From Lunularia cruciata (Eukaryota; Streptophyta; Marchantiopsida; Lunulariales; Lunulariaceae), in assembly GCA_948567375.1 (NCBI GenBank), contig OX419756.1, positions 35,726,333 to 35,790,332 on the forward strand: DNA of 64,000 nucleotides, in the 5' to 3' direction. The position numbers and the translations under genes were made by a program. Within the stretch, counting starts at the first letter, position 1. Every line of letters starts with the position of its first letter. Below the pieces are notes generated by a model, which was not told where the DNA came from, made no database searches, and was given only the letters and a program-made list of their open reading frames with translations. This document shows, in pieces, positions 1-64,000 of the stretch.

Positions 1-148
1 GTCTATTTCGGTTTTTGCCCTATTAGTAGAAGTACTCTTTTGGTGATACTTCTATCTGATCTATTTTGACCATCATGTATAACATCATTCTAGAAGTTAC
101 CAAACCAAATTTCACATCTAGATCATATGGCTAACCCTTGGTATTACA
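1..148 (-). repeat. LTR fragment of the TGTAATACC family (R1)
   Basis: This is the first ~148 bp of a long terminal repeat, read on the minus strand and cut by the window edge. Its outer end is GGTATTACA at 140-148, the reverse complement of the TGTAATACC start of the solo LTR at 12961. The same stretch recurs at about 32100-32253. It interrupts gypsy remnant F, which begins at 149. Whether it is solo or belongs to a full element lies outside the window. Confidence 0.8.
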
Positions 149-2600
149 TATCCAAAGTTGACAAGGTAAGAGACTTTGAAGACTCATCATCAAATAAGTC
201 TATTGGTGATACAAGGCTCCACTCCAAGCCTATTGTACTAACCAATTTGCATGTTTCTACAATGCCTCATCAAAATTCCACAATAGAACATCCAAGGTGG
301 ATGGAACAACCCCACTCATACTTCAAATCCAAGTGATCTCCTTTGGTACTAAGGTATACTCCATATAAATGCTCTCTTCCAATAACTCACTAGGCCAAGT
401 AACAAAACCATTGAAAGCTAAGACTAATACCATAGTCCTTGACTATAGTGAACCAAGACTACCACTACTAAAGTGCATTGGTAGGCAACAAACACATCTA
501 ATAGTTCATTTCTAACCTAGCATATAGGAATTTATCTCCTCTCCATAGTCAATGATAGAACCCATGAGGTATGACATTGCTTTACCAACTAGCACATCAT
601 ATGACTTTGCTATTGTTACAATGGCTTGAGCTCTCACTAAAAAACTATCAATTCAATGATTGGGCTCTCACTAGACAATGAGCTCCTCACATATGATATA
701 CTATGTGGAACCACCCATTAGAGATCTTTGGATCTAAAATAGATACCTCTCCACATTGCTCTTCCATAGCCCAAGACCAACAACTATAACCTTCTCCAAC
801 ATAAGGAGCTATGCATCAAAGTCTAATAAGACCTTTTGTGGTACATAGACCTTCATTAAAAACCCACCAAATTACAAATTCTACTTTGGTTATTGAATTG
901 GACAACCTATAGTGTAAACCAAGCTTGCTCAAATGCATGTCTAGCAAGTAACTCCTTTAATCTAATAGCTATTGCTTGCCACAAGCCACTAGTTGATGCT
1001 CCTCAACCAAGTTCCATCCACTATCAAACATCTTTGCTCTAGAAGTAGGAACTATATCATCCCTATGCTCACAAAGGGTGGCAACCAACCAAAACACTAG
1101 AGTTGGATCAACTCCCAATGTAAGCATGCTCAAATGCAAGTCTAGCAAGCAACTCCTCTAATCTAGTAGCTATTGTTTGCCATAAGCCACTAGTTTTTTA
1201 ATGGATTTCATGCCTCAACCAAGTCAACTACACCATAAACCACTTCTACTCTAGAAGTAGAAACTACACCATCATTACTCTCAGAAAGGATGGCAACCAA
1301 CCAAAACACTATAGTTGGATCAACTTCCAATGTAAGCATGTCATTGGCTAAGAACAAAGGAGAGCACATAATTAATTGAGCTGCCCCCAACATCATGCTA
1401 GACAAAGTCTTGGTAAAAGTAGGTGGCTAACTAGTATCTACTCCGTCATGCATTCCATCACTACTTACTACACATGCACTAGGACATCTAAGAACCATGG
1501 ATGTTGTCTATAATGGATCAAAAAGTATGAAACATTAGGGAAGTTTGACTTGCCTACCAACCTTTCCTCCAACTCCATTGATGCTCCTCTAGGCTGAACA
1601 CATACAACACTCATAGTTACTATGGTGGATGCATCTTCCTACATTGATCCATACATGAAGGCAAGGACACTTCTATCATTAGCACAAGAGGTAGAAGGCT
1701 CAACATATGCAATTCATCCCCTTTGAGCTATAGCCATGCCAACCAATCTTTGCTCCAATTGCTCAATCCAAGTAACCATGGTTGTCTTATAAGCAAGTGC
1801 AAGTATTGGGCTCCTACCAAGTTTGATCCCTCTATGACCATCTTTTCTTCCATGACTTTGTGCTCCTTTACCATCTACCATAATTGCCTTACCACTTCAC
1901 AACTCTAGGTGCAAGTCAAAGCATTGGTCAATAGTGTGACCAAATTTATTGCAATGATCACATTACCTCTAGGTTGGCTGAGGTACTCAAGAGGTATCAT
2001 GCCTACTACTCTAGGTGCACTCTCTCTTGTGGTGAGGTACAACACAAGTCCAACAAGCAATACCAACACTCATTGACTACTATTGACTAAAAAATGAAGG
2101 TAAAAGTCTATGTGCACTAGGCACTCTACTTGCTTCATAAAATTAATTTGTCTACTCCACTCAAAAGCTAATATAATGTGGTGTAGTTTGTTGCACTCTA
2201 GAAGAAGTAATAATTGTGGATGAGGTCTCATTACCAAATCTAGATGGCACTTCTCTCTTCCACTATATTGAGCTCAATATGCTTTATGCTTTGCCAAACC
2301 AAATACCACTACCAAAGCTGATGAAGTAGCCTACAAAAATGTAGCATTATGTATACTCTACATTGTAGGTCCTTGTAGAATATCCCATACCAACATTGGA
2401 CAACTTGTGCTTCAATTACTTCCTAAGTGAAATTGATCAACCATCTCATATGATTGTATGCCTCATGTAGTGTCTTTCTAGCCTTATGTTGTAATTCCTA
2501 CAAGGTCTTCAGCTTGTTGATCTGTACTCCATGGAAGTTCTACCTCAAGCATTGGAATGACTCCACCATGGAGTAAAAACTCCCAATACTATAATTTTAT
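149..2600 (-). pseudogene. Gag-protease remnant of a B-family Ty3/gypsy element (F)
   Basis: Read on the minus strand this matches element B (about 44650-46450 and 52083-52500) in the same order: gag capsid, a double zinc-knuckle segment near 1920-2060 (CDHC...GHTIDQC-like residues), a spacer with MAIAQR, a block at 1208-1405 beginning MSSMMLGAAQL (B: KLSMMLGAAQL), the protease region, and the linker that precedes the methyltransferase in B (about 150-520). Many in-frame stops and indels make it non-functional. The chromovirus inserted in B's protease is absent here, so F shows the uninterrupted order. It ends at LTR R1, so a methyltransferase part, if present, would lie left of the window. 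The right border with element D is approximate. Confidence 0.8.
930..1215 (-). repeat. Imperfect tandem duplication inside element F
   Basis: About 190 bp starting near 930 (TGCTCAAATGCATGTCTAGC) recurs near 1129 (TGCTCAAATGCAAGTCTAGC), so the segment LVFWLVATLCE and its neighbours occurs twice. Element B has one copy, so the duplication is specific to this fragment. Confidence 0.65.
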
Positions 2601-2829
2601 ATACACTTGTAGTATCACCATCTCCTACAAGTATTTTGAGAATGTTGTCTCTCACTCAAGTAACAAAATAACAAAGTACACAATCTCTTTGTACTCCATT
2701 GGAACCTCTTGAATAATTGAGATTGGCATGAGCTCTTCATCCAAGAGAGAATCATCCACTTGCTCAATCCATCATGATCAAAGGCCCTAGATAACAACTA
2801 AACATTTGTGTGTTTCTTTCTTGATCTAT

Positions 2830-3160
2830 CCTCAATAGTGTAATCATACTCAAATAAGAGTAACATCCATCTTGCTAGCCTTCCTTCAACATTAAGCTTG
2901 TTAAAGATATACTTCAAAGCTTTGTGATCCATGACAATGGTGGCCTTCCCTCCAATCAAGTAGTGTTAAAACTTCTTGAGAGTAAAATCATTGCTAACGT
3001 TTCCTTTTTATGATTGAATGGTTTCTCTTTGCTAAAATCATTTTCCTAATAGCAAAAGCTATTGGATGATCATATCCATCTTGGTCTAATTAATTTAGAG
3101 TGCATCTTATAGCTACATTAGAAGCATCAGCATAAAGCATGAAAGGCTTACTCTAATCAA
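2830..3160 (-). pseudogene. RNase H domain of element D
   Basis: Minus-strand translation gives a gypsy RNase H: residues like LYADASN near 3130, HPIAFA near 3065, and further left an IVMDHKALKYIFNK segment near 2900-2945 followed by RLARWMLLLFEYDYTIE. The aspartates of the DAS and MDHKAL motifs can be read. Frame is broken between blocks and stops are present. It follows the RT to its right, the usual gypsy order. Confidence 0.7.
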
Positions 3161-3379
3161 GTTAAGCAAGAATTGAAGTCATAATAAGGGATTGCTTGAG
3201 CTCCTCAAAATCTATGAGAGTCTCTTTGACCTACAAAATCACTATGTATTCACCCCTTTCTTCATGTAAATGGTCAATGCATAAACCTTGTTGGAAAATG
3301 AGAAGATGAGCCTCCTATAGAACCCAACCATCCCTAATAATTGGCATAAAATTTTCAAGCTTGAAGGGAATGAAAACTC

Positions 3380-3961
3380 TCAAATGGTCCTCACCTTTTC
3401 AAAGTCCATTGCTCTTCCATCATTGAAAATGATATGCCCCAAAAGTTGACCTCTTTCAAAACCAAAGAGGCACTTCTCCAGGTTAAATGATGCATTTTCC
3501 TCATCCAAGTGTTTCAAGGTCTTGATCAAGTGCTCAAAGTGCTCCTCTTTACTCCCATAGACACAAAAATCATCAATGAAATATCTCACAAATTTTCCAA
3601 TGAAAGTTTCAAACACCTTGTTCATGAACCGTAAGAATGTGGTTGGATCATTGCAAAGCCTAAAAAGCATGACTTGGAAGCATAAGATACTTATACTTGA
3701 AGATACTTATACTTGGAAGCATAAGTATCCCAATGTATTGAATGTGGTAAGTTGTTGATGCTCTGGTGTAATCTTGATTTGGTTGTAGCCATTATAATCA
3801 TCTCCAAAACTATACCTCTCATGACTTTCAACCTCCTCTAAAATCTCATCAATGAATAGCAAAGAGTAATAATCCTTCTTGATAACAATTTTGAGCTTCT
3901 TGTAATCCACATATACCCAAAGCTTGCAAATTTTTTTCTTCTTAATCACACTTAATGACAC
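3380..3961 (-). pseudogene. Reverse transcriptase of element D
   Basis: Two adjoining minus-strand open segments (3707-3961 and 3380-3670) form the palm of a Ty3/gypsy RT. The first contains WVYVDYKKLK and a QIKITPEHQQLTTF stretch; the second contains YFIDDFCVYG, where IDD holds the catalytic aspartate pair, followed by NLEKCLFGF and LLGHII. A short repeat-containing break at 3670-3720 (ACTTGGAAGCATAAG twice) separates them. The DDFCVYG form and spacing fit Athila/Tat-type plant elements rather than chromoviruses (DDILIYS here). Non-functional. Confidence 0.75.
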
Positions 3962-4399
3962 TCATTTTGAACTCTCTATCTCAAAGATAAGCCTACCTTC
4001 CTTGAGCTTATCAATCTCCTTTGCAATCAAAACTATTGGTGTGCTAATGCAATGTTGCTTTTGGCTGGTTGTTCTTGCATATGATTCCACTTCTATTTGG
4101 TGCACCTCCAAAGTAACTTTCTTGAGATCATTGTAACTAAAAGAAAACATATAGATAACTTTCAGAAAACTCTTCAAACCTTACCTTCTCTTTCTTGTTA
4201 AGATTTGGACCATACTTGAGGGTATATAGTCTCTTCTCTATCTCTTTTAGTGTCAATGGTGTTTTGTTAATGTCTTTCAAAACCTCTACCTTAGATACAA
4301 AATCCATGGCACAAAAAGAATACACATTTGAATCAGATTCAAAGTCATCCTCCTCTAATAAGGTCTTTCTCTTTGCTTGTGTCACACCTAAAGCTCCTT

Positions 4400-5178
4400 C
4401 TTCTAAATCTACTTCCTAATAATCAAAAGATGGTGTATCTGAATATGAAGTGTGGGTGGTGTTAGTAACAAGAGTTTTAACTCCATGGTTTGATGGCCCA
4501 ATTCTTAAGTACCTTTTGTGCCATTGATCAATTGTGCATTCAACCATGGCCTCCCAAGTAACAAATCATGAAAATTTATGAGATTTTGAACTCCCATAAC
4601 CAAAACTCCCACATTCTCTATCAAACCCAATGGTCAAAATTGTTACTTGTTTGCCATGCCCACCACAAATGTTAAAGGTCTAGAAGTATCATACCCAAAT
4701 TCTTCATCAACCTCTTTTGACATGGCATTCACCATAGATCTTCCATTAACATGTGCATCCTTGATGTTATGACCACTCATCCTCACATCAATCTTGGAGG
4801 CATATTTACAAACCTCCCATGGTGTTGGTATGACATCCACTACCCACATTTACATGAGAGCTTTCTCCTTTGCTTTCTTTTATCTTGCTCCTTGTGGAAC
4901 TCACAACACCCCTAAGTTCCTTTTTCAAGGTGGGATTCAAAACAATGATTTGACCTACCATGATGTTGGCCTTTTGGCTACCAACATCCTCCTACACATT
5001 CTAATCCTATTGTTGCTTTGAGATCAAGAAGTCATCCATCCTGAAGTTCTTCCTTGGAGTTTTTGTTTTTAATGGTGTTGAAGTAATGGTGTGAGTACTC
5101 CTAGTAAGCATAAGACTATCCTTGCTGGGAGTCAATCCTTTAAAAGAATGTACTTCATCTACAAAATGGGTTTCTTCT
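4400..5178 (-). pseudogene. Aspartic protease region of element D
   Basis: On the minus strand about 4643-4849 reads like a retropepsin of the Athila/Tat style: a degraded active-site neighbourhood (NGRSMVN where these families have an acidic GxSxN-type motif), then PLTFVVGM and, further left, LINFHDLLLGRPWL before RT. The catalytic aspartate is not visible. The right end is cut by chromovirus E at 5179. Confidence 0.5.
5174..5178. repeat. Target-site duplication CTTCT, left side of element E
   Basis: CTTCT here and at 8424-8428 bracket the LTR-bounded element exactly, as expected for a 5-bp gypsy duplication. Confidence 0.85.
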
Positions 5179-5531
5179 TATAAAAGACCAAAACCAAGGA
5201 GAGAAATAGGAGAATGGAAGATCACATTGGAACACTAGAATGTGGGTTAACTCCTAGCATGAGCTTTGGTTCTGGTATTTATAGGGAGCATACAAGGCTC
5301 TTGAGAAGCTCCTTAAGAAACTTCCTTCTAGAAATTGCCTACTTGACTTACAAGCTAAGCTAGTTGGAAGCTTCTAGAAGCTTCCTTCTAGAAGCTTGGA
5401 ATGCAAGCTAAGCTATTTAGGAAGCTTCCCAAAAGGCTTTCTAGATACTTCTAGAATATTCTCGGCTAATTTGGCCTATTCATTACTTGTTAGCCATAAC
5501 TAACTTCATTGCTAAACTCCATATTGTTACA
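5179..5531 (-). repeat. 3' LTR of chromovirus E
   Basis: Matches the LTRs of A and C in reverse, ending TGTTACA at 5525-5531 (complement of the TGTAACA start). The other end is TATAAAAGACC where TGTAAAAGACC is expected. It contains dense GAAGCTTC palindromes, including four alternating GAA/TTC units at 5367-5384, and a TATA-like motif near 5278 (minus strand). The adjoining internal bases at 5532-5545 are the pyrimidine-rich complement of a polypurine tract. Confidence 0.88.
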
Positions 5532-5539
5532 TATTCTCC

Positions 5540-6056
5540 CATTCCTAGTTGGTGATGTCCTCATCGCCATTGATGCTTCATACTCTTGGATGGCCATTTG
5601 TGCATAAGGATAAGAAAGAGGTTCCCATGTGGCATCATGAAGAGAATACTCTTTCCAAAGGACCTTGACTCCGTATGTTGTCGGGGTCCCGTTGAATGTG
5701 GTGATGTGCAAGGATACGATCAACTTCATATTCCTCATGATCATTGATAAGGATGGGAGGAGGAGGAGGAGGAGGTTGGACACAAGAAGGAAAAGGAGAT
5801 GGATTAGGGATAAAGGGTTTCAACTTGAAAATATGAAACATAGGGTGGATGCACCTATCACAAGGTGAGGCAAGTTAATAAGCAACAAGAGAAATGAGGT
5901 GTGTGACCTCAAAGGGTCTATCCAATTAGGAGCAAATTTACGGACTTGGGTATCAAGTGGGAGGGGTAGGTTACTCAACAAGAGCATGACTTTATCACTA
6001 ATTTGAAAGGTGAGGTCATCTTTCAAATTGGTGATAAAGTCATGCTCTTGATGCAA
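5540..6056 (-). pseudogene. Integrase tail and chromodomain of chromovirus E
   Basis: Minus-strand reading gives an integrase C-terminal segment (DKVMLLLSNLPLPLDTQVRK in the 5820-6056 segment), a shifted segment containing FHIFKLKPF with a proline run (5635-5841), and a chromodomain (5490-5783) with YGVKVLWKEYSLHDATWEPL. The ATWEP core is the recognisable chromodomain signature. Chromodomains of this class bind modified histone H3 and guide integration into heterochromatin. The catalytic integrase core is deleted and the frame is interrupted. Confidence 0.8.
5980..6049. repeat. Near-perfect 30-bp inverted repeat in element E
   Basis: Left arm 5980-6009 and right arm 6020-6049 are reverse complements with one mismatch and a 10-base loop. 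Copies A and C have only one arm's worth of sequence here (integrase tail, GDKVML). The extra inverted copy sits beside the RNase H-to-integrase deletion, so it probably formed with the deletion. Confidence 0.85.
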
Positions 6057-6094
6057 AATAGATCATTTCTACCATCACTAGTTGTTCCCAATCT

Positions 6095-7220
6095 TGAGCA
6101 AAATAATTCATTTCTACTATATTTAGTCTATGAGACACAAAGGCAATGAGATCAAATCCATCTATGAATTTCTATTGCAACATGGCTCCAATAGCAAAGT
6201 TAGAAGCATCAAAATCAACCACACATGGTAGTTGAGGATCATATGGTTAAATAATTGGTCTTGAAGCCACCATAATTTTAGCTTCTAGAATATTTCTATG
6301 TCCTTTAAAAGCTCAAGTTCTTTCCCAACGGATTGGTCAATGGTGCGGCCATATGAGCATTGTAGTGGATGAACCATTGATAAAAGCTAGCCAATCCATT
6401 AAATGCTTGTACTTCAGTAGCATCCTTTGGAGAAGGCCAATCAATGATGGCCTTGATTTTCTCCTCTTCTATCTTGATCCACTCCAATGAGATCTTATGA
6501 CCCAAGAAGGTAACTTCCTTTTGCCAAAAGGTACACTTTGACTTCTTGCAATAAAAATTTCACTGTCTTAGTCGTCTTAGGACTTCTTGCACGTGATTCA
6601 CATTTTCTACCTCTATCTTGCTGTAGATTAAGATATCATCCAAGAACACCACCAAGTACCAATCTAACAATCCATCCAACACTCAATACGTCTAATCTAT
6701 GAAGACTGTTGGAACATTAGTCAGCCCAAAAGCTAGAACTCTCAACTCAAAATATCCATACCTTGTGCAAAAGGCAATCTTTTGCACATCCTCCCTATCA
6801 ATAGGGATGTGCCAGTAGCCACTACAAAGGTCCAACTTGGAGAAATATCATCCTCCACTCAATTGATCAAGCAAGTCATCAATCCGAGGCAAGGGGTATG
6901 CATTCTTCCCGGTTTGTTTATTGAGCCCACAGAAATCAATATAGAAACAAAATCCTCCATCCTTCTTTGGAAGAAATAGTACTGGTGCTACCCAAGGAGA
7001 TGTACTATGTCATATGAAATCCTTCTCCAACAACTCCGTGAGTGTTGTTCACAACTCCTCCAACTCCTTTGGTGAGAGCCGATAGATTGGTCTACTCACT
7101 AGAGTACTCTCTGGTAATAACTCAATCTTGAAGGGCATACCATGATCATAGGGTAATCCCTTTGGTAGGTCATCTAGAAACTCCTAAACTATTTGATCAA
7201 CCTTTGCTCAATGAGGCTCC
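6095..7220 (-). pseudogene. Reverse transcriptase and start of RNase H of chromovirus E
   Basis: Colinear with the RT of copy C: palm residues LDDILIYS near 6620-6650 (minus strand), GHKISLEWIKIEEEKIKAII at 6440-6505, then an RNase H start with DFDASNFAIGA near 6190-6220. Several stops and frame breaks are present. RNase H stops abruptly near 6095 where homology jumps to integrase. Confidence 0.78.
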
Positions 7221-7276
7221 TAACTCTCCTCAAATTCTCCTTGTGCAATTGGCTTGATCTGCACCACAAAAGTAAA

Positions 7277-7516
7277 CTTATCTTCTTCCAAAGCTTGTTC
7301 TATAGCTGCTTCATTGATAAATTTCCCATCTAGGGACTTATCTTCCTTCAAGGTTTGCTCTATGGCTGCTTTCCTAATAAATTTCCCATCTAGAGACTTA
7401 TCTTCCTTCAATGCTTGCTCTATGGCTTCTTTCCTTACAAACTTCCCATCTTGGGACTTTAATTCCTTCAAAGCTTATTCTATGGCTACTTTCTTTACCA
7501 ACTTCCCATCTTAGGA
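7277..7516 (-). repeat. 60-bp tandem array, four units, between protease and RT (E)
   Basis: Four successive 60-bp units, each coding a 20-residue module of the form DGKF-x3-A-x-EQALK-x-DKSL on the minus strand. Three comparable units lie at 48504-48683 (copy C) and 39442-39621 (copy A), always between protease and RT. The array belongs to the family; unit number differs between copies. Confidence 0.85.
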
Positions 7517-7539
7517 CTGGCTATTCTTAGGTATCTTAC

Positions 7540-8112
7540 TCAAAGGTGCCAGACAACTTAATCGGAAATTCCTACCTTGGTGTTGTACTTGAATTTGTTG
7601 TTGAGTCCAATCAAATTAAACCTTATGTCATTCAAGCCAAGGTAGTCTTAGAATGACATCATAGTGTAGAGATGGCACTACAAACCTTATACACTCCAAA
7701 TACTCCTTCCTAATCTTGAAAGTAACAAGGTATGAAATGTAGAACCCTTTCTACCCTCCGCCATCATCAATCTACTTCCAATTACTAGCTTGATAGGAAT
7801 ACTCAATTCCTTTACTAATTGCATAGACATGCAATTCTTTGAACTTCCAAAATCCACCAAAATCCTACAACCACAATCAAATATCATACCTTACAAGTGA
7901 AGCAAATTTGCATAGGTTGAGCATTCAATCCCATTGGAACTAATCAAGTTCCCAAAAGGTGGCTCAAAATCTCCTATTGGGATTTGTCATTTCCTTGATC
8001 AATGTGCTCCATAGACTCCATGTGGGCAATTTGTTGGGGTTACTCATTCCTAAGTGGAAATTCAACAATGTGATGTCCAACTTGGCAAAAATAAAAACAA
8101 CCACTATTTTGT
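7540..8112 (-). pseudogene. Protease and gag zinc-knuckle end of chromovirus E
   Basis: Minus-strand 7687-7887 contains CRILVDFGSSKNCMS and MMAEGRKGS, matching the protease of copy C; DFGSS is the active-site motif with Phe where DSG is usual. Right of it, near 8040-8100, is a degraded CCHC knuckle. At about 8112 this joins LTR sequence directly, so primer site and early gag are deleted. Confidence 0.72.
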
Positions 8113-8423
8113 CACAATGGAAGATCACATTGGGACACTAGAATGTAGATAAACTCCAAATGCCTAGCATGAGCTTTGGTTCTGGTAGTTATAGGGAGCA
8201 TACAAGGCTCTTGAGAAGCTTCTCAAGAAGCTTCCTTCTAGAAGTTGCATACTTTGCTTGCAAGCTAAGCTAGTAAGAAGCCTTTAGAAGCTTCTTACTT
8301 GGGGTGCAAACTAAGCTAATTGAGAAGCTTCCTAGATAATTATAGAATATTCTAGTCTAATTTGGCCTATTCACTACTTTGTTAGCCTCAACTAACTTCA
8401 TTGCTAAACTCCATATTGTTACA
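8113..8423 (-). repeat. 5' LTR of chromovirus E, truncated
   Basis: Homologous to 5204-5531 but lacking the outermost U5 bases; outer end TGTTACA at 8417-8423, followed by the duplication CTTCT at 8424-8428. Confidence 0.82.
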
Positions 8424-8428
8424 CTTCT

Positions 8429-9570
8429 TCTCTTGTGCAGAAAGCTCCAAGTTAAGACCTTTGGAGTTTGAGCACTCCTTCTTCTCATACTTGCTTTCAA
8501 TCACATCTATGGATGTTATCACTTTACCTCTATTTGAAGTAAGAGCTACTTGGGCTTCACCACCTCCCTCATTCTCTCTATTGGCTCTCTCATAGCTCTT
8601 TCTTCTATGGTAAGTGGAATTTGGGCAATTCCTTTGGATGTGACCTCTAATCCCACAACCAAAAAACATTCTATCATTGAATTTTTTTGAATGGTTGTCC
8701 CCCTCTATATGGATAGTTCTCATATCTCTTGGCCCTCTCCCAACATTCTAGTCCATATCTTTCTTCTCCCATAGTTGCACTACATGGACCTTGAGATGTA
8801 CAAATTGTTATGTGATGGTTTGAAATGGATTCTTTAGTGGAGGTGCAAGAACCAGAGCAACTACTAGTTGTGGTCCAACCCTTACCACCAAAGAATCAGA
8901 AGCTTGACCATACTTGTAGACTTTTGAAGGATGCACAACCTCATTCACCACCTAGTCACTTTCATTCCTCTCCAAACTCTCTTCCATAAAAATTGCAATC
9001 TTGATAGCTTATACCTTGGAAGAAAGTTCTCATATCTCACCTTACTTTGAATCTGTAGTTTCAACCTCCCACAAAATTCTTGGTGAGCATTATTGTTATC
9101 CCAATCATAATAGTTTCCACATCATCTCCACTCTTACTCAACACTATAAAAATTTGCGACTCTAACTTCTTCACTCTTTTGACATATGCTCTCATTTTCT
9201 CTCCAATCTCCTTACTTGAGGAAAATAACCTCACTGATCAATCTCACATCATTTTCCTCTAGGAGAAAGTTCTCAATAAGGAAAATTGTCAAACTCTGCC
9301 AAGACTCCTCTTGGTCATCTTTGCTCTCTTTCTTCTTGTATTTTAATGCATACCATATAAGAGCCATATCCTCAAAGAAATCTGATAGTAATGAGCCCTA
9401 TTTATTCTTCCTCCTCTCATTGTTTCCTATGCAAGCTCTCTTTAAAGTCTCTTGTAAAAACCTTCCACATCTTCTGTATCCTTGCCAAAGAAAACCAAAA
9501 ACTTCCTATATTAGCCTCTCACTACCTTCTCCTCTCTTTGTGTTTTTCTTATCTCTCATCCTATAAGTAA
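8429..9570 (-). pseudogene. Gag region of element D, including a zinc knuckle
   Basis: The open segment 8388-8723 carries FFGCGIRGHIQRNC, a CCHC knuckle whose first Cys is replaced, in a charged tail (RRKSYERANRENEGGGEAQ). Further right to about 9570, broken frames resemble a gag capsid (FFGKDTEDVEGFYKRL near 9470). Its left end is cut by chromovirus E; protease resumes at 5178. Non-functional. Confidence 0.6.
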
Positions 9571-9733
9571 TGGAGTACAAACATGATTAATACCATTTGA
9601 GAATAGCTAAGTATAGGGAATATAGACAATTCATGTTGCTCTAAGATTTCCATTTCACAATCAAATCTTAGAGTGCATATTAATCAAACCCTCATAAGCA
9701 CTTTATCCATAAATTGAAAGATTAGCTCCATCA

Positions 9734-10249
9734 CTAATCTAGAGAACTAGTTGATGTCAGTTTCTTCATATCATTACTAAGACTCCTTCCAAGATCCTTC
9801 ACCAAGATCTCAAGTAATCTTATTGCTCCACTACACTCATGGTTCTTTTGAAGTCCTTCCACTTCACAAACCTCATACAACTCCTTGGTCCCAGATCTCC
9901 TCCCTCCCAAACTTGGTGAAGAAGGTTCAACATGCAATCTTATGCAAGTAAGCCTCTCTTTTATCTCAACTCCTTGCTCTCCAAGCTCAATGGACATGAA
10001 CTTGCCTTGTGTCCCTTGTTTCAAAATAAAAAAAAACTTAGAATCACTTTTTCTTCCAAATGGTGAAGATCTTTGAATCCTCTCAAAACTCTTTTCAATT
10101 TCTGCTCTAAATTCCTCTTTCTTCAAATAAACCACTACTATCACTTTAACCCCTTGAGTAACTTTAAATAACCACTCTTGATGGCCTTTTATGCTCCAAG
10201 ATGACTCTAAATACTCAAATATGCTTTGGGTTGTTTCTACATTCCTCAT
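9734..10249 (-). pseudogene. Open 171-codon segment at the 5' side of element D
   Basis: The longest uninterrupted minus-strand frame in this part (MRNVETTQSIFEYLESSWS...). It is charged, with no motif I recognise. Its place between the gag-like region and the LTR-like sequence suggests a gag N-terminus or leader frame of element D, but it could be fortuitous. Confidence 0.35.
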
Positions 10250-10859
10250 ACATGAGAACTCAACTCTTTAAAAATAACTCCTTCTCACAATGTCAATCAA
10301 TTCTCTCAAATGATACCTCCCACTCCACTAAAAGTTCTCACACTTCATCATCACCCTAAGAAATCCTCTTGTGAAATATATTAGCCCTTCTCATTGAAAT
10401 ATTTAGCCTAAGCACCTTTCTATTCATCACACATCTTCCAAATTTGGTTTGAAAACAACCACCTCAATTCAAAAATTCCTATCGCTTTTCATAAGAATGA
10501 TCTTTCTATGATGTTAAGGTCAAAAAGCACACTACCTGCCACTAAATTTTCTTTGAAAGTTCCAAAGCCATCCAAGTCAATTTCTAAAAAGCATGGAGTT
10601 TTTTGGAGCAATTTACACTACCAACTTCCAAAATTTCTAGCTCAATGCATGTAGTGGCTTTCCTAATAATTCTTAGTTCCCCAATTGAAAGATGAACCAA
10701 ACTATAATACATAAAAATATCAAGTCCATATCTCAAACTTGAAATTTTACCCAAAATTATTATAATCCCCAAAATCTAAAATCTATCTCATACAATCTCT
10801 CCACATCCTCTCATGTGTATAGGATGTATAATATCATCTCAAAACTATCATAATAAACT

Positions 10860-11280
10860 ATAGTGTATATAAACAGGTGTAGGTTTTTCTAACATAAGTT
10901 CAGCCTTTTGCCCTCTTAATGTTCTCTCCAAGTGAGCTGTCATAGACTCCTTTTGTTTAATATACAATTTACATGTGCTATCCTTGGACTATAGAACCAT
11001 TTGTACCAACAAGACTTGCGGCAAGTGTTCTCAACCTTTTTTTCTCAAAGTCAAATAACTAGGAATAATACCAAGTCAATACACTAGAAGATAAAATAAT
11101 GATATTCACTCTTTTCCCTTCTTCTCGAATAGAGTAACCTTTATCTTAGCTATGACTAACTCTAGCTAATCATGACTAATATAGAAGCTTGGCTAAACTC
11201 CATATAGACTATATTTCTCAACTACTTGCAATACCAACCTTAATATCCTAATAGACCATCATGCACAAATGGGTGCTACA
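10860..11280 (-). repeat. LTR-like segment (S1), probable 5' LTR of element D
   Basis: Read in reverse from 11280 it begins TGTAGCACCC and matches the plus-strand solo LTR at 36245-36720 through several blocks (GTATTGCAAGTA/GTATTACAAGTA; ATTAGTCATGATTAGC/ATTAGTCATGGTTAGC; GTCCAAGGATAGC). A TATA-like TATATACAC lies near 10865. Downstream of the TATA I could not align the two. Its position right of the gag-like region fits the 5' LTR of reverse element D. Confidence 0.55.
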
Positions 11281-11757
11281 TCTCATAAATTTTGTTACTT
11301 TCCACAACCCTTTGTGGGTAGGTATTTGGAAAAAAAATTGGCATCCATGTGATTATCTATCATGTGAGAGTTTACAATCAAGTTTCTTGTTGTTGTTCTG
11401 ATTTTATCAACATATTGCCTTTTTTCTATTGGCACAAGAGCATGAATTTTTTGGCATCTCACATGTCCTCGTTTCTCAAAGGAGACCTCTAGGTTCTACT
11501 AAATATAACAAGAGATTTTCTATGTTAGTCTGTTTGTTACAATACAAAAAGTAGTTTTTTAGCATAGTTGTCCTCACATCAGTTTGTTATGGCTACACTT
11601 AGAGGTTACAAATAGGTTAATATGGGCATCAAGATATCCTTGGATCTCTATTTTCATTAGGTAGTTATCGAGTAGATGCCTTAAATATTTGTAATATTAT
11701 CTTTGGTTTTGCTTTATTTTCTACTCTTTGTTTAGAGAAAAGTAGCAAGAAGTAAAG

Positions 11758-11852
11758 AAACATTGTACTCTTTTACTCTTTGTAGAAGAGTACATAATTT
11801 ATTCTTTCTTTCTTTGCCAAGAAGAAACAAAGAGTAGAAGAGTACAATGTTT
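11758..11852. repeat. 25-bp inverted repeat with 45-base loop
   Basis: Arms 11758-11782 and 11828-11852 are reverse complements with a single mismatch (core AAACATTGTACTCTT). The motif CTACTCTTTGTTT also occurs on both sides (about 11721 and 11853). No coding potential. Confidence 0.75.
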
Positions 11853-12960
11853 CTACTCTTTGTTTACTCTCAAATTTCTTGAAATTATTTTTATTTAGAT
11901 ATTAGGACATAGAAGCACCTCTAGTTAATAGTCATCATAACATCAGAATGGATTTCACCAAGTTTGCACATACATAGGGCTAGTGAGATCCTTTAGATGG
12001 ACTAGTTTTTGCCATAGCTTAATTTTCAACTTTGATAGAGGTAGAAATTGTTGTTTTTCAAACCTCTTGCTTTAATTCTTAGACAATACTCATATATTAG
12101 GTTCTCCATAGAAAATAGTTCAAGAAAAGTGCAATAAAATCTTGGGTTTACAAATATAGACCAATGCAAAGCTTAAAGTTCTATGAGCAATCTTCCTCCT
12201 TGTTCAAATTTTCTTATGTTTTTTATCCTAATAGAATGTTTGGCTGTTTTAAGCTACCCTTTGGAAGTAGATGATTTTGTTTAATTTTTTGATCTTTCAT
12301 GCCTTGGTTTAGGTCATAGTTTATGCTCATTAAATGTCTCATTTTGGGAATATTCAAGTTGCTTATTCTATGACAATATATTATGAACCTAAGGCTTATT
12401 ACTTAAAAATACCTACCCTCCTAATGTTGAAATCAACCTCATTGATTTATATTCTATAGCATTGTATAAAAGATGCTAAATAAGGTCAATATATGCACAA
12501 CATATCTTCTCTACTTCTTTAATGCTAGTTTTACTTCTATAGCTCCCTGAAGAATGGTTTAGGTTATAAATAGATTTTTCCATAATCTTGAGAAAATATT
12601 ATCATGCTTAGTAAGAAATTATAACACTAATATCTCCTTTATGAGCATGGATCTTATTCTGCGCCTTGTTAGTTGATAAGATTGTATAACATGGCTGCCA
12701 ATTTCTTCTTGCACTCATTGTGATTGTGGATTTGACTACATTTAAATTTTAATCAAATATTTTGCTAGGACTAAACTCTTTGCATATAGCTTGTACTATA
12801 CTCTTTGCATTTTATGACTCTTGACTTCTAGGTTGATGAAGATGTAAGTACACCTTAGTAAACATATGCACTCTCACATCTTTACAATTGTCTTCATTGG
12901 TATACTTATTCTTGATTGTACAAGGATTCTCTCTTGTGAAATGAATTGTTCAAAACTTAG

Positions 12961-13708
12961 TGTAATACCAAGAGCTAGCCATATGATCTAGATGTGAAAT
13001 TTGGTTTGGTAACATCTAGAATGATGTTATACATGATGGTCAAAATAGATTAGATAGAAGTATTACCAAAAGAGTACTTCTACTAATAGGGCAGAAACCA
13101 AAATAGACTTGAGAACCTTAGAACCAATAGCTAGACATATGATTTAAAGGTGAGACTTGGTTTGGTAACATCTGGAGGGATGTTACACATGATGGACTGA
13201 ACAGATCAGAAAGAGGTATCACCAAAAGGGGACTTCTACTAATAGAGTAGGAACCGAAATATGGCTGAAATCTTTGAAGGCAATTTTGGAGGCCTAAACG
13301 GATGAATTAGGCCTCGAAAATGTGCAGACCCCCCCCCCCCCCCCTTCCCCAAAAGGAGGAAAGGCTGGCCTTCCCTCCCCCCTACTTTGTCTTGTTGAGA
13401 GCTTTCCAACGTTACCTTACGTGATTCTGAGATTCCTACAATAAGATTCCCTAAAAGATTCCCTCCGATCAAAGCTTGTTTGACCAACCAGATAGGACCT
13501 AGACCAGACATGTCACCCATCCAAGTAAGTAATCCAAGGGTGGAGCTTGCTGACATGTCACCTATCTGTGTCCCTAATCCTATGGTGGAGCTTCCTTGGA
13601 GGAGATCCTCTTTGTCTATATAATAAAGAGAAGGTGCTCCCTTGGGGCATTGAATGTTTGAGTATGCAATCTGTGTTTTCTCTCTTCTCTTGTCCTCGGA
13701 GTATTACA
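12961..13708 (+). repeat. Solo LTR (R2), 748 bp
   Basis: Begins TGTAATACC and ends GTATTACA (TG...CA), flanked on both sides by CTTAG (12956-12960 and 13709-13713): a complete solo LTR left by recombination between the two LTRs of one element. It contains a TATA-like TATATAATAAAG near 13617 and a run of about 17 C near 13329. The first ~300 bp are two imperfect ~148-bp repeats (from about 12966 and 13118), a structure shared with R4. Confidence 0.9.
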
Positions 13709-13800
13709 CTTAGCTTCATGCTTCTCCCTAAATTCAGTATTCTTCTTTCCAATCAAAAGAGTTCATTATAGCAAAGTCAATCTGCAATTGGAATTCTATA

Positions 13801-14540
13801 ACCAACATTCTCTTTGGTCTTTCAAACCATTCTGCTTGTTGGATCCTTATATAACATGCAAGACAATCAAATCTAGCATTGTGCTTTGGTGTTTCATGCT
13901 CTTAAAGTTAAAGTATCACAAATTCTATAGTCTACATTAACCCATATTAAATTCTATGGTGGTTGGATTTTCTTAATTCAACTCCTTGGATAATGAGAGC
14001 TTATATATAGCATATCACAACACAAATTCTATAGACTACATAAACATCCACATACAAATTAAGAGGTGGTAATATTTTCTGAGAGAAGAAATCTGGGGGA
14101 CTAGTGCATTAGTTGATCTTACTAATTAGCATTTTTCTTTTCTAAGAACATTATTGAATATGGCATGTTAAAGTTTGACATTGAACATGTAGCGTGAGCT
14201 TCCCATGTATGCTTGGGAAGCATGAGAAATTAAGCATCAAATAGTCAAATTGATCAAGGCACAAACATGAGCCAAATCACAATAAGGAGTAAAGGAATTC
14301 AATAAGGGTACTCGTAATACATAGTGGTTGCCAAAGAGCACCAAGAATAGAGTGAGTGCAGTTGAAGGAAGCACCAAAAGACTCCATATTTGATAGAGAT
14401 CTATAGGCAATGTGTGGTCAAGGGAACTCAAGGTGACATTGAGAACACAATAAGTGATCAGTAGATTGAAGTGTTAGTTGAGGAAAGAGATTGGAATTCT
14501 AGGTGACTTGGACATTAAGTGCATGTTAGGACATCTTACT
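13801..14540. other. AT-rich intergenic DNA, unassigned
   Basis: No frame longer than about 65 codons and no similarity I recognise. A short direct repeat is present: ACACAAATTCTATAG near 14020 resembles CACAAATTCTATAG near 13917. Confidence 0.4.
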
Positions 14541-14733
14541 TTTGGTTTGGGTTACCAAGGACATGATTCATTTGGTTTGGGATTGTTAGTGGCAATTGCA
14601 TAGTAAGTGGCAATTTCATAGATTGATTATTAGCATATCCATACATTTGATTTGGGTTACCAAGGCCATGACTCATTTGTTTTGGGATTGAAAGTGGCAA
14701 TTGCATAAATTTATTATTAGCACATCCATACAT
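14541..14733 (-). repeat. Two-unit tandem repeat coding a GNPNQMYG-type module
   Basis: Two imperfect copies (about 14541-14647 and 14648-14733) share the backbone TTTGGGTTACCAAGG...CATCCATACAT. On the minus strand they code an open 65-residue frame with repeats such as MYGCANN...LPL...LGNPNQ. Low complexity; no family recognised. It could be a fragment of a repetitive host protein or a chance frame. Confidence 0.5.
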
Positions 14734-15729
14734 AACACCTTATTAGTGCTATACACAATCCTGTACTGATTATCTATGCCTAGCATAGCATAAAGGGAGA
14801 TCTAGATGTTTTTATTTGTGGGTAGAGTCTACTTCTATTCCTCCCACCCACCCATCCACCCATCCATCCACCCCACCAGCTCCATTTCTACTTCAATCAT
14901 ACCTCTCTTGAATCTAAACTCATACTCTTGGTTATACTTTTTGGAACCTGTCCATGTATTCCTACCATATTTACACTTACAATAGATGCACACTAGGATC
15001 CTTATGCCTTTATCTCATCTATTTATCTCTTTACTATTATGTGCTATCTTGGAAAATAACCAAGTGGAAGATGTCTCTACTTGTACCTTATTAGCAGTCT
15101 TTTCACAATGGACTTTGCCTCTTTTATCATGTGGAGGTGAATTAGGACATGGGGAGATTGCATCTAGGATTCATTGGTTTTTGAGAGTGAATTGGTCAGC
15201 TCTATAGGATGAGTACGCCATTTGAGCCCAAGTAACAACTATAGACATTGCTAAGTCTCCAAAACTCCATGCCCTACTTCAAGAGCATCATTGTACTTGT
15301 TCTTCCTTGTTTTTAGCTCAAGTAGGTGAGTATAGGTGCACTTTCACCCCCTTGGCCAATGCACTTCTCCATAGATACTTTACTTGCCTTACAAACTTTC
15401 TATCCACTTGCTATTATCTACCTTCATTGTTTCCTCCATGATTATCAACCAGATGAGGAGTAACAAATTATAGAGTCCTCATTGCTCATACTCTACTCAA
15501 TTCTCCATGTTTCTCAATCATGGGCCATCAAGATTGGTTTTTGAGCACTTACAAGATTGCTTCTCTCCAAATACTCCATATTTAGGCTTTCTTCTTCTTT
15601 GTGCTTTTTGTTAGCATATTGATTTTGGTCATGTGCCTCTAGAGTAGGTGGTTAGTTTGGTGATTCTTGTTTCCTAGCTCTTTCAAAGGAGATCTTCAAT
15701 GTATCTTCTACTGCTATTGGAGATATTTT

Positions 15730-16586
15730 TGGGAGAAAGAATAATGCACAACTAAGAATTTGAGAGAGTAGCAAGAATCCAAAATTGGCTACAAAATGAA
15801 GCAAAAATCATCCATCAATCTGATCAAGAAAAAAATGCATAGAAATAACACTAAATTTCATGTGGCTTAGCCAATGTTTGCCTACATACACAACTGCACA
15901 AGATTTTTATTCACAATTGAACTATCAATCTAAAAATTGTGAAACAAGAATTGTGAAACAAGAATAATCAGAGTCACACTCACTACCAACACTTACACTA
16001 TTTATACACTTGCACTAAGAGACACTTATCTACTTTTGGAACATGTGGTGAAGATTGATCATGTATCTAAAACCTAGATTGTTTAGACCAATTGACACAC
16101 ATCACTTCAATCAATTCCAAAAGTGGGGACCATGCTTGTAGCCTTCCTGCATGTTGGGTGGTCCTAAAGCATCCCCGTATATCCCATGCCCACATGTCAT
16201 GGAACCATGCTCATAGTCCTATCGTTGCATTGTTGTATGCCTGCAACTCCCGCAATAGAATCCTGCAGTTCTCGGAAGACATAGTTGTCCTAAACTTCAA
16301 GTAAGCATAACTTCTTTTCTAGAGCTCCATTTTCTATGATCTCAATGAATATAGAAAAACCTTTGAAAATATGCTTTAAAAGAGGTAAGTCACACATCAT
16401 TTGCATTTGTATTCACATTTGAACTATATTTTTCATTCTCATAAAAGGAATCTTAGAATGTGAAGATCTGTCCTATACGTACACTTCTACATTCCCATAG
16501 AAGATCCATTTTGTATTGAATCTTCAACATTCTTGTAAAAATGATCCCATAGAGTATTCTAGTAATACTCAAACTCCACACGCAAC
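15730..16586. mobile_element. Putative non-autonomous DNA transposon inside L1
   Basis: The segment interrupts L1 relative to L5 and is bracketed by AGATATTTT at 15721-15729 and 16587-16595. A 9-bp duplication is typical of Mutator-like elements, but I see no clear terminal inverted repeats (left GGGAGAAAGAATAATGC, right CACACGCAAC), and the duplicated word is AT-rich. It has no transposase; the longest frame is 70 codons (16092-16304) without recognisable motifs. Confidence 0.45.
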
Positions 16587-16679
16587 AGATATTTTCTTTG
16601 TTTATTCTCATATACTATCTATCTATAAGTTTGACACTCTTTTCATCTTTTTTATATCCCCACTAGATTTTTGTAGCTA

Positions 16680-17260
16680 CTCTTAGAGGCTACAAATGGG
16701 TTGTTGTTGGTATTCAGGTATCTTTGGACATTCAACTAGATTGGATGGTAGTCCAAACTGATGTCTCTAATGTCTTCAATACTATTTCTTGTCCAATTTT
16801 GTTTTGTGCACTTTGCTCAATAGGAGATCCCTCCTTGATTCCTTATTTCCACACTTTTTATGCTATCAATACACCTTTGTTGTACCGCCACCATATTGCC
16901 ATAGGAGAGTTCACTTAGTTGGCATCAACCAAGTGCACATGCCAAGAGAAGGCCTTTTTTTGCCACTACACACTACATTGCTTTATGCAAGATAGTAGCC
17001 ACTTTTCCTTCTTGTCTTTGCCCATCTCTCTCAAATGATACCCATATTTTAAGCCCCTTAGAGGATGTAGTGCAAGCTATGTTTGCATTCACACACAACG
17101 TAGAGACCTAGGGCTTATGAGTCCCAAATCATAAATGCAAGGTTTGGAGTCCATATATGGTCCTCAATACCTTTGACTCTAGACTCATAAATGCAAGGTT
17201 TGGAGTCTTTATATGGTCCTTAGCATCTTTGACTTCCCACTAGGATTCCAATTTCTTATA
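16680..17260 (+). pseudogene. Reverse transcriptase core of LINE L1
   Basis: Translation from 16680 gives VATLRGYKWVVVGIQVSL, then DWMVVQTDVSNVFN at about 16738-16779, where the aspartate of TDVSNVFN is the first catalytic Asp of a non-LTR RT. It continues into PLLYRH near 16882. The active-site loop appears further on as SNDTHILSPLEDVV (about 17031-17075), a decayed F/Y-A-D-D box. This order (DV-NAFN, polymerase loop, KCKVWSP) recurs in L2, L3/L4 and L5. Stop codons prevent function. Confidence 0.75.
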
Positions 17261-18827
17261 TGTTGTTTGAGGGTTTTTGGCTCTCCTCTAGGATAGGATA
17301 AGTTTTGTAGCCCATTCATATCTCTTACACTTTGATCCAAGCTACAACTCACACTCATTTCCTTCCTTAATTGTGGAACACATAAGTGGCCTACTCCACT
17401 TTAGCGCATTATTGTCTTCCTTGGGCCTCACATTTGGCATAAACATACCCATCCACATAGGTACTTTGCATAGTTACACATGTTTGATAAGACCATTTGC
17501 CACACTTTCTCCACTCTATTAAGACCATACACGCTTCCACAACTATCAAATGAGTGGTGTACATTGTAGGCTCCAGATAGCTCCACCCATAGTCAGGGGT
17601 AGATATGGGCTCATAAAGCAAGAGGCTAATGCATTTATAGCATATATAGGATCATGGGCTCTAGTGGTACTTCTTTTAGCCAACAAGTTCTTATATCATA
17701 GATGTTTTATTTGTGGAACATATCACAAGAGTGAATTCAAACACTTTTGAATTCCAATCACACCTTTGATTGACTTCTGACCTATTGGTAGATCTTGCAC
17801 ACATGAAAATCTCCATATTTATTGACTTTATATCCCTAGACTTTGGGAAGTTTTAAGTAGATCTCAATAAGCGTATGCATACTCACATCCTAACTTGCAT
17901 CCTCATTGATGCACCTTTACCTAATAGAGGTAGGATTCTCCCTTGTTGAAGGAAAGGCTTTGAAGCCTATCTCCAAGCCTCTCCTTTGATTGTGTACTTC
18001 TAATTTGCTTTTGAGGAGTTTAGTATAACTCTAAAATTGAGGCTACAAAGCACTTGTAGCTCTCTATATGACATGCAAGGCCTACACATTTTATATTGTG
18101 CACTAGGGGAGAGCACATCAGAGTTTATGATGCCATCCATGATACAATGGCATAGATCCTATGAGTTATATAGTTCAAACTTGAAATTGAACAATGGTCG
18201 GATCTACCAAGACCCTCTTCTCACCATGTGAGAGTGGATATTGTTACTTTCATTGATGGACACCATACCTTGCATGACATGGTAGTTGCAAAGTCTAGTG
18301 CAAGAGCAAAGTCATTGGCACAAGTAAGCATACATGCAAGAGCAATAGCAACCATTGCAACTGTGTGCAATAAGTACACCAAGGCTATCTTCCAATACCT
18401 TTATCCCTTTTGTGGTTGAGATTTTTGTGTACCTTCATCACCACTTCAATGGTCTTCTCAAAGAAGTTGTAGAGAAGAAGAGGGCTAGCTATCTATCTAA
18501 CCATGCTTACATGTTACTATAAACAATGAGTCCCAGTCACTTTACAATGCCTTAAGATTTTGGTCCTCATAGATGAGCAACAATAGGAATATCTAGCATG
18601 GCTAAGGTCCTCCCTCCCCACTTACCAAATATACCATTGGAAAACCTCTACCACATAGTTCATCAGTAAACTAATTTCTTCTTAGTCTTTTTGTTATAGG
18701 TGGCTATGTTGAGTTTTCCTTCTAGCGTAGCTTTGACGTTGTTTTCTTGCTTCCTTCTTTTTTTGGCCTTGTTGGGACCCTTGGACCTAGCACTCTTTAT
18801 CTCATGTTGCAAGCATTTGTGTCTTGT

Positions 18828-18831
<4 letters not shown>

Positions 18832-18905
<74 letters not shown>
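18832..18905. repeat. (TA)n microsatellite
   Basis: About 74 bp of uninterrupted TA dinucleotides directly after the LINE L1 3' region. It may have expanded from a short 3' repeat of the LINE. It creates a spurious YIYIYI frame. Confidence 0.95.
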
Positions 18906-18907
<2 letters not shown>

Positions 18908-21161
18908 AATATTATTGTAGATTGGAGTGCAATTAATAAAATTGACTATTTAGATATGTGTCCAAGAAGAGAGATGAAGGGGGACGTTCCGGCAAGATAG
19001 GAGTAACGGAGAACGCTATAGTGAAAAACGCATTTGTGTTTTCTATTGTCAAAGAAAGTGGTATCAAATGGTGTTATCCATAAGAATACCATATCAGTTG
19101 CACGAGAGAAATTATTATTAAATAAGAAACAAATAATGAAACGTCACTAGTGGAAAATCTACTCAGTAGAAATGAGTTTCGAATAATAACTCGTTCGGTG
19201 GATCGTGTTAGGTCTCAAATAACATTGGGCAGAGCTACTTAATCCCTGTGCTTATGCTTGCCCCGTTCGTTTCTGTTTTCTCAGCAGTAATCTGTGTCTT
19301 TAGGGGGTATTCACTGAATTTTAAAGCGATTTCGTGAAATAGTTTTCGGGTGTTTTTATATGTGAAGTAATACAGCGTTAACGATAACATGTGTAACAAA
19401 GTGGTATGTATAAGTTTATGGTATTTAGTTCATTTTCGTAAACGTTCCTATGTTACTTACACCCTCTTGATTCTTCCCATACCTGTGCATTCCTTGGGAT
19501 ATCCCTTTCTACTAGAATGAAAACGGGATTCTCATGTGATAGATTTTTCGTTATGTGTAATCACCTTACCAAATAATTACTTTAAATAACCGGTTCAATT
19601 TGAGGATGGGTTCCGACAAGATAAAGTAACAGGAAATAAAAGATTGGAAGAGTTGTAGTAATCTACTACGTTAGGTTACAAGGACAGCTACCTCAGTTTA
19701 TTAAAAGCCTTGTTCAACATGTCAAAATTATATTGGATCATAGTGATCTGTTTCTCAAGAAATTTTTCACTTAGATTGAATCTCATTTAAATTTTTTTAT
19801 AAAAATAAGAAATGATAACATACCTTTATAAAATTACTAGTGTTGATCATTTCCGCACAGTGAACTATCTTCGATGGGTTTGTGTTCCAGTCAGAGAGAG
19901 CTTAAAACTACCAGGAGATACAGAATATGTAAAGACCAACTTGTAAACTTTTAGAGTACTATTAGAAGATTTTCGCTGATCCGTGGTGGTCTTTTACAAA
20001 ATTACAAATGAATTCGAGTGATGTGCCCAAGTTTTCATTGTTCAACGAATCCAAGGGCACTTGTCAATCTTTTCATAATCGTCGATTTTGATTATCGATG
20101 CTGACGGGACTTCCCTTTTGTGAAAGTGGCTTCCGGTCACCTACTACCGAGAGTCATGACGAAGTATGAACATTTCTTTTTATGCTATTTCCGTTTCTGT
20201 CATGTGAAACTCTTGTCGTTGTGTCATATGAAGATCTGGTAATCACCGCTGGTTTCTAGTTTTTGATACGGTACCATTCTTGCCGAAGAATGGATTTTGG
20301 CAACGTAGGCAAATGGAGCTGCCGAAGAAATGGACGTGCGATGTCGAGAAACGAGAAATTTGACGATGGGATTCGAGCTTGAAGGATATGACTGCGGCAG
20401 GCCCTTACCGTTGTCTCGTTGTTCAAGGTGCCAGATAACTAGTCTGAAAGGAGGAAGGAGTCTTCTCCAAGGGCCCACGGGAAAAGAATACTAAAACACT
20501 GATCACAAAGAACATCCCCTGCCGGCTGTGTGTTGGGGATGGGGCTCACAAGAATCAGTCAGGGACACAATCAGTGGAGGCTATGCAGTCGTTCGTCTTC
20601 TATCTGATGTTGGAAAGTCTCCTGCCTGGTAGCGGTGGTACCACACTATATTACTTGTGTTCCTCTCTCTTTCTCTCTAACAAGCTCGCGATACGCGGCT
20701 TTTTTTGACAGGCACTGCAGCTGGTGAGTACAATCTGTCTAGGTCCTCTCTCAAGAAAATGCTTTGCAGTAACCTATTTGCTAGTCCTGCCGGATGACAA
20801 AGGCTCTTTTCGCTCAAGTAGGTAAAATCGAGGTCGTCTCCATCTTGTTCTCTGGTTCAGCGGTGTCGCTCCATGGGAATCCCTGTCACCTCATCTTCTC
20901 TCTTCATTCACCTTCCGCGGGCTGACAGTCGACAACGACTGTCTGTCTGAGAGTCTGGGGCAGGCACGGATATCCAGGCTAGGGGGAGGAGTCGTATTGC
21001 AGTATTGCTTGAAATTAAATACATTTGCACTCCCCGGAACCTACACATCTGTGAGTCAGGACAACGTTCTAGATTACCTTAGTCGCGATTAAACTTCTGT
21101 TTCTTAATTGGGACCTTTGTAATTGAAGAGGATATATATATAGTTGAAAAGCCCTATCGGC

Positions 21162-21200
21162 ATAGAAGTAAAATGGGGCTCAGCCCCATTTTACTTCTAT
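21162..21200. repeat. Near-perfect palindrome with GGGGCT/AGCCCC core
   Basis: Two 19-bp arms (21162-21180 and 21182-21200) flank a single C. The inner half, GGGGCTCAGCCCCATTTTAC, resembles the 3'-tail hairpin of the LINE family (27000, 31120, 34110), as if two tails met head to head. Confidence 0.9.
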
Positions 21201-21483
21201 ACAGATACCAATGGTGTCTCGGCACCAATAATATGTTCACATGAGGTTCAATGACATCTCTTTCTAGCCTTGAGCAATAATTTTTTCTTTAGAAATCAAT
21301 GGGGGTCTCAGTTTTGACATTATAGATACCAGCAAATACCCGTAAGGAAATTTATGGGTAAAACACTGAAACCGAAATACTTTAAACGGGGTCACGAAAA
21401 TCCGTAAACCTATAAACCTCGTAAAAGTTTACGGGTTATGGATGTTCGGTAAGTTATGGATTCATTGAATAATTCCCGTAAAC

Positions 21484-21560
21484 AGTTCTTAAAATTAGTT
21501 GATGTCTTTTTTGTCTCGATTCCAAAGAGACAAAAACGATATCGACTAATTTTAAGAACT
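21484..21560. repeat. Long hairpin, ~34-bp stem and short loop
   Basis: Outer arms 21484-21503 and 21541-21560 pair at 19 of 20 positions; the inner bases (TTTTTGTCTC against GAGACAAAAA) extend the stem to leave a ~9-base loop (GATTCCAAA). The size resembles a small-RNA precursor or a tiny foldback element. No expression can be inferred. Confidence 0.7.
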
Positions 21561-21944
21561 CAACGCTCTGGAGGCTTCCATTACCCATAAAATTGTATCT
21601 TGGGTATCTTGGGGAAGACCTAGGTTACCAGTAGAAATCCATCAAGTCAAGAACTGAATGTGTCCTCTTCTCCTTGCATGAATACTACTACAATACAAAC
21701 ATTCATTAGTCCGAAGCTCAATGACATCCTGGAGCAATATCTTTTCTTCAGAAATCAACGTCCCCTCTCCTTGCATGAATTGTTACTACAATAAATGCAT
21801 TCATTAGTCCGATCACAATGGAAACATTGTCTCGATGTTCAAAAATTGTTCAGCATTTTTCTACTTTGTAAAATTCAGGGGTTAGCCGGGCGGGTGTGCA
21901 GTCGGATCTGCCAACTACTTATAGTTACATCTTTGTCTCTCCTC

Positions 21945-24620
21945 CATGGGTGTACTTGTGGTATTACCCAAGAACTCAGAATTTGATCCTTATCAACTCT
22001 TATTGATCAGAACATCATTTATCTCCATCTCAACTTGGTGGTTGTCTAGGTGGATGTCCCTAATATTTTTAATATTATTTCTCATTCAGCTTTGTTTTGC
22101 ACTCTTGTCTCAACCGAGAGAGTCAAATTCACTCCTTGATTTCATTTGTCCAAACATTCTATGGCGTAAAGATTCCTTTGTTGTATAGTCACTATATTAT
22201 TAAAAGATACTTCACATAGCTCACATCTACCAAGAGTACATGCTACGTAAATCCCCTTGCGGATCTCTTTTTGCCTTACAAGAGCTTTACAAGAGGTCAT
22301 AAATGCTTTTTCATCATGTCTTTTCTTATCTTTCTTTGATAATGCTCACATCTTAGGCCCTTTGGAGGATGTAGTCCATGTTGTAGTAGCTTTCATACAC
22401 AGCTTAGAGACCTTGGGTTTACAAGCACAAACTCGTAAATATAAGATATGGAGCACACATGCAGTTCTCACTCCCTTAATTTTTCCACCAAGGTTCTCTT
22501 GAGAGTGTTGGGACATCCACAAGGAAGAAGGATTATTGTACCACCTTCAATAATGCAGGCCATTGCACATGTTCACTTACTCCCTAGGTTGTGGAACACA
22601 AAATTAGCCTACTCCATCCTAACACTCAACCATCTCCCCAAAACCTCTTATCTAGCTTGATGTAATACCATTGAGTATAAAAATTATCTAGAGGTGTCAC
22701 CAAACAAGTACTTCCACTAATAAAAGCAAAGGCCAAAAACACCTAAAAACTTCAAAGCAAATTTTGGATACCTAAATGGATGAAATAGGTCTCAAAAATT
22801 GAAAGATTCAGACCCATTGGGAAATAGGTGTTGCATTGCCTTCTCCCCCTTTTTTGTCTTGTCAAGAGCTTTCTAATGATACCTCAAGCATGTTGGGTTG
22901 AGTTTCCTATAAGAAGATTCCCAAATATTCCCTTTGATCAAACTTATTTGACCAACAAAACAGGACAAGGATTAACATGTCACCAATCCATACAACTAAT
23001 CTAAGGCTAGAGCTTGCTGATTTATCACCAATTCATGTATTTGACCCAAGGGTGTAGCTCCCTTTGAGTGGATCCTCTTTGTTATATAATAAATACAAGG
23101 TGCTCCTTTGGGGCATCGGAGTATTGAGGAATGAAACTTGTGTTTCTTCTCTTTTGTTTCTCTTGGGGTTTTACCTATCCTCAAAAAATCAAACTTGCAC
23201 ATCCTCTCCTATGGAGACACTTTTGCCACCCTTATGCACTTTTGACAACAACATAATAGAGACCTTCTCCACTTCGTTAGAGTTATGTACACTCCAAAAG
23301 TTATTAAAGGAGTGGTAAAGAATACAAATACCATGGGAGATGTTGTCTCACACTACAAGAGGCCATTGGAGTAGTAATTCTTTATAGGTGCATAGGTCAT
23401 AGTGGCACTCTACTTAGCCAACAAGATCTTACACTATGGTCATCTCTTTCTATTAGCACTTATCACAATAATTAATTCAGGTACATATGAATTTCAACTA
23501 TATCTACAATTGATTCGTGACATTTTACCAAGCTCTACATGCATAGCTTTACCATCATTTGCCAACTTTGTTTCACTAAACTCTATGAAGTTCTAGGTAG
23601 ACATCATTGAACATATGCGCACCTACACTCTCATTAGATCCTCATTGATGTGCTATTACCTAACAAAGCTAAGGTGCTTTCTTGTGGAGTGAATGGATTT
23701 GGATCTTGGCTCCATATCTCCCCTTTATTGAGGATTTCCATTTCACATTTGAGGAGTTCTCCACTGCACTTTGCCTATATTTAGGTCTCCCTCAACTTGC
23801 CCTCTGATGGTTTGTAGATTGGTGTACATATGGTTCCACATATGACACATAGAGCATATATCTTTATGGAGTCTTTTAGAAGGAAACCCCCCCCCCCTCT
23901 CCCCAGAGTTAGCTTAGCTCCTCCAATCTATATGGTCCTAGGTATAGATCAAGCGGTGGTTGGACTTACCAAGACTACCTCCATGTTGGGTGAAAGTAAA
24001 TATCATCATATTTATAGATGGGTGGCATACCTTGTATGATGTGGTGGTTGTGAACCCCTATGAGTAGAGACACTAGCACAAGCGTGCATTCAAGTAAGAG
24101 TAGAAGCAACCATTGCAACTTGGGGAAAGGAGGATCATTTTGCACCATAGCTTGCCTTCAATATATCTTTTTCTATGGATGTGGAGATCTTTGTGCACCT
24201 TCTGTCACCACTTTGACGGACTACTTAGAGGGAAGTAGCATGAGGTTCCTTATAGAGGAGAGGAGCCATGGATATCTCCCAAGCCATATTCACATCCTAC
24301 TTCCAACAAAGAGTCTCAGTCACACTATAGTGTTCTCACACTTAAGCTTTTCATAGATGAGCAACAATAAGAGTGCCCATTACATCTATTGCACTCCACT
24401 AACTTACTAGATATATCATTAGAGTACCTCTATCACAAAGTCCAGTGGTCTTTTTATTTGTTTCTTTTCAGTTGATTATTTTTCAGCTTTCACTCTTATG
24501 TTAGCTTGGGGCCTAAGTTTTTCTTTGGTTTGTAGCACCTGGGTTTCAGTGGGTTTAATTCTCTGGTGCCCACTAGCACTAGTTTGTGCTTTATACCCTT
24601 TTTGCTTTCCTTCGAGGTAT
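21945..24620 (+). mobile_element. LINE copy L2, split by LTR R3
   Basis: A 5'-incomplete LINE copy. 21945-22660 holds RT sequence, including DNAHILGPLEDVVHVVVAF at 22322-22378 (active-site loop and following helix) and a KYKIWSTH segment. 23176-24620 holds the C-terminal half: VALYLANKILHYG near 23400, EHMRTYT near 23610, and a tail with ATIATWGK near 24110. It ends in TTTCCTTCGAGGTATATATTTTGG near 24608, like L5 near 60530. Stops are frequent. LTR R3 separates the halves. Confidence 0.72.
22661..23175 (+). repeat. Diverged LTR of the TGTAATACC family (R3)
   Basis: Starts TGTAATACCATTGAG and runs colinear with R2: CTTGTCAAGAGCTTTC, TGACCAACAAAACAGGAC and TATATAATAAATACAAGGTGC match R2 blocks. 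It is about 230 bp shorter because it has only one of the two ~148-bp repeats and no poly-C. No target duplication is visible (CTTGA left, TATCC right). Older than R2 and R4. Confidence 0.75.
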
Positions 24621-26520
24621 ATATTTTGGTGTGTATATGAACAAAATAAAAATAAAATTTATGGAAATGCCAAAGGAAGATGAGTACAATTCGTTTGATA
24701 AAGTAAGGTCTAAGGACATTTCGCTTAATGAGTCCCAAGTGTTGTTCCTTTTTGCAATTTGCCTTGAACAACCTCAGACTGCAGTAGGGAACTAGCGGTA
24801 TCCGACATGTCTAGGCATCAACTCTAGCCATAACTAGTGGGCAGATCCGACTGAACACTGAGTATAAATTTGTGTAAATCCTTTAGTCGTTTTTGGACTA
24901 CCATCTTAGGCGAACGCAGGTGAGGATAAATTTTAGAGTTTCAGTTTATAGCCGAGGTATAAGTGACAGGGCGGGTTAAGCAAATATCCGATGTTCTTAT
25001 TTCAGCAAAGTTTCTTTTAACACACGTGCTTGAAGCGCTAGCGTCAAGAATCGTAGTGGCTTGCAATTGCCAGCTCTTTTCCCCTATATACAGTATAGAG
25101 CATGTCTTCCGACAGAGCAGCGGTCTGGAGATGTCCCCGGTCATGGAAAAGTGTGCAGACGACACGCACGCGTGCTTGGTGCTTGAAAGAAGTAAGAAAC
25201 AAAATACGTAAGCCGGGTCTAAGCTTGTCTGATCGAAAAATCGAAGTCATCCTGGGAGTAACTGAAGTTCAATTCGGTGTCCGTGGACGAAAATACTTTG
25301 GTCCAATGAGAGCGACGATAGCTCCTGCAGACTGTTGTTGGTGTTTTGTTAATCCATTTCGACAATGTGGCCCCAAAGTCTCAAGCCACCCCGAGGTGGT
25401 GGTCATCAAGAGAAAGTTCAAGCCAGTGCAGATTCTACCCAAGGTCTAGATTTTCTTCTCCCAAACTTCGAACTCTGTCTTCCACAGTGACTAAAATTAT
25501 TTATCTTCTCCCCAGCTTGAACGAGAACTGCGTTATCGAGGAGATTGTTCAGATAAGGTCGGCTTTTTCCCCATGCCCGGCCCGAGGAATCTTTGCCCCA
25601 CCAAGCCTCGTACGACCGAACAAACATGTTGAAAGTTCAGGCGATCCAACATTGTTTGATACTCTCTCCGGGTGGTGAACGAATTGTATTCTCTTCCCAT
25701 GCAAGCATCCCTTGCCACTGAGAAAGGTGAACAAACTCTACTCGCACAAACGCCTCCACTGGAAACGTGAATGTTCTTAGTTAACCAACCAGAACGAGCA
25801 AAATTCTACTTGTCACGTGGTCTGAGGAACATTTGTGACCAGAAATCTCTGACGCAAAGACGGACATCGCTACAGCAATAAAAAGCAGTTGAGATGAACT
25901 TGACTTCTACAGAGTTCTAAATACGCAGAGCCGCAGCCAAACTGTTCCTTCGTGAATTAACGCGACTATGCGACTTCACCCCTCTCTTTCTGGAGGGCCT
26001 AACGATCTTCATTAGTGCTTACGGAGACGATTCACTTCTCTGGGTTGAAACACGTGTAGGCAGGTGGAAAGTTTCAGAAGTATTACTTCTGACTACTTTT
26101 AGTAGTCTCCCTTAGTACTCCCTTAGTACTCGTCCGTTTCTCCGGTATCCGGAGGAGAAACGGATGCGTATATCGTTCTAGTTCAGGCTAGGCTAGAGTG
26201 CAAATTCGCGGATCTTAGTTCGATAATATATTAGTGCATTTCGATTTGCACCATTTATTTTTTTTAACAATGATTAGATTTTGTCTAGATTTGGTCCCAT
26301 TTATCTGCATTTTCCTTATTTACTTGTGAAGGTGGTTTTACGCTAGATATAGTATTGGTTCTCATGACATAATGTCCTTTTGGGAGACAGAGGATAGCTA
26401 CCCATGATGCTATTATGGCATGAGAGAATGAATACTTTGCTTAGAGTGAACTTTAGTATGTTTTGTAGATGACAAGTGTCTGCAGATTTATATTTGGTTC
26501 GAGATATCAAGTGACAGAAG
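24621..26520. other. CpG-containing unassigned block
   Basis: Again rich in CpG. Overlapping open frames occur at 24963-25678 on both strands (up to 115 codons, 25102-25449 plus), which is more than chance in AT-rich DNA but ordinary in less AT-rich DNA; none shows motifs I recognise. A 10-bp inverted repeat (26134-26143 with 26154-26163) and a 12-bp doublet CCCTTAGTACTC (26109-26132) are present. A ~24-bp word beginning TTGGTTCGAGATATCAAG occurs twice at about 26493 and 26525. Confidence 0.4.
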
Positions 26521-27095
26521 CATACTTGGTTCGAGATATCAAGTGACAGTAGCGGATGTCGTGGTTACGGACCCTTCGTGGGACACAGTTTCGGAGGGAC
26601 TGATTCCACATCCCCCTAGATGGGTGGCGAGTGCAGCAGTAGGTCGCAAGGTCTCCAAGTGTAGGGGCATGCCACAAGGTCACTTCTTTGTTCCTCTACT
26701 AGCCTTGGAGTTATATGGAGCATTGGACACGACGTTTGACACATTTATCAGGGAGTGCGTGAGAGCTTATCATATTAGGCGCCGGGGTACCACTCTCACT
26801 CTCATACTTTGCATTATATTTTAGACAGCGTGTGTCCATTGCTCTACAGATTACAATGGTTGGTGCAATCCATAGGAGAGCAATCACATAAAGTGATGTT
26901 TCTTCGGATGTTCCAATTGTGTGTAGACCGTAAAACCTACGTAGCTCAGATATCTTAGGTGCCGTAGGGCAGATTTCTCATATAGGCTGTATTGGGGCTT
27001 AGCCCCATTTTACCTTTTTTGTCTCTCCTTTGTATGGCTTGATGGGGTCTTCCCCTCCTTCATTTTTTCTCCGCGGTCGCCTTCCTTTCTTTTAG
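26521..27095 (+). pseudogene. LINE 3' end copy E1 (C-terminal coding plus tail)
   Basis: The open frame 26543-26824 contains VADVVVTDPSWD, the VVV-DPS motif of the family's C-terminal segment, then FVPLLALELYGALD and IRECVRAYHIRRRG. The 3' untranslated tail follows: GGGGCTTAGCCCC hairpin at about 26996, TTTTGTCTCTCC, CTTGATGGGGTCTTCCCC and CGCGGTCGCC near 27085. This is the least decayed C-terminal copy here and best defines the LINE 3' end, which has no poly-A. Confidence 0.75.
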
Positions 27096-28307
27096 TTTTC
27101 TCACAACAAATTTGACGGAAGGAGAAACTATGTACAAAATCACATCCGTGAGAGTTGAGACGCGGACAGTTCAAAGTCAAAATCTTCATGAATACAAATT
27201 TCTAAGGTAAGCGATGGAGTCAGATCTAGAATTAGGCAGAAAACAAATTATAATCAGTGGAATCAATCTACGCAATCAGAAGCAGTTTTATGTGATATGT
27301 TTCTAGAATATGGCCAAACATATATATCAGTATATATCAGTTCCCAAACAAGAACTACTCAAAGGATGGGAAAGAAACAGTAGTGAGTTGTGTATTTTCG
27401 GACATTAGAAACAAGTAATCTACATCGGTCACGAATACAATACAGTAGTTTGATAAATTGCCACTGGTCCGGCACTTAAGTGAAATTTAAACCATTACAA
27501 ACAATAACTTTACTCTATTCTGACAAATACAGTTAACTACCATAGTTAACCATCATACAAGTTTTGACGAATATGAATAAAAAGCTGCATCTAGAATAAT
27601 AAGTTCACGTCCAAGCAAAAGCATTCCAATGTAACAAGAATAGATTAAACTATGAGTTAACGAACATCAAGTTGAACATTCAACAACATGTGACATCCAA
27701 ACTGCTGGGTTAACTCGACCGAGGAAATGAGGCAAATAGAAAATATTATATTCAACTCCTTCAAATCATTACAACAAGTTCTAGGGATAAAAAAGCAGGT
27801 TTAAATATCAGACACTGCAGAGATCATCCGTCTAGATATAACCCTAATATCCTTATATTCTCCTCTCTATACACTGACTATGCAGAGCCCAGTAATGATG
27901 AATGAGTCAGATGCAAGATCAAGTTGAGTTTCTTCCCTCTCTCACACCAATTTACAACGGTAATGATCAAAATGGAATGGATAGAGATCTGAACGATGAA
28001 GGCTCTCTGGTGACGATACGAATGATTTTTGCAGCTGTCTAGTCACCCTTTCCACCAATGGTCTTTCTATTACTCCAGTTCATTCTCGTGGTGCATATAA
28101 AGCGGGACAAAATGATGATCGGCTACTCAATGTTGTCTAAGGACATAGCTATCGAAGTATACTCATCTAAGCTCTGGAATTACTTTAGGGGAACCATCAT
28201 TGTCACCTGTTTCGGACGATGAAAATAGGTTAACTATTTAATATCGTGCTGTAATGAGGATAAGTTTCAAATCACATAGGCACTACATTTCTTGGAATTC
28301 GTAAACA
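27096..28307. other. Unassigned DNA without visible genes
   Basis: No frame over 60 codons on either strand and no recognised repeat. Moderately AT-rich, some CpG retained. Confidence 0.5.
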
Positions 28308-28390
28308 GTCCTTACTGCCAAACGAAGTAGGCGACCGCGTGTGATAGCAAGGATGGGGGAGACCCCATCAAGACGTCCTTACTGCCAAAC
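28308..28390 (-). mobile_element. 51-bp LINE 3'-end insertion with 16-bp duplication (E6)
   Basis: GTCCTTACTGCCAAAC occurs at 28308-28323 and 28375-28390. Between the copies, 28324-28374 is, in reverse, only the last ~50 bases of the LINE tail (CTTGATGGGGTC ... CGCGGTCGCCT). A perfect 16-bp duplication around a terminal fragment is the mark of target-primed reverse transcription that stopped almost at once. Confidence 0.85.
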
Positions 28391-29249
28391 TAGTCTTCGT
28401 CTTTAAACGCGGAGTTTTTACTGCTTCAGAGTTACGGACGTGGATTAACCTGGAACCAGAGTTACCTGACAGACTTCCGGACTTACGGCTCGTTTGGCGT
28501 GACCAATTTTATAATGCTTCTTGTTCAAATATGATATAATGGTGACGCCCACCTGGAGGAATGGGAGAGAGAGAAGAGGGAACACGAGGGGGGAACGGGA
28601 GAGAGAAGGAGACAACTAGTGAATAGATATTATAGAGTGTTAGAGAGTTCACCTGAATAGATATGTTCCATTGGTATTAGGTTGAAAGCTATGGAGAATT
28701 GAGTACAAATATATGAGTATTTTTAATTTCTTTTAGGTTTTGGAGTGATTATTTCACATTGAGAATATTGTGGCAAGAATCTTAGTTTCTAATTTCTTTG
28801 TATTCATGTTCCGGGTTCCACAGGAATTCAAGTTTGAAAAATTATGAGATGAAAAACTGGAAGTTATTAAAATTTATAGTTTTAGGGTTTAGAGAGATAA
28901 GATTAAAGTATATGAGTTTGGATGTGAAGAGTTGTGGTTTTGTGGAGAGTAGCATCCTGTGTTACGATCATTATTTTTGTACAAGCTATGGCTACACTTC
29001 CCCATGTGGGGCCCCCTAGAGCAGCTCGGGATATACCATGCTTAGTGTGTAACTGACGCTTTACCTTGCAAGGGGTAAAGACCTATGTGTGAAGGATGCA
29101 CAAGGATTTTGATAGTACCACTTGAGATGCTCATGTGAGGTGAACAACCACATCGAAAGTGGTGATACTCGAAAGTGGTTACACACGCTTCTTCTATCCC
29201 TTCATTGACCATTCCAGGGATACCAATCGAATCATGAGAATAGTTAGCA
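28391..29249. other. Unassigned DNA
   Basis: Includes a purine-rich tract (GGGAGAGAGAGAAGAGGG near 28562) and a 73-codon frame (28798-29019) without motifs. Near 29040-29250 it may grade into the 5' part of LINE copy L3. Confidence 0.35.
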
Positions 29250-30237
29250 TCTCAGGCGGGTTGTATCTTGGGGTTATTTGAACTAGTTTTCCATGTCCAC
29301 ATCTATTCCATAGACTACCCTATACACTCCATGATGAAGCTACAAAGGCTTTTCACCTACCACTTGATCATTTGGCACGTAATCCCTTGGACGAGTTAGC
29401 ATGGTTCTTATTCCTCTTATTCCTCTTACTCCTTCAATGGTGTCTTTGTTGTGTTGGAGGGAGATATGCTGGGCATAAAGAACTGGTTGCTAGATTTCAT
29501 TAGTTTCAAGCAGGAGATTGTGATGCCCTACAAGAGGAGTAGGTTAGGGCTGTACATTTTAGGAGACTGGTTCTGCCACAAGATAGCACAAAGTCCACTT
29601 GATTGCGATGGTGTAGGATATTGGGTCAAGCATGAGAGTTTAGTACAACAATACAAGCACTATACCCTTTGACTGGGACTAGTCCTACTGATGAGATTAT
29701 CTCTTCTCTAAGCTCACTACATCCTATGGTAAGAGAGGGAGTGACATTAGAGATCTTAGATTATCAACATGAGTAGCTTTTATGTCTTGATAGGTCACTT
29801 TTTCAACAAGCATTGTGTGTTGCCTCTTGCCTCTTGTCATGAGGCTTGTTAGGGATGGTATATGAGCATGTTAGAGATTAGATGATCCTTCTAGTGGATT
29901 TATGAAGTTGTTTCATGCGGCTATGGCAATAACAAGGGGAGATATTCCTACATCAATTAGCCAAGTGTTAGGGGCAAGTTGGAGAAATCATTTTGCACTT
30001 GGTTAGTCACACCATTGTCCTTCAACATTGATCTCACTTCCAAGAGCACCTAAATCCACATCAATTTGAAGTAGCTACACCTAGAGGTTGTCAAGCTATC
30101 TCTTCAGGCATCAAGGCATTCCTAGATATCCATCCAGACTGGGTTGTCCTATAGGTGGATATTGAGAATTCTTTTAGAAAACATCTCTTGGGCATCCATA
30201 TTTAGAGAGCTTAGGAAGACCGTGGATCATTGGCAAG
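29250..30237 (+). pseudogene. LINE copy L3, N-terminal part
   Basis: Contains the family's region upstream of RT: DPSSGFMKLFHAAMAITRGD near 29890-29950 followed by IPTSISQVLGASW, then the RT entry (PRG near 30070, HPDWVVL-like at about 30130). A 73-codon open piece lies at 29451-29672. It stops abruptly at about 30237, where the reverse copy L4 begins. Confidence 0.65.
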
Positions 30238-31105
30238 AATATCCTTTGTAAGAGCAACGTCTAAGAAGCATGTGACAAAATTCTTGGATCCTATTGGCAC
30301 TCCAAGTATATGTATTCCATCTATAGATGTGAAACACTCTTCTGGAAGCTCAAGATGGGGAGTGATACCTGAAGAGGACCATGCTCTGCACTTTGACACC
30401 TTGACTCTCAAGCTTATAAGGTGTAGCTTTGTAGTCAAGTGATCAAAGGATTTCCTAATCAGATTATGGCACTCACAATGTGTGTATTGTTTGCAAAGGA
30501 GAGAAATACACAACCTAGCATGGCCAAAGTAGTACATAAGAGAGCTCTAAACTGAACCATGGCAAACAACGGTACTCCTAGAAGATCTCCATGTTGTGTA
30601 CCAACAACAGACTCCAAGATGGTAACTTCCTCCTGTGACCACCCATGCTGGTAGTCAAAGGAAATAAGAGAGCCATAGAACGACCACACAAAAGAAATAA
30701 GACTTGCAAAGGATCCACTATCTCCCTAAGCTTTTTGAAGATGGATGCTCAAGAGATGTTTTCTAGAAGCATTCTCAATATCCGCATGTAAGACAACCCA
30801 ATCCGGATGGAATGCCTTGATGCCTAAAGAAATAGCCTCATAACCTCTAGGTGTAGCTACTCCAAATTTATGTGCATTTTGGTGCTTTTGGAAGTGAGAT
30901 CAATGTTGAAGAACAACGGTGTGACTAGCCAAGTGCAAAATGATTTCTCCACCTCACCCCTAACACTTGGCTAATTGATGTAGGACTATCTCTCCTTGCT
31001 ACTACTATAGTTGCATGAAATGACTTCATGGAGAATATCCTCTCCAAGGAGATCCGCAAATGGTATTTGGTATACTTTCTTCTAGTATTGCCATTGACCA
31101 ACTTA
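30211..31105 (-). pseudogene. LINE copy L4, RT palm in reverse orientation
   Basis: Minus-strand 30459-30689 reads TQHGDLLGVPLFAMVQFRAL and CVFLSFANNTHI: the QGDPLG-type and F-A-D-D-type RT motifs, the latter decayed to ANN. 30211-30537 continues with VSKCRAWSSSGI and GIHILGVPIGSKNFV, conserved in this family. Further right, near 30790-30860, HPDWVVLHADIENA is the first catalytic motif. This is the most readable RT of the LINE family in the window. Right of 31105 it abuts a plus-strand LINE tail (E5). Confidence 0.8.
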
Positions 31106-31225
31106 CCATACCAATACTATTGGGGCCTAGCCCCATTTTATCTCTTTTGTCTCTCCCTTGTATGGCTTGATGGGATCTTCACATCTTTCATGTGTTCTAT
31201 ATGATTGCCTTTTTCCTTTTTCAAA
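31106..31225 (+). repeat. LINE 3' tail E5
   Basis: GGGGCCTAGCCCC hairpin at about 31117, TTTTGTCTCTCCC, CTTGATGGGATC and a decayed GATTGCC end near 31205. Plus orientation, directly adjoining the 5' side of reverse copy L4. Confidence 0.75.
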
Positions 31226-31546
31226 TATATATCATCACTAAGCAAGGCGCATTATAGACCACAACCAACAATGTAAGCGGATACTACTCACATAGTCATT
31301 GCTCTTGGACTAGCTTATACAATAGATTAGAATACATGTCTTTTGTTTTACAAGTTTTTTGTTGAAAGGAATTTATTGGACAATAAGCACATTTATTTTC
31401 ATGCAAAAAGAAGAATCATCTCACTCCACTTCTTGTCACTATACAAGAGCATGCTAGAGTTTTGATGTAAGTACTTGGATAACTCTCCACTAGCCAATAA
31501 GGTTGTAATTGTTTCTACTTGTACCATATGCACCAATTGACCATCC
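31226..31546. other. Unassigned DNA between LINE tail and solo LTR
   Basis: Contains a 64-codon minus-strand frame (31399-31593, overlapping the LTR) without motifs. Nothing else supported. Confidence 0.35.
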
Positions 31547-32253
31547 TGTAATACTCCAAGGCCAAGAGAAGAGAGAAAATACAGATTACACACTCAACGT
31601 TTGGTGCCCCAAAGGAGCACCTTCTCTTTATTATAAAGACAAAGAGGATCTCCTCCAAGGAAGCTCCACCATAGGATTAGGCACACAAATAGGTGACATG
31701 TCAGCAAGCTTCACCCTTGGATTACTTACTTGGATGGGTGACATGTTGATCTAGGTCCTATCTGGTTGGTCAAACAAGCTTTGACTAGAGGGAATCTTTT
31801 AGGGAATCTTCTTGCAGGAGTCTCAAAATCACGTGAGTAAGGTACCGTTGGAAAGCTCTCGACAAGAAAAACCATGGGGGAGGGATTGGCACATTTTCAA
31901 GGCCTAATTCATCTATTTAGGCCTCCAAAATTTCTTTCAAAGATTTATGGCATGTTTCGGTTCCTACTCTATTAGTAAAAGTCCCTTTTTGGTGATACCT
32001 TTTTTTGATCTGTTTAGTTCATCATGTGTAACATTTTTCCAGATGTTACCAAACCAATTCTCACCTTTAAATCATATGTCTAGCTATTGGTTCTAAGGTA
32101 CTCAAGTCTATTTTGGTTTTTGCTCTATTAATAGAAGAACTCTTTTGGTGATACTTCTATCTGATCTATTTTGACTATCATGTATAATATCATTCTAGAT
32201 GTCACCAAACCGAATTTCACATCTAGATCATATGGCTAGCTCTTGGTATTACA
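31547..32253 (-). repeat. Solo LTR (R4), reverse orientation
   Basis: Begins TGTAATACTCC and ends GGTATTACA, colinear with R2 in reverse, and is flanked by CATCC on both sides (31542-31546 and 32254-32258). It has the doubled ~148-bp unit at its right (U3) side (about 31945-32095 and 32100-32250). Independent of R2 because its duplication differs. Confidence 0.9.
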
Positions 32254-33528
32254 CATCCTGATGCATGTGAGATATTATTCACTTATAACAAATTCCATCA
32301 TGGACCATGTATCATCTTCCCCTCCAAGATTAAATATATCTTAAATTTTTTTATATTTAGATTATTATTGATTATCTTCCTCCTAGAGATTGTCATATGT
32401 GTACTGTTTCATTTTTATAAAAGACCTATTTCTACTAGCATGAAAGTATTTTAAACTAGTTTCAAATATTTTATTGTTGTATATGTAGACTAATTTTTTG
32501 TATGAAAATAAATTTACTATTTATTAATAAATAATATAAATATATTAATTAAGTACTAAAATATAATTACACAACTAATTAAATTTTTTTTTTAAATTAA
32601 TGACTAAAATATAAATACATATTGAGATGATTCTATTTAGTACTCAAATTTTAAAAATATTCATTACTTGATGTCCTATATTTTATAAGATTAAGTCATG
32701 AGTTAAATACCATGATCATAATTAAATATAATGATTGTATTAGTGTATTAGTTTAATAATGATTTATTTTTATATATGCATTATTCAAATCTTGTGAATC
32801 TCCCTTGAACTTTAAGTCTATGGCAATATCAATCCTAATTGCTTATATCTATCTCCATTGTAATTTATTTCTATGGTTGCGCGGGCAATGTACATTTCTG
32901 TATATTCAGTCAGAAGAAGTGAATATGAGGTACATGAGAACCACAAGCTGACTGTCGGTAAAAAGCTTCTGCTACCGAAACCCGTCCTTACACAGACGAA
33001 ACTGCAAAAGGGGTAACGTAAGGAAAGCGAGACTAGCCGGTCATTAACGGGTCTTCACTATGATAAAATGAAAAGAGTTCAACACGACAAAAGTAGCCTA
33101 AGAATATTTGTTCACGCCTCATCATTATTGTCCCTAGGTGGATGCCGGTAAGCAAATTTCACAAGCTGGAAGTACCTAGCTTGAACATTGATAATCGAAA
33201 TCGACGGTTTAGAAGAGATCTGATAAGTATCTTTGGACTATCATGTTCATGGATGCAATTTCTAAGCACGTCGTCCGAATTCACTTGCAAGCAATTTCGA
33301 AGGAAAAAGAGCCTGGCAGAGTCCAAGAAAGCCCTGTGCTAGAACAGTTTGTAAATCTGTTTCCATAGGGCGGGGACCGGCAATGGCGGAGTAGCTGCAG
33401 CTATGGCGGAGGCATGCGAGTAGGGAAACAGCTGCGGCATGGAAGCGAGTGACTAGTTAGACAAGTGATTGCGAGTGAGATTCGAGAGACTTGATAGAGT
33501 GACGGACTGGTTTGGGAAGAAAAGGAAA
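32254..33528. other. AT-rich then mixed unassigned DNA
   Basis: 32280-32880 is very AT-rich with no frames. From about 32880 base composition rises and CpG reappears; a 66-codon frame (33142-33342) has no motif I know. Confidence 0.45.
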
Positions 33529-33639
33529 AGAGAAAAAGGCGACCGCGTAGGAAAAACGAAGGAGGGGAAGACTCCCATCAAGCCGTACAAGGGAGAGAAA
33601 AAGAGGTAACATGGCTAAGCCCCAATCAAAAAAAGGAAA
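33520..33639 (-). mobile_element. Short LINE 3'-end copy E2
   Basis: In reverse it reads GGGGCTTAGCCATGTTACC, TCTCTCCCTTGTACGGC, CTTGATGGGAG and CGCGGTCGCC, the LINE tail. AAAAGGAAA flanks both sides (33520-33528, 33631-33639), a possible 9-bp duplication, weak because it is purine-only. Confidence 0.65.
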
Positions 33640-33844
33640 CGCAACATCAGTTGGATAGTTCTACAGTTGAAATGGTCTCGCACAATTTTTGGTACCTAGT
33701 GTACTCACCTTGTTTCTCTTTCAGCAGCTGAGTAAGCTGTAGGACACTGTAGAGCAATGGACACACACCTATTTAACTATGTTCGGCAGCAATGATGACA
33801 CAGTTCAGAAAATTAGAAGCGACGGAAATCAACATTGATACAGG

Positions 33845-34157
33845 GAAATTAGAAAATTGTCAGGTAGTGCACGAGAGCTTATCATGTTAGGCGACAGGGG
33901 TACCACTCTCACTCTCATACTTTGTAGTATATTTTAGACAACGTGTGTCCATTGCTCTACAGAGTATAGTGGGTGGTGCAATCCATAGGAGAGCAATCAC
34001 ATTAGGTGATGTTTCTTCGGATGCTCCAGTTGTGTGTAGACCGTACGACTTGCATAGCTCGGATATCTTAGGTGCGGTAGGGCAGATTTCTCATATAGAC
34101 TCTATTGGGGCTTAGCCCCATGTTACCCTTTTTGTCTCTCCCTTGAAATTAGAAAAT
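33845..34157 (+). mobile_element. 5'-truncated LINE copy E3 with 13-bp duplication
   Basis: GAAATTAGAAAAT occurs at 33845-33857 and 34145-34157. The 287 bp between them match E1 from the C-terminal codons (GAGAGCTTATCATGTTAGGC) through GGGGCTTAGCCCC to TTTTTGTCTCTCCCTT, stopping before the final CGCGGTCGCC block. A clean retrotransposition footprint. Confidence 0.85.
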
Positions 34158-34237
34158 AGTGAGCATACTCAGTTCATTTAACTCTACGTGGGATCAGTGT
34201 CTCACATTAGATTCTATTAAAGCAAGAGTGGCTTAGA

Positions 34238-34660
34238 GTGGAGAAACTGCAACAACAAAGAATTTCAACAATTGTTGCAGATGTTCACACGAGGTTTTCT
34301 ACATTGGTGTGTGGGAGGGATTCACATGTGCAAATCATAACTAGCCACTTCGAGGTTTACTTTAAGCAAAGTCATATAGACAATAATCGGATGGGAATAA
34401 AAGTCAAAGAATGCGACCGCGTAGGAAAAACGAAGGATGGGAAGACCCTATCAAGCCGTACAAGGAAGAGAAAAAAAAGTAACGTGAGACTAAGCCCCAA
34501 TAGAGTCTATATGAGAAATCTGCACTACTTAAGACGGGGAATAAAAATGGGATTTGGGGGTGAGTTGAGGCCGTGGCACTGTAGAAGTTCACTACTAGGG
34601 ACCAACGCTAGCAAAAATTGGAAAAAGGTTCCCCTAAGCTCTGTTCTTTTTTGTATGTAA
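34238..34660 (+). other. 140-codon open frame overlapping LINE tail E4
   Basis: Open from an ATG (MEKLQQQRISTIVADVHTRF...) and basic in the middle (SSRTRKRKKSNVR), but that part lies across the reverse LINE tail E4, so the frame is at least partly fortuitous. No domain recognised. Not supported as a gene. Confidence 0.2.
34393..34546 (-). mobile_element. 134-bp LINE 3'-end copy E4 with 10-bp duplication
   Basis: GGGAATAAAA at 34393-34402 and 34537-34546 flanks a reverse LINE tail starting within CAGATTTCTCATATAGACTC and ending CGCGGTCGCATTC. Same 3' end as E2 and E6. Confidence 0.8.
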
Positions 34661-35229
34661 CAATCTAGATGAAGGACATTTGGTAGGGTATTTTAGCAAC
34701 AACACCAAATCCACTATGGCAGCAAGGACGGGAATCATTCAAGCATCTACCCTATGGGATTAGGAGAAATCAATCTAAGAGATTGTTCATTTGATTAGAG
34801 ATGCGAAGGATTTCGGTTAGTGATTTCATAGAGTAAAAAGGTTCTTATACTAGAAAGTTTCTTTATTGAAATTTTTTGTTCCAAAGGTTCTTTGTATGGG
34901 AGAGTTCTTGGACAAGAGGTTCTAGTATAAAATTGTTCTTTTATAGAAGGTTCTTCTATAAAAGTGTTCTTTTACCCAAGGTTTTTGTACCATATGGGAC
35001 AGAGTTTACTGAATGCTTGATCTTCTCCACTTGCTCTCATCACATCCGGGCCTTGCTTTTTTATCTTCAGTTTTTTTTCTTGGGTGTGTTCATACTTGAG
35101 TGTGTTCATTGGTTGGCCCCGAATGGTTAGTCTTTGTTCCAAACATTTCGTCTTCTAGTTATGGATTTGTTTTGGGTGTCTTTCCTAGGATTTGGGAGAT
35201 TCTTGACTAGACTCTTACATAATGCTTCC
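34661..35229. other. Unassigned DNA with TTCTT-rich stretch
   Basis: At 34830-34990 the words AAGGTTCTT, GAGTTCTTGG and TTGTTCTTTTA recur irregularly. An 84-codon frame (34876-35130) is low-complexity. No gene supported. Confidence 0.4.
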
Positions 35230-36244
35230 ACTTTGTTGATTAGCACAGGTAGCTAGAGGGACTACCATAGAAGACACTCCTCATCTAGCACTCCATACTC
35301 CTTATGTGCATCTAGGCACCACCTCTTCCCGCATCCCCTTTGAGGAACTCAAGTTCTCCCTGATGGAGACACTTCTTTTCCTATGCCGCCATGTCCTCCA
35401 CCATTCCCTAGTAAAGAGCCTACATTGGTTGACTCTCTTATGGTGGATCCTCCATCCACTATTCCTCCCCCTCCTCCCACAATCTCCCTCCCTAATGTCC
35501 TAGATCCACCATCATCGGCTCCAATCCACCCTATTCATCCAGATCCTCCACCACCACAAATTGACATCCCTTCACTAGTACACGTACCACCCCCTTATAG
35601 CCTACCTCACTAGTGCACTATGTAGTCTTGCCTTGATTGCCCATGTGTGGGGTTACTTGGCATAACATCTAGGGTGAGCTAGATGTTTATGGATGAAAGC
35701 AAAGGCCACTGCTCCACCCCCTCCTAACCCCTCTTCTCTAGCCCGCTCACTATAGGCACCACTAGGCTACTACTCTTTGGATTGTCTCCAAGCCTTCCTA
35801 CCAAGCTCACCTCATCCTCATATTGTACTAGGATCCCTATACTCCTCCGGCATCTAGTGTGCTCCACTTTCCTATATGTCATCTTGTTAGATGACCAAGA
35901 GAGAGATGTCTCTACATGGACCCTCTAAGCTCTCTTCTCTAAGTGGAATTTCCTTCTTCTTGCCCATGAGGGTGCATCCAAATATCATGAGACCACCTCT
36001 TCAAATCATCAATTTTTACAAGTAGATTGCTAGCTTTATATGAAGAGTATATCATTTGAGCCTAGATGGTTACCAGACAGATCATTGAGTCCCTATAGGA
36101 TATCACTCTACCTCCAAAGCATCATCAAATATGTTGTTCCTTGACACTAGGCCAGATAGTGGAATATCTATATGCTGTCTAGGCACTATCATCCTCTACA
36201 CCAACACCTTTCTCTATCAATTATTAATCAATTTTACATGATCT

Positions 36245-36933
36245 ATAACACCAATTTGTGCATGTGTGTGGTATTGTGATATTTAGCTTGGTATTACAAG
36301 TACTTAAGAGATATTATTTATATAGAGATAAAGGATGATTCTATATTAGTCATGGTTAGCTAAAGTTAGTCATAGATAAGATAGAGGGGACCTTAATTTA
36401 GAGGAAGTAGAAAAGATGAGCACAACTATTTTGGATTTTAGTGTGTTGACTTGGTATTATTTCTAGGTGTTTGGCTTTGAGGAAAGAGTTGAGAACTCTT
36501 GGGCCCGCAAGCCTTTTTGTTTTGGATTCTTCTTTAGTCCAAGGATAGCCCATGTGAAGCAATCCTTGACTTAGTGGTTGGGTCAAGATAAGACCACATG
36601 CTTAGGGGAATATGCCCATGTGAATGGATATTCCTTTTTACTTTTTGACTTTACTTGACTTTTAGTCTAGTAACTTGAGTTATTGCGGTAATTAGTAACT
36701 TTGGTACGTAATTATTTCACAAGTATATAAACAAGGGGTAGGGAGGTACTCATCATCCTTTCATTTGCAACTATCTATCTCATTGAGTTCTCTAGTGAGC
36801 AATGTCTTGAGTCTTGGAGTGTTAGCCGTGGAGGAGTATGATGGAATTGGGGTTCCTTGCCTTCTTAGTCCATGGTGTGCTACCATAATAGCCATCAGAG
36901 GTTCATCCTAAGTGAGAGACACACCGGCTCACA
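36245..36933 (+). repeat. Solo LTR (S2), related to S1
   Basis: Interrupts L5 relative to L1. Starts ATAACACC (S1: TGTAGCACC), has a TATA box TATATAAACAAG near 36724, and ends CTCACA. GATCT occurs immediately on both sides (36240-36244, 36934-36938). Blocks shared with S1 in reverse include ATTAGTCATGGTTAGC. Confidence 0.7.
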
Positions 36934-37392
36934 GATCTCCATCCATCAACCACATATGACCTTCCTTCTTTTTTCCATGACTGCCATCCAAATGAAGAGT
37001 AATAACTTAATCAGTCCTTTTTTTCCTATACACTACTCTATTTTCCATGTTTCTTGTCAAAGGGTCCCTCATGACTAGTTTTTGAGCATTTATGCAATTT
37101 TTTCTCCCTTGATATATTAGACTAAGGCTCCTCCTTTCTTTTTCTTTCTGCCCACCTATTGCCTTGGGTTTGGTACCTAACTACTACTTGTTTGTTTGGT
37201 GCATCTTCTCTCCTTGCTCTATCCAAGCAGATAGTAGGTGTTTTACCCATAACCATAGGGGTTGTTCTTTGCATTAAGTCTCATGTACTATTTTTATATA
37301 GCTTTCCACTTTTTCTCATCTTTCTTGTCTCTGCATTAGTATGTAGTAGCCACACCAAGGGAAGTTGAGATGGTTATTGTAAGCAATAGAGC

Positions 37393-37397
37393 TTCCT
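37393..37397. repeat. Target-site duplication TTCCT of chromovirus A
   Basis: TTCCT here and at 58393-58397 abut the two LTRs of A, 21 kb apart, proving that everything between is insertion A plus its own insertions. Confidence 0.9.
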
Positions 37398-37821
37398 TGT
37401 ATTAATATGAAGATAACAACAAAGTTAGTCAAGGCTAACAAAGTAGTGAATAGGCCAAATTAGCATATGATATCCTAGAAGTATTTAGGAAGCTTCTTGG
37501 GAAGATTCCTACTAGCTTAGCTTGCACCCCAAGTAAGTAGTTTCTAGAAGGAAGCTTCTAGAAACTTCCAACCAATTTAGTTGCATGCCAAGTAGGTGGC
37601 TTCAAGAAGGAAGTGTCTTGAGAAGCTTCATGGTTAACTTGGCTTGCACTCAAAGAAAGTGGCTCAAGTAAGCTTCTTGAGAAGCTTCTCAAGAGCCTTG
37701 TATGTTCCCTATAAATACAAGAGCCAAAGCTCATGCTAAGCATCAGGAGTTTTCCCACATTCAAGTGTCCCAATGTGATCTTCTATTCTCCTATTTCTCT
37801 ACTTGGTCTTGATTATTTATA
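37398..37821 (+). repeat. 5' LTR of chromovirus A
   Basis: Begins TGTATTAATATG, ends TTATTTATA before TTGGTATCA. Contains repeated GAAGCTTC palindromes and TATAAATAC near 37711. Confidence 0.88.
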
Positions 37822-37822
37822 T

Positions 37823-37837
37823 TGGTATCAAAACAAG
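37823..37837 (+). other. Primer binding site of A
   Basis: TGGTATCAAAACAAG, two bases after the LTR, is close to TGGTATCAGAGC, complementary to initiator tRNA-Met, the usual plant LTR-element primer. Confidence 0.75.
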
Positions 37838-37839
37838 AA

Positions 37840-38990
37840 TGGGATAGATGAAATTTATGGACCACCAAACCATTGGGATTTTTGTGTCCAAGTACTACCT
37901 AAGCATAGTTTCAGACAATTCATCACCTCATGCTTTGGATAAGATTAATGCATATGATCACCATATTTGAGGAGCCTTTGGTACTTCCAGTTGTAACTTA
38001 TGGAGAATGGTAGACATGATGCTTTTATCTGTTAATAAAGTAGATAGATTAGGGGTGGTGTGATAGAGTAGCAACCATGGTGGCAATGCTTGAGGCTATC
38101 ATTGCTATGCAACAACAAATCAAGCACCTTACACAATTGTTGGATGAACAAGATCATCAACGATAAGAGCATGTAGAGAGGGTATCAATTCAAGAAGGAG
38201 AAGATCAAATCTAATTCCTGAAACCCAAGGTATTCAAAGTAAGAATCTCTCGGGTGTAGTAGAGAATTTTTTTTTTGATTGTGAACGTTATTTTGAAGCT
38301 ACCAATCGTCAAGATGAGTGGAAATAGATTCTTAGGTTCTAGCCAATTAGATGGAGTAGCAAAACTATGGTGGCAATTCCGAGAAGAGTGAGCTACAAGA
38401 CAAATTTTTGCACCAATCTCAACATGGGGAGAATTCAAGAGTGCAATAATAAGTCTAATCCAAGCTATAAATGCCATACAAGCTACACAGGATAGGTTGG
38501 TAGAGTTGAAATAGATTTCCCCTATAAGAAGTTACATCAACAATTCCAAAACACCATTATGCAAATTCCAAATATATTGGAAGGTGAAGCTCTAGATCAA
38601 TTTGTGAGGGGCTTGAAGTCAAGAACCAAATTAGAGGTAATAATGCAAGAGCCACAACACTTGGAGGAAGCTATGTGGTTGGCTAAACGTTTTGATTCCT
38701 TGGTTGCAACAACTTGGTTTCAACCTTGACCTCCATAGAACCTACCAATACACTACATATGAGTAGATGAGTCAATACCAATGGAAATTGATGCCATTCA
38801 ACAAAAACCACTTGGCATTATAGATCGAGAAAAATTACAACAAAATGGTGGTTGTTTTTATTGTTGCCAATTGGAACATCGTATCAATGAATGTCCACTC
38901 AAGAATGTGTGATCTTGACAAGTTGCCCAGATGGAGTTTGTGGAGCAAAATGATCAAGGAAACAAGGAATCTCAATAGGAGATTTTTTGA
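37840..38990 (+). pseudogene. Gag of chromovirus A
   Basis: Nucleocapsid coding in broken frames. The zinc knuckle is intact at 38853-38894: CFYCCQLEHRINEC has the C-x2-C-x4-H-x4-C spacing that binds genomic RNA. Upstream, LWWQFRE-like and FVRGLKSRTKLEV residues fit the capsid. Stops and shifts disable it. Confidence 0.7.
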
Positions 38991-39091
38991 GCCACCTACT
39001 AGGAGCTGATTGGTTTGAATGGGATTGAGGCTTGACCTATGCAAGTTTGCTTCACTTGCAAGGTATAATATCTAATTGAGGTTGTAGGATT

Positions 39092-39472
39092 TTGGTTGAT
39101 TCTAGAAGTTTTGAGAATGACATGTTTATGCAAGTAGAAAAGGAATTGGCTATTCCTATCAAGCCAATAATTGGAAGTAAATTGATGATGGCGGATGGTA
39201 GAAAGGGTTCTACATTCCGTACCTCACATCTTGTTACCTTCAAGATTGGGAAGGAGTATTTGGAGTGTATAAGGTTTGTAGTAGCACCTCTACACTACAA
39301 TGTCATACTAGACTACCTTGGCTTGAACATCATAATGTTCAATTTGATTGGACCCGATGACAAATTCAAGTACAACACCAAGGTAAGAATTTCCAATCAG
39401 GTTTTTTGGCACCTCGGAGTAAAACACCTAAGAATAGTCAATCTTGGGATGGGAAGTTTATCAAGAAGGTAG
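39092..39472 (+). pseudogene. Protease of chromovirus A
   Basis: Open frame with KLMMADGRKGSTF and VAPLHYNVILDYLGL, colinear with C. The active-site region reads DSRS instead of DSGS, so the glycine is lost. Followed by the three-unit 60-bp array (39442-39621). Confidence 0.75.
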
Positions 39473-39669
39473 CCATAAAGCAAGCTTTGAAGGGAGATGA
39501 GTCCCATGATAAGAAGTTTGCTAGGAAGGCAGCCAAAGAGCAAGCTTTGAAGAGAGATGAGTCCTTAGATGAGAAGTTTTTTATGGAAAGCATCCATAGA
39601 GCAAGCTTTGGAAGAAGATAAGTCTATTTTTGCAATGTGGATCAAGCCAATTGCACAAGGACAACCAGA

Positions 39670-41270
39670 GGAGGATCAAGAGCATCATCAATCAATGGTT
39701 GATCAAATTGTTCAAGAGTTTGTGGATGCATTTCTGAATGATCTGCCAAAGGGATTACCCTCTGATCGTGGTATGTCCTTCAAGATTGAGTTATTACCAA
39801 GGAAAACTCCAATGAGTAGACCAATCTATTGGCTCTCACCAAAGGAGTTGGGGGAGTTGCAAAACACACTTACAGAGTGGTTGAAGAAGGATTTTATATG
39901 ACATAGTACTTCTCCTTGGGAAGCACCGGTATTATTTGTTCAGAAGAAGGATGGAGGATTTCAATTTTGTATTGATTATTGTGTGCTCAATAAGCAAACA
40001 ATGAATAATGCATATCCCTTGCCTCGGATCAATGACTTGCTTGATCCATTGAGTGAAGCATGATACTTCTCTAAGTTAGATCTTCACAATGGCTATTGGC
40101 AACTCCACATTGATAGGGAAGATGTGCAAAAGATGCCTTTTGCACAAGGTGTGGGCATTTTGAGTGGAAAGTTCTACCTTTTGGGCTCACTAATGCTCCA
40201 ATAGTCTTCATGGACCAGATGCATCTGGTGTTGGATGGACTATTGGATCGGTATGTAGTGGTATTCTTGGATGATATCTTAATCTATAGCAAGACAAAGG
40301 CATAACACATGAATCATACGCAAGAAGTCCTAAGACGACTACGACAATGGAAATTTTACTACAAGAAGTTGAAGTGTACCTTTTGGCAAAAGGAAGTTAC
40401 CTTCTTGGGTCACAAGATCTCATGTGAGAGGATCAAGATGGAAAAGGAGAAAATCAAGGCCATTACTAATTGGCCTACTCCAAAGGATGCTACAGATTTC
40501 AGGAAATTTAATAGATGAGCCAATTTTTACTGATGGTTCATCCATTATTATGCTCATGTGGCTGCACCATTGACTGACCTCTTGGAGAAGATCTTGAGCT
40601 TTTAGTGGACCACCAAGCACAAAGAAGCATTCCAAAAGTTGAAACATATGGTGTCTTTGAGACCCATTCTCCAACCATATGATCCTCAACTACCTTTTGT
40701 GATTGATTTTGATGCTTATAACTTTGCAATTGGATTCTTGCAAGAATTGTTGTAGCAAGAATTCCTAAATGGACTGCATCCCATTGCCTTTGTGTCTTGC
40801 CGACTAAATATAGCTAAAAGAAATTACTCTGCTTGAGATCAAGAACAACTTGCAATGGCATATGCCACCAAGGTATAGAGGCATTACCTCTTGGGGAAAC
40901 AAGAGATCATGCAAACTGATCACAAACCATTGTTGTAGACCATACACATGAAGAGTCAACATCAACAATAAGAGAAGCGACGCCAATTGTTTGATATCAA
41001 ACTTGAGTACAAGCCAGGTTGGTTCCATGTCATCCTTGATGCCGTATCATGATGACCTGATTTGAAGTCTCTTCCTCTCATCACGATGGAAATTACAACA
41101 ATGTCAATTGACTCCAAGGTCCAAAATGAGTTTTGGTCAACTCTACAACAAGATCTCTTCTTCCAGATGGTAAATGGTTGTCTTGAAGCATGCAACAAGG
41201 AGTAAAATACCTTCTCCTTCAAGGAATGCATTTTATTCCATGAGGACAAGATCTATGTTTCAGCCAAAGG
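39670..41270 (+). pseudogene. RT and RNase H of chromovirus A
   Basis: RT starts with FKIELLPRKTPMSRPIYWLS near 39780; PFGLTNAP-like at about 40180; the catalytic FLDDILIYS at 40263-40289. RNase H follows with DFDAYNFAIG near 40708 and a TDHKPLL stretch near 40917. Multiple stops (for example TAG and TGA within WTTKHKEA-like and LLQT-like segments) and frameshifts. Confidence 0.8.
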
Positions 41271-41289
41271 TGATCTTTGACTTGTGCGC

Positions 41290-42429
41290 CTTCAAGAAGC
41301 CCATGATTTACTAATTGCTAGTAACATGGGTATGGACAAGACCTGAGTACTCTCCAATGCCAATAATGGTAGCCCAACATGGCACAAGATGTTTGGGTGT
41401 TTTTCTGGTTGTGTGAGAGTTTCCAATGCAACAAGGCCAATAACCAAAAACCGAGTGGACTCCTTCAACCACTCCCCATTCCATCTACTCATTGGGAACA
41501 TGTGAGCTTAGATCTCATCACCTCCTTGCCTAAGACAAAGCAAGGTCACACCAAAATTGCAGTGTTTGTGTGTAAGCTTAGTAAGCAAATCCATTTGGTA
41601 CCAATAGTTAATATTTTGGATGCTCCAACCTTGGTGCAAATCTACTTTAACAACATATTTAAGCATCATGGGCTATTGCATGTTCTCATCTCCGACCGTG
41701 ATCCCCACTCCACTAGAAAATTTTAGCAAGCACTCTTCTAGATACTTGGCACCAAGATTGCTTTGTCCACGGCCTATCATCTTCAAACTGATGGAAAAAT
41801 TGAACGTTAAAATTGCACCTTGGAAGATATGCTTTGTGCTTTTGTCAACATTCACCATACCAATTAAGAATGTCTTGCAGCTACGGAGTTTGCATACAAT
41901 AATTCTAAACATGCAAGCACATGATTCCCTTCTTTCTTTCTCAATTTTGGCCAAGACCCACTTGTTCCAGATTCCCTTCTTGCTCCTCCTCCATCTCATA
42001 TCCCTCATACTTCTATATCTTGACCACCATCTCCTAATCCCTCCAACAAGCCAAATCTTATCTCCTTGTTGCTTAGAATTGGTAGAAACAATATAGAGAT
42101 CACCATTCTTGTGATCTCAACTTTCATGTTGGTGATAAGGTCATGCTCTCATTCAATAACCTTCCTCTCCCACTTGATACCCAAGTTTGTAAACTTGCCC
42201 CTAATTGAATAGGACCCTTTGATGTCACCCAAATTGTTTCTCTTGTTTCTTATTGACTTGCCTTACCTTGTCATATGCACATCCATCTTGTCTTTCATGT
42301 TTCCAAGTTGAAACCCTTTGTTCCTAACCCATCTTCTTTTTCCTCTTGAGTCCAAGCTCTTCCTCCTCCTGTCCTTACAATGATCATGAGGAGTATGGAG
42401 TTGATTGTATCCTTGTACATTGCCACATT
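41290..42429 (+). pseudogene. Integrase of chromovirus A (5' part of chromodomain included)
   Basis: Blocks SCESFQCNKANNQKPS near 41410 (zinc-binding region), EHVSLDLITSLPKTKQG near 41498 (first catalytic Asp in SLDLIT), ISDRDPHS near 41690 (second Asp). The frame then breaks up. Ends in the chromodomain-proximal region at 42429 where element B begins. Confidence 0.75.
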
Positions 42430-42904
42430 TGTCATGCCATTTATAGTGTCGCATCTAGATTACTTGGACATTGGAGTTGCAGTGATAGTAGTTAGATATT
42501 TTAGTAGTTTCCCATAGATTACTTTCCGACGGTCAGGTTTCATGTTTGGGGTACTGGCTTCATGGTGGATCCCACAATCACTTTGCACCATTCACACCGT
42601 TGAGTGTGCCATCAACAAGACCGTTAGAATTCCGGACCTAGCTCGAGTCCAAGGGTATACTTTTGAAGTGCAGCTCTAGAGAGCTCATTTCTCTGATGAG
42701 CTCTCAAGAGAGCTCATCAGAGAAATGAGCCTTTGAGTTCCTAGCTATGGTAGACAGAGGCTGACGAGCGTCACTTGGATTCTCTTAGCTAGAGTGGATG
42801 TGGCTTGATTATAATAAGTGCCCAATTGTTGGCAGTTTATAGAGTGAGAGATCAAGTATTGATCTTAGTTGAGTTGATTTGAGTGTTTTAAAAAATTTGA
42901 TTAT
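42430..42904 (+). repeat. 5' LTR of B, lacking the first ~110 bp
   Basis: Colinear with 57253-57690 (for example GTTGCAGTGATAGTAGTTAG, GATTACTTTCCGA, GGATTCTCTTAGCTAGAGTG). It lacks the ~110-bp start block present at 57148-57252. A 22-bp-arm perfect hairpin (42683-42730) is absent from the other LTR. A TATATCAAAGAAATG word at 42903 is a possible decayed tRNA-Met primer site. Confidence 0.8.
42683..42730. repeat. Perfect 22-bp inverted repeat in B's 5' LTR
   Basis: Arms 42683-42704 and 42709-42730 are exact reverse complements with loop CAAG. The 3' LTR has only a single-arm equivalent (near 57500), so this is a private inverted duplication. Confidence 0.95.
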
Positions 42905-43924
42905 ATCAAAGAAATGAAGTGAAGGGGAAATCGGGTACAAGAATTAAGAGTGTTGGTGGTATCTCCAAGACTCATTGATCATTGGTAGCTAGATCGGAGC
43001 TCAGGTTTTCCCTAGTGTGCAAAAGCTTGTTCAATTGATATAGATTTGGTAGTGAGATAGACGGTATGCGGAAGTGATGGCCAAATTTCAAGCAAAGAAG
43101 AAGTAAATTTCAAGCAATGGTTGTGATTTTGAGCTTAGGAGGTGAAGACAAGACCAATTTGTTGCGAGTTGGGCTTAGAAAGTTTTGTCAAATTTGGAGA
43201 GGGTTCAAAGTTTGAGGAGTTTAGCCAAATTTGGAGAGGGTTTGAAGTGCCAAGAAGAAAGGCTTCATTTAGCTTAATTTTGGCATTTAGAGGCATAGTG
43301 CTACGTGCTATGAGAGGCTTCAAAAGCCTAGAAGGGCCAACAAGCTGGTGTGAAACTAGCTAGTTTAGAGTAGATCTTGGTCATTGTTTGGCAAAATGTG
43401 CCCATCTTGCTAGATTGTGCACAACAAGGTTTGACCCCTAGATCTCTTGTTCCTAGACTGGTGCCCTAGCCAATTGGTCTACCCTCACTTGTTATCCTAG
43501 TGATTGTGCCACTGTTATCTATACACTTGTAGTTTTGGCTAGGAGAGGCAGTTTGATCCCATTCTTGGTGATCTTGGTATCTTAGGATGTAGATATAAAT
43601 TCTCTTATGTCAAATGCCAAATTGTGGTAGAGTCAGTCCTGTGTTACTTTATGAGATGGAGTGTTTTTGTTTAGATTTCTTGTGATTGGACCCCCTCCAT
43701 TCTCCACTTCCTATTTGTGCACCACGTTTGTGTGAGGTGCACTAAATTTAGGGTGTTGGTGTTTTGGTCTGCTCTCAATTGTGAGGCTAGAGTGATGACC
43801 AGTCAGACTACTTTTGTTTCTCCCTGGTGAGGTAGGAAGTGATGACCTGTAGACCGTGAGAGTGCATGTTGTGATGGCAAGTTATAGGTTGCCTTTTCCC
43901 CTAGTCTAGTTATCTCAGTTAGGG
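42905..43924 (+). other. Leader of element B
   Basis: Untranslated-looking region between LTR and gag. A short direct repeat (AAATTTGGAGAGGGTT near 43190 and 43227) is present. The longest frames are about 73 codons and unremarkable. Confidence 0.5.
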
Positions 43925-45340
43925 TTACATTAGCGGGTGGTGTTCCATGGGTATTAGGACTTGGTGGTGCCCAATTGGTGTTGGTACTTGGTGTTGTAGT
44001 TCTTGCAGTACTTGCAGTTCCGGTTGCAGTTGGTGGTTCCGGTTTGCGGTCACTTTGTCACAATGGAGTTCTTTGGGGATTCCAAAGGAGTAAGCCCTGC
44101 AGTACACAATGGGTTTACTTGGAGTGGTGCTTGGTATCTGCTTGTATCTCAGGTCCCAGTGAGGAAGGAGATTGACTCTAAGTTGGAGTTTGACATAAGA
44201 GCTGATTCAATTGAGAGTGCCCTTGGTGTGTCTGCACAATTGTTATGGGACATGGATGAGATTAATGGGGACTCCAAAGGCCCTAGGTGTTACTTTGGTA
44301 TAGTGGTACCATTGAGTTGGATGACTTCATCCAGAAGTTTGATAGTTAGTGTGATTTGCAATAGATGCAAAACCCAACTTTGTTTACACCTTTCATGCAA
44401 TGGAATGGGTTATTTCATCACTTGGAGTGTCCGCCAATGGATGACTACCATGAGTTCAAGAGAGCACATTTGGAGGAGATTGAGTTATAGAGACAATATT
44501 GGTCTCCAAACTATATCTTTATCACTTCAAGGTTGGTTGCCAAGAGTAGATGGGTTGTACCCACAAGTTCTAGCTCAAGTAGTGTTGGTGGAGCTAGTGG
44601 AGATGCACTAGCTAGAGATAGTGCTACCACAAGTGGAGGTACCACTGCAAGAGGTGGTGTGGTATCGGGGTTTAACCCCATGATGGATTTCTTCTAGTGT
44701 TTGAGGCAAAACTACCAGGGAGTACGGACTGACAAGCTGAGGAGCTTGTAGAAGTTCTAAAAAATGGCTGGAGCAAGGCACACACTTGCATGAGGCAGCT
44801 GATCAGTTTCACTCAGGGAGTTATTGAGGCCCACATAGTCCTGTTTTGGTATGGGATACTAGATAGGGAGTTGCAACATAGCTAGTTCATGATGCTATGT
44901 TGTTACATGCTACTTCGCCTACTTTGGTAGTGGTCTGTGGTTGGGCTAAGCGTATTGAGCTCAACATGGTAGAGGAGGGTGGTGACATCTGGATTTGGTA
45001 GGGAGACCTCATCTACAACAATTACTTCTTATAGAGTGTAGTAGACTACACCATGCCTAGTTGGTTTTTGAGGATAAGGTGGACAGCCCAGATCCTGTGG
45101 AGCAAGTGAAGGGCCTACTGTAGTTAGACCCTTACCTTCCTTTTTAGGTCAACATTAGCCAATGAGTAGTAGTGTTGCTTGTTGGACTTGTGGTGGACCT
45201 CACCATAGGAGAGAGTGTACTCAAGGCAACAGACCTGATACATTTGGTGCATCACAGCTAGCACAAAGGCAGTGTGAGCATTGCCACAGATTTGGTCACA
45301 CTAGTGACCAGTGCTTTGACCTACACTCGGAGTTATAGAG
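43925..45340 (+). pseudogene. Gag of element B with two zinc knuckles
   Basis: A G/V-rich start, an open frame to 44611, then capsid-like residues near 44690-44960 (CLRQNYQGVRTDKL; LVVVCGWAKRIELNMVEEGG, typical of gypsy gag). Two CCHC units follow at about 45180-45325: CWTCGGPHHRREC and CEHCHRFGHTSDQC. Stops (Trp and Gln positions) interrupt. Fragment F on the left carries the same double knuckle. Confidence 0.75.
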
Positions 45341-45497
45341 TGGTAGGGCTACTATGGCAGGTAGTAGAGGAGCTCCAGTTCATGGAGTACAAGGTGGTAG
45401 AGGAAGTGGTAGATGATCTATACCTAGTAGGGGTGCAGTACCTTCTCCTACTTTTGATACAACTATGGCTACTCGGATTGAGTAGTTAGAGCAGAGA

Positions 45498-46449
45498 TTG
45501 GCTAGTATGGCCATTGCTCAAAGGAGATCAGATTTAGGTGTTGCAGCTTCCACCTCACATGCTTGTGATAGAGATGCTTTGGACTTCATGTGCAAAGCAG
45601 CACAAGTAGATACATCTGTAGCAGTGACTAGGAGTCCAGTACGTGCTCATGAGCCTAGAGAAGCATCACTGGAGTTGGACCCACAGAGAGGAGAGGTTGG
45701 GAGACAAGTCAGATTTCCCTAGTCTTTCATGCTATTTGAGGCATTGCATACAACATCCATGGCTCCTAGACGTCCTAGTGTAGGTGTGGTAGGTGGTGAT
45801 GGGGTGCATGATGGACTACCTATTAGTCAGCCACCAGTTATTACAAAAACTAAGTTGAGCATGATGTTGGGGGCGGCTCAACTGGTTATACAATGCCCTT
45901 TATTTTCAGCCAGTGACATGTTTACATTGGGAGTTAACTCAGCCCTAGTGTTCTGGTTGGGTGCCACACTTTGTGAGAGTAGGGATGATGTAGTTCCTAC
46001 TACTAGAGCAAAGGTGGTTGATAGTGGAGGTGACTTGGTTGAGGAACATGGGATCCGTTCAACAACCAATGCTTTATGGTAGGAAGCAGCGGCTACACTA
46101 GAGGAGTTGCTAGCTAGACCGCCCTTTGAGAGAGCACGGTTCACACCTGGTGTTATCCCATTTGATAACCAAAGTGGGATTTTCCACTTGGTGGGACCTT
46201 CAAGGAAGGTCTATACACCATAGAGAGTCTTGTTAGACTCTGGTGCATAGCCTCTTATGTTGTGGAAGGCTGTAGTAGTCGGTCTAGAGTTACGGAAGAT
46301 TGATGTGGAGAGGTGCCCATTTCAGATCTAGACATCTCTAGGTGGTGGTTCAACACTAACATCACACATGAGGAGCCTATTTTCCAAGTTCAACCTGGTC
46401 ATCTGACTGATAGCTCAGTGGTGAGAGCTCAGGCTATTACAACAATAGT
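45498..46449 (+). pseudogene. Spacer and protease of element B, interrupted by C
   Basis: Open frames 45498-45722 and 45729-46082 (MAIAQRRSDLG; KLSMMLGAAQL) form a spacer of unknown role, also present in F. Near 46222-46262 VLLDSGA-stop-PLML is the retropepsin active site with intact D-S-G; the stop is at a Gln-type position (TAG). The domain is cut at 46449 by chromovirus C and resumes at 52083 with YDVLVGGAMFYPMGF. The join is exact once the TGAGT duplication is counted. Confidence 0.8.
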
Positions 46450-46454
46450 TGAGT
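46450..46454. repeat. Target-site duplication TGAGT of chromovirus C
   Basis: TGAGT at 46450-46454 and 52078-52082 flank C exactly. Confidence 0.95.
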
Positions 46455-46863
46455 TGTAACAATATGGAGTTTAGCAATGAAGTTAGTCGGGCTTATGAAG
46501 AAGAGAATAAGACAAAATAGCCTAGAATATTCTAGAAGCATCTAAGAAGCTTCTTGGGAAGCTTCTTAACTAGTTAACTTGTGCCCTAAACAGGTAGCTT
46601 CTAGAAGCTTCTAACTAGCTTAGCTTGTACACCAAGTAGTTGGCTTCTAGAAGGAAGCTTCTTGAGAAGCTCCCTAGTTAACTTGGCTTGCACTCCAAGA
46701 AAGCGGCTCAAGGAAGCTTCTTGAGAAGCTTCAAGGATCTTGTATGCTACCTATAAATACCAAAGCCGAAGCTCATGCTAGGCATTTGGAGTTTTCCCTC
46801 ATTCAAGTGTCCCAATGTGAGTTTCTATTCTCCTATTTCTCTCCTCGGATTCGGTCTTTTACA
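46455..46863 (+). repeat. 5' LTR of chromovirus C
   Basis: Starts TGTAACAATATGG and ends TTTTACA. TATAAATA at 46752-46759 is a good TATA box. Dense GAA/TTC modules include TTCTAGAAGCTTC at 46599-46611, matching the alternating nGAAnnTTCn pattern of heat-shock elements. Confidence 0.95.
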
Positions 46864-46864
46864 T

Positions 46865-46879
46865 TGGTATCAAAGTAGG
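46865..46879 (+). other. Primer binding site of C
   Basis: TGGTATCAAAGTAGG begins one base after the LTR; close to the initiator tRNA-Met complement. Confidence 0.85.
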
Positions 46880-46880
46880 A

Positions 46881-48060
46881 ATGGGATGGATGGAATTTAT
46901 GGACCACCAAATCCACTTCCGCCAAACCATTGGGACTTTCATGTCCAGATATTACCAAAGCATTGCTTCACACAAATCATCATCTCGCGCTTTGAGCAAG
47001 ATTTTCTACATATGATCACCGTGTCAAAGGAACCCTTGATACTTCCAGTTGTAACTTATGGAGAATGGGGGACGTGTTGTATCTATGTGTTAATCAACTA
47101 GATAAATTGAGGGTAGTGGAATAGAGTCGTAGTAATGCCGGCAATACCGGATGTTATCCTTGCAATGCAACAACAAATCAAGCATCTTACTCAATTGTGG
47201 ATGAACGAGACCAGCAACAACAAGAACAGATAGACAGAGCGCCAGTTCAAGATGGAGAAGATCACATTTGATTTCCGAAACCCAAGGTGTTTGAAGGCAA
47301 GAATCTTCCAAGCATAGTGGAGAATTTTGTGTTTGACTACGAACGCTACTTTGAAGCCACCAATCTTCAAGACAAGCGGAAAAAAATTCTCTTGGCTTCT
47401 AGCCAATTGGATGGCATGGCAAAACTTTGGTAGTGATTCCGAGTAGAAAGATTTGAACAACAAATTATTACACCGATTTTGACATGGGCAGAATTCAAAG
47501 ATGCAATACTTGGTTGATTTCAAACTATAAATGCCACCTGAGCTGCACAATATAAATTGGCAGAGTTGAGGCAAATTGGCTGAGTGAGAAGCTAAATCAG
47601 ACAATTTTAGAACATCATCATGCAAATTCCAGATATTCAAGAAGGTGAAGTTCTGGATCAATTTGTGCGAGGATTGAAGTCACAAACCAAATTGGAGGTG
47701 ACCATGCGGGAGCCACAAAATGTAGAAGAAGCCATGCAATTGGCTGAGCATTTTGATTCCTTGGTTACGACAACTTGGTCTGGACCTTGACATACACAAA
47801 GCCTACCAGTACACTACGCACGAGTGGAAGAACCGGTACCAATGGAGATTGATGTTATCCAACGAAGATCACTTGGCATAGTAGATAGAGAAAGATTACG
47901 ACAAAATGGAGGCTACTTTTATTGTCACCAAGTTGGACATTGCATTGCAGAATGTCCACTTAGGAATGGGTGACCTCGACAAGTTGCCCAGATGGAGTTT
48001 GTGGAACAGAATGATCAAGGAAACAAAGAATCCCTGTATGAGATTTTGAGCCGCCTATTG
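46881..48060 (+). pseudogene. Gag of chromovirus C
   Basis: Begins at ATG 46881 just after the primer site. Capsid residues appear in broken frames (FVRGLKSQTKLEV near 47663). The zinc knuckle at 47914-47955 reads YFYCHQVGHCIAEC: the first Cys is Tyr (TAC, a G-to-A change), so RNA binding is lost. Confidence 0.78.
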
Positions 48061-48065
48061 GTAGC

Positions 48066-48770
48066 TTGATTAGTTCCAATGGGATTGAAGGCTTGACCTA
48101 TGCAAGTTTGCTTCACTTGCAAGGTACAATATCTAATTGGGGTTGTAGGATTTTGGTTGATTTTGGAAGTTCAAAGAATTGTATGTCTATGCAAGTAGCA
48201 AAGGAATTGGGTATTCCTATCAAGCCAGTGTTTGGAAGTAGTTTGATGATGGCGGATGGTAGAAAGGGTTCTGCATTCTACACCTCACATCCTGTTACCT
48301 TCAAGATTGAGAAGGAGTATTTGGAGTGTATGAGGTTTGTAGTGGCACCTCTACACTATGATATCATTTTGGGTCTACCTTGGCTTGAACATCATAAGGT
48401 TCAATTTGATTGGACCCGACAACAAATTCAAGTACAACACCAAGGTAGAAATTTCCAATTAGGTTGTCTGGCACCTCTGAGTAAGACACCTAAGAATAGT
48501 CAGTCCCAATATGGGAAGTTTGTTGAGAAGGTAGCCATAGAGCAAATCTGGAAGGGAGATGAGTCCCAAGATGGGAAGTTTACCAAGAAGGCAACCATGG
48601 AGCAAGCTTGGAAGAGAGATGGGTCTTTGGAAGGGAAGTTTGTTAATGAAGCGGCCATAGAGCAAGCTTTGGAGGAAGATAAGTCTTATTCGTGGTGTGG
48701 ATCAAGCCGATTGCACAAGAACAATCTGAGGAGGGCCAAGAGCCTCACCAAGCAATGGTTGATTGGATAG
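48066..48770 (+). pseudogene. Protease and tandem-repeat spacer of chromovirus C
   Basis: A 234-codon frame. Residues 27-37 CRILVDFGSSK hold the retropepsin motif, with DFGS in place of DSGS (TCT-to-TTT-type change). Later SSLMMADGRKGSAFY and VAPLHYDIILGLPWLEHH complete the fold. Three 20-residue modules (48504-48683) follow. The frame shifts near 48690; the correct frame continues toward RT and meets a stop at 48827. Residues before about 20 may be read through from gag, so the first ATG is not the true start. Confidence 0.85.
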
Positions 48771-48832
48771 TTCAGGAGTTTGCAGATGTGTTTCTGGATG
48801 ATCTGCCAAAGGGATTACTCTCCAATTGAGGT

Positions 48833-50341
48833 ATGCCCTTCAAGATCAAGTTATTGCCAAGGAGTACTCCAGTGAGTAGACCAATCTATCGGCTCTCACC
48901 AAAGGAGTTGGAGGAGTTGCGAACAACACTTACAGAGTTGTTGGAGAAGGATTTCATACGACATAGTACCTCTCCTTGGGGAGCACCGGTACTATTTGTT
49001 CCAAAGAAGGATGGAGGACTTCATTTTTGTATTGATTATCGTGGACTCAATAAGAAAACCGTGAAGAATGCATATCCCTTGCCTTGGGTCCATGACCTGC
49101 TTGATCAACTAAGTGGAGCACGCTACGTTTCCAAGCTGGATCTTTGTAGCGGCTATTGGCAAATTCCTATTGAAGGAAAGGACATGCAAAAGATTGCTTT
49201 TTGCACAAGGTATGGACATTTTGAGTGGAGAGTTCTACCTTTCGGACTCACTAATGCTCCAACAGTCTTCATGGATCAGATGCATCGGGTGTTGGAGGGA
49301 CTATTGGATTGGTCCGTGGTGGTGTTCTTAGATGATATCTTAATCTATAGCAAGACAAAGGCAGAACACGTGAATCATGTGCAAGAAGTCCTAAGACGAC
49401 GACGACTATGGAAATTTTATTGCAAGAAGTCAAAGTGTGCTTTTTGGCAGCAAGAGGTTACCTTCTTGGGTCATAAGATCTTATTAGAGGGGATCAAGAT
49501 GGAAGAAGAGAAGATCAAGGCCATTATTGATTGGTCTACCCCAAAGGATGCTACAAAAGTACGAGCATTCAATGGATTGGCCAATTTTTACCGATGGTTC
49601 ATCCACTATTATGCTCACGTGGTTGCACCATTGACTGACCTCTTGGGAAAGAACTCGAGCTTCCAGTGGACCACCATGCATGAAGAAGCATTCCAGAAGT
49701 TAAAGCATATGGTGTCTTCAAGACCCATTCTTCAACCATATGATCCTCAACTACCTTGTGTGGTTGATTTTGATGCTTCTAACTTTGCAATTGGAGCTGT
49801 GTTGCAACAAGAATTTCCAGATGGACTACATCCTATTGCCTTTGTGTCTTGCCTATTAAATACAGTTGAAAGAAATTACTCTGCTCGAGATTGGGAACAA
49901 CTTGCAATGGTATATGGCACCAAGGTATGGAGGCATTATCTCTTGGTGAAACACGTGATCATGCAAACTGATCACAAGCTATTGTTGCAGACCTTACACT
50001 TGGAGCACATGAAGAATTGGCATCATCGATGGGAAGAGCAACTCCAATTGTTTGACATCAAAATTGAGTACAAACCAGGTCTGTTCCATATCATCCTTGA
50101 TGCTCTATCACGACGACCTGATTTGAAGGCTCTTCCTCTCATCACGGTGGCAATTACAACGGTGTCCATTGACCCTAAGGTCCATAATGAGTTTCAATCA
50201 GCTCTACAACAAGATCCCTTCTTCCAAATGGTACATGGTTGTCTGACTGCATGCAACAAGGAATACAACACCTTCTCCTTCAAGGAAGGCCTTTTATTCC
50301 ATGCAGACCAGATCTATGTTCCAGCCAAAAATGATCTTTGA
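48833..50341 (+). pseudogene. Reverse transcriptase and RNase H of chromovirus C
   Basis: A 502-codon frame, the longest in the window. RT: SRPIYRLSPKELEELR, HFCIDYRGLNKKTVKNAYPL near residues 62-82, [15 protein letters not shown], then FLDDILIYS at residues 165-173 with the catalytic DD at 49331-49336. RNase H: DFDASNFAIGAVLQQEF (first Asp), MQTDHKLLLQ and the ILDALSRRPDL end. It stops at TGA 50339, a CGA-to-TGA change, after which integrase continues in the same frame. The first Met is internal to the polyprotein. Confidence 0.93.
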
Positions 50342-50344
50342 CTT

Positions 50345-51427
50345 GTGCACCTTCAAGAAGCCCATGATTTACCAATAGTTGGTCACATGGGAGTGGACAA
50401 GACCTTGGGCACCCTCCAACACAAATGGTGGTGGCCCAACATGACACAAGATGTTCGGGACTTTGTCCAATCATGTGAGAGTTGCCAACGTAACAAGGCC
50501 AGCAACCAAAAGCCGAGTAGACTCCTTCAACCACTTGCCATTCCATCCGCTTGTTGGGAGCATGTGAGTTTGGATCTCATCACATCCTTGCCAAAGACCA
50601 AACAAGGATACACTGCAATTGTGGTGTTTGTGGATAAGCTTAGTAAGCAAATCCACTTGGCACCAACTTGTGATACCGTGGATGCTCCAACCTTAGCATA
50701 AATCTACTTTGACAATGTCTTCAAGCATCATGGGATGCCATGTGTACTCATCTCCGATCGTGATCCTTGATTTACTAGGAAGTTTTGGCAAGCACTCTTC
50801 CAAATACTTGGCACCAAGCTTGCTTTGTCCACGGCCTATCATCCACAAACTGATAGACAAACCAAACGTGCAAATCATACATTGGAGGATATGTTGCGGG
50901 CCTTTGTCAATGTCTACCATATCAATTGGGATGAATGTCTTGCAGCTGCAGAATTTGCCTACAACAATTCCAAACAGGAAAGCACCAAAGTTTCTCCCTT
51001 CTTTCTCAATTTGGCCAAGATCCGCTTGTTCTAGATTCTCTTCTTGCTCCTCCTCCCTCTCAGATTCCTCATACTTCCACATTCTTGATCACTATATCCC
51101 AATCTCTCCAACAAGCCAAGTCTCATCTCTTTGTTGCTCAGAATTGCCAAAAACAATATGCGGACCACCATCGTCATGATCTCACCTTTGAAGTTGGTGA
51201 TAAAGTCATGTTATCCTCTAGTAACCTCCCTCTCCCACTTGATACCCAAGTTCGTAAACTTGCTTCTAATTGGATAGGACTCTTTGATATCACCCACATT
51301 ATCTCTCATGTTGCTTATCGACTTGCCTTGCCTTGTCACATGCGGATCAATCCTATCTTTCATGTTTCCAAGTTGAAACCCTTTGTTCCTAACCTCTTCC
51401 TTTTCCTCTTGAGTCCAACCTCCTCCT
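50345..51427 (+). pseudogene. Integrase of chromovirus C
   Basis: HHCC zinc domain: AHDLPIVGHMGVDKTL with SCESCQRNK. Catalytic core: HVSLDLITSL (Asp 1) and LISDRDP (Asp 2, near 50752). The expected Glu in the TDGQTERAN-type motif is Lys (TDRQTKRANHTLE, about 50850-50890), a G-to-A change that would abolish activity. Stops at 50699 (CAA to TAA) and 50768. The GPY-type tail (EVGDKVML; PLPLDTQVRKLASNWIG; HVSKLKPFVPN) reads at 51190-51400. Confidence 0.9.
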
Positions 51428-51660
51428 TTGCCAGTCCCTATCAACAATCATGAGAAGTACAAAGTTTATTGTATCATTGCATGTTGCCATATTCAACAAG
51501 GCCGTTGCCAACATACAAAGTACAAGGTCCTTTGGAAAGGGTATCCCCTTCATGATGCCACATGGGAACCTCTTTCACACCTCCAAAATGCACAAAGGGC
51601 CATCAAGGAATTCAAAGCTTCACTGGCGACGAGGACGTCACCAACTAGTGGCGGGGGAAT
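51428..51660 (+). pseudogene. Chromodomain of chromovirus C
   Basis: Across two frames: EKYKVYCIIACCHIQQG, then TKYKVLWKGYPLHDATWEPL and QRAIKEFKASLA. The KVLWKGY...TWEP core is diagnostic. This reader domain directs integration to methylated-histone chromatin, fitting its landing in other retrotransposons. One frameshift near 51495. Confidence 0.9.
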
Positions 51661-51661
51661 A
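51650..51661 (+). other. Polypurine tract of C
   Basis: GGCGGGGGAATA immediately precedes the 3' LTR, as required for plus-strand priming. Confidence 0.85.
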
Positions 51662-52077
51662 TGTAACAATATGGAGTTTAGCAACGAAGTTAGTCGGGCT
51701 TACAAAGAAGAGAATAAGACCAAATAGCCTAGAATATTCTAGAAGCATCTAAGAAGCTTCTTGGGAAGCTTCCTAACTAGTTAACTTGTGCCCTAAGCAA
51801 GTAGCTTTTAGAAGGAAACTTCTAGAATGCTAGCTTAGCTTGCATGCCAAGTAGGTAGCTTCTAAAAGAAGCTTCTTGAGAAGCTTTCTGGTTAACTTGG
51901 CTTGCACTTCAAGAAAGCGGCTTAAGGAAGCTTCTTGAGAAGCTTCAAGGGTCTTGTATGCTACCTATAAATACCAAAGCCAAAGCTCATGCAAGGTATT
52001 TGGAGTTTTCCCTCATTCAAGTGTCCCAATGTGAGTTTCCATTCTCCTATTTCTCTCCTTGAATTCGGTCTTTTACA
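51662..52077 (+). repeat. 3' LTR of chromovirus C
   Basis: TGTAACAATATGG...TTTTACA, colinear with the 5' LTR, with the same TATAAATA and GAAGCTTC modules. Confidence 0.95.
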
Positions 52078-52082
52078 TGAGT

Positions 52083-52573
52083 CATATGATGTGCTAGTTG
52101 GAGGAGCAATGTTCTATCCCATGGGTTTCAGTTTCGACTATTGGGAGGAGACAACCTCCTATAGAATAGGTTGGCAGTCTAGTGAGGGACAAGTATGTTG
52201 CCTACTAGTATGCTTTAGTAGTGGTAGTAATGGGTCACTCTAATCCAAGACCATGGCAACATCAGTTTCAGCTTTCAGTGGTGCAGTTACTTGGCCTGGT
52301 GATTTATTAGAGTGGAATGCCCATGCAGAGGATACTCTAGTACTAGAGGAGATCACTTGGATTTGGAGTACAAGTGAGATTGTTCCATCTACCTTGGATG
52401 TTCGATTGTGGAGTTTAGAGGAGGCATTGCAACAACATGCAGATCAGTTGGTGCAGCATGCTTGGAGTGGAGCCTTTGTACCACCAAGAGATGAGTGTGA
52501 GGATGAGCTTCCAGAGCCAATTACCTTGACACCTCTGGATACCACACTCATTGCTTGGCAGTATCCTATAGAA
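52083..52573 (+). pseudogene. Protease end and linker of element B
   Basis: YDVLVGGAMFYPMGFSFDYW ends the protease. The linker (MATSVSAFSGAVTWPGDLLEW..., from 52253) is acidic and hydrophobic with no family I know; fragment F contains the same linker, so it is ancestral to B. It leads in frame into the methyltransferase at 52574. It may be a structural N-terminal extension of the enzyme. Confidence 0.6.
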
Positions 52574-53510
52574 GGAGTATGTCTATTGGAGTTGTTTAGT
52601 GAGATTAGCACCAGACTAGTTGCGGTCCTACAAGTGGGTATACGAGTACATAGGTACTTGTATGTGGAGAGAGATGAGACTACTAGGTGAGTCTCTCTAC
52701 ACCATATAGCGCACTTGGCCTATTGATATCTGGAGTTATTATGGATGTCAACAGTCAAAGGTTACCAAAAGGTCATACCAACAGACATTTCTTTATTGGG
52801 GTGTATGATTTGGAGAGACATGGGCCTATTCACTTGGTGATTTTTGGATGGCCATGTCAAGGACATACATGTGTTGGCCAAGGTTTGGGTCTTCAGGATC
52901 CTTGTTCAGGTGTGTTTTGGGAGACATTACGGATACTACGACATCTCTAGGTTCATCAGTCCCTTTCTCTGACCTACCTTTTAGAGAACACTCCTTTGAT
53001 GGGTGATTCTTGCACCAGAGTGGTGGTAAGTACACATCATATCCATTCTTGGATGGGACTTGCTACATTGTTAGATGCAGCTAGAGTGGGATCATAGGCT
53101 CATTGTCTTTGTCTTTGGTGAACAAACCTCTTACCCAAAGAGGTTCTACAACGTGCATATGATGGGATTCAATGACTAGACCATATCCTTTTTGATGACA
53201 TCTTGGATGTGCGGTGTTAGTCTCAAACGGTGGTAGTGGCTGATAGGTCACCTATGGCTATGGTGAACCTAGTTGGACAGCCTAGAGCCACTTTTCTCAC
53301 ACTTATGAGTTTCCCAAGCTCTCATGCTTTTTGAGAGGGAGGACTTGGACTTGTTTAGGACTCATAGTTATAGCAACTAGTGGAGACCAATGCCAATGAG
53401 AGAGAGCATGCAATGGGTTTTTGCACTGGTATTACCAATATTCTAGCAATATCAGAGGCATCAGGTGTTAGGTCAGGCTATGGACCTAAACTGTTTGACC
53501 TAGATTGTGA
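52574..53510 (+). pseudogene. C5-cytosine DNA methyltransferase domain in element B
   Basis: Would transfer a methyl group from S-adenosylmethionine to cytosine C5. Motif I: CLLELFSEISTRLVAVLQ (52580-52633), decayed F-S-G-I-x-T-G. Then RYLYVERDE (52652-52678). Motif IV: DLV-type strand and GWPCQGH (52846-52866), catalytic Cys at 52855-52857, intact. Motif VI: LLENTP (52978-52995), the E-N pair. Motif VIII: AHCLCLW (53098-53118), where Cys codons TGT stand at the usual Arg positions (CGT-to-TGT). MGFCTGITNI near 53412 precedes motif X, VLGQAMDLN (53465-53491). Order, absence of a long recognition domain and length (~310 residues) are most like DNMT3-type enzymes. Frameshifts near 52790 and 53450 and several stops disable it. 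It lies between protease and RT of one element. Confidence 0.85.
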
Positions 53511-54069
53511 GCTTTGATTTGGCAAAGCAGCATAGGATGAGCTTGATAGGCATCACGCTTGGACGCTTGTGAGCCTTGTGCCTATCAAGACGATTCAAGC
53601 ACATGCTGGGGACGATGGACCGAGTGGACATGGTATTCTTGGGACACAACTATAAGCTACTAAGGAGAGTGGTCTACTTGGAGTCCATTCAGGTGAGAGT
53701 GGGCTACTTGGATTACACCCTTGGTCCACTTGGGATGCAGCTAGAGGACATGTGGAGCTTACAGCTGGAGTGGAGGGAGTTTTTCACAAAGAGGTTGGAA
53801 CCACTAGTGGTCGAGAGCATGACATTACTGCTCCCAAGGGCCCAGTGTAGCAGCCAGTCAATATGTCTTCCACTCCTACAAAATTTACAGAGGATACTTG
53901 GGAGCAAGCCAGATCTTGGACCCAAGTTCACAAGAGAGGAAAGATGGAGAGTTTGGAGGTTCTTGAGGAGTGACACGAGTTGTTTTGCCTTTAGTATGAA
54001 GGATTTGGTTCTCTAAAGGGACTTGGTACACGGATTGAGCTATTTAGCAATACATAAATTTTATGACGT
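53511..54069 (+). pseudogene. Region between methyltransferase and RT in B
   Basis: The open frame 53576-54016 continues from the methyltransferase (FDLAKQHRMSLIGITLGRL, stop, then KHMLGTMDRVDMVFLGHNYK). Its end, SCFAFSMKDLVL, resembles the F-A-W/F-S-x-x-D-L segment that opens gypsy RT. No catalytic motif between; it may be connector. Confidence 0.6.
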
Positions 54070-54980
54070 CCTTATTGCTATAGTGACATGGAGAGGAAAT
54101 TAATTCAGAGCCAAAGTAGAGACCTTTTTGAAGTTGGTTTGGTGGAGATCTCACATGGAGAGTATGCATCAACTACAATGATGCCAGCCAAGAAGGATAT
54201 GCATGGCAACTACACAAATAGGCAAATGTGTGGAGATTATTGTCCTATCAAGCAACAGACTAGGGCTAATTGGTATGCCATGCCTACACTAGAGGAGATT
54301 TTTGATGCGATTGGGCATGCAAAGGTCTTCAATACTTTAGATCTTTGAGCGAGATATCATTAATTGCCAATCAAGGAGGAGGATAAGTCCAAGATAACAT
54401 TTTAGGCTATTGATCCTCATGGCAAAGATATGTCATATTAGGGGAGGTTCTTACCATTTGGATTAAAGAATGCTCCTACTGAGTTCTAGAGGGTCATGGA
54501 TAGGATCCTAGCTGGATTGGATTTCGCTCGATGCTATATTGATGACATTTTAGTCTATAGCACTACTATGGAGGAGCATGAGAGAAAGTTGTTGGACATG
54601 TTTGAGAGCTTGGGATCTCATGGACTCAAATTACATCTTGGGAAGTGTAGGTTCTTTCACAAGCAGGTTGAGTATTAGGGTCACACTATCTACCCTAGAG
54701 GACTTGGTGTTCATCAAACCAAGGTGAAGGCTATTGCACTTATTCCTTGGCCTACAAATGTAAGCAAAGTACGAGCATTCCTTGGGTTGGCAAACTTCTA
54801 TTGCCGCTATGTTAGAGGATTGAATGCCATTGCCAAGGCCTTGACAAAGTTGACCAAGCTAACACAAGAGTGGTGTTAGGGAGATGAGCAGGAGAGAGCT
54901 TTTGTAGAGCTCAAGGAGAGGTTGACATCTTCTCCTATTTTGAGGAGATCGATTAGAGGACGACCATTTTAGGTTCATAC
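54070..54980 (+). pseudogene. Reverse transcriptase of element B
   Basis: MPAKKDMHGNYTNRQMCGDY near 54181-54240, RFLPFGLKNAP near 54445, and CYIDDILVYS at 54532-54561 with the catalytic DD intact (54541-54546). Then GKCRFFHKQVEY, a TAG, GHTIYPRG, and ALIPWPTNVSKVRAFLGLAN (thumb). Stops at 54346, 54401, 54439 and 54487 are at Arg/Gln/Trp-type positions. The frame is otherwise nearly continuous, so decay is mainly point mutation. Confidence 0.88.
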
Positions 54981-55310
54981 TGATTGGAGTATGTTGAGGC
55001 TTGGAGCGGTGCTCACCCAACATGATGATGAGGAGAAGGAGTTTGTGGTTGCCTATGCTAGTTGCTCCAACAATTCAATGGAGGCAAAGTATAGTTCATA
55101 TGAGGGAGAGTGCTTGGCAACAATTTGGGCAGTAGCACATTTCCGATGTTACCTATTTGGTAACCCCTTCACTCTCATCATTGATCATCAGCCGCTGAAG
55201 TGGTTGATGGAGTCCAACAAGCTTTCAAAGAAGCTTGCACAATGGGCTCTAATTTTACAAGAGTATCATTTCACGTTGTTCACAGACCTGAAGTGGTGAA
55301 CCGTGATACA
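54981..55310 (+). pseudogene. RNase H of element B
   Basis: HTDWSMLRLGAVLTQHDDEE (Asp 1 region), YSSYEGECLATIWAVAHFR (Glu), TLIIDHQPLKWLMESNKLS (Asp 2), continuing to VHRPEV-like sequence shifted out of frame near 55290. Follows RT directly. Confidence 0.85.
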
Positions 55311-55559
55311 GATGGGTTGAGTAGAAACCTTTGTCCAAGACAGTAGGATTAGACTAGAGCATGTTAGCATGGTGAGACAGATGAGGAGATGGTGCCAGGT
55401 TGGCATGCATTGGCCTTTCTATGTATATGTTTTGAGGCTTTGGTGGTATCTCTCCCAACGCATATAGGAGGAGTTATTGAGGTCACAGATCCAAAGAGTG
55501 AAGATATTGGTATAGTTCAGCGAGACATTCATGGTGACGTCTTAGTGATGGACTATCTT

Positions 55560-56700
55560 CACACTAATGTTGTGGGTGGCACAATTGGTGGCTAGGAGAG
55601 AGATCATGTTCTTCAACAAGCCAAATGGTTCAAATTGGAGGGCATACACCTTTTGTGTGTTTGGGAGGATGGTAGAGTGAGAGTAGTACCATTTCCATCT
55701 CAGAGACTAAAGTTGGTTCGTCATGCTTATAAGGAGCTAGGACATTTTGGAGTAAAGCACACATATAGCTTACTCTAGAGTCACTATTGGTGGCAAGATA
55801 TGCAGACCAAGGTACAACAATTTGTTGCCAAATGTGTGGTTTGTGACCAAGTTAGAGCATCATTCAATGCTCCTACACGACAGTTACACCCATTACCTAT
55901 CATAGGATTGGATTACCATTGGAGTTTGGACTTTGCTAGACCTTTACCATTGACTGGAAGATATCATTGGTATGTTTTGGTGATGGTGGAGCACTTCTCC
56001 AAGTGGATTGAGTTGGTGGCACTTCCTGACAAGTCCACTGAAGGGACGGCTTACTTGTTCTTAGATCAAGTTCTTTGTCATTTTGGTGCACCCATTGAGG
56101 TTTTGACTGATCAAAGTATAGAGTTCTTTGAGGAGTTTCAGGTCTTGTGTGACAAGGCTTTGATTGATCGTCATACTACATCCCGAGATCACCCTAAGAC
56201 AGATGGCTTAGCAAAGAGAGTGGTTTAGACAGTGAAGAGAGGATTGCAAAAGTATGGTTTGTAGAGAGGCCACTTTGGAGATTAGGATCTCCAATTACCT
56301 TGGTTGGCCATGGGCTATCGATTCAACCGGCAAGCCTTCTTAGCATCCTTCTCTCCTTACTTTCTACTCTATGGACGAGATCCAAATTACCTATAGCCAT
56401 TCGTCGAGATGCTACTGTAATCTTGGACTTGGATGATCCAAATGTATGGGTGAGTGCATGTTCTCAAAAGGCATAGATCTTTTGGAGAGTGATGCCGATG
56501 GCCTTTGAGAACTTGGCAATTGCTTAGCATAGGAATACCTTACATTATGCTACTGTATGACTCCTTATAGGTTATAGGAGGTTATAGACCCTTGATCCAT
56601 CGATTTCATTTAGGTGACTATGTTTATCTACAGCAAATAGCACCAATGACACTTGATGTTTTGACAAGCCGCACTATCTTGAGAATGTGCAAGGTTTTGC
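55560..56700 (+). pseudogene. Integrase of element B
   Basis: Zinc domain: HAYKELGHFGVKHTY (two His) with CVVCDQVRAS (two Cys), 55721-55860. Core: WSLDFARPLPL (Asp 1, near 55927), VLTDQSIEFF (Asp 2, near 56105). The catalytic Glu position in DGLAKRVV (near 56205) is Lys, the same G-to-A loss as in copy C; a TAG follows at the Gln-type position. Then YFLLYGRDPN and GDYVYLQQIAP (GPY-like). Stops in the C-terminal half. Confidence 0.85.
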
Positions 56701-56839
56701 CATCTAGATTCCTTGTGTAAGAAGGATGTGATGGTATTGTTTAAAAGGATCATGTGTGAAATTGTGCGCCATGCCACCTCCCAAACATTGATGGTACTAT
56801 GGACCCAAGCTTAGCACGTGTACATGCAGGCTTGAGATG

Positions 56840-56980
56840 TATATTATGTGGCTCTTTTGGTGGAGCGGCTACTATGTTAGTGTGTGATAGCTATTCAAGA
56901 GGATGGCATATGGCATGTATGACTCCTCCCCTCATGATGATTCCTCAAGGACAATGGTTATGTCCTAAATGTACTTGACC
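56840..56980 (+). pseudogene. PHD-type zinc finger at the C-terminus of element B
   Basis: Reads CILCGSFGGAATMLVCD, then SYSRGWHMACMTPPL, then PQGQWLCPKC. The spacing is that of a Cys4-His-Cys3 PHD finger, including the conserved Trp two residues before the last Cys pair; the fourth ligand is Tyr (TAT, from TGT by G-to-A). It is preceded in frame-compatible order by NCAPCHLPNIDGTMDP after the integrase. PHD fingers usually read histone H3 tails; here it occupies the place a chromodomain holds in chromoviruses. It ends at TGA 56978. Confidence 0.8.
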
Positions 56981-57147
56981 TACAACTAGTTCATTCTTTA
57001 TATGGCATAGATTGCAGACAAGCAACTAACAATGGGGCTCCATAGCACCCGGCCTTCTGATCTTTGCCAATCATAGGGTATACCATATACTTGGAGTAGA
57101 TGGCTATATGGAGTTAGAGGGACCTAACCGCCAGCTAGGGAGGCAAT

Positions 57148-57690
57148 TGTAGCAATTTAGAGTTTGTGTATGACTTTATGTGATTTGTGCTTCTATAGTG
57201 TATGTTGTGTAGCGATGTATATTGTGTAGCGATGTATATACACACAATAGTTTTCATGCCATTTGTAGTGTTGCATCTAGATTGCTTGGACACTAGAGTT
57301 GCAGTGATAGTAGTTAGAGGTATTTTAGCCATTTCCCATAGATTACTTTCCGATGGTCAAATTTTGTGTTTGAAGTATTGAATTCACGGTGAGATCAACC
57401 GTCACTTTGCACCATCAAGAGTGCCGTCAATAGGACCGTTAGGGTTCCAGACCTAGCTCAAGTCCAGGGGTATACGGTTGAAGTGCAGATCTAGAGAGCT
57501 TACTTCTTTGATGTTGAGCCTTCAAGTTCCTAGTTATGGTGGACAAAGGCCAGAGAGCGTCACCTGGATTCTCTTAGCTAGAGTGTTTGTGGCTTGATTG
57601 TAATCAGTACCCAATTGTTGGCAATTTATAGAGTGACAAATCAAGTACTAATGAATTGAGTTGATTCAAGTATTGTAAACAATTTGATTA
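57148..57690 (+). repeat. 3' LTR of element B
   Basis: Preceded by purine-rich AGGGAGGCAAT. It starts TGTAGCAATTTAGAG (block P, ~105 bp to about 57252) and continues with block Q (57253-57690), colinear with the 5' LTR. Confidence 0.75.
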
Positions 57691-57691
57691 T

Positions 57692-57795
57692 TGTGGCACT
57701 TTAGAGTTTGTGTATGACTTATGTGTGAGTTTTGCTTCTATAGTGTATGATGTTGAGAGTGATGTATGTTGTGTAGCGATGTAAATACGCACGAC
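57692..57795 (+). repeat. Extra copy of the LTR start block (P2)
   Basis: TGTGGCACTTTAGAG...CGCACGAC repeats 57148-57250 (for example TTTAGAGTTTGTGTATGACTT, GCTTCTATAGTGTATG, GTGTAGCGATGTA). It follows the 3' LTR and ends at the A-B junction, so the element's right end extends past the expected LTR end by the amount missing from its left end. Confidence 0.8.
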
Positions 57796-57796
57796 A

Positions 57797-57960
57797 CATT
57801 CAACAAGGCCATTGATAACATACAAAGTACAAGGTCCTTTGGAAAGGATATCCTCTTCATGATGCCACGTGGGAATCTCTTTCTCATCTCCAGAATGCAC
57901 AGTTGTCCATCCAAGAGTTCAAAGATTCATTGGTGATGAGGAAATCACCAACTAGCGGTG
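57797..57960 (+). pseudogene. Remaining chromodomain of chromovirus A
   Basis: ATTCAACAAGGCCATTGATAA onward corresponds to C 51491-51660 (TKYKVLWKGYPLHDATWEPL equivalent), ending in the polypurine tract GGTGGGAGAAAATA before the 3' LTR. This is the right half of the chromodomain region split by B. Confidence 0.85.
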
Positions 57961-57968
57961 GGAGAAAA

Positions 57969-58392
57969 TATAACAATATGGAGTTAGCAACAAAGTTAGT
58001 CAAGGCTAACAAAGTAGTGAATAGGCCAAATTAGCATAGAATATCCTAGAAGTATTTATGACGCTTCTTGGGAAGCTTCCCACTAGCTTAGCTTGTACCC
58101 CAAATAAGTAGTTTCTAGAAAGAAGCTCCTAGAAACTTCCAACTAGCTTAGCTTGCATGCCAAGTAGGCGGCTTCAAGAAAAAAATGTCTTGAGAAGCTT
58201 CCTGGTTAACTTGGCTTGCATTCAAAGAAAGCGGCTCAAGGAAGCTCTTGAGAAGCTTCTCAAGAGCCTTGTATGCTCCCTATAAATATGAGAGCCAAAG
58301 CTCATGCTAGGCATTCGGAGTTCTCCCACATTCAAGTGTCCCAATGGGATCTTCCATTCTCCTATTTCTCTCCTTGGTCTTGATCTTTTACA
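57969..58392 (+). repeat. 3' LTR of chromovirus A
   Basis: TATAACAATATGG...TTTTACA (TG start decayed to TA). Followed by TTCCT, then LINE L5. Confidence 0.9.
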
Positions 58393-58397
58393 TTCCT

Positions 58398-60545
58398 TGA
58401 CCTTGAGTGGGTGGTAGTCCAAGTGGATTTCTCAAATGCCTTCAAAAACATTTCATGTTAGCCTTATTTTGGGCTCTTCATTTTGCAAAAGATCAAATCA
58501 CTTCATAGATCACATTAGTATGTACTCTCTATGGTATAAAGACATTATTGTTGTACAACCACCATACTACTATTGGAGAGTTCACTCAATTGGCATCTAC
58601 AAAGTGCACATGCTAAAGAGATCCTTTGGGAGTGCCATTATTTGCTCTAGCTCACTACATAGCTTTGTGTGAGGTTGCAATTGCCTTTCCCACATATCTC
58701 TTTCTAACTCTCTCAAATAACACACATACCTTGGGCCCCTTAGAGGATGGAGTCCATGCTTTGCATGCTTTCACACTTAGTTTAGATACCTTGGGTTTTT
58801 GAGTTTAAACTTGTAAATCTCAGGTTTGGAGCCAACATACAATCCTCCTTCCCTCAAACTTCCCATCAAGATCCTAGTTCCCAATATGAGGCTTGCAAGT
58901 ATTGGCCTCCTTCCTTTGAGATGATCCTTTTTGTAACTCATTCATCTCTAAGATACTTTGATTCAAGCTATTGCATATGCTCATCTACTCCCTTGACTGG
59001 AGAACACACAAGTGGCCTACACTCTCTTCTTGAGATGTTGAGTCCTATGAGCTTGATATTTGGCATGTATATAGCCTCCTCCATAAGAACTCCTTCCATA
59101 TCTATGGTCCTTCAATAGTAATATGCGGAAAACCTTCTCCATACTCTAAGGGTTGTGCATGCTCCCATAGTTATCAAATGATTGCCTGTGATTGTAGGTA
59201 CCTCTTCTTGTAACCATGGGAGGATGTGGTATCATTTCACAAGAGGTTATTATAATACCTTACCTAAGAGCATGAGAACTTGTGGCTCCTCTTTTGGTAT
59301 ATAGGTTCTTACACTCATTTCTATTACCATCTATTGCAATAGTAGACTCAAGCACCTATGATTTCCAAATATCTCTTTGGTTGGCTCTAGATTTATTGCC
59401 AAGACCTACATGTCCAATACTCTCCCCACTGTGGACTTTGTGTTCCTAAACTCTAGTAAGATTCATGCAAAGCTTAGTGAGCATATGCACACTTGCACTC
59501 TTTCTATTACCCTCATTGACACACCTTCACTTGGGATATAGCTAGGATCCTCTCTTGCAATCAAAAGAGAGTTGAAGCTTGACCTCATGCTTCTCCTTTG
59601 ATTGAGGACTTTTGGTTCATGTTAGAGGAGATCACCATTGCCCTTTGGCTTTGGCTAGGACTTCATCATCTATCATTCTTGGGCTTATTGGACCAATACC
59701 TATGTAGTTTTCCATTTGATACTAAGAGCATCCACATCTTACAATGCACCATAAGTAGAGAGCTACTAGATTTCATGATGGCATTAGACATGCAGTAGCC
59801 TAGATCCTATGATCCACTAGTTCATAAGTTCAAATCAAGCGATGGATGGTCCTACAAGGTCCACCTCATAGGAGGGTGAAGATAGATATTTTCACCTTCA
59901 AGGATGGCCAACATACTTTGCATGATGTGGTTGTGGTGAACACACTTTACCAAAGTCCTTGGCACAAGCTAGCATCCAAGCAAAAGTGTCAACAATCATC
60001 ATGAAGGAGGATCATTATGCCCCATGGCTTGCCTCCAACACCTTCATCCCTCTAATAGTAGAGTTTTTTGGCCGCCTACATCATTAATTTGATGATCTCT
60101 TTTGAGAAGTAACACAATGCTTACTTTAATTGAGAGGATCCTTGACATTCTCACTTGCCATGCTTACCTCTTATTTTTGGTAGAGAGTCTTTGTCACCCT
60201 ATAGAGACCATAAGCTCTAAGTGTTCACCATTGGGCATTAGTAGTGGGTGTGCCAATTCCATTAGTTCCATCTAGTTCTCCCACCTCAATCTTACAAGAC
60301 ATACACTTAGAAGATCTATTTCACACCATGTAGTTATATGTTCTTATATGGCTTAGGTTCCTTCTTTTTCTCAAGTACCTTACTTTAGATGGTGCTTTGT
60401 TCTCTTTGCAAGGTAGGCTTTGCCCTTGGCATCTCTCTATCAAATTGCCTTTTTCTTGGAGTCTTGAGCTCCTCCTTTCTTTTTGCTCTTTTTGGGAGTG
60501 CTTGTATCCCCTTTTCCTTTTCCTATAGGGTATATATTTGGGGCC
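58398..60545 (+). pseudogene. RT and C-terminal part of LINE L5
   Basis: Starts EWVVVQVDFSNAFKN (first RT motif), then WRVHSIGIYKVHM near 58580 and HIPWAP-like near 58725 where the active-site loop lies, and 59598-59798 (a 66-codon piece, FWFMLEEITIALWLWLGLHH) in the region upstream of the conserved C-terminus. The tail at 60380-60545 (CTTTTTGGGAGTGC, TATATATTTGGGG) matches L2's end. Confidence 0.72.
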
Positions 60546-61320
60546 TATTATCTATTCCTCTTTCACTATCTTGAGAACCTTGTGATTGCAAATTAACACC
60601 ATTAGAGGTAGCCTTTTCCACCAAAATTATCAGCACAAGAGGACTAACACAAGTGATTTATGATTGTTTCATTAAATTGAGGTGTAACTTGAGTATTATT
60701 TGTAACTTTGAAGTATTAATTGAAATGCATGTTGCCTTTCCTTCAATGGTTAATCTAGGAGGAAACAATGTTCCTATTGAAATACATTTAGATGGTAACA
60801 CATGTAGCATTGATATAGCATATACCTATACTATAGGTGTAAGGGTTTGTTCATAGCACGTCGCACTAAGTTGCATCATTAGTTAGGGTAAGAGTATTTA
60901 GGTGTAACCTTGGAGAAAGTGGTTATTTATTCCATCAAGACCTTGATAGTATAGTCAAGAAGCTTGAGCAACAAGATATGTGAGTAGTAGCCTAGAGAAA
61001 CAAGGCCAGACAACACAACCAAGTTTTTCATTAGCTTAGAGCATACATACTAGCCTACAAGTATTCCATTCTATTTCATGCCACTAGATTTGCAATAAGA
61101 GGAAGTTGGTAAAAGTGCTTTGCGTATCTTTTTGTACTCCTTGCAGATTTTCATCAATATTTATAATATTTTTCAACAAGTTATGGACCCACATTTCCCA
61201 ACACATTAAGAGTGATAGAATCTTATTCTTTTCAAAGAATTTCAAAGAGATTGAGAGACTAAAAGAGATCTTTTTGAGAGTAGATTGAGATAGAATGGGA
61301 TCAAGGAGTGTGTGAGAGAT
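60546..61320 (+). other. Region before the copia gag; 5' LTR not resolved
   Basis: Should contain the 5' LTR and leader of the copia element. A TATA-like TATTTATAATATT lies near 61157, but I cannot fix the LTR borders or a primer site without the 3' LTR. Frames here are short. Confidence 0.4.
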
Positions 61321-61329
61321 ATAGCACAC

Positions 61330-62090
61330 ATGAGTCAACTCAATGGGGATAATTTCTTGATTTGGAAATTCTAGATGATGATTGTCTTCAAGTCAAAGAG
61401 ATTTGTAAAGATCATTAATGGAACAAAGACTATACAGCAAGCTATAGAAGATGGAAGAGAGATGGATTGGCAGAGCAAGAATGATGCTGCAAAAATGTTC
61501 ATCTATGCAACCATAGAAGAGAATTATTTATAGAGACTAATCAATTGTAGAACCAAAAACCAGAAGTGGAATAAATTGATCATGTAACATGAACAATATG
61601 CTTTAGATAACAAGCACATTCTCTACCAAAGATTCTTTTAGTTACAAATGAAACTTTGAGAATACCAAGGGTTTTATTACCCATGTAGAAAATCTTGCTA
61701 GTCTATTGAGTAACCTTGGTGTTAGAATAGAAAATTACTCAATCATCACCAAGATTATTTGTACTTTTCCACAAGCTTATTGCCATATAGTAGTTGCATG
61801 GGATAATGTACCTAAGGAGCAACAAACCATCAACGGACTCACTGCAAGACTTCTCAAGGAAGAAATTGTGAATAGGTGTGAAGAGGAAAAATAAGATTAT
61901 TCATGAGAGAGCACCTTTCTAGCTATCAATAAAGAAGCATGAGAGCTGGCCACAATGGTAGGAGTTAGAAGAAGACTAACATCTCTCAATCGAAGAAGAG
62001 AATAAGCTGCAACAAATGTGGAAAGGAGGTGCATTACACAAGAGAATGCAGAGGTGAGCAAAACCTCTCAAGAAGAAAGCCGCACAATGT
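61330..62090 (+). pseudogene. Gag of the copia element
   Basis: MSQLNGDNFLIWKF near 61332 is the typical copia gag opening. The open piece 61706-61894 contains SNLGVRIENYSIITKIICTF. The zinc knuckle CNKCGKEVHYTREC at 62008-62049 is intact. Confidence 0.82.
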
Positions 62091-62139
62091 GGCTAATCCT
62101 AGAGGTCAAGCCAATGCTCTAACAACAAAAAGTATTTTA

Positions 62140-62420
62140 CTCATTGCTAGTTCTAGCATTGCCACAAGCATCAATCATCTACACAATGATTTTTGGTGTG
62201 TTGATGACGGAGCTTCACAAAACATGAATAATACACAAGCATGGTTCCAATATTTCAAGAAGATTGAAGAAGGAACCTAGCTTGTGTATGTTGTTAACAA
62301 TCAAAAGGTGTGGGTTGATGGAGTGAGAAACATCTTGATTTCTTGTAATCTTGGTGCAAAAAGACAAGGAGGAGTAATCAAAGGAGTTCTCTATGTTCCA
62401 AAGTTGTAGTACAATGTATT
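62140..62420 (+). pseudogene. Protease of the copia element
   Basis: FWCVDDGASQNMNN at about 62194-62232: DDGAS stands at the copia D-S-G-A-T active site (Asp at 62203-62205). A stop at 62278 (TAG) interrupts; VLYVPKL near 62390 is the usual C-terminal strand. Confidence 0.8.
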
Positions 62421-62479
62421 AAGCATTGGTAAAGTAGTACACAAAGGCATCCAAACCACCTAAACCAAAGAGTGCTACT

Positions 62480-63500
62480 ATCAAGAGAAAGGTGGAGCAA
62501 TGGTGATAAAGGTTGTTTTCAATTCAAAGCTTTACAGACTTCAGATCATAATTACCAAGATAAGTAACATTTCCCAAGCAAACTCTACTGTTGCAAATGA
62601 TGAGGAGAGTGAGAAGCTAAAAAAGCAAAAACAATCTCAAAAGTTAGATATTGCACTTTGGCACCAAATACATGGTGCCAAAGTGCTTGCTCATCTCAAT
62701 CTTACCTTCATTAGGAAGATGGAGAGAGAAGAAATAGAAGAGCATTTAAAACCAAATGAGGTTGGTAGTCAAAAGTCTATTCTACTATGATGAATGTGTT
62801 GTAGGAAAGTAACACAGATTACCTTTTGCAAAATCTAGCAATAGTAGAGGCAAGTACAAAGTTAGAAAAAAATTTCATAGTGATGTTTATGTTCAATGAG
62901 CATGAGCTAAATAGGAAGATCAAGATATTATCTCCTTTGTAAGATGATACTAGTGGTTTCAGACTTGTATTTTTCTTGAAAGAAAAGTTAGAAACTATAT
63001 GTTGCTTCAAACAACTTCACACATATGTAGAAATTCAATGTGGAGTGAACATCAAGAGACTAAGATCTGATAGAGGAGGCAAATAAACAAGAAAGAAATT
63101 TGTTTTTGTATGGAGTGTTGGATTATTCCATGAACTTACAATGCCTTACACTCCAAAGAAAAATGGTATCTCATGAAGAGATCATAGAATAATGTTTGAA
63201 GCAGCAAGAAGCACATTGCTTTCTAGCAAGCTATCTAGAGAGTTGTGGGCAGAAGAAATAGGAGCTGCTACACATGTTCTACATAGAGCTTTTTAGGAGA
63301 TTTTTAGAGAAAACTTCTTTCAAGCTTTGGCATGAAACAAAACCAACAATTGCACATTTGATACTTTTGGTTGCTCAATCTTTGTGCACACACCAAAGGG
63401 TCAAAGAAAGAAGTTTGATCCAAAGGGACAAGAGATGTCTTTTTTGGCATATACTTCAGAATCCAAAGCCTTCAGATCATGGGATAAAAGAAGAACTTGA
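62480..63500 (+). pseudogene. Integrase of the copia element
   Basis: LYRLQI and LWHQIHGAKVLAHLNL (62653-62700) are the pre-integrase histidine region. Further on: LRSDRGG near 63061-63085 (second catalytic Asp), TMPYTPKKNGIS near 63137-63170 (the usual TPQQNGVVER motif, Glu replaced by a stop) and SRELWAEEIGAATHVLHRAF near 63237-63293. Later FDPKGQ...FLAYTSESKAFR matches the end of copia integrase. Confidence 0.82.
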
Positions 63501-63909
63501 TATGTGAAAATAAGGATGTCAAGTTCAAACAGGAGCAACCTGATCATCTTCATTTACAAATGCTAAACTTAGTCACATATTATCTTCAAGAGAGAGATGA
63601 AGAGCAAATTAATGCTAGGATGAGCATTGATGAGATAAAAGTTGATGGAGTGTCTCCACAAGCTTATAAGGATTCTACAAAGCAAGCTATAGAAGAATCA
63701 GAAAGTAAGACTAGCATTTGTCCACTTCAAGAATCTGATTTGCAAGTGAGCTTAACTTCAACCACTCAAAATAGAGGAAATTGTAGAAGTGGGAGAATGA
63801 GAAGACCACCACAAAGACTTAGTGATTAGGATTATTGTAAGAAATCTTATGCTTGGATTGTCGTAGCTAAGATTGAAGGAGGAGATGTAGATTTAGATCT
63901 TGTTCATTT

Positions 63910-64000
63910 CTAAGATGCAGTGCAATCACTTGAGTTGGTGAAGGCCATGGATGAGGAATTCAAGTCTGTGGAGCAGAACAAGACTTGGAAGCTAACAACA
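63910..64000 (+). pseudogene. Start of copia reverse transcriptase, cut by the window end
   Basis: LELVKAMDEEFKSVEQNKTW matches the opening W-x-x-A-M-x-E-E-F of copia RT. It continues past the window. Confidence 0.8.

Follow-up and report, generated by a model that had tools for sequence, protein, structure and literature searches.

A DNMT3-type methyltransferase and an integrase-linked PHD finger in a split-repeat Ty3/Gypsy family of the liverwort Lunularia cruciata

A Gypsy retrotransposon that bears a DNMT3 gene together with DIRS-like repeats has already been published, namely KnitGypsy-Dnmt3 of Klebsormidium nitens, for which Ka/Ks values under 0.2 are reported (de Mendoza et al. 2018, PMC5890265). 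The same paper describes the capture of DNA methyltransferases (DNMTs) by retrotransposons in dinoflagellates and charophytes, to which the initial annotation of the locus studied here had referred. De novo methylation of CG by retrotransposon DNMTs is also reported there, which makes a writer step plausible for the liverwort family described below. Marchantia and Physcomitrella are absent from its main text, and the expectation of a further case or a new host lineage fits with this. A different chromatin-related module, the chromodomain, is the hallmark of chromoviruses (PMC3605345). The large genome of the liverwort Lunularia cruciata has been ascribed to bursts of Ty3/Gypsy elements (PMC9985172). 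A transposon bearing the silencing enzyme of its host is a paradox, the methyl mark being normally used by hosts for silencing.

The locus lies in a stretch of L. cruciata DNA of 64,000 nucleotides (the window), the 3' part of which consists of nested repeats: element A is inserted in element B, and B in an older A-type element (Table 1). A sits between two copies of its target duplication, TGAGT, and the empty site of this insertion is visible in a second, partial copy of B. Further A-type copies are found at the start of the window (5181-8436, minus strand). Searches among phages and viral contigs gave no match. In B, a Gypsy element, the methyltransferase (MT) is located between protease and reverse transcriptase (RT), as had been annotated, and exceeds the span originally assigned to it. 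The protease was recognized by its LLDSGA motif, a Pfam scan having given no protease match.

Table 1. Features of the window and their coordinates (position 1 is the first nucleotide of the window).
Feature	Position	Strand	Basis or remark
Second B copy, partial (gag to MT start), without element A	149-2578	-	71-75% identical to B
Older A-type element enclosing B	about 37404-42429 and 57797-58394		
4-bp target duplication CATT flanking B	42426-42429 (left); 57797-57800 (right)		
Element B, Gypsy, split direct repeats, interrupted by element A	42430-57796	+	termini TGTC...GACA
Split repeat A1 of B	42430-42904	+	77.7% identical to A2
Two CCHC zinc knuckles of B Gag, CWTCGGPHHRREC and CEHCHRFGHTSDQC	45180-45314	+	same arrangement in P0007
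Start of retropepsin-like protease of B, LLDSGA	46230-46448	+	by eye; 3' part resumes beyond A
Element A, a Gypsy younger than B and lying within it	46455-52077	+	LTRs 46455-46864 and 51662-52077, 91.4% identical
Decayed DNMT3-type C5-methyltransferase (MT) of B	about 52448-53536	+	frameshifts, stops, FGG to FSE, Arg to Cys
MT motif I, ELFSEISTRL	52589-52618		
MT motif IV, GWPCQGH	52846-52866		Cys codon 52855-52857
MT motif VI, LLENTP	52978-52995		
MT motif VIII, AHCLCLW	53098-53118		
MT motif X, VLGQAMDLN	53465-53491		
ORF1 end of B, TAG then CAGCCA (CARYYA signal), TAGCAGCCA	53848-53856	+	
Reverse transcriptase and RNase H of B	54200-55300	+	Pfam RVT_1 3e-22, RT_RNaseH 2.2e-32
Integrase of B, H2C2 zinc finger and rve core	55600-56400	+	Pfam 1.6e-14, 4.5e-11
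PHD finger, C-terminus of B Pol	56838-56972	+	Pfam PF00628 7e-9
Split repeat B1 of B	57146-57245	+	
Split repeat A2 of B	57251-57691	+	
Split repeat B2 of B	57692-57796	+	ends GACA

All five MT motifs of the initial annotation are present in the window copy in the order I, IV, VI, VIII, X; motifs I and X share one frame, motifs IV to VIII lie in another, and both arginine positions of motif VIII indeed read TGT. The proposed Pfam check (DNA_methylase) gave a divided answer. The 258-residue frame-0 piece of the window MT stayed under the cut-off (16.3 versus 22 bits, E 0.0067) and the piece bearing motif I had no Pfam match, whereas the intact relative P0001 passed (E 6.2e-11). P0001 is one of four database proteins retrieved with the 258-residue piece (E 2e-78 to 5e-44, 56-59% identity); of the other three, P0002 remained under the cut-off (0.00037) and P0003, from Marchantia paleacea, and P0004 had no DNA_methylase match. 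Ten longer relatives (E 1e-74 to 2e-26) originate from Marchantia polymorpha (eight), Sphagnum fallax (one) and a metagenome (one), and nine of them passed, the exception being the Sphagnum gene model P0014, which is without motif IV. Weak as the window piece is in Pfam, its identity as an MT is no longer doubtful because of these protein relatives, and by sequence comparison the five motifs are not due to chance.

The designation as DNMT3-like was borne out by comparison with proteins of known structure. The best PDB matches of P0001 are DNMT3A and DNMT3B, with 4onj (which we take to be a tobacco DRM), Arabidopsis DRM2, HaeIII and HhaI ranking below. When a profile of 16 MT rows was used, the first 29 of the 60 rows listed were DNMT3A, DNMT3B or DNMT3C, and these were followed by 4onj, HaeIII, a tRNA methyltransferase and HhaI, all ahead of Arabidopsis DRM2. 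The DNMT3A match to P0001 spans motifs I to VIII in order, with motif X appearing only in an insignificant second stretch; on this order the MT is DNMT3-like and not rearranged as in DRM. Judged from the PDB comparison, it is nearest to DNMT3 among characterised enzymes. In a tree of the 16 rows the window copy is placed, on a long branch, beside P0003 of M. paleacea (support 81/93, not starred).

Only the low score of the window copy in Pfam would suit a fragment of a host DNMT gene that is flanked by Gypsy sequence by chance. In the assembly to which the window belongs (565.77 Mb, 74 contigs), a motif-IV pattern allowing up to 3 mismatches found 3,353 sites, and the junction between a purine-rich stretch and repeat B1, which is expected once per element, marked 2,876 element 3' ends, likewise with up to 3 mismatches; both reversed controls gave 0. 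A genome search with Pfam PF00145 considered 2,161 candidates and scored 123 matches, every one above the cut-off and a few of them host genes. With P0001 as query, 13,361 candidates led to 111 scored matches whose identity was 72-74%, and the search for intact copies that had been called for thus uncovered eight open frames of 1,428 residues with no stop within the match. In a sample of 60 family 3' ends, drawn independently of MT presence, the MT was found at the expected place in 55; it was full length in one frame in 31, of which 3 were without a stop. These are the first 60 of 100 junctions listed, all on one contig (C1) and all exact matches, and the sample therefore represents young copies rather than the genome at large. 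Host DNMT-like exons differ at motif IV (e.g. GGFPCQDLS, GSPCNNLS, GGPPCQGAS). By eye, one of these four exons resembles a rearranged DRM (L002) and another a chromomethylase (L003), and the remaining two (L001, L004) read GGFPCQDLS. The carriage of the MT by 55 of 60 sampled members and the 3,353 motif-IV sites refute the host-fragment reading, to which we assign next to no likelihood; the MT is, as the initial annotation had supposed, a shared part of the element.

B thus belongs to a large Ty3/Gypsy family that has been active recently and has relatives in Marchantia and Sphagnum. At about 9.9 kb for a full copy, 2,876 copies amount to at most some 28 Mb or 5% of the assembly, so that the family accounts for only part of the growth of this genome. 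The window copy itself is dead. Apart from the damage listed in Table 1, its motif I reads FSE where P0001 has FGG, and among the sampled copies of the L. cruciata genome 48 of the 50 that are readable there retain FG; its motif VIII has TGT where most young copies have CGT; and in its PHD finger one zinc-ligand cysteine has become tyrosine (CDSY versus CDSC in young copies). Set against the young copy L019/L020, B shows 85-88% identity along the greater part of its length and 79-80% in A1, and its CpG observed/expected ratio is 0.20-0.25 as compared with 0.49-0.56 in a young copy.

Most of the sampled MT copies, that of the window included, contain stops or frameshifts, as would be expected of an MT that had been captured a single time and was carried along passively, with every copy decaying neutrally. 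Against this stand the eight stop-free frames of 1,428 residues among the 111 scored matches, the conservation among relatives (14 of 15 are 69-77% identical to P0001, P0029 being at 35%) and the distribution of variants in the 60 copies. Variants shared by at least four copies comprise 115 amino-acid-changing and 71 silent ones, private variants 255 and 86 (Fisher p 0.0027); with transversions only, the figures are 7 and 8 for shared versus 143 and 30 for private variants (p 0.003). The comparison excludes variants found in 2 or 3 copies as well as codons that could be read in under 20 copies, and the p values are guides only because sites are not independent (linkage was ignored) and deamination recurs, which can make independent changes look shared. 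The private ratio is close to neutral decay and the shared ratio is lower, hence selection appears to preserve the MT protein in the lineage that replicates. Shared variants being depleted of amino-acid changes, a neutral passenger is disfavoured and we regard it as very improbable, while retention of the MT by selection is, on this evidence, highly probable.

Selection might act on something other than catalysis. The MT could be kept for a role that does not involve marking cDNA, for example binding of DNA or RNA in the particle, with catalysis being secondary, or it could alter host methylation such that other copies are expressed. Some relatives depart from the catalytic motifs in a manner compatible with this (EKV for ENV in P0012; HHAR and HYPQ at motif VIII of P0006 and P0002, respectively; GWDCSN at motif IV of P0029). 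In L. cruciata, however, the catalytic cysteine is retained in all 52 readable copies of the 60 and the Glu-Asn of motif VI in 50 of 54, which makes such a role rather unlikely in our view. The first arginine of motif VIII is retained in 42 of 53 readable copies and the second in 28 of 54, with cysteine in 17; a change from arginine to cysteine is what CpG decay would make. Overall, C>T and G>A changes predominate whatever the context, with only a slight excess at CpG. This heavy decay may reflect methylation by the host, with no need to invoke the element's own MT.

The intact form of the element was derived from ten young copies that were picked for long open frames and represented by separate 5' and 3' pieces. 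ORF1 encodes Gag, protease and MT and extends up to 1,428 codons from stop to stop. Pfam recognized the MT in both young copies scanned (1.9e-7 and 1.5e-7), and in both of them Pol consists of RT, RNase H, integrase and a PHD finger (2.2e-10 and 5.9e-11). The order of RT, RNase H and integrase after the protease (the latter by LLDSGA) is that of Ty3/Gypsy elements, but two complete identical LTRs are absent. At the 3' end of young copies B1 (about 107-110 bp) is followed by GC, A2 (about 450 bp) and B2, and A1 alone is found at the 5' end; in the window copy, too, no repeat B was found after A1. The order B1-A2-B2 was seen in 9 of 10 sampled copies, and 7 of the 10 have a full-length A1 at their 5' ends, giving seven complete A1/A2 and nine complete B1/B2 pairs. 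A1 and A2 are 97.3-99.1% identical in six of the seven copies and 88.2% identical in L017/L018. The elements end with TGTC and GACA, and perfect 4-bp target duplications flank six of the seven copies with both ends (all but L017/L018) as well as the window copy.

The repeat order A1-ORFs-B1-A2-B2 is therefore DIRS-like, whereas the footprint is that of a DDE integrase. Split direct repeats are shared with DIRS-like elements, but neither their tyrosine recombinase nor their lack of a target duplication was found. A DIRS element with tyrosine recombinase is ruled out by the integrase rve domain and the 4-bp duplications, and ordinary LTRs that have lost a B repeat are ruled out by the recurrence of the same 3' order in 9 of 10 copies. 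The purine-rich stretch lies directly before B1 and not before A2. In most of the pieces L009 to L028 the join of B1 and A2 reads GACA-GC-TGTC, resembling a circle junction in which 2 bases act as spacer, and may be a record of how the ends were copied.

The UAG codon at the end of ORF1 is followed by CARYYA in all ten young copies (TAG-CAGCCA in nine, TAG-CAGCTA in L015), with Pol continuing in the same frame. The frame after the TAG is free of stops from RT to PHD in L017/L018 and L019/L020. A single stop interrupts it in L009/L010, and in the six others examined the break comes earlier. In plant viruses, UAG followed by CARYYA constitutes the type I leaky-stop motif (PMC5382211), and we consider it likely that readthrough of the UAG is used in this family. 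The anatomy as a whole (Gag, protease and DNMT3, UAG-CARYYA, RT, RNase H, integrase and PHD in the same frame, split repeats, 4-bp duplications) is virtually certain. Readthrough stop, split repeats and PHD finger are features that go beyond the initial annotation.

The core GWHxxC of the PHD finger is present in all ten sampled young 3' pieces. A search with the stretch following the integrase retrieved 16 proteins, all with a Pfam PHD finger, which is partly so by construction because the query included the PHD stretch; in 15 of them the PHD is joined to an integrase rve domain. One of the 16, P0017, is a gene model of M. polymorpha in which MT pieces and PHD occur together, and MT, integrase and PHD occur in one metagenome ORF (P0029). 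By sequence, the closest PHD fingers in PDB include those of CHD4, PHF12, PHF21A, KDM5A/B and ATXR5, several of which recognize H3 tails that carry no modification at K4. The family PHD presumably lacks the cage tryptophan of H3K4me3 readers. Based on these resemblances, the PHD finger may target H3K4-unmethylated chromatin, a prediction that we hold to be slightly better than even.

Four distantly related metagenome proteins (P0023, P0024, P0025 and P0029) have a further domain in common after the PHD finger, formed by the C-terminal 170-200 residues. In P0023 and P0025 it contains the motifs DPF.G.G and TSPW/TSPP, which are weakly reminiscent of amino-methyltransferases and are altered in P0024 and P0029; Pfam matches of P0023 to D12 (E 0.0049) and Methyltransf_15 (E 0.0043) were both under the cut-off. 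This domain is possibly a second methyltransferase of the element. In P0025, P0027 and P0029 the MT, or its C-terminal end, is found directly before the integrase with no RT between, and the MT is therefore placed differently in this distant clade.

Taking the family anatomy, the Gag-level MT, methylation of self or target and steering by the PHD together, we arrive at a best explanation which we favour, with moderate confidence. Most ribosomes would stop at the UAG and the DNMT3 would be made within Gag-PR-MT, at the level of Gag, while a minority would read through to yield Pol. The MT would enter the virus-like particle and methylate either the newly made cDNA or, shortly after integration, the site of insertion; to such self- or target-site methylation, considered by itself, we give an even chance. 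The PHD finger would bind the unmodified H3 tail and steer the integration complex to silent chromatin. Instead of evading silent chromatin, the element would hide in it and help to build it. More tentatively, and with somewhat less than an even chance, it may be speculated that a Gypsy clade of the green lineage possesses a kit to write and read (a Gag-level DNMT3 via UAG-CARYYA and an integrase PHD), replicates in a DIRS-like and integrates in a DDE manner, marks its own cDNA, seeks H3K4-unmethylated chromatin and has given rise to one of the bursts of Gypsy elements by which a liverwort genome grew larger. There are thousands of copies of varied ages, some with long frames and many with a broken MT, so that the benefit of self-methylation is directly testable. 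The integrase-adjacent PHD finger provides a second, separable hypothesis on the place of insertion, and the combination of split repeats with 4-bp duplications raises the question how an element with a DDE integrase copies DIRS-like ends.

Among the literature matches listed, neither a liverwort DNMT-Gypsy nor an integrase-PHD Gypsy is mentioned in a title or in the beginning of an abstract. The Phygy and Selgy clades of moss and lycophyte are likewise Gypsy elements of non-seed plants outside the chromoviruses, with usual target duplications of 4 or 5 bp (PMC6317226), and neither methyltransferase nor PHD is mentioned in the main text of that paper. Chromoviruses share with B a chromatin-reading domain at the C-terminus of the integrase (PMC3605345), but in the B family a PHD finger takes the place of the chromodomain, none of which was detected by Pfam after the integrase of the window copy, its relatives or the young copies. 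SymbioDIRS-Dnmt3 of dinoflagellates resembles B in having a DNMT3 inside a retrotransposon with A-coding-B-A-B repeats (PMC5890265); it differs by its tyrosine recombinase, whereas the B family has a DDE-type integrase and 4-bp target duplications. The closest counterpart by description is KnitGypsy-Dnmt3. Klebsormidium was not named among the proteins retrieved by the MT and post-integrase searches, and the term PHD does not occur in the main text of the paper on this element, although the element may still carry such a finger. KnitGypsy-Dnmt3 and B have in common an unrearranged DNMT3 inside a Gypsy element, a DIRS-like repeat order and constraint on the MT. According to the paper, however, the MT of KnitGypsy-Dnmt3 is part of the Pol ORF, while that of the B family precedes the UAG which separates MT from RT. 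Compared by description, the B family is further distinguished by its liverwort host, the PHD finger after the integrase, the 4-bp duplications and its thousands of copies.
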